In this document: positions 1 through 64,000 of the stretch, piece after piece | Position numbering within the stretch: the first letter of the stretch is position 1 | Layout: each line of letters opens with the position of its first letter | DNA from: Isoetes taiwanensis | Taxonomy: Eukaryota; Streptophyta; Lycopodiopsida; Isoetales; Isoetaceae | DNA length: 64,000 nucleotides | Assembly: GCA_021234155.1 (NCBI GenBank) | Contig: JAJEKV010000034.1 | Coordinates: forward strand, 5,994,028 to 6,058,027 | Direction of reading: 5' to 3' | Program-made: the position numbers and the translations under genes | Notes under the pieces: model-generated | The model's database searches: none | Seen by the model: only the letters and a program-made list of their open reading frames with translations | Told to the model about the DNA's origin: nothing

Positions 1-70
1 CCAGATCCGGACAATGCCTTTGATCTCTAGATTGTTTGTGAACATATACTAACGACATTTGAATGGTGAT

Positions 71-184
71 GTGCATCTTTTGTGGACAATATTTTGCTAA
101 CACTGAATTTGAACTCATAATGTTGTTGTGCATCTTTTGTGGACAATATTTTGCTAACATTGAATTTGAACTCATAACGTTGTT
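71..184. repeat. 57-bp tandem duplication
   Basis: Two adjacent copies of a 57-bp unit beginning GTGCATCTTTTGTGG start at 71 and 128. They differ at only a few positions. No coding potential is seen in them or in the flanking 1-496 stretch. Confidence 0.85.
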
Positions 185-496
185 TTTATAGAATATGAAT
201 GTTGTTACAATTAAGATTATGATTGACTTTAAATTGTCAGGAAGTTTGCACCAGGAAAACCTGTCGACTAACACGATCACAGCGCACTTTGTTCCTCCCT
301 GCTTTGGCTGCCTCTTTTGGGTCAATGCAACTAAGTTAGTTACTTTGCTACATGACATAAGGCACCATAGATGAGGTGGAGCAAAACTCGTTCCTTCCTT
401 CCGAAGGTGGGAGCAATCCAACCTATGCTGATGCTCCATGCGAAAGCGACCCCATATCCAACATATTTGACGGTTCATGCAAAAGCGACCCCATTG

Positions 497-587
497 ATAA
501 GAATTTTGAGAAGCTTAGATACTATGTAGCTACACCTGCTGTAAACAGGTGTAGCGACATAGCATCTAGGCTTTTCAAAATTCTTAT
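497..587. repeat. Short foldback element (hairpin)
   Basis: The left arm starting ATAAGAATTTTGAGAAGC pairs with the right arm ending GGCTTTTCAAAATTCTTAT. The stem is about 42 bp and the loop about 7 nt. A partial relative of one arm follows at about 600-635 (GTGTAGCAACATAGTATCTAG). This looks like a small MITE or foldback element. The family is not identified. Confidence 0.75.
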
Positions 588-703
588 TTGATGGACCAAG
601 GCCGTAAACACGTGTAGCAACATAGTATCTAGGTGCGATTACAAACCTTATGGAGGGACCCCTCACTATGGAGAGAATGGCCGGGTCATATTGTTAAATG
701 GCA

Positions 704-860
704 TAGTTACAAAAGAAGTCTATGTCTAGGTTCCTTTCTTTTCATAAACCTAGATTCCTTCATTTTTCCTTTTCAAATGGATAGTTACAAAAGAAGTCTA
801 TGTCTAGATTCCTTCCTTTTTATGAACCTAGATTCCTTACTTTTTACTTTACATAGGAAG
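704..860. repeat. 78-bp tandem duplication
   Basis: TAGTTACAAAAGAAGTCTA occurs at 704 and again at 782. The following bases, including CTAGATTCCTT, also repeat, so this is a 78-bp unit in two imperfect copies. No gene is seen in it. Confidence 0.75.
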
Positions 861-925
861 TTATGCTTTCGACAATCACTAAAGAAACGTTTTTTTTTTT
901 TTTTTTCAAACTTAGTCCATTGCTG

Positions 926-1350
926 CTACAATGAGTACATCATTTGCAAACACTCTTGAAAAAGATACGAGGGTGCTAGAACTACGAGCTGAAACAGGGC
1001 AACAAGATTCGCCTCCCACGTCCACGTTGCTGCCAGAAGATCGTATGGAGGAGGTGCTGGGGCTGGTTCGTGAATGGGTGGTAGAAAACCTTCAGCGCAT
1101 ATTGGACGAACGAAAAGATGGAGCACACCGACGGTTGTTAACAGATGCCCAACTTGCTGATCTGTGGCGTGATCGTGTCAGTAGACTAAAAGTAGAGATG
1201 CGGCAGCTATTTAACTTATTGAGGGCACTTCCAGTTTTTTATCACTAGGATCTTTTGATAGAGGCTCACTTTGAGCTTCAAATTCTCAATATGTTTCGGA
1301 GGGAGTTTTGGTTATGGAGTCACAACAATGTATGCAATTGTAAAAAAATT
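926..1350 (+). pseudogene. Inverted-duplication arm A with a short hypothetical ORF
   Basis: An open frame at 931-1248 encodes about 105 residues rich in charged amino acids (…RMEEVLGLVREWVVENLQ…). It is probably helical and I do not recognise its family. The same sequence occurs in inverted orientation at 2195-2690, where the frame is broken. That conservation in two copies suggests a decayed transposon-associated or captured coding sequence. A T-run of about 18 bases precedes it at 889-906. Whether it is a real gene is doubtful: there are no introns, no recognisable domain and no known partner. Confidence 0.4.
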
Positions 1351-1625
1351 ATAATACTTTAGTGCAACATTGTCGACTTCGAGTAATTGTTTTCATTTTC
1401 AAGATGAATGTATCATCTACTATTATACATCTGTATTTGACTACTCGAGCTCTATTTTTCTTTTTTCGTGCTAACATCTTCATCGCCTTCTGCTATTGCA
1501 TACACAACCGGAACGGGTTTTCCTTCATACTATATGAGTATACATGTGGTTTTTGCTTGTTTACTTGCATGGGATTTACCCCCTGGTATAATGTAGAGCC
1601 TTTTGGGGCCTTGCATTATGCAAGG

Positions 1626-1681
1626 TGAAGCATTTTGGTACCGAATTCATGTCGGTGGGGTTCAAATCCCCATGCTTCATA
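1626..1681 (+). other. tRNA-like fragment with B box
   Basis: A 7-bp acceptor-like pairing (TGAAGCA with TGCTTCA) encloses a perfect 5-bp T-stem and loop (TGGGG-TTCAAAT-CCCCA), which contains a Pol III B box. Only about 23 nt separate the acceptor and T arms, so a D or anticodon arm is missing. It is therefore a tRNA-derived relic or SINE piece rather than a functional tRNA gene. Confidence 0.45.
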
Positions 1682-1781
1682 GGGTCTTCTCTAGTCGTTC
1701 TCATGCCATAACAGAGCAGCAGCAGGTAGTTGGCCATAGCTTCCCCCAGAAAGGGCTTGAAAAAACTATTTCACTTCACAA

Positions 1782-1991
1782 AATGGCCGGAGCAAAAAGA
1801 AAACATTTTCGCGTAAGCGAAGCTTGAGGTTAGCTTACGCGAACACATGTTCGCGTAAGGGAACTGTGAAGTTCGCGTAAGTGGAGCAAAAAGTGGTTCG
1901 CGTAAGCAAACTGCACAGTTCGCTTACGCAAACATGTGTTCCCGTAAGCGAACCTCAAGCTTCGCTTCACGAAAATTTTCCGGGCCGGATT
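1782..1991. repeat. 210-bp palindromic foldback
   Basis: The left arm (GGCCGG…TTTTCGCGTAAGCGAAGC) is mirrored by the right arm ending GAAAATTTTCCGGGCCGG. The motif CGCGTAAG or its complement CTTACGCG recurs several times inside. The arms are about 95 bp and imperfect. This resembles a foldback or MITE-type element and lies between the two arms of the larger inverted duplication. Confidence 0.75.
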
Positions 1992-2194
1992 TTTTTTCTG
2001 CCGTATTTTTGACGTTTAATACTCCAAAAAGTTGGCGTATCATACATAAAATACTTTTGACGTATAATACGTATGCCGTATTGAACCTATCCCTGGATAC
2101 TTCATCCTGAAAACAGTCACTCGAGCTGTCGCACTATAGTTAGGTTTCACTGTCGCATTATATCGAGCGGAATTTTTTTATGAGGGCATCCACT

Positions 2195-2690
2195 GCTGTT
2201 GTGACTCAATATTATCCACTCCAACAGAAAACCGTTGAGAATTCAAAGCTGAAAGCGACCCTCTTTCAGAAGATCCTTGTGATCATAACATGGAAGTGCC
2301 CTCAATATGATGATTAGATGCCGCATCTCTGCTAGTAGTCTACCGGCACGATCACGCCACAGATCAGTAAGTTGGGCATATGTTAGCAACCGCTCGGATC
2401 AATCTTTCCCTTCGTCCAATATGCGCTGAAGGTTTTCTACCACCCGGAGCCGAACCAGCCCATCACCTCCTCCATACGATCTTCGACACGAGCATTTGCA
2501 GATGTACTCGTAGAAGCCATCTCAACCCGCAACGTTGACGGTGGAGGCGAGTCTTTTTGCCCTGCTTCAGCCTGTAGTGCCAGCACCTTCATATCTTTTT
2601 CAAGGGAACTTACCCATGACAATTCCACGACTGAAGGCTCCCTGGGTGGCATGAGAGCGTCACCTTGCCTCCTGGCCATCTCCAAACGCC
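2195..2690 (-). pseudogene. Inverted-duplication arm B, decayed copy
   Basis: Read on the minus strand this matches arm A at 926-1350. Shared features are LEKD…VLAL/LELQAE, QKDSPP, EDRMEEV, and the DNA of the DLWRDR segment. The frame fails soon after the EEV block. The N-terminal part (open from 2685) is longer than in arm A and includes a VEMASTSTSANA insert. The protein family is unknown. Confidence 0.45.
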
Positions 2691-2867
2691 GATCACCCGC
2701 CGGGATACGATACCTAGAAGGAGGAAAAAAACACTAACAACAAGAAGGCCAGATGCTTGGTTTATATACTCAAAATTTACAGACGTTGCATGCGACGTCC
2801 GTCAACGGTCAACTCTGACACGTCACGACAGAGTCGGACGTCACGTCACGTACGTCATGTATCCGTT

Positions 2868-3170
2868 GCCACGTCCTCCACGTCGCATGCGACCTGACGT
2901 CGTGGCCAGCGAACATGTGCCACAGTGGACGCCATGTCAGCTAAGCTTTGCCACGTCCCCCACGTCGCATGCGACCTAACGTCATGGCCTGCGAACATGT
3001 GCCTAAATGGATGACACATCACATAAACTTTGCCACGTCCTCAACGTTGCATGCAACCTGACGTCGTGGCCAGCGGACCATGTGTTAGAGTTGATGCCAC
3101 ATCAGATAAACTTTGCCATGTCGTCAACGTCGCATGCGACCTGACGTCGTGGTCAGCGGACACGTATCAA
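2868..3170. repeat. 82-bp tandem repeat rich in ACGT cores
   Basis: Units start at 2868, 2950, 3032 and 3115, giving periods of 82, 82 and 83 bp and 3.7 copies. Each unit carries GCCACGTC, then CGTCGCATGCGACCTGACGT, then a GCGAACATGTG-type segment. The ACGT cores within GCCACGTC and TGACGTCG resemble plant bZIP target sites, and CGTCGCATGCGACG is self-complementary. Similar ACGT-rich sequence (2790-2860) precedes the first full unit. It could be a satellite seed, a promoter remnant or a transposon subterminal region. Confidence 0.8.
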
Positions 3171-5258
3171 CAATAGCTTCAAATTTTCCAAGTATTTCGC
3201 TCTGCTCTGTTTCAGTGAGGAATCGATTTTGTTTCATTTTTGAATCGATTCTTGTACAAGATTTGAAGACTAAAATCTTGCTGCAAAAAAATAGTCAATG
3301 CATCAAGCAAGCAAGAAATCTCTGCAAAAATTTGTTCCAACATCGAGCAATCCTTAAGGAATCCTGCAAAATGTTCTTTGATATATAGCATCGGCTACAA
3401 CAAAGTCTTACATTTTATTTCTGAGCAAAAACAGACCAAAACTGATATGTCGTTCCCTCTTTCTTCTGTTTATGAAGTTGTAGCCTCTTTCTTCTGCCGC
3501 CGAAGAACATGCTACCTCTGAAAACCCTAAAGCCATAACCAATCAACAGTTGGAGCACTAGAAGAAAGATCTGCAAGAAGCCAGTTGAAGCCATATTAAA
3601 GCACCTGAAGAAAGATCTGGCATCCCATTGCGGCGGCCCCGTCTCCCAGCCTTGTAGAAAAAAGAAGAGGGAAGGAAGGAAATCGAGGGGAAGAGGGAGC
3701 GGAAAGGGAAGGAAATCTACAACCCCATAGAAGGGAGTAGAAGCGGCGCTGCTCCGCCAAAACCGAAATATTTTCCGCCTTATAATTTTTCATTGACGTA
3801 ATTTGACCCATTATATATTACGTCAGGAGTAATGTGGGGGTTGGGGTGTTTTATTTATTTATTTATTATTATTTTTTTTTTTGGGGGGAGGGGGGGAACA
3901 AGGTGATCCTGGGTATCCCCCCGTGTTAAGCAAGTCATTACGCGTGGAGTAAAGGACTACGAGAGACCCGCTCTCGACTGCCACCGGTCGCGAGGCCCCT
4001 CTCTACATGTCGGAACGTTGTCCCAGACACCATTCCCCTACAAAATGGAAATAAGGGAGCGATTTTGAAAAAATACCTCAGATCTAGCAAAGAAAACTAG
4101 CTCCGAAGTCTTCTTGGGAAGATCCGACCTCAACTGACTGCATTTGCTCGAAGAACTCAAAAAACTGAAAGAACTTCGAAACTCGAATAAGAACTCGAAC
4201 TTCCTGTCTAATCTCGATTAAGAACTTCGAAACTTGTCTGCTGCGTTTGATTCGTCTGCTCGTTTGCTGCGTTTGATTCGTTTGCTGAAGCCGAAACTCG
4301 TCGCCGCGCTGGTTGTAAACCCTAAAAAAACCCTAAGAAGAAAACATGGAGAACCGATCACCCGGAATCAGGGGGCCGATTTCCATTCCGCGTTATTGGG
4401 GGTGCCACGTGGCAACGCAGGAATGCACGCCAGGTCAAAATCGCAACCCTATTTCTATTTTGTAGAATATCAGAGTTTGCTTTGTAGAATATCAGAGTTT
4501 GCCGCCTTTGTTGATATGGCTTCATGCCATTCGCTAGTCTCTCTTTTTTAGAGTTTAAAGCAAGTCATTATACGTGGAGTTTTTTTTGGAATTTATTTTT
4601 TGTTGGAACTTTGACCACGTCATTGTTATACCAAAAAAAATATTTTTGAACCCTGCGTGCCTTTTTAATCGTGGACGACACTGACGTGTCATCCTGCGTG
4701 GCATGTCCTGCCCCTCTTTCGTGGGAATTTTTTTCTTCTTCCTTACCCTGTTTGCATCCGATAATAGCGCCACTGCCAGAAGGAGGCCCGCGGAATATAG
4801 CTTTCCAGTAGGTAAGTCTGAGATTTGCACAAGGTCTTTTGTGGATTCTGTAAACGCGCTAAAAACGAGTGTCTGCTAAAAACGGCCTGTCTTCTAAAAA
4901 CGACTCTAATGAGTTAAGTTCTGAATGGATTCCAGTAATACAAAGTGGTGCTTCTTTTTCTGTAATAAGAGGATTACAAACTGCCGATTCTGTGGATTCA
5001 GTCGGTCCAAAAATGTTTTCAGTTCTTGTGCTGCCGCATCTCCTAGCATTTGCTAATGGTGCTACTTTATCTTCTTGCATGCAAATATATCCACGTATGA
5101 TCTTTTAGGTGTGCATTATCTAGAGCTAAGGAATACCTGCTGTGCTGATCCGAATTTCTTAGAAGAGCTTTGCTCATTTGTGGAGAAGAATGACTGTAAT
5201 GACTGAATATCCTGCGTGGCTTTTTCCAGATTTCTAACCCTGTTGCCCTGCGCCAAAA
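3171..5258. other. Intergenic stretch, no recognisable gene
   Basis: No coding domain is seen. A 23-bp near-identical direct repeat (AAGCAAGTCATTA then CGTGGAGT) lies at 3928-3950 and 4558-4580, about 630 bp apart, and could mark an old insertion. Clusters of AAGAACTTCGAAACT-like repeats occur at 4140-4290. The 3' end of this stretch is the upstream region of the gene starting at 5259. Confidence 0.6.
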
Positions 5259-6043
5259 ATGGCACAGCAGCCGCAACCGAATCTTCAAAATTTGGCTCAA
5301 GCATTGATCATGGTATCAAATGAGGTGGGCAATATTTCAAATATGCCCGTCATACAAATAAATCAACAAATGAATGCGATTACGGTAAGTTTGTAGGTTA
5401 AATCAGTTTATGTTTTGTTAGTGTATTAAACGAATAGGTTTTTGGTAAGTTTGTAGGTTAAATCAGTTTATGTTTTGTTAGTGTGAATGTGATTTTAGTA
5501 AGTTTGTAGGTTAAATCAGTTTAGAGTTAAATCAGTTTATGTTTTGTTAGTGTATTAAACGAATGAGATTTTTGGTAAGTGTGTAGGTTAAATCAGTTTA
5601 TGTTTTGTTAGTGTATTTTATGTTTTGTTATTGTATTTTTATAGGGGATGCTACAACAGCAGCAGCAAACGCTACAGCAAATGCAGCAAATGCAACAGCA
5701 AATGCAACAACAGCAACAGCAAATGCAACAACAGCAACAGCAAATGCAACAACAAATGCAACAAATGCAACAGCAAATGCAACAACTGCTGCAGAGATTA
5801 AGTGTGGGCGAGAAGAGGCAGATAGCGAGGGTGTTCAACTCTTCGTCGCAAATCAATGTGGATCCCCTGCCAAATGATGCAGATATTTTGCCGGATGCGA
5901 CGTTTCCTACTACAAGATCAGTTTTTTTCACTCTAAATTCGGCTGCAGTAAATCAGTGGCTGAATTTCTATGGGTTAGATGTGCAAGGTACATTACCTAT
6001 CAGAAGACGCAGACTTTTGCGGTTTTTGGGTATACCAATTTAA
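5259..6043 (+). CDS. Two-exon gene: Gln/Met-rich protein with Mug135-like C-terminus
   Basis: Gene model: exon 1 is 5259-5384 (42 codons from ATG, start MAQQPQPNLQNL). The intron is 5385-5644, with GTAAGT at the donor and TTTTTATAG at the acceptor. Exon 2 is 5645-6043 and ends in TAA. The phase is 0 on both sides, so the splice joins one open frame of 174 residues. Residues about 44-90 are a run of Gln with Met at regular spacing, predicted helical or coiled coil. The C-terminal 70 residues carry RVFNSS, DPLPN, FPTT, a WLNFYGL segment and a terminal RRRRLLRFLGI. From memory this order resembles the Mug135-like C-terminal domain described mainly in fungi. That assignment is tentative and its function is unknown. 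The start was chosen because exon 1 remains open and in phase to a canonical donor. No transposon domain is present. It is the only clean non-transposon gene model in the window. Confidence 0.6.
5385..5644 (+). repeat. Intron of the 5259 gene, built of tandem repeats with repeated donor sites
   Basis: The intron consists of about four imperfect copies (53-77 bp) of a unit containing GTAAGTTTGTAGGTTAAATC and TTATGTTTTGTTAGTGTATT. GTAAGT appears at 5385, 5445, 5498 and 5575. Using any donor after the first would add an in-frame TAG within 12 nt, so only the first yields the full protein. Confidence 0.75.
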
Positions 6044-7995
6044 ATAGGCTAATTGTCTATGTCAAAACTTTAGACTATTTAAACATGTGTAACCTCCTCC
6101 ATACGAAGGGCAAACTGCCTTGAAACTCGGCCCTGTGCAAGGCCTGTGATTTTGTTAAAACATTACTGTTTAGGAAAAAAAAATTGCTGTTAGGAAAAAA
6201 AAATTGCTGCTGGTGATTTTGTTACAGGTTGTTTGCAAAAAAATATTACTGCCCTGCTAAGTGGTTATCAAAAATGTTATATTAATGCTGGTGTACATAT
6301 GCAAAATGTGTTGCTGGTGCATATATGTAAATTGTGGTAACTTAGGAACATCACACTTAGGAACATGGCTTTATCTCTTGGTGAAAGAGGGAAGCTGAAA
6401 GGAAGCTGAAAATGAAGCTGCTTCTTGAGGAGCAGGGAATGGACCTTCCAAATGGTGATGTTAATTTGCTCCTTCCTGATTCTGCAAAGGACGAGGACAT
6501 AATCTTTTAACTGAGATTGAGATGCACCAAAATTGCTGGTAAGACAACTGACTTCATGTCAAAATAAATGTTCTGCAATAGTATAGGTAATTGTCTCCTG
6601 CTTTTACTAGGATGGAATTTAAAAGAACCCTAAATTGAGACTGCACGAATATACTTATCTATAGTCAGAAAAGTAAATATTCTTCTTCTCAGAAATGATG
6701 GCCAAGCTCGCATATTTATGAATTATCCAGTCCCAATGCCTAAATGGTCACAGATTTGCTTTTATTTTGCATCAAATTTGTTGTGTGATTTGATTTTTAA
6801 CCCAGGATTTCCTTCTGCTAGATGTTTGTAATTCACCAAATTTTGTGCTTAAACTGTTATTAGACATCACCTCTGTCTCGCAATTTAATGCCTTTCATTA
6901 AAACAGCAAAGGATTGAAGTCCTTGTATATAAAGTACTGACAGCATTTGTTACTTGCATGCTACATAATTCTCACTCACCCTTTACTTCATTTTTTGATT
7001 GCTGGCTCAAATATGTGCAGGCATTTTTATTTTACAGCCACAATTCGGCCATTGGGGATGTTAAGAAGCTAAGGCTTTCTGCAATTGCTTGATCTAACTG
7101 TGCATCGTTGGTCTCTGTCATCTGAATTACCCTGCCAGAGGTACCTTGTGCCTTATTGTATTTAAACATATATAAAGCATCATGCGTGTTGTAATATTCA
7201 AAAGATTGGAATAATGGCTAGCCTCATAAGGTGTGCTCCTTAAAACTGACTCTTATAAAAAATCTTTGAAGCTTCTGGGTTCCCTATTGTAGAACTCTTG
7301 TTGACTGAAGAATCCCAATATTTGAAGATTCTCATGCTGGGTTAAGTTTTCTGATTTTGACTTGAAAAGTTTCAAAGCCACTCCTATAGCTTTGGTGAGC
7401 GCCTTCTCCTTTGTTTTCGTTCTGGTTCTATCTGAATTTTTATTTTTTCCCAATCTAGGGTTCACGTTTGTATGCATGCCCGCTGTAGGCATTCTGCCAC
7501 TTTATAGCTGGACAATTCAGCTGCCGTATTCATCATAATTAGAGCAATTCACATCTTCCTACATGTAAAACACTTTGTTCATTTTTGAAATTCTCTTACA
7601 TCTCCTGGGATCCTTTTTTTTTCTTTTTTTTCTTTTTTCTTTTGCTGCTTCGGTCCTTGTTTTTTCGATTGGATGAGCAGGCCTTGCTAAAGGCAATCGC
7701 CACATGTAAGATTGATAATGATGTTTTGATGGCATTTGAATGATGCCTGAGAAGAGCCTTTTGCCATAACAACGCTTTTTGCCATAAACAGGACTTTTCT
7801 GCTTTGCCAAAGACAGAGTTTCTTGTTTGCCATAACATAGCTTTTTGCCTAGAACAAGGCTTTTTTGCTTTACTGGAACAAAGCTTTCTTTTCTTGTCGG
7901 AATAAGGCTTTGTCATAGTAGAGCTTTGCTCTAACATGGCTCCATAGTAGTGCTTGGCACAGCAATGTAAAGCCTCGAACCTATGCGTTAAGGGT
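6044..7995. other. AT-rich intergenic stretch, no recognisable gene
   Basis: I see no domain-bearing ORF. A short plus-strand segment around 6395-6510 (…LLLEEQGMDLPNGDVNLLLPD…) could be an exon relic but is too short to assign. At about 7740-7900, imperfect short repeats of GCTTTTTGCCATAACA-like sequence occur. A T/TTC-rich tract lies at 7612-7642. Confidence 0.5.
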
Positions 7996-8147
7996 GATAA
8001 CGCCCTGCCCCACGGGCGTTATTGGAAAAAAAAATTCGTGCCATGGCCAAAATGGCTTGGGCATGCTGCGCACACGCACGCCCGAGCCATTTTGGCCATA
8101 GCCCTCAATTTTTTTTTTCAATGACGCCCGTAGCGCACGAAGTTATC
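7996..8147. repeat. 152-bp foldback element
   Basis: The arms GATAAC…ACGGGCGTTATTG…GGCCAAAATGGC and GCCATTTTGGCC…CAATGACGCCCGT…GTTATC are inverted copies with a short centre near 8070. An A-run in one arm faces a T-run in the other. It is MITE-like, and no clear target duplication was found. Confidence 0.75.
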
Positions 8148-8149
8148 TA

Positions 8150-8491
8150 CACTGTATATATCCCTCAAGTTTGTAAATATTCCAAAAATACCCTTTAAAT
8201 GAAGAGCTTTCTAATAAGATCAAATTCATCTAAATCGAAGTTGAAGTTTACAAGTTATGTTGATTTGAGTTGTCTTTTATAACACTTCTTCAAAATATTG
8301 TAACTTGAAGATTCCAAACTCCATTTTTAGATGATTCTATTGTTGCGGGATAGATCTCACTTTCATCCCCAAGTCCCATGGAGGAAACTTTTATATTTGA
8401 TCGATGACAAAAAATCTATTGCCATGTAAGCCAAATACCCTGTTTCTAGGGATATTTTTAGAATATTGACAAACTTGAGGGTATATTTCCC
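8150..8491 (-). mobile_element. Degenerate MITE, same family as 22780-23246
   Basis: The sequence from CCCTCAAGTTTGTAAATATTCC to GGGTATATTTCCC has inverted ends. Blocks match the better preserved copy at 22780-23246 read in reverse: AATGAAGAG, TCATCTAAATC, GAAGATTC, TAGATCTCACT. The left terminal GGGAAAT part is lost, so no target duplication can be defined. Confidence 0.6.
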
Positions 8492-10839
8492 ATGCACAAA
8501 TTTGTTCTTTGATCTGAAAGGTGCAAGGATGCCATTATTTTAACAAGCATGCGTTAGCAAGATCTTTTTATTCTTGAAATGCTAATTTGAGTCATTTGCT
8601 TGATCTTCCTTCTCCCAAACCTTAGATTTTTCAAAGGACCACAAATTCTATTCAAAAGATAACAATAAAATAAAATGCAACTAGCAGTAATAAGGCAAGC
8701 TTGAGGCAAAAGGTGGAAAGAAGGGGGTGCATGATGGAAGAAGAATGGCCAAGAATAAGTTTGGGTGGAAAAAAATGCAAGAGGGAGAACAGGAGAACCT
8801 GTTATGGCTAGTAGTGGATATATCGATTTCCTTATAATTTATCTATTTCATGCCTTGCAATAAGTTTAGGTATCTTGCTTGTTAAGTTGGTGAAGGGCGT
8901 ATAATATCTTGGCATACGGGGTTCAATATGCTCATGTCCTTTTTCTGCATAAGATGGATGAGAATAAGAATCTTGTTTAGATGGATGGTATATAAGAAGG
9001 TAACTAGTGGCCCCTATTGGAACTTCCGCCATAGCTTAGTCAAGAGAGTACACATTTTTCAACAAGACTTTCTTCAAGAAACCATTTGTTTGCATTGCAG
9101 TCATGTGTTTTCTATGTTTGTTTCCTATGATCTAAAAAAACTTCGTAATATGGTGTTGGGGAATGTGAGTATTATCTCAATATAGAATCTTCTTCACTTT
9201 TGTTTTGGTCTTAGACTCCTAAGGTAAACAACAAAGAAATAGTGACGATTTACAGAAGAGTTGCCTTGTCATTGTAAGCCCCAACTTCATATTGAGAGTA
9301 TTAAATTTTGCAAAAGGAATAAGTAGGGTCTTATAGAAAATGTTATTGCAAGCAAGTGCATGTCATTAAGAAAGAGATTATCCTTTGACCAAATTGCATG
9401 CTTTAACATCCAAAGGCTAAAGGTTTATATATTTATGTGAAATTGATATTGCACGACACAACTTGCAAAGCTATAGTTTGTTTTGAGATGCAAATGAAAT
9501 TGACTTTTTCGGGTCACACGACTCAATCTTGCCAAAGAAAGACTCCAATAGGTCCCGTTTGAAGTTGTTCATCTACAATTCAACAGGCAAGTCCATCACA
9601 AATCTACAATTTTAGATTATTGATATATGGCCTTTCTTCCATAACTTGGTTGAATGCTTCAAATGGTCTATAGTACTTTGCCTTAGCCTTCTCAATCTAA
9701 AGATTTGAGTGCCAAGTTGATATGTAAGGGAATATAAATAGGATGTCGATTGAAAGGGATAAAACCTTTCGAACAATAGAACAATATTATGAATCCTATC
9801 GCTCGATCCACTACATCACTCAATCCTGGCCTTTCAGACCAAAACCAACCTAGGAAAATTCATGTGAGATTAAATCTGGGCCGTCATGATGAAAACCTAA
9901 AATTTGGAATACTAATGGTATAAAAATATGGTTGAATACACTCTTATTCAATGGCCCAATGGTTAACTTTACCAAATACATAAATATAGAATAGAATAGA
10001 ATAATTTAACGTCATATTGACCCATAGTGGCCTCATGACCACGAATACATGGTTTGAGTACAGCTTCAAACACCAGATTAAACATCTTGTCTAAGAGGTC
10101 ATAAGACACTGGGTGACTAGTTTTGTAGTTTCGGGTCTGATAGTGAGTGATCAAAGAAACCCTTTTTGGGAAAAAACCACTCCCGCCTCAGACCTGCTTA
10201 CCCATTATTGTCCACATATGGTACACGCATGCCGCTTGCACCATGGGAATTCATACTTGTTATCTTCATTTGCTTATATCTGCATTCATGTTCCTCGAGA
10301 ATCCTTCTGGTAGCTATTGCTGTCCATTTCGCTTTTGAGCCATCTCTTATGCCTTCTACTACTGTTGTGCCCCAATTCACCTTCCCACTGTCTCCCTTGA
10401 TCCCATCATATGCCGACCATCTCTCCTATACATGCTCCTAGTCCTCTATTTCTGCTAGGCCACATAGCTTACATAGTCTTTGGTCCCTTTCAATCGTTGG
10501 TCGTGCCCATCTGCCTCTCTCAATCCATAATTTGTGATTTTCTATTCAAATCTGGCTATTGTTATTCTCTCAAATTTATTTATGTTGCTATCCATAAAGA
10601 TTTTTTGTCTGATGATTCCTTCAGGGTTCGTACTCTCCAAGTATAATCCTAGCTACATCCGGCTGATTCCTTATCCACTGTCGGAATAGTCTTGTTCTTA
10701 AATTGCAATGCTCTCCTTGGATTCTCATGTCATCTACTTCTCTCCACAGGACACAACCCAGTTTGTTCGCCCATTGTTGCACTTTCTGTAGCCATCGTCC
10801 ATCATTGCTTCCTGCCATATTCTTTGATTCCTCAATTGC
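8492..10839. other. Intergenic stretch, no recognisable gene
   Basis: Only short unsupported open frames are seen on both strands, with no recognisable domains. A minus-strand frame around 10625-10850 (…WLQKVQQWANKLGCVLWREVDDM…) looks protein-like but was not identified. It may be a gene or transposon fragment. Confidence 0.5.
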
Positions 10840-11125
10840 CACTACAAGAGAACTGGCGTTTATTGTCAGTTTTTTTGTCATTTTGCAGAACACTGCAAAT
10901 TCCAGAGAACTGACAAAAATGTGACAATAAAATGTCAAAAATTGGTGACGATACATCATCAGTTTTTTGTCACTTTTTTGGACATTTTTTGGACAATTTT
11001 TTGACAGTTATTTTGTCATTTTTTTAACACTTTTTTTTGACATTTTTTTGGCAAATTTTTGAAAGTTACTTTGTCATTTTTTTAACAATTTTTGGCATTT
11101 TTTTGGCAATTTTTTTACAGTGAAA
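10840..11125 (+). mobile_element. CACTA-type transposon end fragment
   Basis: It begins CACTACAAGAGAACTGGCG, matching the hallmark CACTACAAGAAA terminus of plant CACTA (En/Spm) elements. Subterminal repeats of TTTTTTGTCA, TTTTTTTGACA and TTTTTTGGCA follow to about 11120. The partner terminus (…CTTGTAGTG) was not found, so this is a truncated or solo end. No transposase is seen. Confidence 0.6.
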
Positions 11126-11884
11126 ACTGTTCGGGATGAAAGGCTGCACTTCGTTACATATCGCCTGATTAAACTAATCAAACGTGAAGAATAGAATAGT
11201 GTTTTGAGATTGCGAATAAGTACTGTGCATTTAGTCTCAAACGACTATTCTATGTATGACTAAGTGCACTATCATAGAGTCTAGCAGTTCATTACGTTCG
11301 CCCTCAATGATCTGTGCAAATCTGCAATAATAATAATGCACAAATCTTTGGTGGTAACATGCTAGGAAACCTATTGGTCAGAGCCGATTTTCAGTGGAAA
11401 AACAGGTGGCACCGCCATTTGGGACACTGTCGGTTTTCTCATAATAACAATAATAATGCGCAAATCTTTGGTGGTAATGAAGATAAGGTTATCGGTCTGA
11501 CCTGATAACCAAAAATGTGTGACTATGGCTGTACGTCCAAGGCTAGATATTTGGCATGTAAGACCGAGGCCCACTATAGCCAAAGGCCGGACCGAGGTCT
11601 TACGAGCCAAATATATGGCTGACATTGGACCCCCGATATACGAATCAGAAGTGGTATTATTTTTGAGTTAGAAGGTTTAGGGCCTTGTTAGATATGGCGT
11701 GTAGGTTTCTGCATGGGTTGTTGCAGATGTGTTGCTTCCAGATTGTGTTGCTGTGCAGGTGTCGGAGTTACGGTTCTCTATTTTTTTGCTTACATGCAAA
11801 GCAAGAAAGGCATTCGTTATTTTGGATTCGAGCAGCGCCTAAGGTACTTGTTCTTGGATCTTGTATTGTAGCTTTAGTTAAGGG
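11126..11884. other. Intergenic stretch with short inverted repeats
   Basis: No gene is recognised. AATGCACAAATCTTTGGTGG and AATGCGCAAATCTTTGGTGG form a direct repeat at about 11335 and 11454. An imperfect inverted repeat lies at 11534-11626 (ATATTTGGCATGTAAGACC against GGTCTTACGAGCCAAATAT). Confidence 0.55.
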
Positions 11885-14800
11885 CTACATATTCTAAACG
11901 AGGTGCACCCTGGACTACCACAGTCGTCGGATCTGTCAATCCTACGGCCCAGACTGTATATTGGAGCCTCTGGACACCTCTCGTTTCGATTATGGTCAAT
12001 TATGATTGGGGACGCCTATGATTTTAAGATGTCAAATACGAGTTTGCCTAAGGTTTTGATAGTATGTGGAGCCTCTATACAGTTTTGCTTAAGCTTTTAG
12101 AATATGAAATACGGGGATTCGAACCTCTACCAAAATAATTCAATGTCCTAATAAGACTACTTTAACCAATCTAACCAGTGAGCTAATGTGACTATTTTTT
12201 ATCTTAAATCCATGTTTTTTTTTTATAATAACCCATTGAATTGTTTTTGGGATATGGTCTATGGTTTCAAGAATTATATCTATATCAAATCCCCACGGAA
12301 CCCCTGTTATTTTGCTACATATTCTAAACGAGGTGCACCACGGACTACCACGAGTCGTCGGGATCCATCAATCCTACGCCCGTGATCGTATATTGGAGCC
12401 TCTGGACACCTCTCGTTTCGATTATGCTCAATTATGATTGGGGACGCCTATGATTTTAAGATGTCAAATCTGAGTTTGCCTAAGGTTTTGATAGTATGTG
12501 GAGCCTCTATACAGTTTTGCTTAAGCTTTTAGAATATGAAATCTGAGGGATTGAACCTCTACCAAAATAATTCAATGTCCTAATAAGACTACTTTAACCA
12601 ATCTAACCAAAGTGAGCTAATGTGACTATTTTTTATCTTAAATCCATTTTTTTTATAATAACCCATTGAATTGTTTTTGGGATATGGTCTATGGTTTCAA
12701 GAATTATATCTATATCAAATCCCCCAGGAACCCCTATGTTATTTTGCTACATATTCTAAACGAGGTGCACCCACGGACTACCCGGTCGTCGGATCTATCA
12801 ATCCTACGCCCGAGGATCAGATATTGGAGCCTCGGACACCTCTCGTTTCGATTATGCTCAATTATGATTGGGGGCGCCTATGATTTTAAGATGTCAAATA
12901 CGAGTTTGCCTAAGGTTTTGATAGTATGTGGAGCCTCTATACGCTTTTGCTTAAGCTTTTAGAATATGAAATGAAACGGGGATTGAACCTCTACCAAAAT
13001 AATTCAATGTCCTAATAAGACTACTTTAACCAATCTAACCAAAGTGAGCTAATGTGACTATTTTTTATCTTAAATCCATGTTTTTTTTTTATAATAACCC
13101 ATTGAATTGTTTTGGGATATGGTCTATGGTTTCAAGAATTATATCTATATCAAATCCCCCCGGAACCCCTGTTATTTTGCTACATATTCTAAACGAGGTG
13201 CACCCGGACTACCATTCAATGTCGCTCGGATGGACTATTTTTTATCTTCAATCCCTACTAACCCATTGGTTTTATATTGGAGCCTCGGACACCTCTCGCT
13301 TTTCGATTATGCTCAATTATGATTGGGGGCGCCTATGATTTTAAGATGTCAAATACTGAGTTTGCCTAAGGTTTTGATAGTATGTGGAGCCTCTATACGC
13401 TTTTGCTTAAGCTTTTAGAATATGAAATCTGAGGGATTGAACCTCTACCAAAATAATTCAATGTCCTAATAAGACTACTTTAACCAATCTAACCAGTGAG
13501 CTAATGTGACTATTTTTTATCTTAAATCCATGTTTTTTTTTTATAATAACCCATTGAATTGTTTTTGGGATATGGTCTATGGTTTCAAGAATTATATCTA
13601 TATCAAATCCCCTCGAACCCCTCGTTATTTTGCTACATATTCTAAACGAGGTGCACCCTGGACTACCACAGTCGTCGGATCTGTCAATCCTACGGCCCAG
13701 ACTGTATATTGGAGCCTCTGGACACCTCTCGTTTCGATTATGCTCAATTATGATTGGGGACGCCTATGATTTTAAGATGTCAAATACGAGTTTGCCTAAG
13801 GTTTTGATAGTATGTGGAGCCTCTATACAGTTTTGCTTAAGCTTTTAGAATATGAAATACGGGGATTCAACCTCTACCAAAATAATTCAATGTCCTAATA
13901 AGACTACTTTAACCAATCTAACCAGTGAGCTAATGTGACTATTTTTTATCTTAAATCCATGTTTTTTTTTTATAATAACCCATTGAATTGTTTTTGGGAT
14001 ATGGTCTATGGTTTCAAGAATTATATCTATATCAAATCCCCCTGGAACCCCCTGTTATTTTGCTACATATTCTAAAAGGTGCCCCTCGACTACCAATTGA
14101 GTATATTGGATTCGACACTCCTCGCTTCGAATCAATTATGATTGGGGACTTATGATTTTAAGATGTCAAATGGGGATTAAGCTTTTAGAATATGAAACGG
14201 GGATTCAACCTCTACCAAAATAATTCAATGTCCTAATAAGACTACTTTAACCAATCTAACCGGTGAGCTAATGTGACTATTTTTATCTTAAATCCATGTT
14301 TTTTTTTTTATAATAACCCATTGAATTGTTTTTGGGATATGGTCTATGGTTTCAAGAATTATATCTATATCAAATCCCCCCGAACCCCATTTATTTTGCT
14401 ACATATTTTTGCTATATTCTAATGGTGCTCAATTAACCTAAAATCTATTGAATATTGGAGCCGGATCACAATCCTCGACTTCTCAAGTTTTGATTATGCT
14501 CAATTATGATTGGGATTGAACCTCTACCAAAATAATTCAATGTCCTATGATTTTAAGATGTCAAATACGTCTAGTTTGCCTAAGGTTTTGATAGTATGTG
14601 GAGCCTCTATACCTCGTTTGATTTTTGCTTAAGCTTTAGAATATGAAATATGAAATGGGATTGAACCTCTACCAAAATAATTCAAAAATAAGACTCACTT
14701 TGTCCTAAATAAGACTATTTTTATCTTAAATCATTTTTTTTTATAATAACCCATTGAATTGTTTTGGGATATGGCTATGGTTTCAAGAATTATATCTATT

Positions 14801-17800
14801 TTTTATCTTAAACCCATGTTATTTTTTTTTTAATAATAACCCATTGAATTGTTTTTGGGATATGGTCTATGGTTTCAAGAATTATATCTATATCAAATCT
14901 ACGAACCCCTTATATTTTACATATTCTAAACGAGACTATTTTTGCACCCCGATTATGCTCAATTATGATTGGGGACGCTTATGATTTTAAGATGTCAAAT
15001 ACGAGTTTGCCTAAGGTTTTGATAGTATGTGGAGCCTCTATCTGATTGTTTTGCTTAAGCTTTTAGAATATGAAATACTGGGATTGAACCTCTACCAAAA
15101 TAATTCAATGTCCTAATAAGACTACTTTAACCAATCTAACCAAATGAGCTAATGTGACTATTTTTTTATCTTAAATCCATGTTTTTTTTTTATAATAACC
15201 CATTGAATTGTTTTTGGGATATGGTCTATGGTTTCAAGAATTATATCTATATCAAATCCCCCTGGAACCCCCTGTTATTTTGCTACATATTCTAAACGAG
15301 GTGCACCCCTGGACTACCACGTCGTCGCCGGATCATCAATCCTACGCCCAGATGATATTGGAGCCTCTGGACACCTCTCGTTTCGATTATGCTCAATTAT
15401 GATTGGGGACGCCTATGATTTTAAGATGTCAAATACGAGTTTGCCTAAGGTTTTGATAGTATGTGGAGCCTCTATACAGTTTTGCTTAAGCTTTTAGAAT
15501 ATGAAATAATGGGATTGAACCTCTACCAAAATAATTCAATGTCCTAATAAGACTACTTTAACCAATCTAACCAGTGAGCTAATGTGACTATTTTTTATCT
15601 TAAATCCATGTTTTTTTTTTTATAATAACCCATTGAATTGTTTTTGGGATATGGTCTATGGTTTCAAGAATTATATCTATATCAAATCCCCCTGGAACCC
15701 CCTGTTATTTTGCTACATATTCTAAACGAGGTGCACCCCGGACTACCACAAATCCGGATCTGTCAATCCTACGGCCCGTGATCTGTATATTGGAGCCTCG
15801 GACACCTCTCGTTTTCGATTATGCTCAATTATGATTGGGGGCGCCTATGATTTTAAGATGTCAAATACGAAGTTTGCCTAAGGTTTTGATAGTATGTGGA
15901 GCCTCTATACGCTTTTTTGCTTAAGCTTTTAGAATATGAAATCTGGGATTGAACCTCTACCAAAATAATTCAATGTCCTAATAAGACTACTTTAACCAAT
16001 CTAACCAGTGAGCTAATGTGACTATTTTTTATCTTAAATCCATGTTTTTTTTTTTATAATAACCCATTGAATTGTTTTTGGGATATGGTCTATGGTTTCA
16101 AGAATTATATCTATATCAAATCCCACGGAACCCCTGGACACCTCTCATTTATTTTGCTACATATTTTAAGATGTCAAAAAGTTTGCCTAAGGTTTTGAGG
16201 TGCTTTTGCTTAACTTTTAGAATATGAAATACTGGGACTACCAAAATAATTCAATGTCCTAATAAGACTACTTTTAACCAATCGGATGAGCTAATGTGAC
16301 TATTTTTATCTTAAATCCATGTTTTTTTTTTATAATAACCCATTGAATTGTTTTGGGATATGGTCTATGGTTTCAAGAATTATATCTATATCAAATCCCC
16401 CGAATATACATGGAGGTGCACCCCGGACTCCGCCGGACACAATCCTCTCGATCAGATATTGATTATGCTCAATTATGATTGGGGACGCCTATGATTTTAA
16501 GATGTCAAATACGAGTTTGCCTAAGGTTTTGATAGTATGTGGAGCCTCTATACAGTTTTGCTTAAGCTTTTAGAATATGAAATACGGGGATTCGAACCTC
16601 TACCAAAATAATTCAATGTCCTAATAAGACTACTTTAACCAATCTAACCAGTGAGCTAATGTGACTATTTTTTATCTTAAATCCATGTTTTTTTTTTTAT
16701 AATAACCCATTGAATTGTTTTTGGGATATGGTCTATGGTTTCAAGAATTATATCTATATCAAATCCCCCTGGAACCCCCTGTTATTTTGCTACATATTCT
16801 AAACGAGGTGCACCCTGGACTACCACAGTCGTCGGATGTCAATCCCTACGCCCGGATCAGATATTGGAGCCTCTGGACACCTCTCGTTTCGATTATGCTC
16901 AATTATGATTGGGGACGCCTATGATTTTAAGATGTCAAATACGAGTTTGCCTAAGGTTTTGATAGTATGTGGAGCCTCTATACAGTTTTGCTTAAGCTTT
17001 TAGAATATGAAATACGGGGATTCGAACCTCTACCAAAATAATTCAATGTCCTAATAAGACTACTTTAACCAATCTAACCAGTGAGCTAATGTGACTATTT
17101 TTTTATCTTAAATCCATGTTTTTTTTTTTATAATAACCCATTGAATTGTTTTTGGGATATGGTCTATGGTTTCAAGAATTATATCTATATCAAATCCCCC
17201 TGGAACCCCCTGTTATTTTGCTACATATTCTAAACGAGGTGCACCCTGGACTACCACAGTCGTCGGATCATCAATCCCTACGGCCCGTGATCGTATATTG
17301 GAGCCTCTCGGACACCTCTCGTTTCGATTATGCTCAATTATGATTGGGGACGCCTATGATTTTAAGATGTCAAATCTGAGTTTGCCTAAGGTTTTGATAG
17401 TATGTGGAGCCTCTATACGTTTTGCTTAAGCTTTTAGAATATGAAATCTGGGGATTGAACCTCTACCAAAATAATTCAATGTCCTAATAAGACTACTTTA
17501 ACCAATCTAACCGGTGAGCTAATGTGACTATTTTTTATCTTAAATCCATTTTTTTTATAATAACCCATTGAATTGTTTTTGGGATATGGTCTATGGTTTC
17601 AAGAATTATATCTATATCAAATCCCCCGGAACCCCTGTTATTTTGCTACATATTCTAAACGAGGTGCACTATGATTTCGAAGATGACTACCACTTTTCGA
17701 TTTTCGGATTTTTTTATTTTGTCACCAAAATAATTGAACGCCCAATCTAACCAATGGTATATTGGAGCCTCTGGACACCTCTCGTTTCGATTATGCTCAA

Positions 17801-19637
17801 TTATGATTGGGGACGCCTATGATTTTAAGATGTCAAATACGAAGTTTGCCTAAGGTTTTGATAGTATGTGGAGCCTCTATACGGTTTTGCTTAAGCTTTT
17901 TAGAATATGAAATACTGGGGATTCGAACCTCTACCAAAATAATTCAATGTCCTAATAAGACTACTTTAACCAATCTAACCAGTGAGCTAATGTGACTATT
18001 TTTTATCTTAAATCCATGTTTTTTTTTTTTTTATAATAACCCATTGAATTGTTTTGGGATATGGTCTATGGTTTCAAGAATTATATCTATATCAAATCCC
18101 CCGAACCCCTGTTATTTTGCTACATATTCTAAACGAGGTGCACCTGGACTACCACGGTCGTCGGATACATCAATCCCGGCCCATGTCCCAGATATTGGAG
18201 CCCTGGACACCTCTCGTTTTCGATTATGCTCAATTATGATTGGGACGCCTATGATTTTAAGATGTCAAATAATGAAGTTTGCCTAAGGTTTTGATAGTAT
18301 GTGGAGCCTCTATACGGTTTTGCTTAAGCTTTTAGAATATGAAATACCTGGGGATTGAACCTCTACCAAAATAATTCAATGTCCTAATAAGACTACTTTA
18401 ACCAATCTAACCAGTGAGCTAATGTGACTATTTTTTATCTTAAATCCATGTTTTTTTTTTTATAATAACCCATTGAATTGTTTTTGGGATATGGTCTATG
18501 GTTTCAAGAATTATATCTATATCAAATCCCCCTGGAACCCCCTGTTATTTTGCTACATATTCTAAACGAGGTGCACCCTCGGACTACCATGCCGTTCAAT
18601 CCTACGGCCCGCATCAGTATATTGGAGCCCTGGACACCTCTCGTTTTTCGATTATGCTCAATTATGATTGGGGACGCCTATGATTTTAAGATGTCAAATA
18701 CGAGTTTGCCTAAGGTTTTGATAGTATGTGGAGCCTCTATACGCTTTTTGCTTAAGCTTTTAGAATATGAAATACGGGATTGAACCTCTACCAAAATAAT
18801 TCAATGTCCTAATAAGACTACTTTAACCAATCTAACCAAGTGAGCTAATGTGACTATTTTTATCTTAAATCCATGTTTTTTTTTTTATAATAACCCATTG
18901 AATTGTTTTTGGGATATGGTCTATGGTTTCAAGAATTATATCTATATCAAATCCCCCTGGAACCCCCTGTTATTTTGCTACATATTCTAAACGAGGTGCA
19001 CCCTGGACTACCACAGTCGCCGGATCTGTCAATCCTACGGCCCAGACTGTATATTGGAGCCTCTGGACACCTCTCGTTTCGATTATGCTCAATTATGATT
19101 GGGGACGCCTATGATTTTAAGATGTCAAATACGAGTTTGCCTAAGGTTTTGATAGTATGTGGAGCCTCTATACAGTTTTGCTTAAGCTTTTAGAATATGA
19201 AATACGGGGATTCGAACCTCTACCAAAATAATTCAATGTCCTAATAAGACTACTTTAACCAATCTAACCAGTGAGCTAATGTGACTATTTTTTATCTTAA
19301 ATCCATGTTTTTTTTTATAATAACCCATTGAATTGTTTTTGGGATATGGTCTATGGTTTCAAGAATTATATCTATATCAAATCCCCCTGGAACCCCCTGT
19401 TATTTTGCTACATATTCTAAACGAGGTGCACCCTGGACTACCACAGTCGTCGGATCTGTCAATCCTACGGCCCAGACTGTATATTGGAGCCTCTGGACAC
19501 CTCTCGTTTCGATTATGCTCAATTATGATTGGGGACGCCTATGATTTTAAGATGTCAAATACGAGTTTGCCTAAGGTTTTGATAGTATGTGGAGCCTCTA
19601 TACAGTTTTGCTTAAGCTTTTAGAATATGAAATACGG

Positions 19638-19709
19638 GGATTCGAACCTCTACCAAAATAATTCAATGTCCTAATAAGACTACTTTAACCAATCTAACCA
19701 GTGAGCTAA
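19638..19709 (-). promoter_or_regulatory. Internal Pol III-type promoter (A and B box), representative unit
   Basis: Minus strand: the A-box region TTAGCTCACTGGTTAGATTGG (19709-19689) is followed about 50 nt later by the B box GGTTCGAATCC (19648-19638), a perfect match to the tRNA consensus. The equivalent pair recurs in each intact unit of the array. The D and T stems are degenerate, so this is a tRNA-derived promoter rather than a tRNA gene. A TTTT lies just upstream of the B box (within GAATTATTTTGG) and could stop Pol III early. Confidence 0.7.
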
Positions 19710-21736
19710 TGTGACTATTTTTTATCTTAAATCCATGTTTTTTTTTTTATAATAACCCATTGAATTGTTTTTGGGATATGGTCTATGGTTTCAAGAATTA
19801 TATCTATATCAAATCCCCTCGAACCCCTCTGTTATTTTGCTACATATTCTAAACGAGGTGCACCCGGACTACCAAAGCCGTCGGATCTGTCCAATCCCTA
19901 CGGCCGGGATCAGTATATTGGAGCCTCTCGGACACCTCTCGTTTCGATTATGCTCAATTATGATTGGGGACGCTTATGATTTTAAGATGTCAAATACGAA
20001 GTTTGCCTAAGGTTTTGATAGTATGTGGAGCCTCTATACGCTTTTGCTTAAGCTTTTAGAATATGAAATACGGGGATTCAACCTCTACCAAAATAATTCA
20101 ATGTCCTAATAAGACTACTTTAACCAATCTAACCAAGTGAGCTAATGTGACTATTTTTTATCTTAAATCCATGTTTTTTTTTTATAATAACCCATTGAAT
20201 TGTTTTTGGGATATGGTCTATGGTTTCAAGAATTATATCTATATCAAATCCCCCTGGAACCCCCTGTTATTTTGCTACATATTCTAAACGAGGTGCACCC
20301 CGGACTACTGGACACAATTATGATTGGGGACGCTTATGATTTTAAGATGTCAAATAACGAAGTTTGCCTAAGGTTTTGATAGTATGTGGAGCCTCTATAC
20401 GCTTTGCCGAATATGATCTCCAATCCTAACCAAAGGAGCTAATGTGACTATTTTTATCTTAAATCCATGTTTTTTTTTTTATAATAACCCATTGAATTGT
20501 TTTGGATATTGGAGCCTCGGACACCTCTCGTTTCGATTATGCTCAATTATGATTGGGGGCTATGATTTTAAGATGTCAAATACGAGTTTGCCTAAGGTTT
20601 TGATAGTATGTGGAGCCTCTATACAGTTTTGCTTAAGCTTTTAGAATATGAAATACGGGGATTCGAACCTCTACCAAAATAATTCAATGTCCTAATAAGA
20701 CTACTTTAACCAATCTAACCAAAGTGAGCTAATGTGACTATTTTTATCTTAAATCCATTTTTTTTTTATAATAACCCATTGAATTGTTTTTGGGATATGG
20801 TCTATGGTTTCAAGAATTATATCTATATCAAATCCCCTCGAACCCCCTTGTTATTTTGCTACATATTCTAAACGAGGTGCACCCGGACTACCACGGTCGT
20901 CGGATCAATGTCAATCCTACGGCCCAGATCAGATATTGGAGCCTCGACGGACACCTCTCGTTTTGATTATGCTCAATTATGATTGGGGACTTATGATTTT
21001 AAGATGTCAAATACGAGTTTGCCTAAGGTTTTGATAGTATGTGGAGCCTCTATACGGTTTTGCTTAAGCTTTTAGAATATGAAATACTGGGATTCAACCT
21101 CTACCAAAATAATTCAATGTCCTAATAAGACTACTTTAACCAATCTAACCAAGTGAGCTAATGTGACTATTTTTATCTTAAATCCATGTTTTTTTTTTAT
21201 AATAACCCATTGAATTGTTTTTGGGATATGGTCTATGGTTTCAAGAATTATATCTATATCAAATCCCCCGAACCCCTCGTTATTTTGCTACATATTCTAA
21301 ACGAGGTGCACCCCTCGGACTACCACGGGGCCGTCGGATCTGTCAATCCTACATGCCGTGATCAGTATATTGGAGCCTCACGGACACCTCTCGCTTCGAT
21401 TATGCTCAATTATGATTGGGGACGCCTATGATTTTAAGATGTCAAATACGAGTTTGCCTAAGGTTTTGATAGTATGTGGAGCCTCTATACAGTTTCGCTT
21501 AAGCTTTTAGAATATGAAATACGGGGATTCGAACCTCTACCAAAATAATTCAATGTCCTAATAAGACTACTTTAACCAATCTAACCAGTGAGCTAATGTG
21601 ACTATTTTTTATCTTAAATCCATGTTTTTTTTTTTTTATAATAACCCATTGAATTGTTTTTGGGATATGGTCTATGGTTTCAAGAATTATATCTATATCA
21701 AATCCCCCTGGAACCCCCTGTTATTTTGCTACATAT

Positions 21737-22167
21737 TCTAAACGAGGTGCATCCTGGACTACTACGGTCGTCAAATTCGTCGATCCTACGACCCAGATCG
21801 TATGTTGGGGCCTCTTTCCGCTTATAGTCATTTATGATTGGAGGCGCCTATGATTTTGAAATACGGAATACACTTTCACCTAAGGTTTTGAGGGAATATC
21901 GAACCTCTATACGGCTTTGCCTAAGATTTTAGAATATGAAATACGGGGGCTCGAACCTCTACCAAAATAACTCAATGACCTAATAAGATTACTTCAACCA
22001 ATATACCCAGTGAGTTAATGTGACTATTTTTTATCTTGAATCTACGTTTTTTTTTTATAACAACCCATTTAATTGTTTTAGGGATATATGGTTTATGGTT
22101 TCAGGAATTGTTATTTTTTACATCCATATCAAATCCCCCTGGAACCCCCTATTATTTTGCTACATAT
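21737..22167 (-). repeat. Divergent right-edge unit of the satellite array
   Basis: This unit aligns end to end with the others but carries dozens of scattered substitutions (for example GACCTAATAAGATTACTTC against GTCCTAATAAGACTACTTT). The remaining units are nearly identical outside a few variable spots. Its B box is GGTTCGAGCCC. It ends CCCCCTATTATTTTGCTACATAT at unrelated flanking DNA. It may be the founder copy or simply an edge copy that escaped homogenisation. Confidence 0.75.
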
Positions 22168-22779
22168 GTGCATAATGTCTTTGAAGAAGGCTGCAAGGAA
22201 GGGTAAGGGGGTTGCTGGGTCTATTTCTCTACAAATCGGTGGTTCCTGAATATCCTGTGCTTGTTTTCTTTTGCAGATCGTTATACAAAGTTAATAGTGC
22301 TTATGAATGGCGGTAATCACTCAGATGTCACTGAGTGCTGGAGCTCTGGGCGATATCATCATAAGCTTCTGCGGATGCAGTTAGTTATTTGAGCATTGAG
22401 GTAAGGCAAGAACATTGGCATCTTATTACGGTTCGATTCCCCATGCTCCATTCTATCTATAGTCAGATGCTTGATTTGTATCTGGACTGTTGTATTGAAT
22501 GGTTGACAATCATTGTTTTAGTTTTTTTTATCTCCATTGGGTTGTTTGACCCCATCTTCATTTTAGACAGATGGCCTGCAGGGCTCTAGAGGGAATATCA
22601 TATGGGATATGCCACGATCCAATGGCCCTAAAAAATCTAGAAGCACCCCAAACGATAAAGCACCCCAAAAAACAAGGACTCTACTTTAACACACAAGAAT
22701 CAGATAAAATAAATTATCTATCTACCTAGTTAAATTACTAGTTGGGATAAATTTTTTCCAAATTGGCATTTATTAACTA
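22168..22779 (+). other. Flank of the array with a tRNA-like fragment
   Basis: No gene is recognised. At 22389-22453 a partly paired acceptor-like stem (TTGAGCA with TGCTCCA) and a B box GGTTCGATTCC resemble the relic at 1626-1681, including the shared 3' end CCCCATGCT-Y-CA. About 30 nt separate the arms, too few for a full tRNA. Confidence 0.4.
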
Positions 22780-23246
22780 GGGAAAATTCCAAATTACCAT
22801 TCAAGTTTGCAAATATTTCAAAAGTGCCCCCAGAAATAGGGTATTTCGATAAAATGGCAATAATATTTTTGTGATCGGTCGTATAAAAGAGTGCCCATAA
22901 AAATTATGGAAGAGAGTGAGATCTATTCAATAGCAATAGAATCTTCTAAATTGGAGTTGGAACCTTCAAGTTACAGTGTTCTAAAAAGTGTTAAAAAAAG
23001 CAACTCAAATGAACATAGCGCATGAAAAAGCAACTCAAATGAACATAGCGTGTGAAATTCAAGACAGATTTAGATGAGTTTGGTCTTGTTGAAAAGATCT
23101 TACTCTAATCTATAATAGATAATTAGTGAAGACAACGTTTGAATTTGAGCCACACAAACTATATTATAATATTTACAAAAGTGCTCTTCATTAAGGGCAT
23201 TTTTAGAATATTTACAAAATTTAAGGGGTATATTTGAAATTTTCCC
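22780..23246. mobile_element. Mutator-type MITE with 9-bp target duplication
   Basis: The ends GGGAAAATTCCAAAT and ATTTGAAATTTTCCC are inverted. The element is flanked by TATTAACTA at 22771-22779 and 23247-23255, a 9-bp direct repeat typical of Mutator-like elements. It is 467 bp with no coding capacity. An internal 28-bp tandem duplication (AAGCAACTCAAATGAACATA) lies at about 23000-23055. It is related to the copy at 8150-8491. Confidence 0.85.
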
Positions 23247-23347
23247 TATTAACTACTATTAACTACTAGTTATTATAACCCTATGTTCATAAGATATCCT
23301 TGAACGGTCCCATGGTGAATCTTGCCCTGGGAAGGGCGTCACTGGCG

Positions 23348-24810
23348 ATGGCGAGCCCCTCTCAGAAGCAACTCGTCTTCGATCGTAGATACGGTTGGGT
23401 GTGAGTATTCTCCCTTTTCCCGTCATTTTGTTACCTTACATATCTAGTCAAATAACTCCGGCAGAAATTTGACAGTATATATAATGAGAAAGAGACTATG
23501 CTTAATCTGTAAATGGTGATAAACAACTTGTTTCAGAAGAAGCTAGCATCTTCACATCAAACAAATAGAAGTATCGAGGTTGCATTCTCATGCATTTTAG
23601 GTATTCTGATGTTGCATTCCAAAGGAGAGACAAGAGGGCTTACACTAAACGACTTGGAAAATTAGATTTATGTATTGGAGCCTCTCCCATTCCAACCGCC
23701 AGAATATCGTGTATTATAGGATGCCAGTTTAGCCTCTAGAGAGCATGCACTGGTTGATTGGCAATACACAAGCCTGCAGACTTTTCTATAATAGCCGTGC
23801 TTTTATTTTGACTTTTACAAACTTAATATAGGACCTTGGTAACATTAGTGTTCCATTTGTGTTTCCTACCATGCACCTTCAGTTTTGCTCAGTTGCTGAT
23901 CATGCTATGTGGACAGTTATGACAGATGGGTTGATCCAACAGAAATTGCTCAGTCTGGCGGTCGAGGAATGTAGGTTGGCTTTTTACTTTCTTATTTTCT
24001 TTTGGAGAATGAACTTACTGATATGGCCCTTTGGCAATTTTATCTCATGAAATGAGGACTTCCATGCTGCCCACGGCAAAAGTCATCTTCATTGGATGTT
24101 TTAAATATTATCTCAATGGAGAAATGCAATTTTTCTTCATCATCTCAAATGTTTTTCCTACCTTCACTAGATCTCTTATGCCGTCCAAGTAAAGGGATTG
24201 TTTTTTCCTTATTAGATTGTTCGTTTCTTATCTTTTCAGAGGCCAGAAACTTAGACGTGATTACTCACTTGTTCTTCACTACTGCAGGTTCTCTATCATG
24301 CCCTTAACTGCTGCGCTATGTAAAGGGGCCTTTCTAATGGTATTACCAGATGTTCTGGATGACATAGAAATGTCAAATTTCATTTGCTAATAGATACTTT
24401 TGATGCTGATAATTGGCACGTGCATGTTCATTCTACAGGTAAATGCTGTTGCAGATATTACAGTTCAGGTTCTTCAAAACCCTTCTCATGCATATGCAGA
24501 ACTAGATGGAAAGAGGAAAACTATTTGCCACAATGTTTGCAAAGCAGCAAACAGTTTTGTACAGATCACCTTTTCCCATGCCTCAGGGTTTCTACCACTT
24601 GTTAGGAAATCCATTGTTCATTCAAATCCCTTGGAAGGCAGAGTGGAAAAGATAAAATCAGAGAACAAAGAAAATGGCATTTCTCATCAAAGACACAAAG
24701 TTTCTGTAACAGAGAATGAGGAGAGTTCCTTGAAAATGGAGCAAAGATTGGATACTTTTTCTACCCATAAAATGGTCAGCTTTCGATATAAGAAGGGCTC
24801 TAGAAAGTGA
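23348..24810 (+). pseudogene. Exon fragments of an unidentified multi-exon gene
   Basis: Three plus-strand pieces look like exons. (1) An ATG at 23348 opens MASPSQKQLVFDRRYGWV and runs to a donor GTGAGT at 23401. (2) After an acceptor at 23831 (TTAATATAG), DLGNISVPFVFPT… continues to a possible donor near 23970. (3) After CTACAG at 24439, VNAVADITVQVLQNPSHAY… continues open to TGA at 24810, ending in a charged Lys/Glu-rich tail. Phases between pieces 2 and 3 do not obviously match, and I found no exon between pieces 1 and 2. It is therefore either a gene with exons I missed or a decayed copy. The protein family is not recognised. No transposon domain is present. Confidence 0.4.
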
Positions 24811-25270
24811 ACAGTATAGAGGCATCATGTTTGTTGATTAATGAAGAGAAGCTATGGAAATCATCTTTTATATGGAAGAAACTCATTCATCTGGCTTTCA
24901 TATTAATGTTTTCTGACCTAGCAAACAGGTATACTCATGTTCCATAAAGCAACAGGAACACGTATTTCTACCATGCCGCTCCTTGGGCATTATTCTCCTC
25001 CTTGGGCATGGAAGGTTTTGCCAAGTCCTAAATTGAAAATAAGATATGCATAATAAACATGCCATACATTTATGGTCACCCCAAAATCACATATAGTCGA
25101 GCTACCGTAAACAAAGACATGCATATCTGCCAAAAAGCACCGACGCACGGCCCTTGGAAAATCAGGTTGTTTTTCGATTTAGGATATGAACATGTTCGTC
25201 TCTCACTAAATGCTAAATGCAACGAAGAGGAGGCTCCCCCTTGCCATTTTCCAGGACAACGTGAGCGTCC
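24811..25270. other. Intergenic stretch, no recognisable gene
   Basis: No domain-bearing frame is seen. The last ~100 bp before the hAT-type MITE may belong to the plus-strand LINE that continues after it, since the MITE's target duplication joins the two flanks. Confidence 0.45.
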
Positions 25271-25278
25271 CTTCAGAA

Positions 25279-25889
25279 CATAGATACCCGGATCGGGAAT
25301 GTTTTCATCACGTGGACCTTCTCCCCGGAACCGGAACGGGCGGGAACGGGAACTGCCGGAACGTGAATCTGAACCTTAATCTTAAAAATGGAGTTCCTAA
25401 CTTTTTACTTGCTTTACTTTGTTTATCAAATTTAATTTACATGGAAATTATAAACCTTAAATAGCAACACATATTGGCAGTACAAAGTACAATCCGACAC
25501 TAGAATCAGAGAAACTAAATGATTTCAACTTCTAGACTTGTAAATTTATGATTTCGACTTGTTTCCTTGTTAAAACTGTTGATTTCGACCTGTTTCTTGA
25601 AGAAAAAACTCAGCGTCACTATCTTCCGCCATATCCACGACCGCCAATTTATTTTAGGTTTTATTTTCTTGTAAAATTTAACTTTTAGGTCATTTGATAA
25701 TGTTGAAATTTTATTTTTCTTTTCCCATGTTGGGAACGTTGTAACCGGAACGTCGGGAACGGAGTTCCCAATGACGTTCCCGGTAAGACACACTTTGGGA
25801 ACGTAAGGAGAAGTTCCCGGAACGCCTCAAGCATGGGAACGCGTGTTGGAACGGGAACGGAGTGCGGAACGGGGTTCCGGGTATCTATG
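25279..25889. mobile_element. hAT-type MITE with 8-bp target duplication
   Basis: The ends CATAGATACCCGG and CCGGGTATCTATG are perfect inverted repeats. CTTCAGAA flanks the element at 25271-25278 and 25890-25897. An 8-bp duplication with CA…TG ends fits the hAT superfamily. It is 611 bp and has no transposase. Many GGAACG/CGTTCC motifs crowd both subterminal regions, likely transposase-binding repeats. The centre is AT-rich. Confidence 0.85.
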
Positions 25890-25897
25890 CTTCAGAA

Positions 25898-26775
25898 TCA
25901 TGCAACATGGTTGATGCTGGCTTGTATAGAGGCAAAACATAATATTCAGCGCACGTGAAACTTTTGTCTTGGAATCTGAGAGGAGTGGCTTCTTCCTCAA
26001 GTAAAAGGAGCCGGTAATCTCTTTACTTGTCTAAGTTTTCTACTACCGTTTGTTGCTTCAGGAGCATAAACGTCGCCGAGGATGTACATAAAGTAGCTAA
26101 CATATTTGGATGTGACTATAATGTCTTGGTATCTATTATGTCTTGGTATCTATTGCCGATGCATTTAAGGCTGGCGTGCTTACTGCATGAAAATCCTCTG
26201 TGGATATCACTTTTACTCAAACAAATAGGTTTCGGGGGTGGATAATAATCAAGTGAAAAGATAATGGCCAAGAATGGGGTTTGATAAATCTATATGCTCA
26301 TAATAGACCTCGCCAACGTGGTGCTTTGTGGGCAACTGTGAGGAGTAAAATTCCTCGAGGCTCTGAAGTGGTGCAAGGGTTCGAACGAGAACAATGGTTG
26401 CGCCTTCTACATGATTGTCAGCTAATAGAGATTGATGGTGGTTGATCTTTTACATGGTGTAATGTTTGGACTGGAGTTAGCAGAGCTTATGCAAGGCATG
26501 ATAGAAGATTACTTGTGCAGTTGCTTTGCTAGCAAATTTTCGTCGTTCAAATCTTCTGAATAGCTCTGTGTCTAATCATAATCTGCAACTCTTATTCAAT
26601 GATGTGACTAATTGTCATAGATCTACCAAAACTTACTTTACACCTAACGCCAAGTACTTGGAGGATGATGAGTTCAAAACTGGCTGTAATCATCGTCTCG
26701 AGCCTTCTCACCTCGTATGGGCATGTCTGGGATTGCCGCAACATTGTCTGCAGTGAAGTCATTTGCAAAAGAATG
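25898..26775 (+). pseudogene. LINE-4, endonuclease-domain remnant (5' part)
   Basis: Plus-strand frames give the apurinic/apyrimidinic endonuclease signature in order: KLLSWNLRGV (about 25960), QEHK (about 26055), WGLINLYAHNRPRQRG (about 26270), IEIDGG-SFTWCN and YARHDRRLL (about 26430-26515), and a decayed SDH-like SVSNHN (about 26570). Several stops and frameshifts break it. It stops at the 3' tail of LINE-A and resumes at 39831, so LINE-A inserted into it. The hAT MITE at 25279 lies just upstream in the same sequence. Confidence 0.7.
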
Positions 26776-26815
26776 GAGTGAAGTGAAGTGAAGTGAAGTG
26801 AAGTGAAGTGAAGTG
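26776..26815 (-). repeat. LINE-A pentanucleotide 3' tail
   Basis: On the plus strand GAAGT repeats about eight times without interruption. On the LINE strand this is (ACTTC)n, located about 40 bp after the ORF2 stop at 26858. Short tandem-repeat tails are known in RTE-, I- and CR1-like LINEs, whereas plant L1 elements usually end in poly(A). Confidence 0.8.
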
Positions 26816-26857
26816 TATTACGACTTTTGGGAGGCCTCCCAGGCCTATAAGACGACA

Positions 26858-29800
26858 TTATGATACATAGTCATAAAAAATTGGATGAGTTTCCAATTCC
26901 TCATCCAATTCCTCACTCTCACTCAATGCATCCTCTTCTTCTATTAGGGTATTTACATTTTTAGTACAACGCTCTCTATGCTGTAGAGTCTCAATTAAAA
27001 AGGATCCAATTCTATTTCCTTCCAATCCAAAAAAGGTATGTAAATCAGGCACGTTGATGCCATATCTGTCTCGTATTATACTATAGGCTGGACACTTAAG
27101 TATGACATGGTCTTCGTCTTCTATCTCATCTTTGCCGCATACTTTGCAGCATCTCATGGTTCTCGGAATAGTACCCCATCTCCCAACCTCCAAACCTAAA
27201 TGGTGCGAGCTGAGCCGGATTCTGCTAATATTGTGCCTCTTCTTTATCGATAAGTTCTCCTTTAGATGTATTGCCTCATCAATGTAGGATTCATATGCAC
27301 CTTGTACAATATCATCTTAGTCCTTGGGCTCAACCACATTTTTCTTCTAACCTTTTCATAGACCCATGTTCTCAGGTTGTCAATGGAGATTGCCTCTTCC
27401 CACATGATATCCCATCTTTCAAGCCATGTCTTGACATCAGCAAACCATCCTTTATGTTCAGTGTTCAGGCAAGCACAATAAGGAATGCGTGTGGCATCCA
27501 TCTTTTTTATTTTAGCAAGGTATCTAATGCATTTGAGTAAAGCTTCCCCTTCAAGTGGCATAGTGCCGCATTCGGCTAGCATCATCGGATATGGGGTTTG
27601 CGCCTTCACACCCAATTCCAGCCTGAGAAACTTTTTGTGTACCTGTTCAATATCATCCCAAGAGCCTTGTGGTAGCTCTGGTCCCCAAATTTCAGCCCCA
27701 TATAATACTATGCTTTGGATTAGAGATTCATACAGTTTTTTCTTTGGTGGCCATGCCCATATGTGGGTTTTCCTGCACATGCTTTGCATAGAATACAGTG
27801 CCTTCTGCCCGCTTTCAATTCTTTGTTGTATGCATTGATGCCATTTATGATTCCTGCTAATAGTAAGTCCCGGATATTTATATGTCTCGCATATCTCAAC
27901 TTTTTCACCCAAATAGAGAAACCCATGTTCCTGCTTGAGCGCACCTACTGTCATGGTTTTAGTCTTCTCTAGATTTACTTACATCCTCGTTTTGTTACAG
28001 AAAGCAGCCAATTGATCAAGTAATTGCTGCATGTGTACCTGGGATCGTGCAAATAGCACCACATCATCAGCATATAAGAGCAATTGGATCACATATCCTT
28101 GAATCTCAGTGCCTCCATCACAGTTATTATGTAACTATTCTTCCAGCTGTCAATAAAGAGACCAAATAGGAGACAAGGGGCATCCTTGTTTAACTCCAAT
28201 GTTACTTTCAACTGTATTTGGTATCTCACTTTTGAATGGCATCGATAACTGTACTAAAACTTTCTCATAGAGTATTTAAACTGCATCCTGCAAGTGTTTA
28301 GGGACACATAATTGCTCCATTCTTTCCCATAATCTATTTCTGGGAACTTTATCAAATGCCTTGCGAAAGTCTACAAATGTGACATATAGAGGTTCCCTGA
28401 TCCCCTTGACCGAATCAAAAATGCATTTTAATGCAAGCAAATGGTCCAATGTGGACATTTTAGCCCTAAAACCTGCTTGGGTTTTGGCTCTTTTTCCGTT
28501 ATGCTCAGCCCAAAGACTAATTTTTTTCTCTACAATATTTGCAAATAATTTAGAGAACAAATTACTTACCATGAAAGTTCTGTAATTGTTTCCGTCTAAC
28601 ATGGAACCACTCTTATGCACTGGAACAATTTGGTTGAGCTGCCACTCCTGTGAGAATCCTTGTTGCATTGCTAAGGTAAACATGCGTGCTATTATTGTAT
28701 GGATGCCGCCCCCTGCCCATTTAAGATGCTCGGCACATATCCTGTTTTGATCCTTTGCTTTGCCATTTGCAAGACTATCAATGCCGACAGCCACTTCTTC
28801 TTTTGTAAAAATTATATCAGACCTCACTTTTAGTGGGGCCTCAATGCTATCATCATGATATAAGTGTTTAACTTGGTTCCATAGCTCACTTGCAGCAAGC
28901 GGGATTTTTGTGTGCTTAGTGCTTTTGAGCTTTTTCCAAAACGATTTTGGATCATTTTGGTATTGGCTGATCAAGGTCTCCTGCTGCTTTAGTACAAATT
29001 GTCTCTTTTTTTGCCTTATGATCCTCTGATATGCCTTCTTTAGGGCTGTTTTGCTATCATCATGGCAGTCCCTCCATTTCCTTTTGGCTATTCGGCATGA
29101 TTGATCATACCAAGACTTGCATTGTAGCCCTTTCTGTGCCCGCCTTGGCATACATTGCTCCGTGGCTTCTGTTATGATACCCAGCAACTTCTTATTCATG
29201 TCATCCACAATGCCATCCCAAGTGCTTTGACCAATTTTGTCTTCTATATACATCCTATATGTGGCAACCATACTTGGCGTAAGCATGCTCAATTTTGGAT
29301 GATCTACATGCTCCATTGCAAGAGGTTTTAACCGGCATTCATGTAAAGAGAATCTGATTGGTACATGATCGGATTCAAGGTATTATGTTCTTATATCAAA
29401 ATTTGAAACCAGCTCCAAATCATCTCGTGAGATGATCAAATAGTCTACCACACTTCTTGCTCTGCAGGTACATGACTGGGAGCGCGGGAATTTCCTGATT
29501 CCATTGCATATCAAAAGCTCAGCATTAGTGCATAGATTTAGCAGCTGGCGGCCAGACCTAGTTATGAGCTGATCCTCAGAGCATCTATTCCAGCCTTGCT
29601 TGGTCATCTCCTCTTCCTCCATGGTCTTAAACCAGAGAGGATCATCTTCCCAAGTATGGATACTAGCTTGCTCGTCTCCTGTTCTTCCATTGAAGTCTCC
29701 TGTCAAGATTACAGTCCCTTGCATTTGAAACCTCAAAATATCTTGTTCCAATTCAAAAAAGATATCATCTCCTGTGGCTCCATCCGAATAAGCCTTTTTA

Positions 29801-29921
29801 TGACGTGGTGCGAAATAGCATGCAGCTAAAAATATCATACCAGATGGGCGAGTTATCTGTATCCATACATATTGATTGTTTATGTCCTTTTTACATGATG
29901 ACACTAAGTCTGAGTATTGAT
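26858..29921 (-). pseudogene. LINE-A ORF2, endonuclease end to C-terminal zinc finger (broken)
   Basis: Encoded order on the minus strand: the rest of the endonuclease (29904-29383, with ILTGDFNGRTGDEQ and VVDYLIIS); a linker and the 5' part of reverse transcriptase (29316-28276, with LNQIVPVHKSG, KTQAGFR, VTFVDFRKAFDKVPR); the catalytic LLYADDVVLF near 28062; thumb and C-terminal region (27954-27262); and a zinc-finger-like CCKVCGKDE…HVILKC (27193-26858). Frameshifts or stops separate these pieces, so no intact enzyme is made. The RT style is close to I/Jockey- or RTE-like LINEs rather than standard plant L1, judged by eye. Confidence 0.75.
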
Positions 29922-29926
29922 CTCTA

Positions 29927-30340
29927 TGATGACTAATATGGGAAAATTTAATTTCAATTGCAAATACTTCTTATATATATCTCAATGTCAAACTCGAATG
30001 GTTTATAAGAAAACCTTCACTCCATTTTAAACGACCTTCCGATCGAATCTTCTCCGCCCCTACTCCACCGAATTCAAATCCGTCACTACATAAGTGTTGA
30101 TTCTTGTGTTACTTGATCAATCGGTGCATTATCCCAGTCGTCCAAGTTCGTCACCGATTACTAGATCTTTGCTTGTGTTACCACCTGGCCGATAATACTG
30201 TTCACCGACCAACCATACCTTTAACCATTACAATTACATATAAAAATGTATGATGTATCGAATACACCATGGCATGCATGGTTAACATTTTTCCAGTTAA
30301 TTATTCTATGAACCTAGACTAGATACTGCAGATTTCATCA
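29927..30340 (-). repeat. Copia 3' LTR
   Basis: A 414-bp direct repeat of 38129-38542. The only difference I found is in CACCGACCAACC here against CACCGAACAACC in the other copy, next to a CG site. It is preceded on the element strand by the polypurine tract. Confidence 0.93.
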
Positions 30341-30350
30341 CTTCCCCTTC
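30341..30350 (-). promoter_or_regulatory. Copia polypurine tract
   Basis: On the minus strand GAAGGGGAAG lies immediately before the 3' LTR start, as expected for the plus-strand DNA primer. Confidence 0.75.
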
Positions 30351-30486
30351 ATAGAATAATTCCCTGTAACTGAATCTTTTGTTTTCTCAGATCTTCAACA
30401 TTTACCTTCTGCTTCATAAACTTAATCCTTGGCTCTCTGATATCTCATCACTTCCCCATTGTAAAACATTTCTTTGTAACTGTGGA

Positions 30487-33262
30487 TTATAGTTGCAGAC
30501 TCCTCAGATCTTGAATATTCATCTTCTCCTTCAAGAACTCAAACCTTGGCTGCCTCAGTGCTTTTGTTAACATATCAGCCAGTTGATTTTCTGTTCTTAC
30601 ATATTTCACATCAATGTATCCTTTCTGTACCATGTCTCTGATGAAATGCTGCTTTAGTTCAATATGTTTAGATCGTTCATGTAAGACAGGGTTTTGTGTC
30701 ATTGCAATGCAACTTGCACTGTCAGAAAATAATTCTATAGGATTTTCATCCCCAAATCCAATTTCTGCCATTAACCTTTGTATCCAAACAATTTCTTTTG
30801 TAGCTAATGTTGCTGCACAGTACTCAGCTTCAGCACTTGAAAGGGCAACTGATGATTGTTTCTTGCATTTCCAACTGATGGGACTTCCTCCAAGCATAAG
30901 CAGATAACCTGAAGTTGAATGCCTATTGTCCAAATCTCCAGCCCAGTCTGCATCTGTATAACCTTGTAAATTGTGGCCTGCTCCTTTGTAACATATTCCA
31001 ACATTTCTTGTGCCTTTCAAATATCTTAAGATTCTCTTCGCTGCTATCCAATGTTGTTTGCCAGGGTTGTTATTATATCTGCTCAACAGATTTACTGCAA
31101 ACCCAATGTCTGGACGAGTCGCACCTGTCAGATAGAGCATGCAGCCAATAAGTTCTCTATATGGGACTTTGTTCATGTACTCCATTTCCTCTTTCATTCT
31201 GGGACACATTTCATCACTTATTTTGTGGCCTGGGACAAGTGGAATGCTCGCTATATTACAGTCATTCATCTTAAATCTTTTCAACATGCCATCAATGTTT
31301 GTTGTCTGAGTCAAATGCAGTATTTTCTTTTCTCTATATCTGGTGACTTCAATTCCGAGAAATTTTTTTAACTCGCCTACATCTTCCATCTTAAATCTTG
31401 CTTTCAGCAGCCTTTTGCAGGTGTTTAGAACTTCCATATTGCTCGCTATCATTATACAATCATCGACATATAACGCAACTATGCAAAACTGATCTCCTTC
31501 TTTGAACATGTATAAGTTTCCGTCTGAAGCCAGTTTGTTAAAGCTTTGTCCAGTTAAATAATTGTCTATGCACTTATACCAAGATCTTGCTGATTGTTTT
31601 AAGCCGTAAACAACCTTTTTTAATTTCCAAATTTTGTTTCCATCCTCCTCATATCCTGGTGCTGCTCTCATGAATATTTCCTCATCAAGTTCAGCATTCA
31701 AGAATGCCGTACTCACGTCCATGTGATGCATCTCAAAATTTAAATTATTAGCCAAAGCCAAAAGCATTCTGATGCTTGACATCTTCACAATAGGTGAAAA
31801 TGTGTCATTGTAATCTACTCCCTTTTTCTGAGAGAATCCCTGAGCGACTAATCTTGCTTTGAATTTTTGTTTCCCATTTGGTAATGTCTTTATTTTGTAA
31901 ATCCATTTGTTTCCAACAATGTTCTTGCCCTCAGGCTTTTCTACCACCTCATAGGTATTTGTCCTCTTAAAGGACATCATTTCTTCTCTCATTGCTGCCT
32001 TCCACATTTCACTATGTTCATCATTCATAGCCTCTTCAAAATTAAGAGGTATATTATCCTCTATTATTGTCATAAGCGCATGCACTACGTCTTCTTGCTC
32101 TTCAAGCCGTTTGCTCCTGCCACCTTCTTCTCTTCTTAGATCTTCAATAACAATCCCTTTTTCAGCAAGTTCAGCTTTCAGTCTTTCTCCTTCAGTTCTT
32201 TTCTTTTTCATTATCTTTATGGGGACCTCCATATCTCTATTATCACGTGACTCGATCATTTGCTTATCCCCTTCTATCTCATGTCCGACCTGTTTATCAT
32301 TTTGCACATCCTCATTATTGTCATGACCTAATACATCTACACCGTCATCACTTTCATAACCAGACTGGTCTGCAACATGGTCATAACAGATTTTTTTGTG
32401 TTGTGTACTTTCTTTCTTGTGCATCATGTTCTTTTCCCTATATAATTGTTCTTCTACAAATTTCACATCTCTGCTGACTAGTATACGTTTATTTTGTGGA
32501 TCATACAACCGATATCCCTTAGATTCTTCATCATAGCCAACCATATAAGCAATGGTGGCCCTGTCGTCTAGTTTTTTTCTGATCTCCTCTGGCAGATGCA
32601 CGTATGCTAGGCAGCCATATGCTTTGAACCTTTCAAAATCGGGTGCCCTCCCTGACCAAAGTTCCTCTGGCAATTTTTCTCCAGTGCTTGTAGAGGGCAA
32701 TCTATTTTGTATGTAAATTGCTGTTTTAAGCGCCTCTTCCCACAGTCTATTGGTCAGACCAGAATGCTTGATCATTGCTCTTACCGCATTAAGACATGTT
32801 CTATTTTTCCTTTCTGCGACCCCATTTTGTTGGGGCGTAAACCTACATGTCAATTGCCTCTTTATGCCATTTTGCATGCAAAATTGCTTAAACTTTCTTG
32901 AGATATACTCGCCCCCTCTATCAGATCTTAAACATTTCAGTTTTTTTCCAGTGTCCCTCTCAACTTCTGCTACATAATTCTTAAACACCTCTAGTGCCTC
33001 ACTTTTCTTTGTCAAGCAGTAGCATTTTGCTCTGCGTGTAAGGTCATCTATAAAAGTAATGAAGTATTGCTTCCCATTTAGACTCTTAACATTTAGTGGG
33101 CCACAAATATCAGTGTGCACTAATTCAAGGATCTCTTTTGCCCGTTGTGCTTTCTTCGGAAATGGTAATCTGGTGCTTTTGCCCAGCATGCAACCTCTGC
33201 AAAGAAAATGTTTATCTTCATCCTTTTCATAAAGAATGCATCCCATTTTGTTTAATTGCTTA
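30487..33262 (-). CDS. Copia pol: integrase, reverse transcriptase, RNase H
   Basis: One uninterrupted frame of about 925 copia-derived residues. It starts in the zinc-binding region (CRGCMLGKSTRLPFP). Integrase core follows with catalytic Asp in HTDICGP, Asp in LRSDRGGEY and Glu in PQQNGVAERKN. RT has FKARLVAQGFSQ, MDVSTAFLNAEL, YGLKQSARSWY and the catalytic YVDD. RNase H has YTDADWAGD, SSAEAEY and SDSASC, and it ends in NIQDLRSLQL then a stop. The frame stays open for about 35 more residues upstream (to 33366), but those belong to the nested insertion (VNMHPNQRGFKG…). The protein is thus cut off from gag and protease at its N-terminus. This half looks enzymatically intact. Confidence 0.88.
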
Positions 33263-33712
33263 ACCAACACATAACTACCATTGACATTAATAAATATAAC
33301 CATTGGATCCAACACATTTAAATTAAAATCCCCCTTAAACCCCCTTTGGTTTGGGTGCATATTCACACGGGGGGTGACGTAGGGCAGCGAGAGCCCTCAT
33401 AATTGTATTTTGCACGTACGAAATCAACACCATATAGTATTCCGGTTGAAATCTTATAGTATTTTGCGAATCTTGTTATACAGTATAGCAAATCTTGTAC
33501 TTGCATACCCCACAAATGAGGAACTTTACGTACGGTGTAGATTAAGGAATATGGGGCGAATATGCCAATCCGACAGCTCTCGATGCCCGGAGTCACCCCC
33601 CGTGTGAATATGCACCCAAACCAAAGGGGGTTTAAGGGGGATTTTAATTTAAATGTGTTGGATCCAATGGTTATATTTATTAATGTCAATGGTAGTTATG
33701 TGTTGGTTATTA
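33255..33712. repeat. Large imperfect inverted repeat at one end of the insertion
   Basis: The plus-strand arm at 33597-33712 (GTGAATATGCACCCAAACC, then AAAGGGGGTTTAAGGGGGAT, to TAGTTATGTGTTGGTT) is mirrored almost perfectly by 33372-33262. Inward, CACGGGGGGTGAC pairs with GTCACCCCCCGTG and then AGGGCAGCGAGAGC with GCTCTCGATGCCC. The centre is AT-rich. The outer end of the left arm is the junction with the copia. After the right arm, a hairpin GGCCCTTCGGGCC and an A-run follow. Confidence 0.8.
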
Positions 33713-33992
33713 TACTAAAAAATTTTTTTGGCCCTTCGGGCCATAAAAAAAAACAGACGTGAGAATATAACAGACATGTAGCAATATGTGTTATGTAATA
33801 TACAGCATTAAGAGAAAAAAGGGAATATAGTAAAATGAAATATGAGTAACTATAATATTAAAGCATAATGTAATATCATGCACTTGAACAATTATATTGA
33901 ACTTGAGAATTCACATGTGATTGTGTCGAATGGAATGGAATGGAATGTGTGATGTTAACATTAATAAATAGAATAGAATAGAATAGTACAAC

Positions 33993-34200
33993 AGCCTCTC
34001 CAACTTGTTTCCTCATCAAAAAAAGGAAAAAATATGCCAATGTATTATCTGCAATTGTCTGTACAATAGCCTCTCCAACTTGTTTCCTCATCAAAAAAAG
34101 GGAAAAATGTGCCAATGTATTATCTGCAATTGTTTGTACAGTAGCCTCTCCAACTTGTTTCCTCTTCAAAAAAAGGAAAAAACCTGCGAATGTATTATCT
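33993..34200. repeat. ~76-bp tandem repeat, 2.8 copies
   Basis: GCCTCTCCAACTTGTTTCCTC starts units at 33993, 34069 and 34144. Each carries an A-run and GCCAATGTATTATCTG. Just upstream GAATA and GGAAT pentamers repeat (about 33930-33985). It lies between the foldback and the captured gene. Confidence 0.8.
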
Positions 34201-34590
34201 GATTGTCCCAAAGCATTTTAACAATTGTTTTTTGAAGCAGCACACATTCTCCTGAAGATGAGCATTTGATCAGGCAGCATGGCCAATCTGTGCTACAACA
34301 GCATCTGTCTATGGATAGTTCTCTACCAAATAGACGCCAACTGATGATGCTGGCATAAGAGGGCAAGGCACGTAGGTCCTAAATCAGCAAATTTCCAGCT
34401 GGAATGATTATCCACATGTACCATTCAGTTCAAACAAGATCATGTGGAATAGCAAAAATATGCATCAAGCCCACCTGTCATCCAGAGCTAGCCTTAAAAC
34501 TTTAGACATTTGAGAATTCTACCCCTTAAACTTCGGCAATTGTTCCCTGCATCAGTCAAATGCGCATTCAACTTGATAATTAACTAATAC

Positions 34591-36030
34591 TTAAGTCCAA
34601 TGTGACAAAAATTTGCAAACATTTCGTCTAACCTTAAATGGGGATCTCCAGAAACCCCTGCCAATGCCACCATGAATCGGAGGGATTGATGGTCTCATAG
34701 GAGATTCCAAGCTCCTCTCATCAAGTTCAAGTGGTTCAAGACTCATCTTGAGCCATCCACTCAAATTGTGCAAGTAATCCCGCTGTGCGTAAATAAATCT
34801 GTGAAATGTGACATACCATTCATCAAGTGCTGCTTCCAACTGCAGTGTAGGCTGCCGATGAAGGTTTGTGGTTGCTTCATCTCTTCCAACGCATTCCACT
34901 GCCTTCATTTGCATGACTACTCTATGTTGCTCCAAATGGCAATGATAAAGGCCTACCCACATTCCCATAAGCCTGCAATTTTCATTAACTTTTTCATGTC
35001 AAGAATATAAAAACATCATCAAATCTAAGTAGCAACAGATGTAAATTTTACCCTTCCAAGAGCTGAAGAAGTTGCGGATAGAGTTCTTCATCTCTCAGCT
35101 TTTGAATATTTTTTGTAGCAGTGGCAACACCTTCAAGTGCAACCATTATCCGTGGTGCGTGATGCTTTAATAGCGGATGTGTCTTGTCAATTGCTTCATA
35201 ATCTCCTCTAGAATCCTCGGCTTCTTAGCGAGCACTCTTTTCTCGTACTCTCCACTCTAGCAAGTTTCAAGCAACCTAGAAAATTATTTGCATATGTATT
35301 CATATTTGGAAATAAATAAGAAAAAGCCAAAAGCAATCAAAATTGCATACCTTCACTTCGTCATATAACTTCTTTTCCCATGCAAAGATTTTATCAAGAG
35401 TATTTGAATGACTTGTTGAGTCACAAAGATCAACATCCTCAATTGCACTTCTGCTACTTCTATTGTACCAATTTCCCCATGAAATAGCTTGCAATACACG
35501 ATTAGAGTGGGAATCAAATCCTGGCATATGAATTTCAAGTAAGTTTTTGCCTCACACAGGTAGGCAAAAAGACTCTTATAAACATAGAATAGACAAAGAA
35601 CATACCCCTAAGATTGACGAAGTTGGAATGATAATGTATCTTTCTTGATTCAAGAAGACGTCCAAGCTCTTTTCCACTTTCATGAGCCTTCATGAATAGT
35701 TCATCCATTTCTCTAAGAACTTCAACCAAATCCTTTTGTCCAAGAGAAACAGGAGGAATAATAATGGATAATTCTCTTTTGTCACCACTTTCAAAACTAT
35801 CATACCCAGTTCCATCACTAAACTCCAAGGTACGTTGAGCCTGATCAAGGCCTTTTAATCCATAGATAAACTTGGGAGGTTTGTTACTAGATCTTGCTTC
35901 AGATGTGAGGAGAAGCAGTACCACTGGGCAGTCTTAACTCTTCAGGAAGAGGTGGTGGCGGCAAAAACAGAGGCCTCGGAGGAGGCTTCAACTCCGGTGT
36001 GCTAGGAGTCGAACTGGGTGCCTAATGATC
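34591..36030 (-). pseudogene. Captured DUF632 (NRG2/REL2-like) gene fragment with introns
   Basis: Four minus-strand exons are separated by introns with proper GT/AG ends. E1, about 36030-35606: a proline-rich stretch (PPPRPLFLPPPP), then LVEVLREMDELFMKAHESGK, the DUF632 start. E2, 35520-35351: HSNRVLQAISW and LDKIFAWEKKLYDEVK. E3, 35275-35052: APRIMVALEGVATATKNIQ and LRDEELYPQLLQLLEG. E4, 34972-34591: LMGMWVGLYHCHLEQH, LQLEAALDEWY, YLHNLSGWLKM, ending in a stop. The order matches land-plant DUF630/DUF632 proteins such as NRG2, linked in Arabidopsis to nitrate signalling. The N-terminal DUF630 was not found. Frames break in E1 (near 35930) and early in E3, so it is probably not functional. 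Retained introns show that genomic DNA, not cDNA, was captured. Confidence 0.82.
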
Positions 36031-36622
36031 TCTAATCTCTGTCTCGCCAAATTGCCGATCTCTGCAGATCAAGGCAGCAAGAGATCTGGAAAGAATAACA
36101 TGGAGAAGCATCCTATGCATTACTTCCGGCATTGGGCTTTGAGAGAACAATCTTTCCTGCTGGATTTGAGAAAAATATAAAGTGGGTTATGCACCACACT
36201 ATCCATTTCGACACAAGGGCAGACTGCTTAAATCTTAGCTATTGAGAAGCAAATCTGCCGTTCTGGAACAAGCAAAACTGACAAAGGGAATTCTCCTGTT
36301 CGCAGATCGCCGGAATGCAGAGATGATTCTTCCCTAAAAATCTTCATTTTCATTCCCAACACATAACCCTAAAATGGGTTATCTCGAGCCTTGCATGTCG
36401 AGCAGAATATTTGATACAATACGAAAATACAATATAAAAATAAATATATGATATATGGGTCTAAACCATTGGATATAGGCATCAAAATTAGTTCAACCGT
36501 ACGCGCACTCTAGATATACTAATCAGTATGCCTCATCAAATACATCCATGAAATCATATAAAAACCTTAGGGAAAAAAGTACAAAAATACAAAAGAAACC
36601 CCCTGTTATTATGCTACATATT

Positions 36623-38103
36623 TGTACTTATACCAGTGTGCCCTAAACGTTCATGCCAAAGCTTCAAAGGTTCTACTGACACACTATTCACAGTTGGTAT
36701 ACTATCTGCAGCATGCATTTCAAACAAATCACCAACTCTTTTTGCAAGAAAACATATTTTATTATCCTTCGTAATCTTACATAAGTACTTATCAAAAAGT
36801 ACCCTGAATCCCAAGTCAACTAACTGAGAAACTGAAATCAGGTTCTTTACTATGCCATCAACACATAAAACCTTTTTTAAATCAACGGGTTTCCCTTCCA
36901 GATCAAACAACCTCAACAGCCCAGCAGCTTCAACCTTTTTGGTTCTTCCATCTCCCAAACAGATTTTGGATGCATGCCTCTCCTTTTCTTCTCTGTAGAG
37001 CAGTTTATTTGAGCTTAAGATTGTTCGTTCAGCTCCTGAATCTATAATGAATGAAGCAATCTTAGCATTATGAATTTTACTTGATAAATTGCAGAAACTA
37101 TTTGTTACCTCTTCTTCTGAGTTTACATCATCCACGTCCACAAAGGCAACATGTTTACCTTTTCCTCTTCCTCTGCCTGCGCTACTTCCCCTTCCCCTGC
37201 CTCTACTGACTTTGGTGTGGGACACCTCGAAGAAAAGTGCCCAAAACCTCCACAATTGTAACAAGTCTTTGCATTCTGACTGCCTTTAGGGCAGTTTGCT
37301 CTGAGATGTCCTGATTCACCATATCCATAGCATGGCCCTATTTTCCTAATGTCTCTTTCAAATCATTTCCTTGATCCCTTCTCGTTTCCTTTCGCAACAG
37401 CTAGAATTTCAGGATTTTCTGAATCTTCATCTTCATCTGATTCATTCTTTTGCTCAATCTCAGTTCTGGCCAATCGTTCTGCTTCCTCTCTACTCTTTGC
37501 AACTGTTCTAATAAACATAGGCAAAGTTCCACATTTTGAGAACATTTTAGAAATAGCTAGTACCTGCTGACTCTCCGTCATAGTTGCTCCAGCTGCGTCT
37601 AGATCTGCACATAACGAGTCAAACTTATGAAACATCTCAGTAACATCCATCTTATCTTCATATTTTATTTTTCTCAATTCCTTTTGAAGAACATCAATCT
37701 GTGATGAGCTCTTAACCTCATACGTGCTAATCATGTAGTTCCAGGCATCTCTGGAACTCATTGATCTGAGCTTTAGCATTATACTTGGCGCCACTTTGCA
37801 CAGTATAATTGCCTTGGCCTAGTTCTCCTTCATGTGATCTTTCACATGAGCTCCACTACTCACTTCATCAGCTTCAGTAGCCTTTCAGGTTACTGAAATC
37901 CTTGCTGCAAAACTACTTGCATCACCACTAGTTTTGCTTTCTGCAACTGTACTTTCACCTGTGTTCTCACCTGGTTCAATGATATCCCACAAGCCTTCAA
38001 ACTTTAAAACTTCCATAATCTTTTCCTTCCAAATCTGAAAACCACCAACTCCTTTGAATACATCTATACTGCTTAGTAATGTGGCTCCAAATCGAGTTGA
38101 CAT
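36623..38103 (-). pseudogene. Copia gag and protease (disabled)
   Basis: Gag starts at MSTRFGATLLSSIDVFKG (38103). In-frame stops occur at 37885, near 37818 and at about 37360. At least two read as CGA changed to TGA (VT*KATEAD, GSRK*FERDI). Two zinc knuckles follow: CYGYGESGHLRANC, where the second Cys is Tyr, and the intact CYNCGGFGHFSSRC. A frameshift near 37210 leads into the protease with catalytic DSGA in FIIDSGAERTI, then the pre-integrase LWHERLGHTG. It ends at the nested insertion. Confidence 0.82.
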
Positions 38104-38115
38104 TGTATTCAGCCT

Positions 38116-38127
38116 GCTATGATACCA
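38116..38127 (-). promoter_or_regulatory. Copia primer-binding site
   Basis: On the minus strand TGGTATCATAGC lies one base after the 5' LTR. It matches the 3' end complement of plant initiator Met-tRNA (TGGTATCAGAGC) at 11 of 12 positions. Confidence 0.8.
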
Positions 38128-38128
38128 A

Positions 38129-38542
38129 TGATGACTAATATGGGAAAATTTAATTTCAATTGCAAATACTTCTTATATATATCTCAATGTCAAACTCGAA
38201 TGGTTTATAAGAAAACCTTCACTCCATTTTAAACGACCTTCCGATCGAATCTTCTCCGCCCCTACTCCACCGAATTCAAATCCGTCACTACATAAGTGTT
38301 GATTCTTGTGTTACTTGATCAATCGGTGCATTATCCCAGTCGTCCAAGTTCGTCACCGATTACTAGATCTTTGCTTGTGTTACCACCTGGCCGATAATAC
38401 TGTTCACCGAACAACCATACCTTTAACCATTACAATTACATATAAAAATGTATGATGTATCGAATACACCATGGCATGCATGGTTAACATTTTTCCAGTT
38501 AATTATTCTATGAACCTAGACTAGATACTGCAGATTTCATCA
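38129..38542 (-). repeat. Copia 5' LTR
   Basis: The 414-bp partner of 29927-30340. On the element strand it contains the start of transcription. I did not resolve a TATA box with confidence. Confidence 0.93.
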
Positions 38543-38547
38543 CTCTA

Positions 38548-38780
38548 ATGTAACAAGCCACTCCACCATTTCCAATATCATTTCCTGTGTGCCTTTTATT
38601 CTTCACGGATGTCACCAATGTGAATCCATCAATGTCTGGCAAAGCATAGAGGTCATGTTCTTTTGTTTCTAAAAAGCATATTATGTCAATGTTTTCCAAT
38701 TCGTCCTGCATACTCAGGATTTTTGTCTCCGTCAATTTATTTATATTCCAAACTATTATCCTGAGTGCCTTCCATCTGTC
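38548..38780 (-). pseudogene. LINE-A ORF2, endonuclease N-terminus
   Basis: Minus strand: KALRIIVWNINKLTETKILS, then IDIICFLETKEHD and GNGGVACYIR, the first three endonuclease motifs (WN…, E of LETKEHD). It follows the ORF1 TAG directly in the same frame and is cut by the copia at 38548. No ATG lies between the ORF1 stop and the WN motif. Confidence 0.78.
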
Positions 38781-39493
38781 CTATTCCTCAATGATCACCT
38801 TGTCTTTGACCCATTTTGCTTTTTGCTTGTTTTGTCTGGCTTCCTTATACTTAGCAAGTTCTACTTTCTTTTCTGCTAGCTGCTCTTTGGTTAGATCCTC
38901 ATTGATCCAAATAAATATTTCCTTCAATGTATATGTATTTTTCAGCACCAAGAATCGATCATCCCTGTTTGCAAACTTGACAATCATGTGTCTAGTTCCT
39001 GTATCTCTTTTCCCTACCCAGAATGCATCAGAGATGTCTACTTTTTGGATGCCTATAGTCTCTTGGAAGAACTGCTCTGCTGCAATTTTAGGCTTCTCCT
39101 CGGCTTTTTCCGGCAGCCCTACAATCCCGAGGTTCAAAGCTCGGCTCTTCCCGTCTGTATCTCCATAAAACCGCTCAAGGGTATTGCGCAAATCATAAAT
39201 TTCAGTTACCTCATCATCCCTGTGGGGCGGGTCCCGCTTCAATTCTTCAATGTCACTCTTTACTGCTTCGAGTTCCTTCCTATTTGCTGATAATCAGATC
39301 TGATTGCTTCATTCTCCTCTCTTAATTTTCGTATTTCTTCTAGCAGGGTCTCTTCCCGTGACGCAGCTTCTTGCCGAAAGAGAGATAGTTCCTTCCATAT
39401 GGTGGTGAGGGAGATCTCCATCCCTGAATCGGGACTAGAGGGCCCTCCATCGATTGGTTTGTCCTTTCTGGTTTGTCTTTTGGTGGTCGCCAT
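38781..39493 (-). pseudogene. LINE-A ORF1
   Basis: It starts MATTKRQTRKDKPIDGG (39493). Residues about 30-90 form a heptad-like coiled coil (EIRKLREENEAIRSDY, then a one-base frameshift near 39290, then KELEAVKSDIEELKRD). After it comes an RNA-binding-like region with LNLGIVGLPEKAEEKP, SDAFWVGKRDTGTRHMIVKF and a Lys-rich end, stopping at TAG 38783-38781. The layout coiled coil, RRM-like, basic tail is that of L1-type ORF1 RNA chaperones. The frameshift is shared by the second copy at 58.1-58.6 kb, so it predates the duplication. Confidence 0.72.
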
Positions 39494-39711
39494 ATCTCGC
39501 CGTATGCTGACAACAACTGCTGAAAATCTATACCCGACCGGAAAATTGTAATTACAGATACCTAAACAGATCCAAACCTGGTCATGCTATATACCTTAGA
39601 AAGGTCTCAAATCCGCTTTCCAATGAGCCCAAGCACTGCCAATCTGACACTTGGGAGAGAGTTATGGCCTGTTGAACCTTCGCCAAACCCTAGAAGGCCC
39701 AAATGGGCCCT

Positions 39712-40123
<412 letters not shown>

Positions 40124-41789
40124 TACCTTTATCAACACTTTTCTTCATTCTTTGCTCGATACTTAGTCACATACTCTTACTGCACTAAATTTTCCACATA
40201 GATACAAAATCTGTATATGTATTCTGCTTAGTCTAATCCAAGAACCAGAATTTAAAGTGAAAGAAATAAACCATAATGCCTATTGGCAGTTGTAGCTGTC
40301 ATGTAGGTGCTCATGCTACCAGCAAGATTGTTTCTCAGCAACTAATTCTTCCAAAACTCCATCATTCTTCCAGCCAAATCTAATTTCTTCCAGCCAAATC
40401 CAACTACAAAAGAAGAGGAAGGAAGGAAAGAAAATCCCATACCTGCAGCCAATCAGTACCCTATTAGCACGAAAATGGTATCAGGACAAGGGCCAAAAGG
40501 TACATTGGGATTTTCAGTTCATCACTGATTACCCATTGTGCCTTTTGTCCTGAGTTAGAATTAGCAAAAGAAATGAAAGGAGAATATATTAGCAACTGGC
40601 ATTGTCCATGTCTATGCATTATGTAATAGTACCATATGTAAACTTGCTAAATTCAATATTATTCCTTTGCTGATGTCAATAATGCAAAGTCCCTGCTGTT
40701 ACAAATCAACCAGTATGAAGAAGATTAAGTGTTTGCATTCTTGCAGAGTTAAGGTAGACTGTGTCCTTTATTGCCGCCATGCATAGACCAATAACTTGTT
40801 TGATAACTAGATATAGAAAGCCATAACCTCAACCTTAAGGACGTTTCCAAAGTTAAGATCCAAGCATAGATGGCTTTCTTGGGATAAACATATAGCCCCT
40901 AAGCATTTGAAATCCATGGACATAATCTTTTGAAAAATATGAACTACATATCATTTCAACTATTTCATTCTGAAAAAATAGTAAGAACCTGGTTATTTCT
41001 GGGTGCTCGCCCTCATTTTGCACTGATATATAATAATCTGCAACGAAAGGCGTCTGCAAAATCTTCCAGGCTTTTTTCATTGAAGCTCTGCAACAAAATA
41101 CTCATCTTCTTATATCTCAGATACTTCATATCGTACCCATCTAAATCATCTGCTACAAAGCTACAAATGGCATCTACAACAAGCTCCAGGCCTTTTGCAT
41201 TGCGCCGTTACTAATGGCAACTGACGTCTTTCAAGCATTTTGCATTGATCTCTGCCAAGTTTAATAGGCTCTACAACATTTTCTGGTATCAACAAATTTG
41301 GGCGCTTTCGGGTAACAGCTCCCAGAACAAAGCATTTCCATATCTAGTATTTTCATAGTTAGCAGTCAGAAGTAGCCGCTCGAGAGCATGCATGTTAAGG
41401 CAACCCAAAAAGCCCTAAACATTAGTCCTCTAATAAGCATTGTGTATTTGCAATGTGAACCATGGATTTTGACCCTTGCATATGTTCACTTCATAGGGGA
41501 CCATTGCCCTTGCAATTCTCTAAAGTTGAGCCCTTGAAGATTATGTGTAGAGCTCGTATAAGCTAATGCCTAAAAGGATTGCATCATTCCAACATTTCAT
41601 AATGGTAAATGTGCAACAAATGTAATAAATGAAATGGCTATGTTTAAATCTCCATCACATATGACAAGGTTTATAACAACTCATAAATGCACAACCTGCA
41701 TCATTGCCATAATGCCTCCTAATAGATATTTTCCTTAGAATTGACTACAAGATAAACATATCTTGCTCAGTTGCTTTCAGTTGCACAGT
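40124..41789. other. Intergenic stretch, no recognisable gene
   Basis: No domain-bearing frame is seen on either strand. The direct repeat TCTTCCAGCCAAATC occurs twice at about 40366 and 40387. The same stretch is repeated at 59225-60879. Confidence 0.6.
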
Positions 41790-43236
41790 CAGCAAAATTG
41801 CCATAATTGCTTTTCAACAATTGAAGGTTTTACTTACCGTGGGCCTCTGTTCTTCTACCTCCTCAATGGGATAAACCCTTTCATGTCCATGTGGATGTCT
41901 CTGCCTTCGCTATTGGAGCTGTCATCTCCCAGGAATATGGACCTCATAAGGATAAACCGATCCACTTTGCCAACATAAAACTCAACCTCGCAGAAAGAAA
42001 TTACTCTGCTGCAGAGTGTGAGGCTTTGGGTCTCATTTTTTATGTTCAACAATTACGCGCTATCTCCTGGGTAGCAAAATCAATTTTTTTGTCGATCATC
42101 AAGCTCTTCTGTATCTGATCAACAAAAATACACCAGGGGACGTATTGCACGTTAGGTTTTTATTCTTCAAGAGTTTGCTCCTTTTGAAATTATTCACAAA
42201 CTTGAGAAATCTCATATGGCCTCTGATTATCTCTCATGCATCCACATAGATGATCAGTTTTCTGGTGTTCCGACACTTTTCCAGATGCTCAACTTTTCAT
42301 CGTTATGGTCACGCCTCATTGATTCTACGACTATCAGCAGTACTTATTGACAGGAACACTCTCGCCAACCGACTCCACGATCTCTCCAGAGCGCCACCAT
42401 CTGCAACACCAACAGTTTCTTCGTGAAGCCCGTGACTACACCATAGTTACGGGCCACATTTATAAACGCGGCAAGGATATGATCTTTCGAAGGTGTGTTC
42501 TTCCCCATGAAATTCCACGCATTGTTCAACAAGCACATGAAGGCTTTGGAAGTGGCCACTTCAGTGGCAATAACACGGCGCGAAAAATTCTTCTGGCTGT
42601 CTATTATTGGCTCACGCTCTTTAAAGATACCCACACCGCCACCGGGCCTTGTGATATCTGTCAAAGTTAGGGTCGACCAACTGCCGTGATGCTTTACCGT
42701 TAACTCCGGTTGCCACGCCGTTTCCCTTTAGTAAATCGAATATGGATTGTATAGGTCATATATGGATCCCCCTGCTAGCCATACATGTGCCCGCTATATG
42801 CTTGTCTTTATGGACTATGCCATTAAATGGGCAGAAGAAGCATGTGCTCTGCCCGATAATACTTCGGCCAGGATGGTGAAAGTCCTCTACACGAAGGTTA
42901 TTACACTTTTGGTGTCCTAAGAAACTTGTTAGTGACCATGGCGTTCATTTTGTCAATCACACTATCAAAGAGCTCACGGATTACCTTCATATTCATCACA
43001 GAAAAAACATGTCCTATTATCCACAGGGCAATGGCCTCACAGAAAGCACAAGAAAAACATTGATCTCTATTCTCAAGAAAATTTGGGGATGCTTCTCGGA
43101 AACATTGGCATGAAAAGCTGTCTGTCTTATGGGCTTATAACATTACTTACAAAATTGATACTGGCCACAATCCTTTCAAGCTTGTCTATAGTCAAGAAAC
43201 CTTGATGTCATTTGAGTACATTCTACCTACATTACA
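41790..43236 (+). pseudogene. Ty3-gypsy pol remnant: RNase H and integrase
   Basis: Plus-strand pieces in order: RNase H (FQQLKVLL, FHVHVDVSAFAIGAVISQEY, NYSAAECEALGLIFYVQQ), integrase zinc finger (HEIPRIVQQAHEG…CDICQ), and integrase core with many frameshifts (YMDPPASHTCARYMLVFMDYA; then PQGNGLTES; KLVYSQET; EYILPTL). The 5' part (gag, protease, RT) is missing. It is interrupted at 43236 by LINE-2 and resumes at 55120. Copy 2 (60880-62334) has a longer open RNase H frame. Confidence 0.8.
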
Positions 43237-43481
43237 TTTTTTTTTTTTTCTGAAGGCAAGGTTTTTTTTTGTATTCATACTAAGGTAAATACATCAGAAA
43301 GATACATCACTCAGACCGATATACCAAAATTAACAGACAGAAAAAGAGAAAAAGATAAGATCTCGAAGGATCTGATCTGTCATGTCCAAAAATTATTCCT
43401 CCTTTAAGATGTACAGAGGAATATAAGCGTACAGTAGATATGAAGTTTAGATTAAGCTCAAAAACAAATTTGAGTCTCCCT

Positions 43482-45810
43482 TTATGCAGCATTAATGAGA
43501 CCCTGGATGGTAAGATCAGCCACCTTCTGTCTCCCAAAGATGTTCAGCATTAAGTCCAGCTCGTCACATGAGAAATTGGTGAAGTCCAATAAGAGAAGGA
43601 CGTGTGCCTCCCTCTTCTGCTGCCACATATGAAACAGATTTAAAAAGTATGGCCTAAGCCCATTGTACCTCCATACTTCTTTCCTTTTCAGCAACTTTTT
43701 GATAGCAAGAGCATGTATCATCTCTTGTTTCAGTTGAATGAGGATGTTTTCCAGTTCAGTTTTGGACAATATAGCCTCTTCCTCATCCGAATTCTCTGCC
43801 AAACCCATCCCCCTGGTTGAGCTTCCTGCCCTATTGAGTCTCCTCATGGCATCTGTGTATACATCATCACAGTTGGTTAGTTTCAGAATATAAAATTCAT
43901 GTGGCCCCTTAAAGGTGCCTATACTATTCCACTCAGTATCATATTTTTTCCCCTTAAGAATTTTATGTGCAATGGCTGATATTTGAACAAGGTCAAGATT
44001 TTTTCAGCCATATCAAGGATGGGGCATAATTCCCAATCACCACTCTGTTTCTGTGTAACCAGATGGCCCAACAGCTCAAAGTTCGGGTAGTATTAACCAA
44101 CTTATTTTCAGCATCCCAGAAAACAAGTAGATTGTTCATAGTTGGAGCTCCCTTATTGACTTGTGATGCCCAATTCCAAAAGTCTAGCAACCATGAACAA
44201 ATGAAGACATGGTTTGAGCTTTCCACTTCACCACAGAATTTACACTGATTAGACACATTCTGGTCATATCTGGATCTATTAAGGTTGGTGGCTAGACTGT
44301 GATGCACTGCAATCCACTTGAATGTCTTAATTCTTCATGCAGTATAAATCTTCCAACCTTTTGCACAAATCAAGGTCAGTTTATCTTCATCACAATTTCA
44401 TAGATAACTAGCCTTAGATGGTTTCTTTTCAATTAAAGATCTGTATATATCTTTGACCGAGTATATCTCCTTGTTGTTTAACTGCCACTGGTTAGTATTT
44501 CGACTGAGTTCTTGATATTTGTCCATATATTCCATAACCAGGTGGTAAGTCTTCTTATCTAGTTTAGAACCCTTGGTTTTGTTACTGATCTCATCCCATG
44601 GCACCCATCCATTTGAATCCCTTAAATCCTCAGGCTGCATGTATTTTCTAAAGCAGGATGCCAGAAAAAACTAATATCTTTACATCTGGCATCTAAACAG
44701 GGTGGTCTGTAACATAAAACAGGATTGTTCCAAGCATCAAGGATTCTCCTCATAGTATGTTCCTGAACATGGAGTTATCTGAAAAAAAAGCTGAGTCAAG
44801 TAGGCAATGTTTAATTGTGGCACTTCCAACTGGATGAGAATTCTGTAGCCAGTATCTAATAATCTTGAGAGCTGGTGAAAGTCTGTCAATATACAAGGCT
44901 CTCCATACCATTTTTGTTGCCAAAGCTTGGGCTTGTGTAAACAGATCTTTACATCCAAATCCACCATCTTTTCTAGATTTGACCAGGTCTGACCAAGCCA
45001 CTTTATGGGAGCCCTGCCATAAAAAATTCCTGATAGCCATTTCTATCTGCTTATATGAAGCCTTATTTCCAACAATTACTGAGGAGAAATATACATGTGT
45101 ACTTCCAATGACAGCATTTGCAATCTCTACTCGTCCTGCTAGGGATAGAGTGGAAGGGTACATATTCAGTTTTTTCTTAATCATGGAGACAATGGATTCC
45201 TATAATCTATGCAGAGAGCAATTGAGGGCTAATGGGATCCCCAAGATCTTGGTGGCTATCTTATTATCCGGGACTTCGATACCTTGAATCATTGACTCCT
45301 GAGTATCAAAGATTATTGCATTCTTTGTTTTATTGAGAATAACCCCAGCAGCTTGTTTGCTTCAAATTTATCTATGGCCTCCAAGAAGTTTTGTAGACTG
45401 TCATCCCCATGCTTGAGGAACACAAAGATGTCGTCACCATATTGCATTATGGTAAAATCTTCATCACCTTGTAGCATCTTCAAGCAGTTAATTAATTTCC
45501 TTTGTTGCAGACTTACTGCCATTCTGGTCACCATTTCAGCAATGATTAAGAAAAGGTATGGAGCTAATGGACACCCCTGTCGCACTTCTTTTTTACACTG
45601 GAAAGGTTTTGATGGTGTGCCATTAATAATGATGGCAGAAGAGGCATTTACATTAAAACTCCAAACCTTGTTATATATACTGTCAGGAAAGCCAAGGTGT
45701 GCCATTGCCTTTTTCAGAAACTGCCAGTCTATAGTATCATACGCCCTTTGAAAATCTAGTTCTGTCCAGACAACTTATTCCAATGCAGGCCTTCAGCAGC
45801 CCTTATATAA
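43482..45810 (-). pseudogene. LINE-2 ORF2, 3' half: RT catalytic core to C-terminus
   Basis: Minus-strand order: RT palm (45705-45313: FNVNASSAIIINGTP, VRQGCPLAPYLFLIIAEM, catalytic MQYGDDIFVF), thumb (IPLALNCSLHRL, 45184 onward: LSLAGRVEIANAVIGSTHVY, WSDLVKSRKDGGFGCKDL), zf-RVT-like region (CKFCGEVESSNHVFICSWLLDFWNW, about 44250), and a C-terminal extension ending at 43482. The catalytic box is YGDD where most plant L1 have FADD. Several frameshifts and stops separate the pieces. Confidence 0.78.
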
Positions 45811-46002
45811 CTATCCAGAATGTTTCTTTTTTTTTTTTTAATTGAAGGCTATTTATATTAAAGTATATTTAGTAGTTACAAAACACTTTTTTCAAGGGAA
45901 GTTTAACCCTTAAACTGATAAGCATTTAAAGAGATGAACTCATGATAAAAAAAGTCTGAGCAACAGAAAAGCTGAGAATAGATAGCTGGAGTCGAGCAGA
46001 TT

Positions 46003-49000
46003 TTAGTGTACTGCCTTGAGATTCTGGTTGGTGCATTTTCTTGCTTTCCCCTTGAAGATTGTGTGGAATAAGCAGTATAAACACATACATGAGTCGGCCA
46101 TTGCCATATTATATCTTCCTTTGGCATCCTTAGCCGTGCAAATCAACTCCCTTCTGATGTCGAAATTCTGATCACAGCAGCACCCGCATGTGCAGAAGGC
46201 TTCTGTGTGTACCGAAGTATGCACTGCTCCGAAGAATTTGATCCACTCCTGATTTATGTCGTCCTTAATCTTCTTCCATTGAAGCCGCCTGATCAGCAGA
46301 AACAGGGTATCTGCATAAATAAACAGATCACCCATTAATTTCCATAATCCACTTAATATCATATTCTACCTGTTTTATGATCCCTTCAGGAGAGATAATT
46401 TCACAGTCAAAGATGAAGGTATTCCTCCCTTTCCAAATCCTCTAGAGGAGGATATAGATCCTCCAATCGGTCGGATTGGTAGGCATAAAAAACTCCTTGT
46501 GGCTAAGATCAACCATGTTCCGCCCTAGAATATTAGAGGCTAATTCAAGAACCCATTCTGACCAAAGGCATGATCTGAACAGGTGATCCTCATCCTCTTT
46601 AGCAGCAAGGCATCTGTCACACAAATCCGAGTTAGTCATGGATAAACAAAATCTTTTGCAATTGGTCGCCAGGCCTTTGTGCCATAATTGCCACATAAAG
46701 GCTTTGAACTTTGGGTTTATCGGGCTCTTCCACATAAAGACCAAGTTTTTCCTGGCTATATCAGGAGAGACACCCCATTTGAGGTGTATGGTGATGTCCT
46801 GTTGACTCATCAAGAATTTATATGCATATTTAACAGTGTAACCTGTTTTACCTCTATAGTTCCAAGAATCAGAGGAGTGAGACCAAATACCCTGCAAGAC
46901 AATATTAATGATAGCTTCATATAGCATTCTCGTTTGATCGTCCTCTTCAGCTAGCTTAGAGTTATGGAATAGGATGATGCCATAATCATCAAAGAGGTGG
47001 CTAATCAAAGTTATCCCCTTGTTCTTCCATAATTTTGCCTGATCAGGAAAGTAGCATGCCAGGCATAAGTTGGGATTGTCAAGGACTAATGCAGGGTTCC
47101 AGAATATGGATTGATCCATAGAAAATCCCTTCTCCCAAGTATACATCTTTTTCCCTCCAACCAGGCGCAAATCCACTTCTTGATCAGACCAGGAACAGCG
47201 GCAGGGATAGAAAAGGGAAAGAAGATGGAATGGGGCAGCTCCATTTTGAGTGATCTCCAGCCATATGGATGGCATTTGCTTATGTAGTGCCTGATCAGAA
47301 CTGAAATAGGATGCTTAATTTTGTCATAACAGGCTTTATAGAAATACTTGGCAGCTAAAGCTAAACCCTGTTTCCGAATATTTATGGTTCCCAGACCACC
47401 ATTCTTCTTGGATTTGCAGCATTCATCCATTGAGACAGGATGCCAACATCTTTTGTTTTGACCCGAAGCTATAAACCTGCCAATAATGCTCTGAAGCTTG
47501 TTAGTAACCTTTTTGGGGGCAAGAATGACCGAGGATTGGTAAACCTGAGAGGAGGAGATAACAAAGTTGGCTATTATAGCTCTGCCATTTTTAAAGAGGT
47601 ATTTAGAGTTTAAGGAATCTACCTTTTTATAGAATTTATCAATGATATCAAGCCAAAGATCAGAGGCATTACTTCTGATAGCAAAAGGGATCCTTAAAAT
47701 CTTAGATTTAGTGCAAGGGGGGAAATACTTACAGCCAAAGAGGTTTGCAGTTTGAGTACCTTTATCGATTTCTCTAGCCTGGATGGCAGATTTGAGAGGG
47801 TTGATTCTGCAACCTGAAGCTTGACCAAAGTCATGAAGAATACTTTGAATATTGATAATAGAACTGTTATCCGTCGAGGTCAAGATGAAAGTATCATCTG
47901 CAAAATGCCCATTGAGAATCTGGTCCACCTGGGGATTGTCAGGGAGTTGAAGACCTCTAATAGAGTTATTTGTCTTGGCTCTTTCCAGCTTGCCATGTAA
48001 GGCCTCCATCACAATTAAAAAGAGAAAGGGTCCCTGTTTAACCCCGCTCTGAATTGAGAAGAATGGGCTAGTCTCACCATTGATAAGAACTGCAGATCTA
48101 GAATTGTTAAGAATAGCATTAAATAAACCAATACTTTCCTCACTGAACCCCAATGCACTGCAACTTTTATGGAGAAATTTCCAGCTGACAGTGTCAAAAG
48201 CCTTTGTTATATCCAGCTTGAGAAGGGCTATGTCTTGCTCGGAATCTTTGGCCCACTGCAGACCAAGAATGGCAGTCACCACATTATCCAAGATAAACCT
48301 GTCTTTGAGGTAGGCAGATTGGGTACTGCTAATGACCGAGTCTAAAACCTTTTTGAGTCTGGCAGCTATGGCACCTGCAATAATCTTGTAAATAACATTT
48401 GTTAGAGAAATTGGTCTGTAATCAGCAAAGGAGATGGGGGAGTCCAGCTTAGGGATAAGCGTGATGAGACTTGTGTTGATCCGAGCATCAAGGCGCTTGG
48501 TAGTTCTAAATTCATTGGCAAGCTTAGTGACTCCCTCATGAAGGATTGGCCAGGCCTTTTTAAAGAACTCAGCAGGAAGGCCATCAGGCCTAGGAGTTTT
48601 GCCATTCTCCATGCCCATAATCACCTGTTTGAGCTCACACTCCGTGAAAGGGGAGGAAATCAAGTCATTCTGATCCTGGCTAACTCTGCTCTCAAGATTG
48701 ATAAATCTATCCATCTCAGCTTCTGTGCAATCAGTATTAGTACCCATAATATTGGTAAAATGGTTTACAGCAACCTGCTTAAGATCATTATCTCCAGAGA
48801 TGATCGAATCACCAACTTTGATTTCATGAATCTGGTTTTTCTTTATTCTAGTTTTAGTTTTGATAAAGAAATACTTGGAATTACATCTCTCATCCTCCTT
48901 TAGATCCTTGATCTTAGCCTTTAATTTCCATCCCTTAGCAATGTCAAGCTCGGCTTTTTCAATCTGAATTTTTGTTTCCTCTTGCTGATCAGTGGGAGTG

Positions 49001-49968
49001 GTACTCAGTCTATCTCTAAGGGAAGCTAAGGTAACCTGCTTTTGATAATGGATCTCTTTACCCCAAACTTTAAGCCAACATTTAATGTGCTTGGCTAGGT
49101 TAATCCACCACCACATCCAGCCACTTTCTCCCACAGGCCTGGGATGGTAATTATAAATATTCTCAAGATTGGCCAAGAAATCATCATGATCCAGAAGGCT
49201 GACATTCATCTTAAAGAAAGATTTTCTGGTATTTTTAATGCCAATACCACTTATAATAATCAACTGAGGGTAATGGTCAGAAAGGGTATATCCAGTGAGA
49301 TTATCAACTCTGCTACTCTTAGTCCACAGGTCTTCACTAAGGTAAAATCTGTCATGCAAGCAACATATAGGGTTAACTCTATGGTCTGACCAGCTGAACG
49401 AGTTGGGTTTAACTGTAGCCAGCTTAAGGTTATGGGTAGAGAGCAGGTTAGCCCAGGCACACATCTCGTGAGGCAAAAGGGGTTTAAAATTTCTATTTTT
49501 CATGCAGCTGTCAGTCACCATATTGAAATCCCCACCTAACAACAGATCATCTACATCTAAATTAGCTAAGCTAGAATTAATTTTATTCCAAATTTCAATC
49601 CTATCAGAGGGGTTGTGGAGAGAGTAGACATTAACCAAAGCAATCTTACCCATCCCAATCTTGCCAACCAGGATCTGCCACCTACCATTATTATCATGAA
49701 TCATATGATCAACTTGAAGATCAATTTTCTGGTTCCAAGCAATTGCTATACCTGCAGAAGAATCGTTAGCAGTAAAAGACCAATTCTCAAAATTAGGGGA
49801 AAGAGCCCTTGATATGATGATCTTATGGTTGGGATCATGAATTTTGTGCTCTTGGATGAAAAGAATGTCAGGGTTGAGGGAGGAAAGGCAGACTTTTAAC
49901 CGCTCCCTTTTGATGGGATTGTTGATACCCTGGAGATTCCAGGTGATAAACCTTAAAGATGTATACAT
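46003..49968 (-). pseudogene. LINE-3 ORF2: endonuclease, reverse transcriptase, zf-RVT
   Basis: It starts MYTSLRFITWNLQGINNP (49968). The endonuclease is complete with FIQEHKIHD, LLLGGDFNMV, FSWSDHR and YTLSDHYPQ. RT has YRPISLTNVIYKIIAGAIAA, LLKLDITKAFDTVSW, and the catalytic HFADDTFIL. The motif before it reads SGVKQGPFLFLIVMEALHG and lacks the usual CPLSP/DPLSP residues, an apparent in-frame loss of about four residues. A frameshift near 47.1-47.27 kb moves to a second frame with zf-RVT (FKAFMWQLWHKGLATN, LCDRCLAAKEDEDHLFRSC). A stop at 46442 separates a C-terminal tail, also Cys-rich (FCTCGCCCDQN), ending at 46003. Confidence 0.82.
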
Positions 49969-49976
49969 TAATAAAA

Positions 49977-52156
49977 TTAAGAAATTTTTTTGTCCAATCT
50001 GGACCTATTGGCTGAATTTCTGGGGCTGACTCTGATTGGTCCAGCATAAGATTTTTTCCTACCTCTGCCTCTCTTCTTAGTTATTTGCTTCCAACTTTCG
50101 TCATCACAAGAGATCAAGAAATCATCCTCTGAATTGTAAGTTACTGATTCGATATCAGAAACATCAGATTGATAGTCCTCTTTGATCGGGAAGGAGAGGG
50201 TCATGATGCCAGTTTTAACTTTAATCTCCATGTTGGTATTTCTGACAAAGAAGTTCCAATTATTATCAAAGAATGGAGATATAGGCACAGTATAAGGAGA
50301 GAAATTCTTTTTCTCCTCTGCAGGTGGCCTGGGGATAATTTCATTAGTGGCCAGAGTGTTATGATCAATCAGACTGTCATTATCCTTCTTTTTGGGTCGC
50401 CATTCCTGTCTGATTATAAGGGGGGCCTTAAAGTTAGGTTGATCATCTTTATTATTAGGATTAGGCTCCCTTTCCGGGATATTAAGGACCGAAGTTTTGG
50501 AGTACACAATATCCAGGTCCATGAATCTCCCTTCTGCCAGCTTGGTCTTAACTTTCCCCTGCCAATCGGAGTTAATCTTCTTGGATATGCAGACTGAAGG
50601 AAAGTTAGTCTGAGGGATATTGATAGATATGATCTCTCCAATATTACCCGAGATAGCTTTAAGATGAGACTGAGTCCAGAGAGCCGGAGGCAAATTGGGT
50701 AATGTTATCCAAGTGGAGGTTGAAATTTGGTCGGTATTACCAGGGATAAAAAGAGGGTTCCAACGCATAATGTAAAAGTCATTGTTACCAATTTTGCCCA
50801 ACTTCTTTTTTAGAATATAAGTAACACTAAAATTATCCCTGCATAAAATTTGGAAAGTTCTGCTGTCAATCTTGAGCAGGAAGAGAATGGGGATCTTTTG
50901 AGTTTTGGTTAACCAGAACTTGATTTCTCCAATGGATGGACAGTTAATGGGGAAATGGATAATCAAGCCTTTCTCAGAATACAGATTGATAGCAGAGGGA
51001 TCTTGGATACCCGAAAGATCTAAATAATCCGAATTAGCTTTAGATTTATCAGTGTGGTTATCACAAGAACCTAAATTAAGCAAAGCATTTTTATAAGATG
51101 GAAGAATTTGACCTTTTGCCTTGTCGCTTTTGCCGAGGACTGGAATCCGGTTACTGACATTCTGGTCCCCAACAATTGTACTTGGATTGCTCATGCCAGA
51201 ATTGTTTAAGCTTTGACAGTTCTTGCAGTCACATTGGCTCGTCTCGAGAGGGTTAAAAAAACCATTCGAGTCTCTGATCTTGCAAGCATTTGTATCTTTC
51301 TTGAGTCTGGTTTGAAAAATGCCATATTCTTGTGAAACGTCGCCTAAGATCAGGTCCGCCCTTGAGGGGAGTTTGCTGAGGGCTTGCTTCCGGTGGCTCT
51401 CTATGGCATGATCCTCTGCATCCTCCCACCTTCTAATCAGTTTGATTGAAGCTTTGGAATTCCAATTCATGTTTTCTAGGTCAAGGAGAGTGCTTTTAGC
51501 AAGATTGAGGAGCTCATTCATAGATTTCTGAAAAACATTGTTTTTTAGACTACAACAATCTGCTTCCGAGTGGCCTTGCTTCACTCTTACAAAGATTTCT
51601 GTCCATCTCTTGGAGAAGTTCAAAGAAGTTCCATGCCCAGTCTCGGTCATTAGCTCTTCCGGCTTCATAATCTTTCTCCAGTGCTTTCATTTTGCCCAGG
51701 TTTTTGCAAATAACTCCGTCCCCCAAAACATCCATGCAGACCGCAGCAACTTTTTGTTGATCCTGAATAATTGCAAAGGTCATGTACATTGTTTTCATCT
51801 TGCTCCATCCCTTATCGTTTCTGCTATCCAGCCAGAAAATTTGTGTCCACTCCTCGTCCTCAATAATTTTAAGCCTTTTCTCTCTTTCGATTGGGTCTGC
51901 GGGAAGGCCCGAACCATTCTCACATCTGTGCCTGCCATTCTTAGTTTTCACCTGCAAACCTCCACACTAGAATTTGTAAATCAGCGAAGAACCAAGCAGG
52001 ACGGAGGTCGAAGAAGCTCGCCCAGTGAAGAATGGGTTCAATCCCAAATCTTTCGAGAACAGAGATCTGGAAAATGTTTCGTGAATATCTCCCCAAAGCA
52101 AGATAGCCCGTATTATGAGCTGAAACTCTTAAAGATCCTACCCTGTCAAGGCACAT
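49977..52156 (-). pseudogene. LINE-3 ORF1
   Basis: Three overlapping minus-strand frames make up ORF1: MCLDRVGSLRVSAHN… (52156-51941), a middle frame with IEREKRLKIIEDEEWTQIF… (51957-51550), and a long frame MKPEELMTETGHG… (51668-49977, 563 codons). The long part has CDCKNCQS, a DUF4283-like segment (GEIKFWLTKTQKIPILFLLK…IMRWNPLF, WITLPNLPPALW) and a basic end (KKRGRGRKKS). The role in plant L1 is binding of the element RNA. Two frame changes at about 51945 and 51600 could be mutations or sequence errors. Confidence 0.65.
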
Positions 52157-52410
52157 GATAAAAAGGTAATGACTGCCTAAATCTGTCCTGCTAAATCCTA
52201 TTCTAGACCTCTGTACGTTTGGGTGATTAAGCTATCAATTTCGCTTGATCACATCATGGTGGAGGGAATGTTGGGAACCCGGACCACGGAGAGGCGACCT
52301 CCAAGAAGGCCTCATCCATCAGGTCTGGGTTTTGCACGGACGCCGAGGCGCAGACGAGAGCGCCCAACGTTCATTTTCCCCGAAAAAAGTCCTATCCAGA
52401 ATGTTTCTTT

Positions 52411-52867
52411 GGGGTAGAAAAGCGGACTAGCATGGGATGATCAGCTTATACAAGATACATTTCAACCTGTTAGCCATAATTTTAGTTAGTATCTTGTAAC
52501 TAGTATTGGTTAAGGTAATGGTCTCCAATCTCCCAAAACTTGTGGAGTATCTATCTTTGGGATCATAGTGATGTGACCAGCATTGATTGCTAGATGTAAC
52601 CTTGAGGCTCTCCATGCCCCCTAAAAAAATATAATCAGATCTTCCTTCATTATATCCCAAAATTTTAGATAAAATTCTGGATGCAAACCATCTGGGCCAG
52701 GGCTTTTCCCTTTGGCCATTGATTTTATAGTTTATAAAATCACTTTTTCTTGTGGGACAACCAAGATTTCTTCTTAGACCTGCCTTCATTTCTCTTAATG
52801 CAATAAAGGCTCTTTTTCTCTTGAGGGAGCCCTTGATTCCCCTCATATTCCAGGTAACAATCTTCAT
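52411..52867 (-). pseudogene. LINE-2 ORF2, 5' part with endonuclease deletion
   Basis: It starts MKIVTWNMRGIKGSLKRKRA (52867), the endonuclease start. After about 33 residues the sequence passes directly into the RT region in another frame (AKGKSPGPDGLHPEFYLKFW, then TLTNTSYKILTKIMANRLK), so nearly all of the endonuclease is gone. It ends at the LINE-3 insertion. The ATG overlaps the ORF1 stop (TAATG). Confidence 0.75.
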
Positions 52868-54620
52868 TATGCAGGGTATCTTTTCCTCTCTTGGACTTTC
52901 AGATTAAGAGCCGAGCTGTTGGAAGTGAATTGAGCTTTTTTTTTTAACCTTTTGGCCACCATTGGAGTATAGAACTGTTCTATATCCTCAGCTTCTTTTT
53001 TAATTCCATTAGGACTTATTGGATTTGACTCCAGGCCATATGGATTCTTAATCCTCTCTTGGCCAATTGGGCTTAGCAGGACATTGGATTGCTCCATTCC
53101 TAGGCCAATTGGGCTTAGAAGAGTTGATATAATGTTTAACTCCATCCCCTGGCCTCTCTGTTGAGGACTGATAGGGTCAATGTTGTCAACATTTTCTTTA
53201 CCTGTATCTCTTGCATTATTTGTATCTTCTGAGAAATTCAATTCCACTGTACCTCCCATTGATTCCAGATTTCCAATAACATCTTCCATTGGTGAAGTAG
53301 TGAAGAATTTGGAATATTTCCCCTTTTCTAATTTAGGAGAGCTTCCTGGAGATAAGAACTCCATTGGAGTGTTAGGGACTACTTCCTCTTAATCCATTTT
53401 CTCATTTTGCTCCATTATTGCAAGCAAAATGTCATGCATTTCTGGCTCCTCCTTTTCAGGAGACTGAAAAGAGATTGCTTTGGGGGTAGCCATATGCATT
53501 GATCCCTCACCTTTGAGTAAGAGTGTTCCTCCATTGGATAGATCCGAGTCCGAGGATTCCAAGTAATCATTGATTGGAGGTAATACAGGTTCTTTTATGG
53601 TCAAAGTACTGCTTCTCACATGTGAGTTGGTGTAATGCAAAGACTTCCAGGCTGAACCAACTCCTTCCCTTTGTTTTTTAGATCAATTGATTTATTGAGC
53701 ACCTTGATCTGGTTTGCCATTTCATTATGTTCCTTCTTTCTTCTCCATTCCTTAACCATTTTCCCTAGGTTTCCATTTCATGCAGTCTTCCTATCTTTTT
53801 CCTCCCTTGCTTTGAGTTTTCTAGCCTTTTTATAGGCACTTCCATTTTTGTTTTGTCTCCTTCTTTTCTTCTCAACAGCATTCCATCCCTGTTTTGTCTT
53901 GTCTTCCCCAAAGTTATCTTTTTTGTTGTCTTGTATTATCCCTTTATATTTTTTAACCTCTTCCTCTTGTTCTTTGTTTTTTTTATATATGGCCTTTCCC
54001 ATCCATCTGCCATGACAGACCCCTCCACCATGTAATCTCAATCCACAGATTGTGCACGGTAAGGGGAGCCCGTTCCAGATCAGTTTAAGGGTTTTAGTTT
54101 CACCATAAATGTCCTCGTACTCAACACTGTTTGGAATTTCTTGCAGAATATCTAGCTGTGCCCATATCTTTAGGAGCCCATTCTGGGACTACCCCCCAAA
54201 CCAATATATTCACCCACTCCAGCAAATAGTCCATGAAAAATGTCTTTATGCCAGTAAATTGGGCTGAGCCCTTGGACTGAGCATGAAGAAGGGTGAAACA
54301 ATTGTTTCAAGTTATGTGGATCAAATCTGGCATTCCATTTCTGGAAGTAGAACTGAGTATTTGCTTTAAAGATTGTCCCTTTCTTTAAGAGAAATCTTAC
54401 TGAGTTTTCATTGCCATATTCAACCACAAAAAAAAGGAAAATCTAGCCAATACAGTCCAATGATCTCCATCGTTTTGTCCATTTTGCATAGTTCATTCCT
54501 TATCTGAGCAAGTTTAACTCTTTCGTGTCTAATGCATCCAATGACAACCCTTTTTTTCAAGCGTTTTTAATCTATCGAGCGGAGGCGGTGTTTCAGAGAT
54601 GGAATACCTTTGAATTATGG
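52867..54620 (-). pseudogene. LINE-2 ORF1
   Basis: Minus-strand pieces: a DUF4283-like part (RVVIGCIRHERVKLAQIRNE near 54520; TQFYFQKWNARFDPHNL and IYWHKDIFHGLF near 54330-54230), a zinc-knuckle-like CTICGLRLHGGGVCHGRWMG (54041 region), a Lys/Glu-rich stretch (KKRRRQNKNGSAYKKARK), and a C-terminal part ending in YPA-TAA at 52867. Frameshifts separate them. The start is not clear. 54620-55119 is probably the 5' UTR. Confidence 0.65.
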
Positions 54621-55119
54621 TTTTTTTCGTTGTTCATGTTTCTTCAGAAGAGCAGCCTGGTCACGATTAATTTGCTCCAGCATTGGGTTCACCAAGTTCG
54701 ATTGCATCAGAATGGGAGAAATAAATGCGGGATCTACTTATTCGATGCATCGCCATAGCCATTGGAATCAACTAGTCCTCAGCGGAGAAATAGGTATTCT
54801 TAAAGCTGTCTTTATCTTTCCTTTTCTCCACATTCCACGTTATTTATTGTACCATTTCAATCATCACGCTCTTTCATTGGACTTGACATTCCCCCAAAAA
54901 GTAACATCATTTGACTCATCATGTCAGCTCTCTGTCCCCTTGTTTCCTGTACCACGGCCACAGCATGGGACCCATTGATTCCATTCCCTTGCCCTTTAGC
55001 TGCTACTGTAGCAGCTATAATCAGACTCACCTTACTTACTTAACCCCGTCTCCTAACCTAGTCGTTTGACCTAGTAGCCTTCATCGCTTCTTGAAGATTA
55101 TGAACCATATTCCAGACTC

Positions 55120-55466
55120 ACATTACAATTTCAGTTGGCTACTATTCCAAATCCAAAAACGTGTCTATTAACTCCAACAATTTGATGAAATCATAAGGGA
55201 TGCTTATCTTCGCGTCCTTGCTGGTCAACAGTTACGTAAGTCTTGGCATGACCACAAGATCAAAACCAAAGCATTCAACCCTAGAGATCTAGCCCTACTT
55301 TATGATTCTCGATACAGAAATCATCCTGGCAAACTTAAATTTCGTTGATTAGGACCTTATAAAGTTACTAAGGTCGTCCATCTTAGCGTTTTTCAACTCG
55401 CGGATTTGGATGGCACCCTACTTCCGTCTCTGGTAAATGGTTTTCGTCTTAAACACGACACAACAT
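55120..55466 (+). pseudogene. Ty3-gypsy integrase C-terminus
   Basis: It resumes the gypsy frame after LINE-2: LQFQLATIPNPK, then AYLRVLAGQQLRKSWHDHKI, ALLYDSRYRNHPGKLKFR, LGPYKVTKVVH and FQLADLDG, ending VNGFRLKHDTT-TGA-like. This is the usual end of gypsy integrase, where the tail binds DNA or chromatin. At least one frameshift and one stop are present. Confidence 0.75.
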
Positions 55467-55964
55467 GAAATTGGGACAAAAGGCTTATATTTACATTTCA
55501 AAACATGTTCTTACATTCAAAAAGAGGTACTTTCCTCTACATACTCACAAGTCCTAATCCTTAACCTACATCCTTATTCAGGATTAGTAGAGACACATGC
55601 TCAAGGATTGTATATCCACATCACGGGTGCCACCTTGAATCTGAGAATCATGTCCGGATACCCCAACTCTAGATGGGCTATCTGTCACTCCTTGCAGCCA
55701 TCCATCCATGGGAATTTTGCGATTCTTCAATTTCCAGAGGTCCAAGTGATTCATTCGACATGTAATCCACTCGAGACAATTGTTGGGCATACTGTTGCTC
55801 ATCTCCATAGCATTAGCAAGATGTTCTCCTCACCGTGCACAATCCTACTCTTATATAGGCCACCAGTTTACCTCCCTGCCACTCTGGCAACCATGAACAT
55901 CATTACACATGTCCCATCGTCATCCTTTTCAGGATTTTCTCAATATAAGCAAATACCCTAAAGG
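55467..55964 (+). other. Gypsy 3' untranslated stretch
   Basis: An open frame at 55437-55961 overlaps the integrase end in another phase and has no recognisable domain. The stretch ends in CCCTAAAGG just before a likely LTR, a weak polypurine tract. Confidence 0.4.
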
Positions 55965-57481
55965 TGTGACATTCCACGTATTTATATGCTATATATACAA
56001 ATACCATCACACGCACCAAGAGTACGTATAGCCATTATAAAATGAACCAAAAGGGTTAAAGTAAGCTATACTAAAATTACATTAATTGATTAAGCTAATT
56101 TTGTCACCTTAGCTAACTAATAACTAATTATATAGTTAGTTATTATTAATTAGGCTAATTAGGCAAGTGCCACTTGAGCCAAATCGATTGGTCCTAATGG
56201 ACTTGCCAATCTAGGATTCACTAAATTGGGGCTCCATCCCAATTTCTACCCCAAATCGATCTGGGAAATTTGGTGGAGAAGGAGCAACTTGTTCAACCTT
56301 GTTCCAATCAGTGAGATGGAAACCCTGAGAGATAATGTTTCTAGCTAGGATACTGGTTAGTGTGTAGATAGCGTGAGCTTCTAGTTAACCCTTGTATGAT
56401 TAGATGTATGGTCGATCTCTATTTGTTACTTAAGCTGATGTTATGAATGGATTTATGTATTATGGTAGTTCTTTTTCTGCACCTCTTGCACTTGTGGGAA
56501 CGGGGGGTAGAGATCTAAAGGCTAGTAGAAGTAGAGATGTTTCTAGCTAGTATCCCATAAATCCCAATAATTGCGGCCTATGCACAAGAACCCACCTGCC
56601 TGTGGATGCTATCCAATATTGAGCACCATACAACGGATATAATGGTGAAGTGGAGATGGAGCCTTGCTGAGCATAGCTACTGGGGCTCCTATAGTGTGCC
56701 AGGCTTATAGTCGGTCACTGCGTGTGGGCCAGGTATGGGTCTGACACCCCCTGGGTCGCAGGTGTCATCCCGAAAGGACGTCCGAGGCTCGATAGATGTG
56801 GTGAGCCAACCTATGGATTTTGGGGGGTAAGTCGGAAAAGGATGCATGCAGTGGTGCCACGATCCTCTAGCCACCCGTGAAACCATTGTGCTTTGGGAGG
56901 GGATTCCTTTCCTGTCTCATCGGACCTAGGAAATGCAACCTGGAGTGGTCTCATAAGGTGAGTCCATGAGATTACGTCTCCGGAAGGCCACAGTCATGCC
57001 ATAACATGTTTTCAGCCTATTCTGCAAAGTGTGCACAGGAGGGGCGGATGAAATGGACTACCCTAGCCAATTTTCTATGCCAGCCAACACCATTGTCATG
57101 ATTTCGTCTGCTGTTATCTGGAGACCCTAACCTCAGTCGACCCCTTGAGTCTGATCTCGAGGTAGAACCCTCATTTATGATGCATTTATACGTTATGTTA
57201 GTATTGTGTTGTTGTTCTGATGTTGAATGGGCCATCTTTCGAGATGGTATATATTCATGTATTGCTACTAGTGCTAACATGTATGCATGCTTCCACTATA
57301 TAGGATACCCCATAGAATGCGTGAGACGAATGACATCTCCATATCCTTTACACAGACACTTGGCCATCACAAGTGGTTCGAGTAAGATGGAGGGCCATTT
57401 CGTGGTGACCAAGTTGCTATGGGAGGGAAATTTCCCATATTTATACGATGGGATCATCGTATGGCTTTGGGGAGCATCACA
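55965..57481 (+). repeat. Probable LTR, 1517 bp
   Basis: It begins TGTGACATTCCACG and ends GGGGAGCATCACA, so the terminal TGTGA and TCACA are inverted. It is followed at once by a PBS-like sequence and preceded by gypsy integrase. No second copy is in the window, so the boundaries rest on these signals alone. Confidence 0.5.
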
Positions 57482-57482
57482 A

Positions 57483-57495
57483 TGGTGTCAGAGTC
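57483..57495 (+). promoter_or_regulatory. PBS-like sequence after the LTR
   Basis: TGGTGTCAGAGTC matches the initiator Met-tRNA PBS TGGTATCAGAGCC at 11 of 13 positions, one base after the LTR end. A PBS here implies an internal region of another unit downstream. Confidence 0.5.
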
Positions 57496-57639
57496 ATGAT
57501 CTCGGTAGACCGGATCATAGCACTGGCCATGCCCTAATTAGTTGCTCGATTAGTTCGTCGTGAGAGCTAATGTAAGAAATTTCCCTAAGTTCCTAGGTAA
57601 TATGCCCAAATAACCTAGGTGTGTGAGAGATGTGCTAAT

Positions 57640-57783
57640 TAGGAAGAGAGATTCCAAAAGAATGAGAGATTGTGTTTTCTTTGTGATATGCACCAGGTTG
57701 GAAATGAAGCTCATACTTTATTATATTGTTCGCGAGCGGTATTATGTTCCGTATCCTGGAAAGTGGGAAGTTAAACTCATCAT
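57640..57783 (+). pseudogene. zf-RVT-like LINE fragment
   Basis: The plus-strand frame has ERLCFLCDMHQVGNEAHTLL then YCSRAV and a stop. The C-x2-C … H-x4-C spacing matches the zinc-binding region at the C-terminus of plant LINE ORF2. No RT is adjacent. The rest of 57496-58103 holds nothing recognisable. Confidence 0.5.
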
Positions 57784-58103
57784 AAATCTGCATGAGCTCG
57801 GCATAGAAATTGTCCAAGTTTTCTTGGGTATCATGGCACGGGCTTTTGCTAAATCAAGTGTTTCTACACTCCTCAAAGCAACTTTGTAGATGCCTTTGTT
57901 TAAAAAGCGTCCATCACCTACTACCAAGCAGCCCTCTCCTTGAAGCAGCGATGATAACTTTCGTTCCTTGACTTGCCCTACCAAGAGTCCAATTAACTAG
58001 TTCTTTCTCTTGGTGGTCTCTGGCATACCAGATTTCCTACACACCTCTCTAACCGAAATGTCAAACTCATTAACCTCTTTTCTAGTTCCTGTATCTAGTT
58101 CCT

Positions 58104-58610
58104 GTGTCTAGTTCCTGTATCTCTTTTCCCTACCCAGAATGCATCAGAGATGTCTACTTTTTGGATGCCTATAGTCTCTTGGAAGAACTGCTCTGCTGCA
58201 ATTTTAGGCTTCTCCTCTGGCTTTTCTGGCAGCCCTACAATCCTGAGGTTCAAAGCTCGGCTCTTCCTGTCCTGTATCTCCATAAACTGCTCAAGGGTAT
58301 TGCGCAAATCATAAATTTCAGTTACCTCATCATCCCCAGGGCCGGGTTCCCGCTTCAATTCTTCAATGTCACTCTTTACTGCTTCGAGTTCCTTCCTATT
58401 TGCTGATAATCAGATCTGATTGCTTCATTCTCCTCTCTTAATTTTCGTATTTCTTCTAGCAGGGTCTCTTCCCGTGACGCAGCTTCTTGCCGAAAGAGAG
58501 ATAGTTCCTTCCATATGGTGGTGAGGGAGATCTCCATCCCTGAATCGGGACTAGAGGGCCCTCCATCGATTGGTTTGTCCTTTCTAGTTTGTCTTTTGGT
58601 GGTCCCATAT
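58104..58610 (-). pseudogene. LINE-A ORF1, duplicated fragment
   Basis: Minus strand: the coiled-coil part with the same frameshift as at 39290, then DDEVTEIYDLRNTLEQF, LNLRIVGLPEKPEEKP and SDAFWVGKRDTGTRH, cut off at the breakpoint 58104. The C-terminal third is absent. Confidence 0.75.
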
Positions 58611-58810
58611 CTCGGCCAGATATCGACAACACCGCTGAAAATCTATACCCGAATCGAAAATTGTAATTTACGGATACCTAAACAGATCCAAACCTGGTCA
58701 TGCTATATACCTTAGAAAGGTCTTGAAATCCGCTTTCCAATGAGCCCAAGCACTGCCAATCTGACACTTGGGAGAGAGTTATGGCCTGTTGAAAAACCCT
58801 AGGCCCAAAC

Positions 58811-59224
<414 letters not shown>

Positions 59225-60879
59225 TACCTTTATCAACACTTTTCTTCATTCTTTGCTCGATACTTAGTCACATACTCTTACTGCACTAAATTTTCCACAT
59301 AGATACAAAATCTGTATATGTATTCTGCTTAGTCTAATCCAAGAACCAGAATTTAAAGTGAAAGAAATAAACCATAATGCCTATTGGCAGTTGTAGCTGT
59401 CATGTAGGTGCTCATGCTACCAGCAAGATTGTTTCTCAGCAACTAATTCTTCCAAAACTCCATCATTCTTCCAGCCAAATCTAATTTCTTCCAGCCAAAT
59501 CCAACTACAAAAGAAGAGGAAGGAAGGAAAGAAAATCCCATACCTGCAGCCAATCAGTACCCTATTAGCACGAAAATGGTATCAGGACAAGGGCCAAAAG
59601 GTACATTGGGATTTTCAGTTCATCACTGATTACCCATTGTGCCTTTTGTCCTGAGTTAGAATTAGCAAAAGAAATGAAAGGAGAATATATTAGCAACTGG
59701 CATTGTCCATGTCTATGCATTATGTAATAGTACCATATGTAAACTTGCTAAATTCAATATTATTCCTTTGCTGATGTCAATAATGCAAAGTCCCTGCTGT
59801 TACAAATCAACCAGTATGAAGAAGATTAAGTGTTTGCATTCTTGCAGAGTTAAGGTAGACTGTGTCCTTTATTGCCGCCATGCATAGACCAATAACTTGT
59901 TTGATAACTAGATATAGAAAGCCATAACCTCAACCTTAAGGACGTTTCCAAAGTTAAGATCCAAGCATAGATGGCTTTCTTGGGATAAACATATAGCCCC
60001 TAAGCATTTGAAATCCATGGACATAATCTTTTGAAAAATATGAACTACATATCATTTCAACTATTTCATTCTGAAAAAATAGTAAGAACCTGGTTATTTC
60101 TGGGTGCTCGCCCTCATTTTGCACTGATATATAATAATGCGAACTAAAGGCGCCCGCAAAATCTTCCGGGCTTTTTTCATTGAAGCTCTGCAACAAAATA
60201 CTCATCTTCTTATATCTCAGATACTTCATATCGTACCCATCTAAATCATCTGCTACAAAGCTACAAATGGCATCTACAACAAGCTCCAGGCCTTTTGCAT
60301 TGCGCCGTTACTAATGGCAACTGACGTCTTTCAAGCATTTTGCATTGATCTCTGCCAAGTTTAATAGGCTCTACAACATTTTCTGGTATCAACAAATTTG
60401 GGCGCTTTCGGGTAACAGCTCCCAGAACAAAGCATTTCCATATCTAGTATTTTCATAGTTAGCAGTCAGAAGTAGCCGCTCGAGAGCATGCATGTTAAGG
60501 CAACCCAAAAAGCCCTAAACATTAGTCCTCTAATAAGCATTGTGTATTTGCAATGTGAACCATGGATTTTGACCCTTGCATATGTTCACTTCATAGGGGA
60601 CCATTGCCCTTGCAATTCTCTAAAGTTGAGCCCTTGAAGATTATGTGTAGAGCTCGTATAAGCTAATGCCTAAAAGGATTGCATCATTCCAACATTTCAT
60701 AATGGTAAATGTGCAACAAATGTAATAAATGAAATGGCTATGTTTAAATCTCCATCACATATGACAAGGTTTATAACAACTCATAAATGCACAACCTGCA
60801 TCATTGCCATAATGCCTCCTAATAGATATTTTCCTTAGAATTGACTACAAGATAAACATATCTTGCTCAGTTGCTCAGT
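59225..60879. other. Intergenic stretch, copy of 40124-41789
   Basis: Nearly identical to copy 1. The only notable change is near 60137-60170, around CG sites. No recognisable gene. Confidence 0.6.
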
Positions 60880-62334
60880 TGCACAGTCAGCAAAATTGCC
60901 ATAATTGCTTTTCAACAATTGAAGGTTTTACTTACTCAGGCTCCTGTTCTTCTACCTCCTCAATGGGATAAACCCTTTCATGTCCATGTGGATGTCTCTG
61001 CCTTCGCTATTGGAGCTGTCATCTCCCAGGAATATGGACCTCATAAGGATAAACCGATCCACTTTGCCAACATAAAACTCAACCTCGCAGAAAGAAATTA
61101 CTCTGCTGCAGAGTGTGAGGCTTTGGGTCTCATTTTTTATGTTCAACAATTCTGCTATCTCCTGGGTAGCAAAATCAATTTTTTTGTCGATCATCAAGCT
61201 CTTCTGTATCTGATCAACAAAAATACACCAGGGGACGTATTGCACGTTAGGTTTTTATTCTTCAAGAGTTTGCTCCTTTTGAAATTATTCACAAACTTGA
61301 GAAATCTCATATGGCCTCTGATTATCTCTCATGCATCCACATAGATGATCAGTTTTCTGGTGTTCCGACACTTTTCCAGATGCTCAACTTTTCATCGTTA
61401 TGGTCACGCCTCATTGATTCTACGACTATCGCCAGTATTTTATTGATGGGGAACACTCGCCAACCGACTCCACGATCTCCCGGAGCGCCACCATCCGCAA
61501 CACCAACGGTTTCGCCATTGAAGCCCGTGACTACACCATAGTTACGGGCCACATTTATAAACGCGGCAAGGATATGATCTTACGAAGGTGTGTTCTTCCC
61601 CATGAAATTCCACGCATTGTTCAACAAACACATGAAGGCTTAGGAAATGGCCATTTCAGTGGCAATACCACAGCGGAGAGAATCCTTCTGGCTGGCTATT
61701 ATTGGCCCACACTCTTTAAAGATACCCACACCGCCACCGGGCCTTGTGATATCTGTCAAAGTTAGGGTCTAATTAACCGCCGCGGATGCCTTACCATTAA
61801 CTCCGGTTGCCACGCCCCTTCCCTTTAGTAAATGGAGTATGAATTTTATAGGTCATATATGGATCCCCCTGCTAGCCATACATGTGCCCGCTATATGCTT
61901 GTCTTTATGGACTATGCCATTAAATGGGCAGAAGAAGCATGTGCTCTGCCCGATAATACCGCCGGGATGGTGAAAAGTCCTCTACACGAAGGTTGCTATT
62001 ACACTTTTGGTGTCCTAAGAAACTTATTAGTGACCGTGGGGTCATTTTGTCAATCACACTGCTAAAGAGCTCACAGATTATCTTCATATTCATCACAGGA
62101 AAAGCATGCCCTATTATCCATAGGGCAATGGCCTCACATAAACCACAAACAAAACATTGATATCTATTCTCAAGAAAATTTGTGATATTTCTCAAAAAGA
62201 TTGGCATGAAAAGTTGCCTGCCGTCTTATGGGCTTATAACACCTCTTACAAAATTGCTACTGGCCACACTCCTTTCAAGCTTGTCATGGTCAAGAAGCCT
62301 TGATGCCATTTGAGTACATTCTACCTACATTACA
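60880..62334 (+). pseudogene. Ty3-gypsy pol remnant, second copy
   Basis: The RNase H frame is open from about 60871 to 61344 (VSAFAIGAVISQEYG, AERNYSAAECEALGL, INFFVDHQALLYLINKNT). It then continues through frameshifts to MASDYLSCI, the integrase zinc finger (HEIPRIVQQTHEGLGNGHF … CDICQ), and integrase core pieces (YRSYMDPPASHTCARYML, KWAEEACALPDNTAGM). LINE-2 follows after ACATTACA at 62327-62334, as in copy 1. Confidence 0.8.
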
Positions 62335-64000
62335 TTTTTTTTTTTTTCTGAAGGCAAGGTTTTTTTTTGTATTCATACTAAGGTAAATACATCAGAAAGA
62401 TACATCACTCAGACCGATATACCAAAATTAACAGACAGAAAAAGAGAAAAAGATAAGATCTCGAAGGATCTGATCTGTCATGTCCAAAAATTATTCCTCC
62501 TTTAAGATGTACAGAGGAATATAAGCGTACAGTAGATATGAAGTTTAGATTAAGCTCAAAAACAAATTTGAGTCTCCCTTTATGCAGCATTAATGAGACC
62601 CTGGATGGTAAGATCAGCCACCTTCTGTCTCCCAAAGATGTTCAGCATTAAGTCCAGCTCGTCACATGAGAAATTGGTGAAGTCCAATAAGAGAAGGACG
62701 TGTGCCTCCCTCTTCTGCTGCCACATATGAAACAGATTTAAAAAGTATGGCCTAAGCCCATTGTACCTCCATACTTCTTTCCTTTTCAGCAACTTTTTGA
62801 TAGCAAGAGCATGTATCATCTCTTGTTTCAGTTGAATGAGGATGTTTTCCAGTTCAGTTTTGGACAATATAGCCTCTTCCTCATCCGAATTCTCTGCCAA
62901 ACCCATCCCCCTGGTTGAGCTTCCTGCCCTATTGAGTCTCCTCATGGCATCTGTGTATACATCATCACAGTTGGTTAGTTTCAGAATATAAAATTCATGT
63001 GGCCCCTTAAAGGTGCCTATACTATTCCACTCAGTATCATATTTTTTCCCCTTAAGAATTTTATGTGCAATGGCTGATATTTGAACAAGGTCAAGATTTT
63101 TTCAGCCATATCAAGGATGGGGCATAATTCCCAATCACCACTGCTTCTCGTGGTAAACCGGATGGCCCAACAAACTCAAAGTTCGGTAGTATTAACCAAC
63201 TTATTTTCAGCATCCCAGAAAACAAGTAGATTGTTCATAGTTGGAGCTCCCTTATTGACTTGTGATGCCCAATTCCAAAAGTCTAGCAACCATGAACAAA
63301 TGAAGACATGGTTTGAGCTTTCCACTTCACCACAGAATTTACACTGATTAGACACATTCTGGTCATATCTGGATCTATTAAGGTTGGTGGCTAGACTGTG
63401 ATGCAATCGCAATCCCACTTGAATGTCTTAATTCTTCATGCAGTATAAATCTTCCAACCTTTTGCACAAATCAAGGTCAGTTTATCTTCATCACAATTTC
63501 ATAGATAACTAGCCTTAGATGGTTTCTTTTCAATTAAAGATCTGTATATATCTTTGACCGAGTATATCTCCTTGTTGTTTAACTGCCACTGGTTAGTATT
63601 TCGACTGAGTTCTTGATATTTGTCCATATATTCCATAACCAGGTGGTAAGTCTTCTTATCTAGTTTAGAACCCTTGGTTTTGTTACTGATCTCATCCCAT
63701 GGCACCCATCCATTTGAATCCCTTAAATCCTCAGGCTGCATGTATTTTCTAAAGCAGGATGCCAGAAAAAACTAATATCTTTACATCTGGCATCTAAACA
63801 GGGTGGTCTGTAACATAAAACAGGATTGTTCCAAACATCAAGGATTCTCCTCATAGTATGTTCCTGAACATGGAGTTATCTGAAAAAAAAGCTGAGTCAA
63901 GTAGGCAATGTTTAATTGTGGCACTTCCAACCGGATGAGAATTTCAGAGTAGCAAGATTCAATAATCTTGAGAGTGGTGAAAGTCTGTCAATATACAAGG
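62335..64000 (-). mobile_element. LINE-2, 3' part, second copy
   Basis: Minus-strand copy of 43237-44898: poly(A) at the left end, the C-terminal extension (62945-62580, identical in translation to 43847-43482), a zf-RVT-like CKFCGEVESSNHVFIC, and the frame at 63741-63499 identical to 44640-44398. It runs off the window. Confidence 0.85.

What the first reader, a model, noticed from the sequence alone, without database searches (positions are those of the whole stretch)
11885..22167. Satellite array in which every unit carries a tRNA-derived Pol III promoter
Directly seen: about 23 units of ~430 bp, each with a perfect B box GGTTCGAATCC and an A-box-like TAGCTCACTGG about 50-60 nt upstream, on the minus strand. 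Dispersed SINEs with such boxes are common, but a 10-kb tandem array of promoter-bearing units is unusual. It could be a locus of repeated Pol III transcription or TFIIIC binding, or an insulator-like cluster. The unit is not a plain SINE, because the tRNA-like part starts about 160 bp inside it.
Basis: partly seen in the sequence, partly recalled or inferred. Interest (0 to 1): 0.75.

Follow-up and report, generated by a model that had tools for sequence, protein, structure and literature searches.

The report
Tandem array of a mobile element
A 10-kb stretch of a plant genome is about two dozen head-to-tail copies of a short non-coding mobile element that also sits, singly or in small arrays, at very many other places; its tRNA-like promoter boxes look inherited rather than specially kept, and much of the variation between copies looks like assembly error.

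Summary
The array is real (window 11884-22165, minus strand; 24 pieces, typically about 430 bp), but the finding overstates it. A perfect B box stands in 8 of 23 comparable sites; 15 have lost one base of its CpG. Changes between units cluster at CG/CHG sites and are mostly indels. None of 15 dispersed single copies (top-scoring hits) lost its B box, so most differences inside the array are probably consensus errors. The unit is a dispersed mobile element: 4,108 places carry its tRNA-like segment and 13,517 its terminus, which other, longer elements share. Copies mostly start at one point (ATATGTAGC|AAAATAAC) after unrelated flanks and end about one unit later. Seven insertions have an empty sister site; joints show microhomology, 0-4 bp shared, sometimes filler or a small deletion, and no SINE-length duplication. 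One edge unit (21728-22165) belongs to an older subfamily, so young units were added beside an old copy. A and B boxes are no better conserved than the rest, no tRNA fold is recognised, and TTTT lies between them. Best reading: a transposon-derived satellite with passenger Pol III boxes. The insertion mechanism (rolling-circle-like, T-DNA-like joining favoured) is unproven and no helper was found. A new member of a known kind.

The parts
11884..21727 (-). 23 head-to-tail pieces of the young subfamily of the ~430-bp unit (254-584 bp as assembled; 16 of 425-453 bp)
   Evidence: the 13 of these 23 put in the tree group with dispersed near-identical copies
21728..22165 (-). 5'-most unit (minus-strand sense), about 80% identical to the others, member of an older subfamily
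   Evidence: 52 substitutions, 38 of them transitions; groups with L056, L064, L067
18977..19406 (-). reference unit, 430 bp, intact boxes
   Evidence: near-identical copies elsewhere in the genome
19208..19218 (-). intact B-box motif GGTTCGAATCC in the reference unit (others start at 12115, 16588, 17018, 17919, 19638, 20659, 21525)
19268..19278 (-). A-box motif TAGCTCACTGG in the reference unit
19225..19228 (-). TTTT (minus strand) between A and B box, a possible early Pol III stop
   Evidence: present in 24 of 25 units checked
22145..22167 (-). 5' terminus of the array, ATATGTAGCAAAATAATAGGGGG: the end shared with dispersed copies and with longer elements
11884..11891 (-). 3' end of the array, ...TATGTAGC|, where unit homology stops

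Best explanation
SHOWN: the array is a head-to-tail multimer of a short (~430 bp) non-coding mobile element that is dispersed through the genome and elsewhere also stands in runs of 1, 2, 3, about 6, about 13 or more. The copies examined mostly start at one point and end about one (or n) unit lengths later. Seven insertions with empty sister sites change the target by -6 to +4 bp, with short homology at the joints. The window array carries one old-subfamily unit at its 5' edge, next to young units. INFERRED: a helper-made, unit-length or concatemeric DNA copy with one fixed end (as from a nicking, rolling-circle-type enzyme) is joined into breaks by microhomology, much as T-DNA is. Here a young multimer joined at the end of an old copy, or a young copy did and then grew by unequal exchange. 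The A and B boxes are a tRNA-SINE-like passenger module. Most within-array differences are consensus errors at methylatable CG/CHG cytosines.
For: Dispersal: 2,683 first-look candidates, 94 matches from the 40 scored, many 97-100% identical over the full unit; 4,108 head and 13,517 terminus places, reversed controls 0. Start and end: 20 of 20 copies or runs whose start was in view begin at ATATGTAGC, as do 8 of 9 array starts in view; 128 of 134 heads in the held loci have the terminus within 200 nt upstream; ends vary by about 20 nt round the unit end. Shared terminus: 5 of 18 fetched terminus places are other, longer elements, two of which run 2.5 kb at 95% identity with no ORF above 130 aa. 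Empty sites: 7 of 18 insertions queried. Composite array: tree. Artefact: change rate 0.122 per base within 2 nt of CG/CHG against 0.0079 elsewhere, 0 of 429 circular shifts as large; 134 gap events in 16 array units against 7 in 15 single copies; one-base B-box losses 62 of 139 in tandem context, 0 of 15 singly; gap events per unit rise away from the unique flank at C735 (6, 8, 10, 13) and C907 (2, 11, 14).
Against: No helper protein was found: 3 of 3 coding Helitron loci fetched lack the terminus, each seen over 8 kb only. Microhomology at the 5' joint also fits reverse transcription primed on the opposite strand. The fixed start is drawn from biased samples: copies were chosen as full-unit top hits or by the terminus itself. 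Against it: 6 of 134 heads lack the terminus, two of them older relatives, and of 6 exact heads listed on contigs up to C101 only one (C18) has an exact terminus at the expected place in the list; the window array itself has 10 exact termini. One array start (L010) lies inside a unit. The 15 single copies were top hits, which favours copies without gaps. Clean units occur inside the window array too (13632, 18977, 19407), at C78 the gap counts are not ordered (9, 4, 9, 17), and short runs can be nearly clean (C170 0, C1078 1, C1045 3 gap events). Sequencing technology and methylation of this genome are unknown to me.
Confidence: 0.58

Rival explanations
1. Reverse-transcribed element: plus-strand RNA ending ...GCTACATAT primes on a nicked target by 2-4 nt of base pairing (target-primed reverse transcription), helped by a LINE or Penelope-type enzyme; arrays come from tandem templates.
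For: In three empty/filled pairs the element begins at |ATATGTAGC, |ATGTAGC or |GTAGC after target ends GA, GAAT, ATAT that match its own AGAATAT. The terminus is shared between unlike elements, as SINEs share LINE tails.
Against: No tail, no duplication of 7 bp or more (0 of 7). Of 13 type A copies sampled by the terminus only one (L060) is cut far short, whereas 5' truncation would be expected. The Pol III boxes lie on the other strand. No plus-strand partner was found, but none was searched for genome-wide.
Confidence: 0.25
2. Functional Pol III or TFIIIC locus: each unit binds TFIIIC, the array works as a transcription or insulator cluster.
For: A and B motifs at a workable distance, 60 nt start to start; B box TTCGAATCC intact in 15 of 15 dispersed young copies.
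Against: Boxes no better conserved than the rest in nine old copies (0.90 and 0.87 against 0.90 overall); TTTT between the boxes; no Rfam family over its gathering score in the window and no tRNA match at looser settings; thousands of like copies elsewhere.
Confidence: 0.08
3. The within-array differences are true mutations: an old array decaying at methylated CG/CHG sites.
For: The changes sit at CG and CHG, where plant cytosines are methylated (recalled).
Against: Decay of methylcytosine gives C-to-T. Among 139 B boxes in tandem context I saw 62 one-base losses and 2 CA forms, no TG form; in the window gap events (134) exceed substitutions (112), whereas the old edge unit differs mainly by substitutions (52; 38 transitions).
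Confidence: 0.12
4. In-place growth only: one inserted copy expanded by unequal crossing-over; multimers are never inserted.
For: Units of one region can group together: 11 of 12 C24 units and 3 of 3 C12 units in the tree, though C55 and C78 units scatter.
Against: Dimers and trimers stand at sites with empty sisters (L023, L026, L029, L045), and unlike elements abut at the same joint (old-young in the window; type A followed by a different element in L048 and L060). None of this rules growth out.
Confidence: 0.3

Closest known systems
SINE-derived satellites of squamate reptiles (PMC10702118; abstract and Discussion read)
   Same: Tandem repeats made from a short dispersed element; many loci.
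   Different: There a part of the SINE is repeated and a longer terminal unit usually remains; here the whole element repeats, and its insertions lack SINE hallmarks.
Cassandra TRIM tandem arrays in plants, ferns included (PMC7215508; abstract and passages read)
   Same: Plant tandem arrays in which every repeat carries a Pol III promoter.
   Different: Cassandra is an LTR element with 5S sequence in its LTRs; here tRNA-like boxes and no 5S match. LTRs and a primer binding site were not sought separately.
Helitron2 / Helentron and their short partners DINE/HINE (PMC5148889, PMC4067079; passages read)
   Same: No long target-site duplication, abundant non-coding copies, tandem insertions, shared ends between unlike elements; the type B 3' end looks like an imperfect inverted copy of the 5' end.
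   Different: The 5' joint slides by microhomology and no T-tract target is seen; three coding Helitrons of this genome lack these ends over the 8 kb fetched.
Replitrons (passage in the review PMC10741241; the original paper is not held)
   Same: Short direct terminal repeats (AATATGTAGC at both ends of full copies); 5 of 7 insertions share 2-4 bp, inside the 2-8 bp reported; reported from lycophytes and ferns.
   Different: Two of 7 insertions share none or lose 6 bp; the unit is shorter than the 900 bp to 4 kb given; no HUH protein found or searched for.
Agrobacterium T-DNA integration (PMC8395108; start of abstract in a listing only)
   Same: Microhomology, filler and small deletions at the joints.
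   Different: No bacterial source; a mechanism analogy only.

Membership tests
tRNA-derived SINE | A and B boxes at Pol III spacing | tested here: met
   (motif level only)
tRNA-derived SINE | recognisable tRNA-related head | tested here: inconclusive
   no ARAGORN gene, no Rfam tRNA at E<=10 for 18900-19900 or E<=5 in 12 loci, 9 of them unit relatives; SINE heads are often too diverged (recalled)
tRNA-derived SINE | 3' tail (A, T or simple repeat) | tested here: not met
   copies end at ...GAATATGTAGC, about 20 nt either way, without a tail
tRNA-derived SINE | target-site duplication of about 7 bp or more | tested here: not met
   0 of 7 empty/filled pairs; 0 of 23 share 4 bp or more by flank comparison
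Helitron (canonical) | 5' TC, 3' CTRR, insertion between A and T | tested here: not met
   5' ATATGTAGC; 3' ends variable
Helitron2/Helentron | asymmetric or subterminal inverted repeats | tested here: inconclusive
   type B ends: ATATG-12 nt-AGGGGGTT inverted near the 3' end (read by eye, which has a 20-bp inverted match at 90% to the type A 5' region); the self-comparison of the type B element showed no terminal inverted repeat; type A not
Helitron2/Helentron | Rep/helicase partner with the same ends | tested here: inconclusive
   0 of 3 coding Helitron loci (8 kb each) carry them; 150 scored hits of 1,813 candidates exist
Replitron | direct terminal repeats of 5-11 bp | tested here: inconclusive
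   AATATGTAGC at both ends of full copies, but several copies end before it
Replitron | HUH endonuclease partner | not tested
Replitron | 2-8 bp target-site duplication | tested here: inconclusive
   5 of 7 share 2-4 bp, one shares none, one loses 6 bp; shared bases may be microhomology
Satellite DNA (transposon-derived) | long head-to-tail arrays of a homogeneous unit at several loci | tested here: met
   window, C24, C55, C12, C78, C21
Cassandra (TRIM) | 5S-bearing LTRs | tested here: not met
   no Rfam family over its gathering score in the window

The most novel reading that the evidence does not exclude
A large family of plant elements that share only a ~25-bp end and are copied as single- or multi-unit DNA with one fixed end by an unidentified nicking enzyme, then joined into the genome by microhomology like T-DNA. 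This would be a distinct mode of transposition, building satellites directly by inserting multimers beside existing copies.
Probability: 0.2. Interest if true: 0.7.

Novelty: new member of a known kind. Interest (0 to 1): 0.4.

Why it matters
It shows an abundant young mobile element caught at several stages between single copy and satellite, with empty sister sites that define some insertions exactly. It also warns that promoter 'decay' in assembled satellites can be base-calling error at methylatable cytosines. If the helper were found, the origin of satellites from multimer insertion could be tested directly.

Tried and rejected
Rejected: a perfect B box in every unit; simple ancient decay of the array; an ordinary SINE; the canonical Helitron. 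Led nowhere: organism identity by protein (copia best hits about 40% identical; LINE about 25%; a 138-aa ORF without homologue). Three coding Helitrons without the ends. A genome-wide count of intact against one-base-deleted B boxes did not complete. No paper on this repeat family turned up in the ten paper searches (the last two were on other topics), seen mostly as listings; that is weak evidence that it is undescribed.
Full report
THE OBSERVATION. TRF reports four blocks with 430-434 bp period between 11884 and 22167. Anchors cut the array into 24 pieces, 254 to 584 bp long; 16 of them, the edge unit aside, are 425-453 bp. On the minus strand the array has 18 A-box-like sites (TAGCTCACTGG, 12 exact, 6 with one mismatch) and a B-box site in most pieces. 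The perfect B box occurs 8 times, not in every unit. Among 23 sites with the same left context, 8 read CGAA, 4 GAA and 11 CAA.

THE VARIATION BETWEEN UNITS. The units are identical over long AT-rich stretches and scrambled at a few spots. Within 2 nt of a CG or CHG the mean share of 15 units that differ from unit 18977 is 0.122, elsewhere 0.0079; none of 429 circular shifts of the mask gives as large a difference. In 16 full-length window units (the reference unit itself among them) I count 64 transitions, 48 transversions and 134 gap events; in 15 dispersed single copies 65, 19 and 7. All 15 single copies keep the B-box CpG; in tandem context 71 of 139 do, 62 have lost one base, and 6 are other forms. 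The single copies were the top hits of a search, which favours copies without gaps. At C735 and C907 gap events per unit rise away from the unique flank (6, 8, 10, 13 and 2, 11, 14), but at C78 they do not follow an order (9, 4, 9, 17), and dimers or trimers elsewhere had 0 (C170), 1 (C1078), 3 (C1045), and 3 and 9 (C1049). Similar scrambles are visible between the repeated copies L061-L063 and L054/L055. I take most of this as consensus error in repeats at methylatable cytosines; sequencing chemistry and methylation are not known to me, so this is inference.

IT IS A DISPERSED ELEMENT. The window lies in a 1.66-Gb assembly of 1110 contigs. The reference unit has 2,683 first-look candidates there; the 40 scored gave 94 matches, many full-length at 97-100% identity. 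A 29-nt head pattern occurs 4,108 times and the 25-nt terminus ATATGTAGCAAAATAACAGGGGGTT 13,517 times (up to 2 mismatches; reversed control 0). These counts include tandem copies. Other arrays were fetched at C24, C55, C12, C78, C21 and a two-unit one at C2. Of 22 copies or short runs displayed, the 20 whose start was in view begin at ATATGTAGC with unrelated sequence before it, 8 of 9 array starts in view do so, one (L010) lies inside a unit. The 3' end lies from about 20 nt before to 16 nt after the unit end. These samples were picked as full-unit hits or by the terminus, so they favour a common start. In the held loci 128 of 134 heads have the terminus within 200 nt upstream; of the 6 without, two are older relatives (L009, L012) and four lie in arrays. 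A result against: of 6 exact heads listed on contigs up to C101 only the one on C18 has an exact terminus at the expected place; the window array itself has 10 exact termini.

THE END IS SHARED. I fetched 18 terminus places, picked by hand among the first of 100 listed. Thirteen are this unit or older relatives of it (three of them one segmental duplication; one, L060, is cut far short), five are other elements that share only the end. Two of these align over 2.5 kb at 95%; their longest ORF is 130 aa. Read by eye, their 3' end resembles an inverted copy of the 5' end, but a self-comparison showed no terminal inverted repeat. A further complete example is 1,057 bp and directly follows a type A unit (L048).

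EMPTY SITES. Joined flanks of 18 insertions were searched; 7 found an empty sister site (only the 40 best candidates of each call were scored, so the other 11 are open). Exact joints: L030 no change; L025 2 bp (AT) shared; L031 3 bp shared plus 4 nt filler; L045 3 bp (AAT) shared; L023 4 bp (GCAA) shared; L029 about 2 bp; L026 6 bp of target lost. The bases shared at the joints often match the element's own AGAATATGTAGCAAAATAAC. The simpler flank comparison found no duplication of 4 bp or more in 23 insertions (1.5 expected after shuffling), because it counted the shared bases as element.

COMPOSITE ARRAY. In a tree of units, the window unit 21728-22165 falls among old copies (L056, L064, L067), while the other 13 window units tested group with near-identical dispersed copies. 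Young units were thus added at the end of an old copy.

PROMOTER MOTIFS. Nine old copies (the window edge unit among them) give mean conservation 0.90 (A box) and 0.87 (B box), against 0.90 overall; 63% and 72% of 11-nt windows do as well or better (L063 left out, L060-L062 and L069 not used). TTTT lies between the boxes in 24 of 25 units checked (14 window, 11 dispersed). ARAGORN and Rfam see no tRNA. The boxes are real motifs but nothing shows that they are used.

MECHANISM. Shown: a common start in the copies examined, near-unit ends, multimers, microhomology, near-unchanged target. Inferred: copies with one fixed end, made by a nicking or rolling-circle type of enzyme, joined by microhomology. 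Target-primed reverse transcription from the plus strand is the main rival. Helitron proteins are abundant (150 scored hits of 1,813 candidates), but three coding loci lacked these ends over 8 kb each. Replitrons, reported in lycophytes and ferns with short direct terminal repeats and 2-8 bp duplications (review passage), fit in part (5 of 7 insertions share 2-4 bp), but no HUH protein could be sought. Growth by unequal exchange after insertion is likely to add to the array.

KNOWN KINDS. SINE-derived satellites and Pol-III-promoter-bearing tandem arrays are known. This is a new member of that kind; the insertion mode is the part that could be new.

Noticed in passing
window 38984-44898 and 58100-64000: 5.9-kb direct repeat at 96.9% identity, 19.1 kb apart, running to the window end.
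   Followed up: partly
window 29926-38544: Copia element with LTR-like repeats 29926-30342 and 38128-38544, 417 bp, 99.8% identical; its pol ORF is only about 40% identical to the best protein matches.
   Followed up: partly
window 33326-33644: Two converging copies of the 3' end seen on the 2.5-kb elements, around a ~235-bp core with its own inverted repeats (CACACGGGGGGTGACG...), inside the copia element.
   Followed up: partly
window 22430-22440: A lone B-box-like GGTTCGATTCC on the plus strand, 265 bp beyond the array.
   Followed up: no
L001, L005, L008: A different dispersed tRNA-like element (e.g. GCTTGGTCTAGTGGTTAG...GGTTCGAATCC in L005) followed by repeated CCGTAGGATC-like motifs; the array unit has one such motif, TGGGCCGTAGGAT.
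   Followed up: partly
L009:7308-7517 and L012:6544-6724: An older relative of the tRNA-like head after a long T run, without the 5' terminus upstream, followed by the other (3') terminus.
   Followed up: partly
L036: A unit inserted in what reads like a leucine-rich-repeat gene (reading by eye).
   Followed up: no
G000:C24:699000-732000: A ~33-kb region with several blocks of the array: two blocks share a near-identical 5' flank (L009, L012) and two a near-identical 3' flank (L010), so array and flank seem to have been duplicated together.
   Followed up: partly
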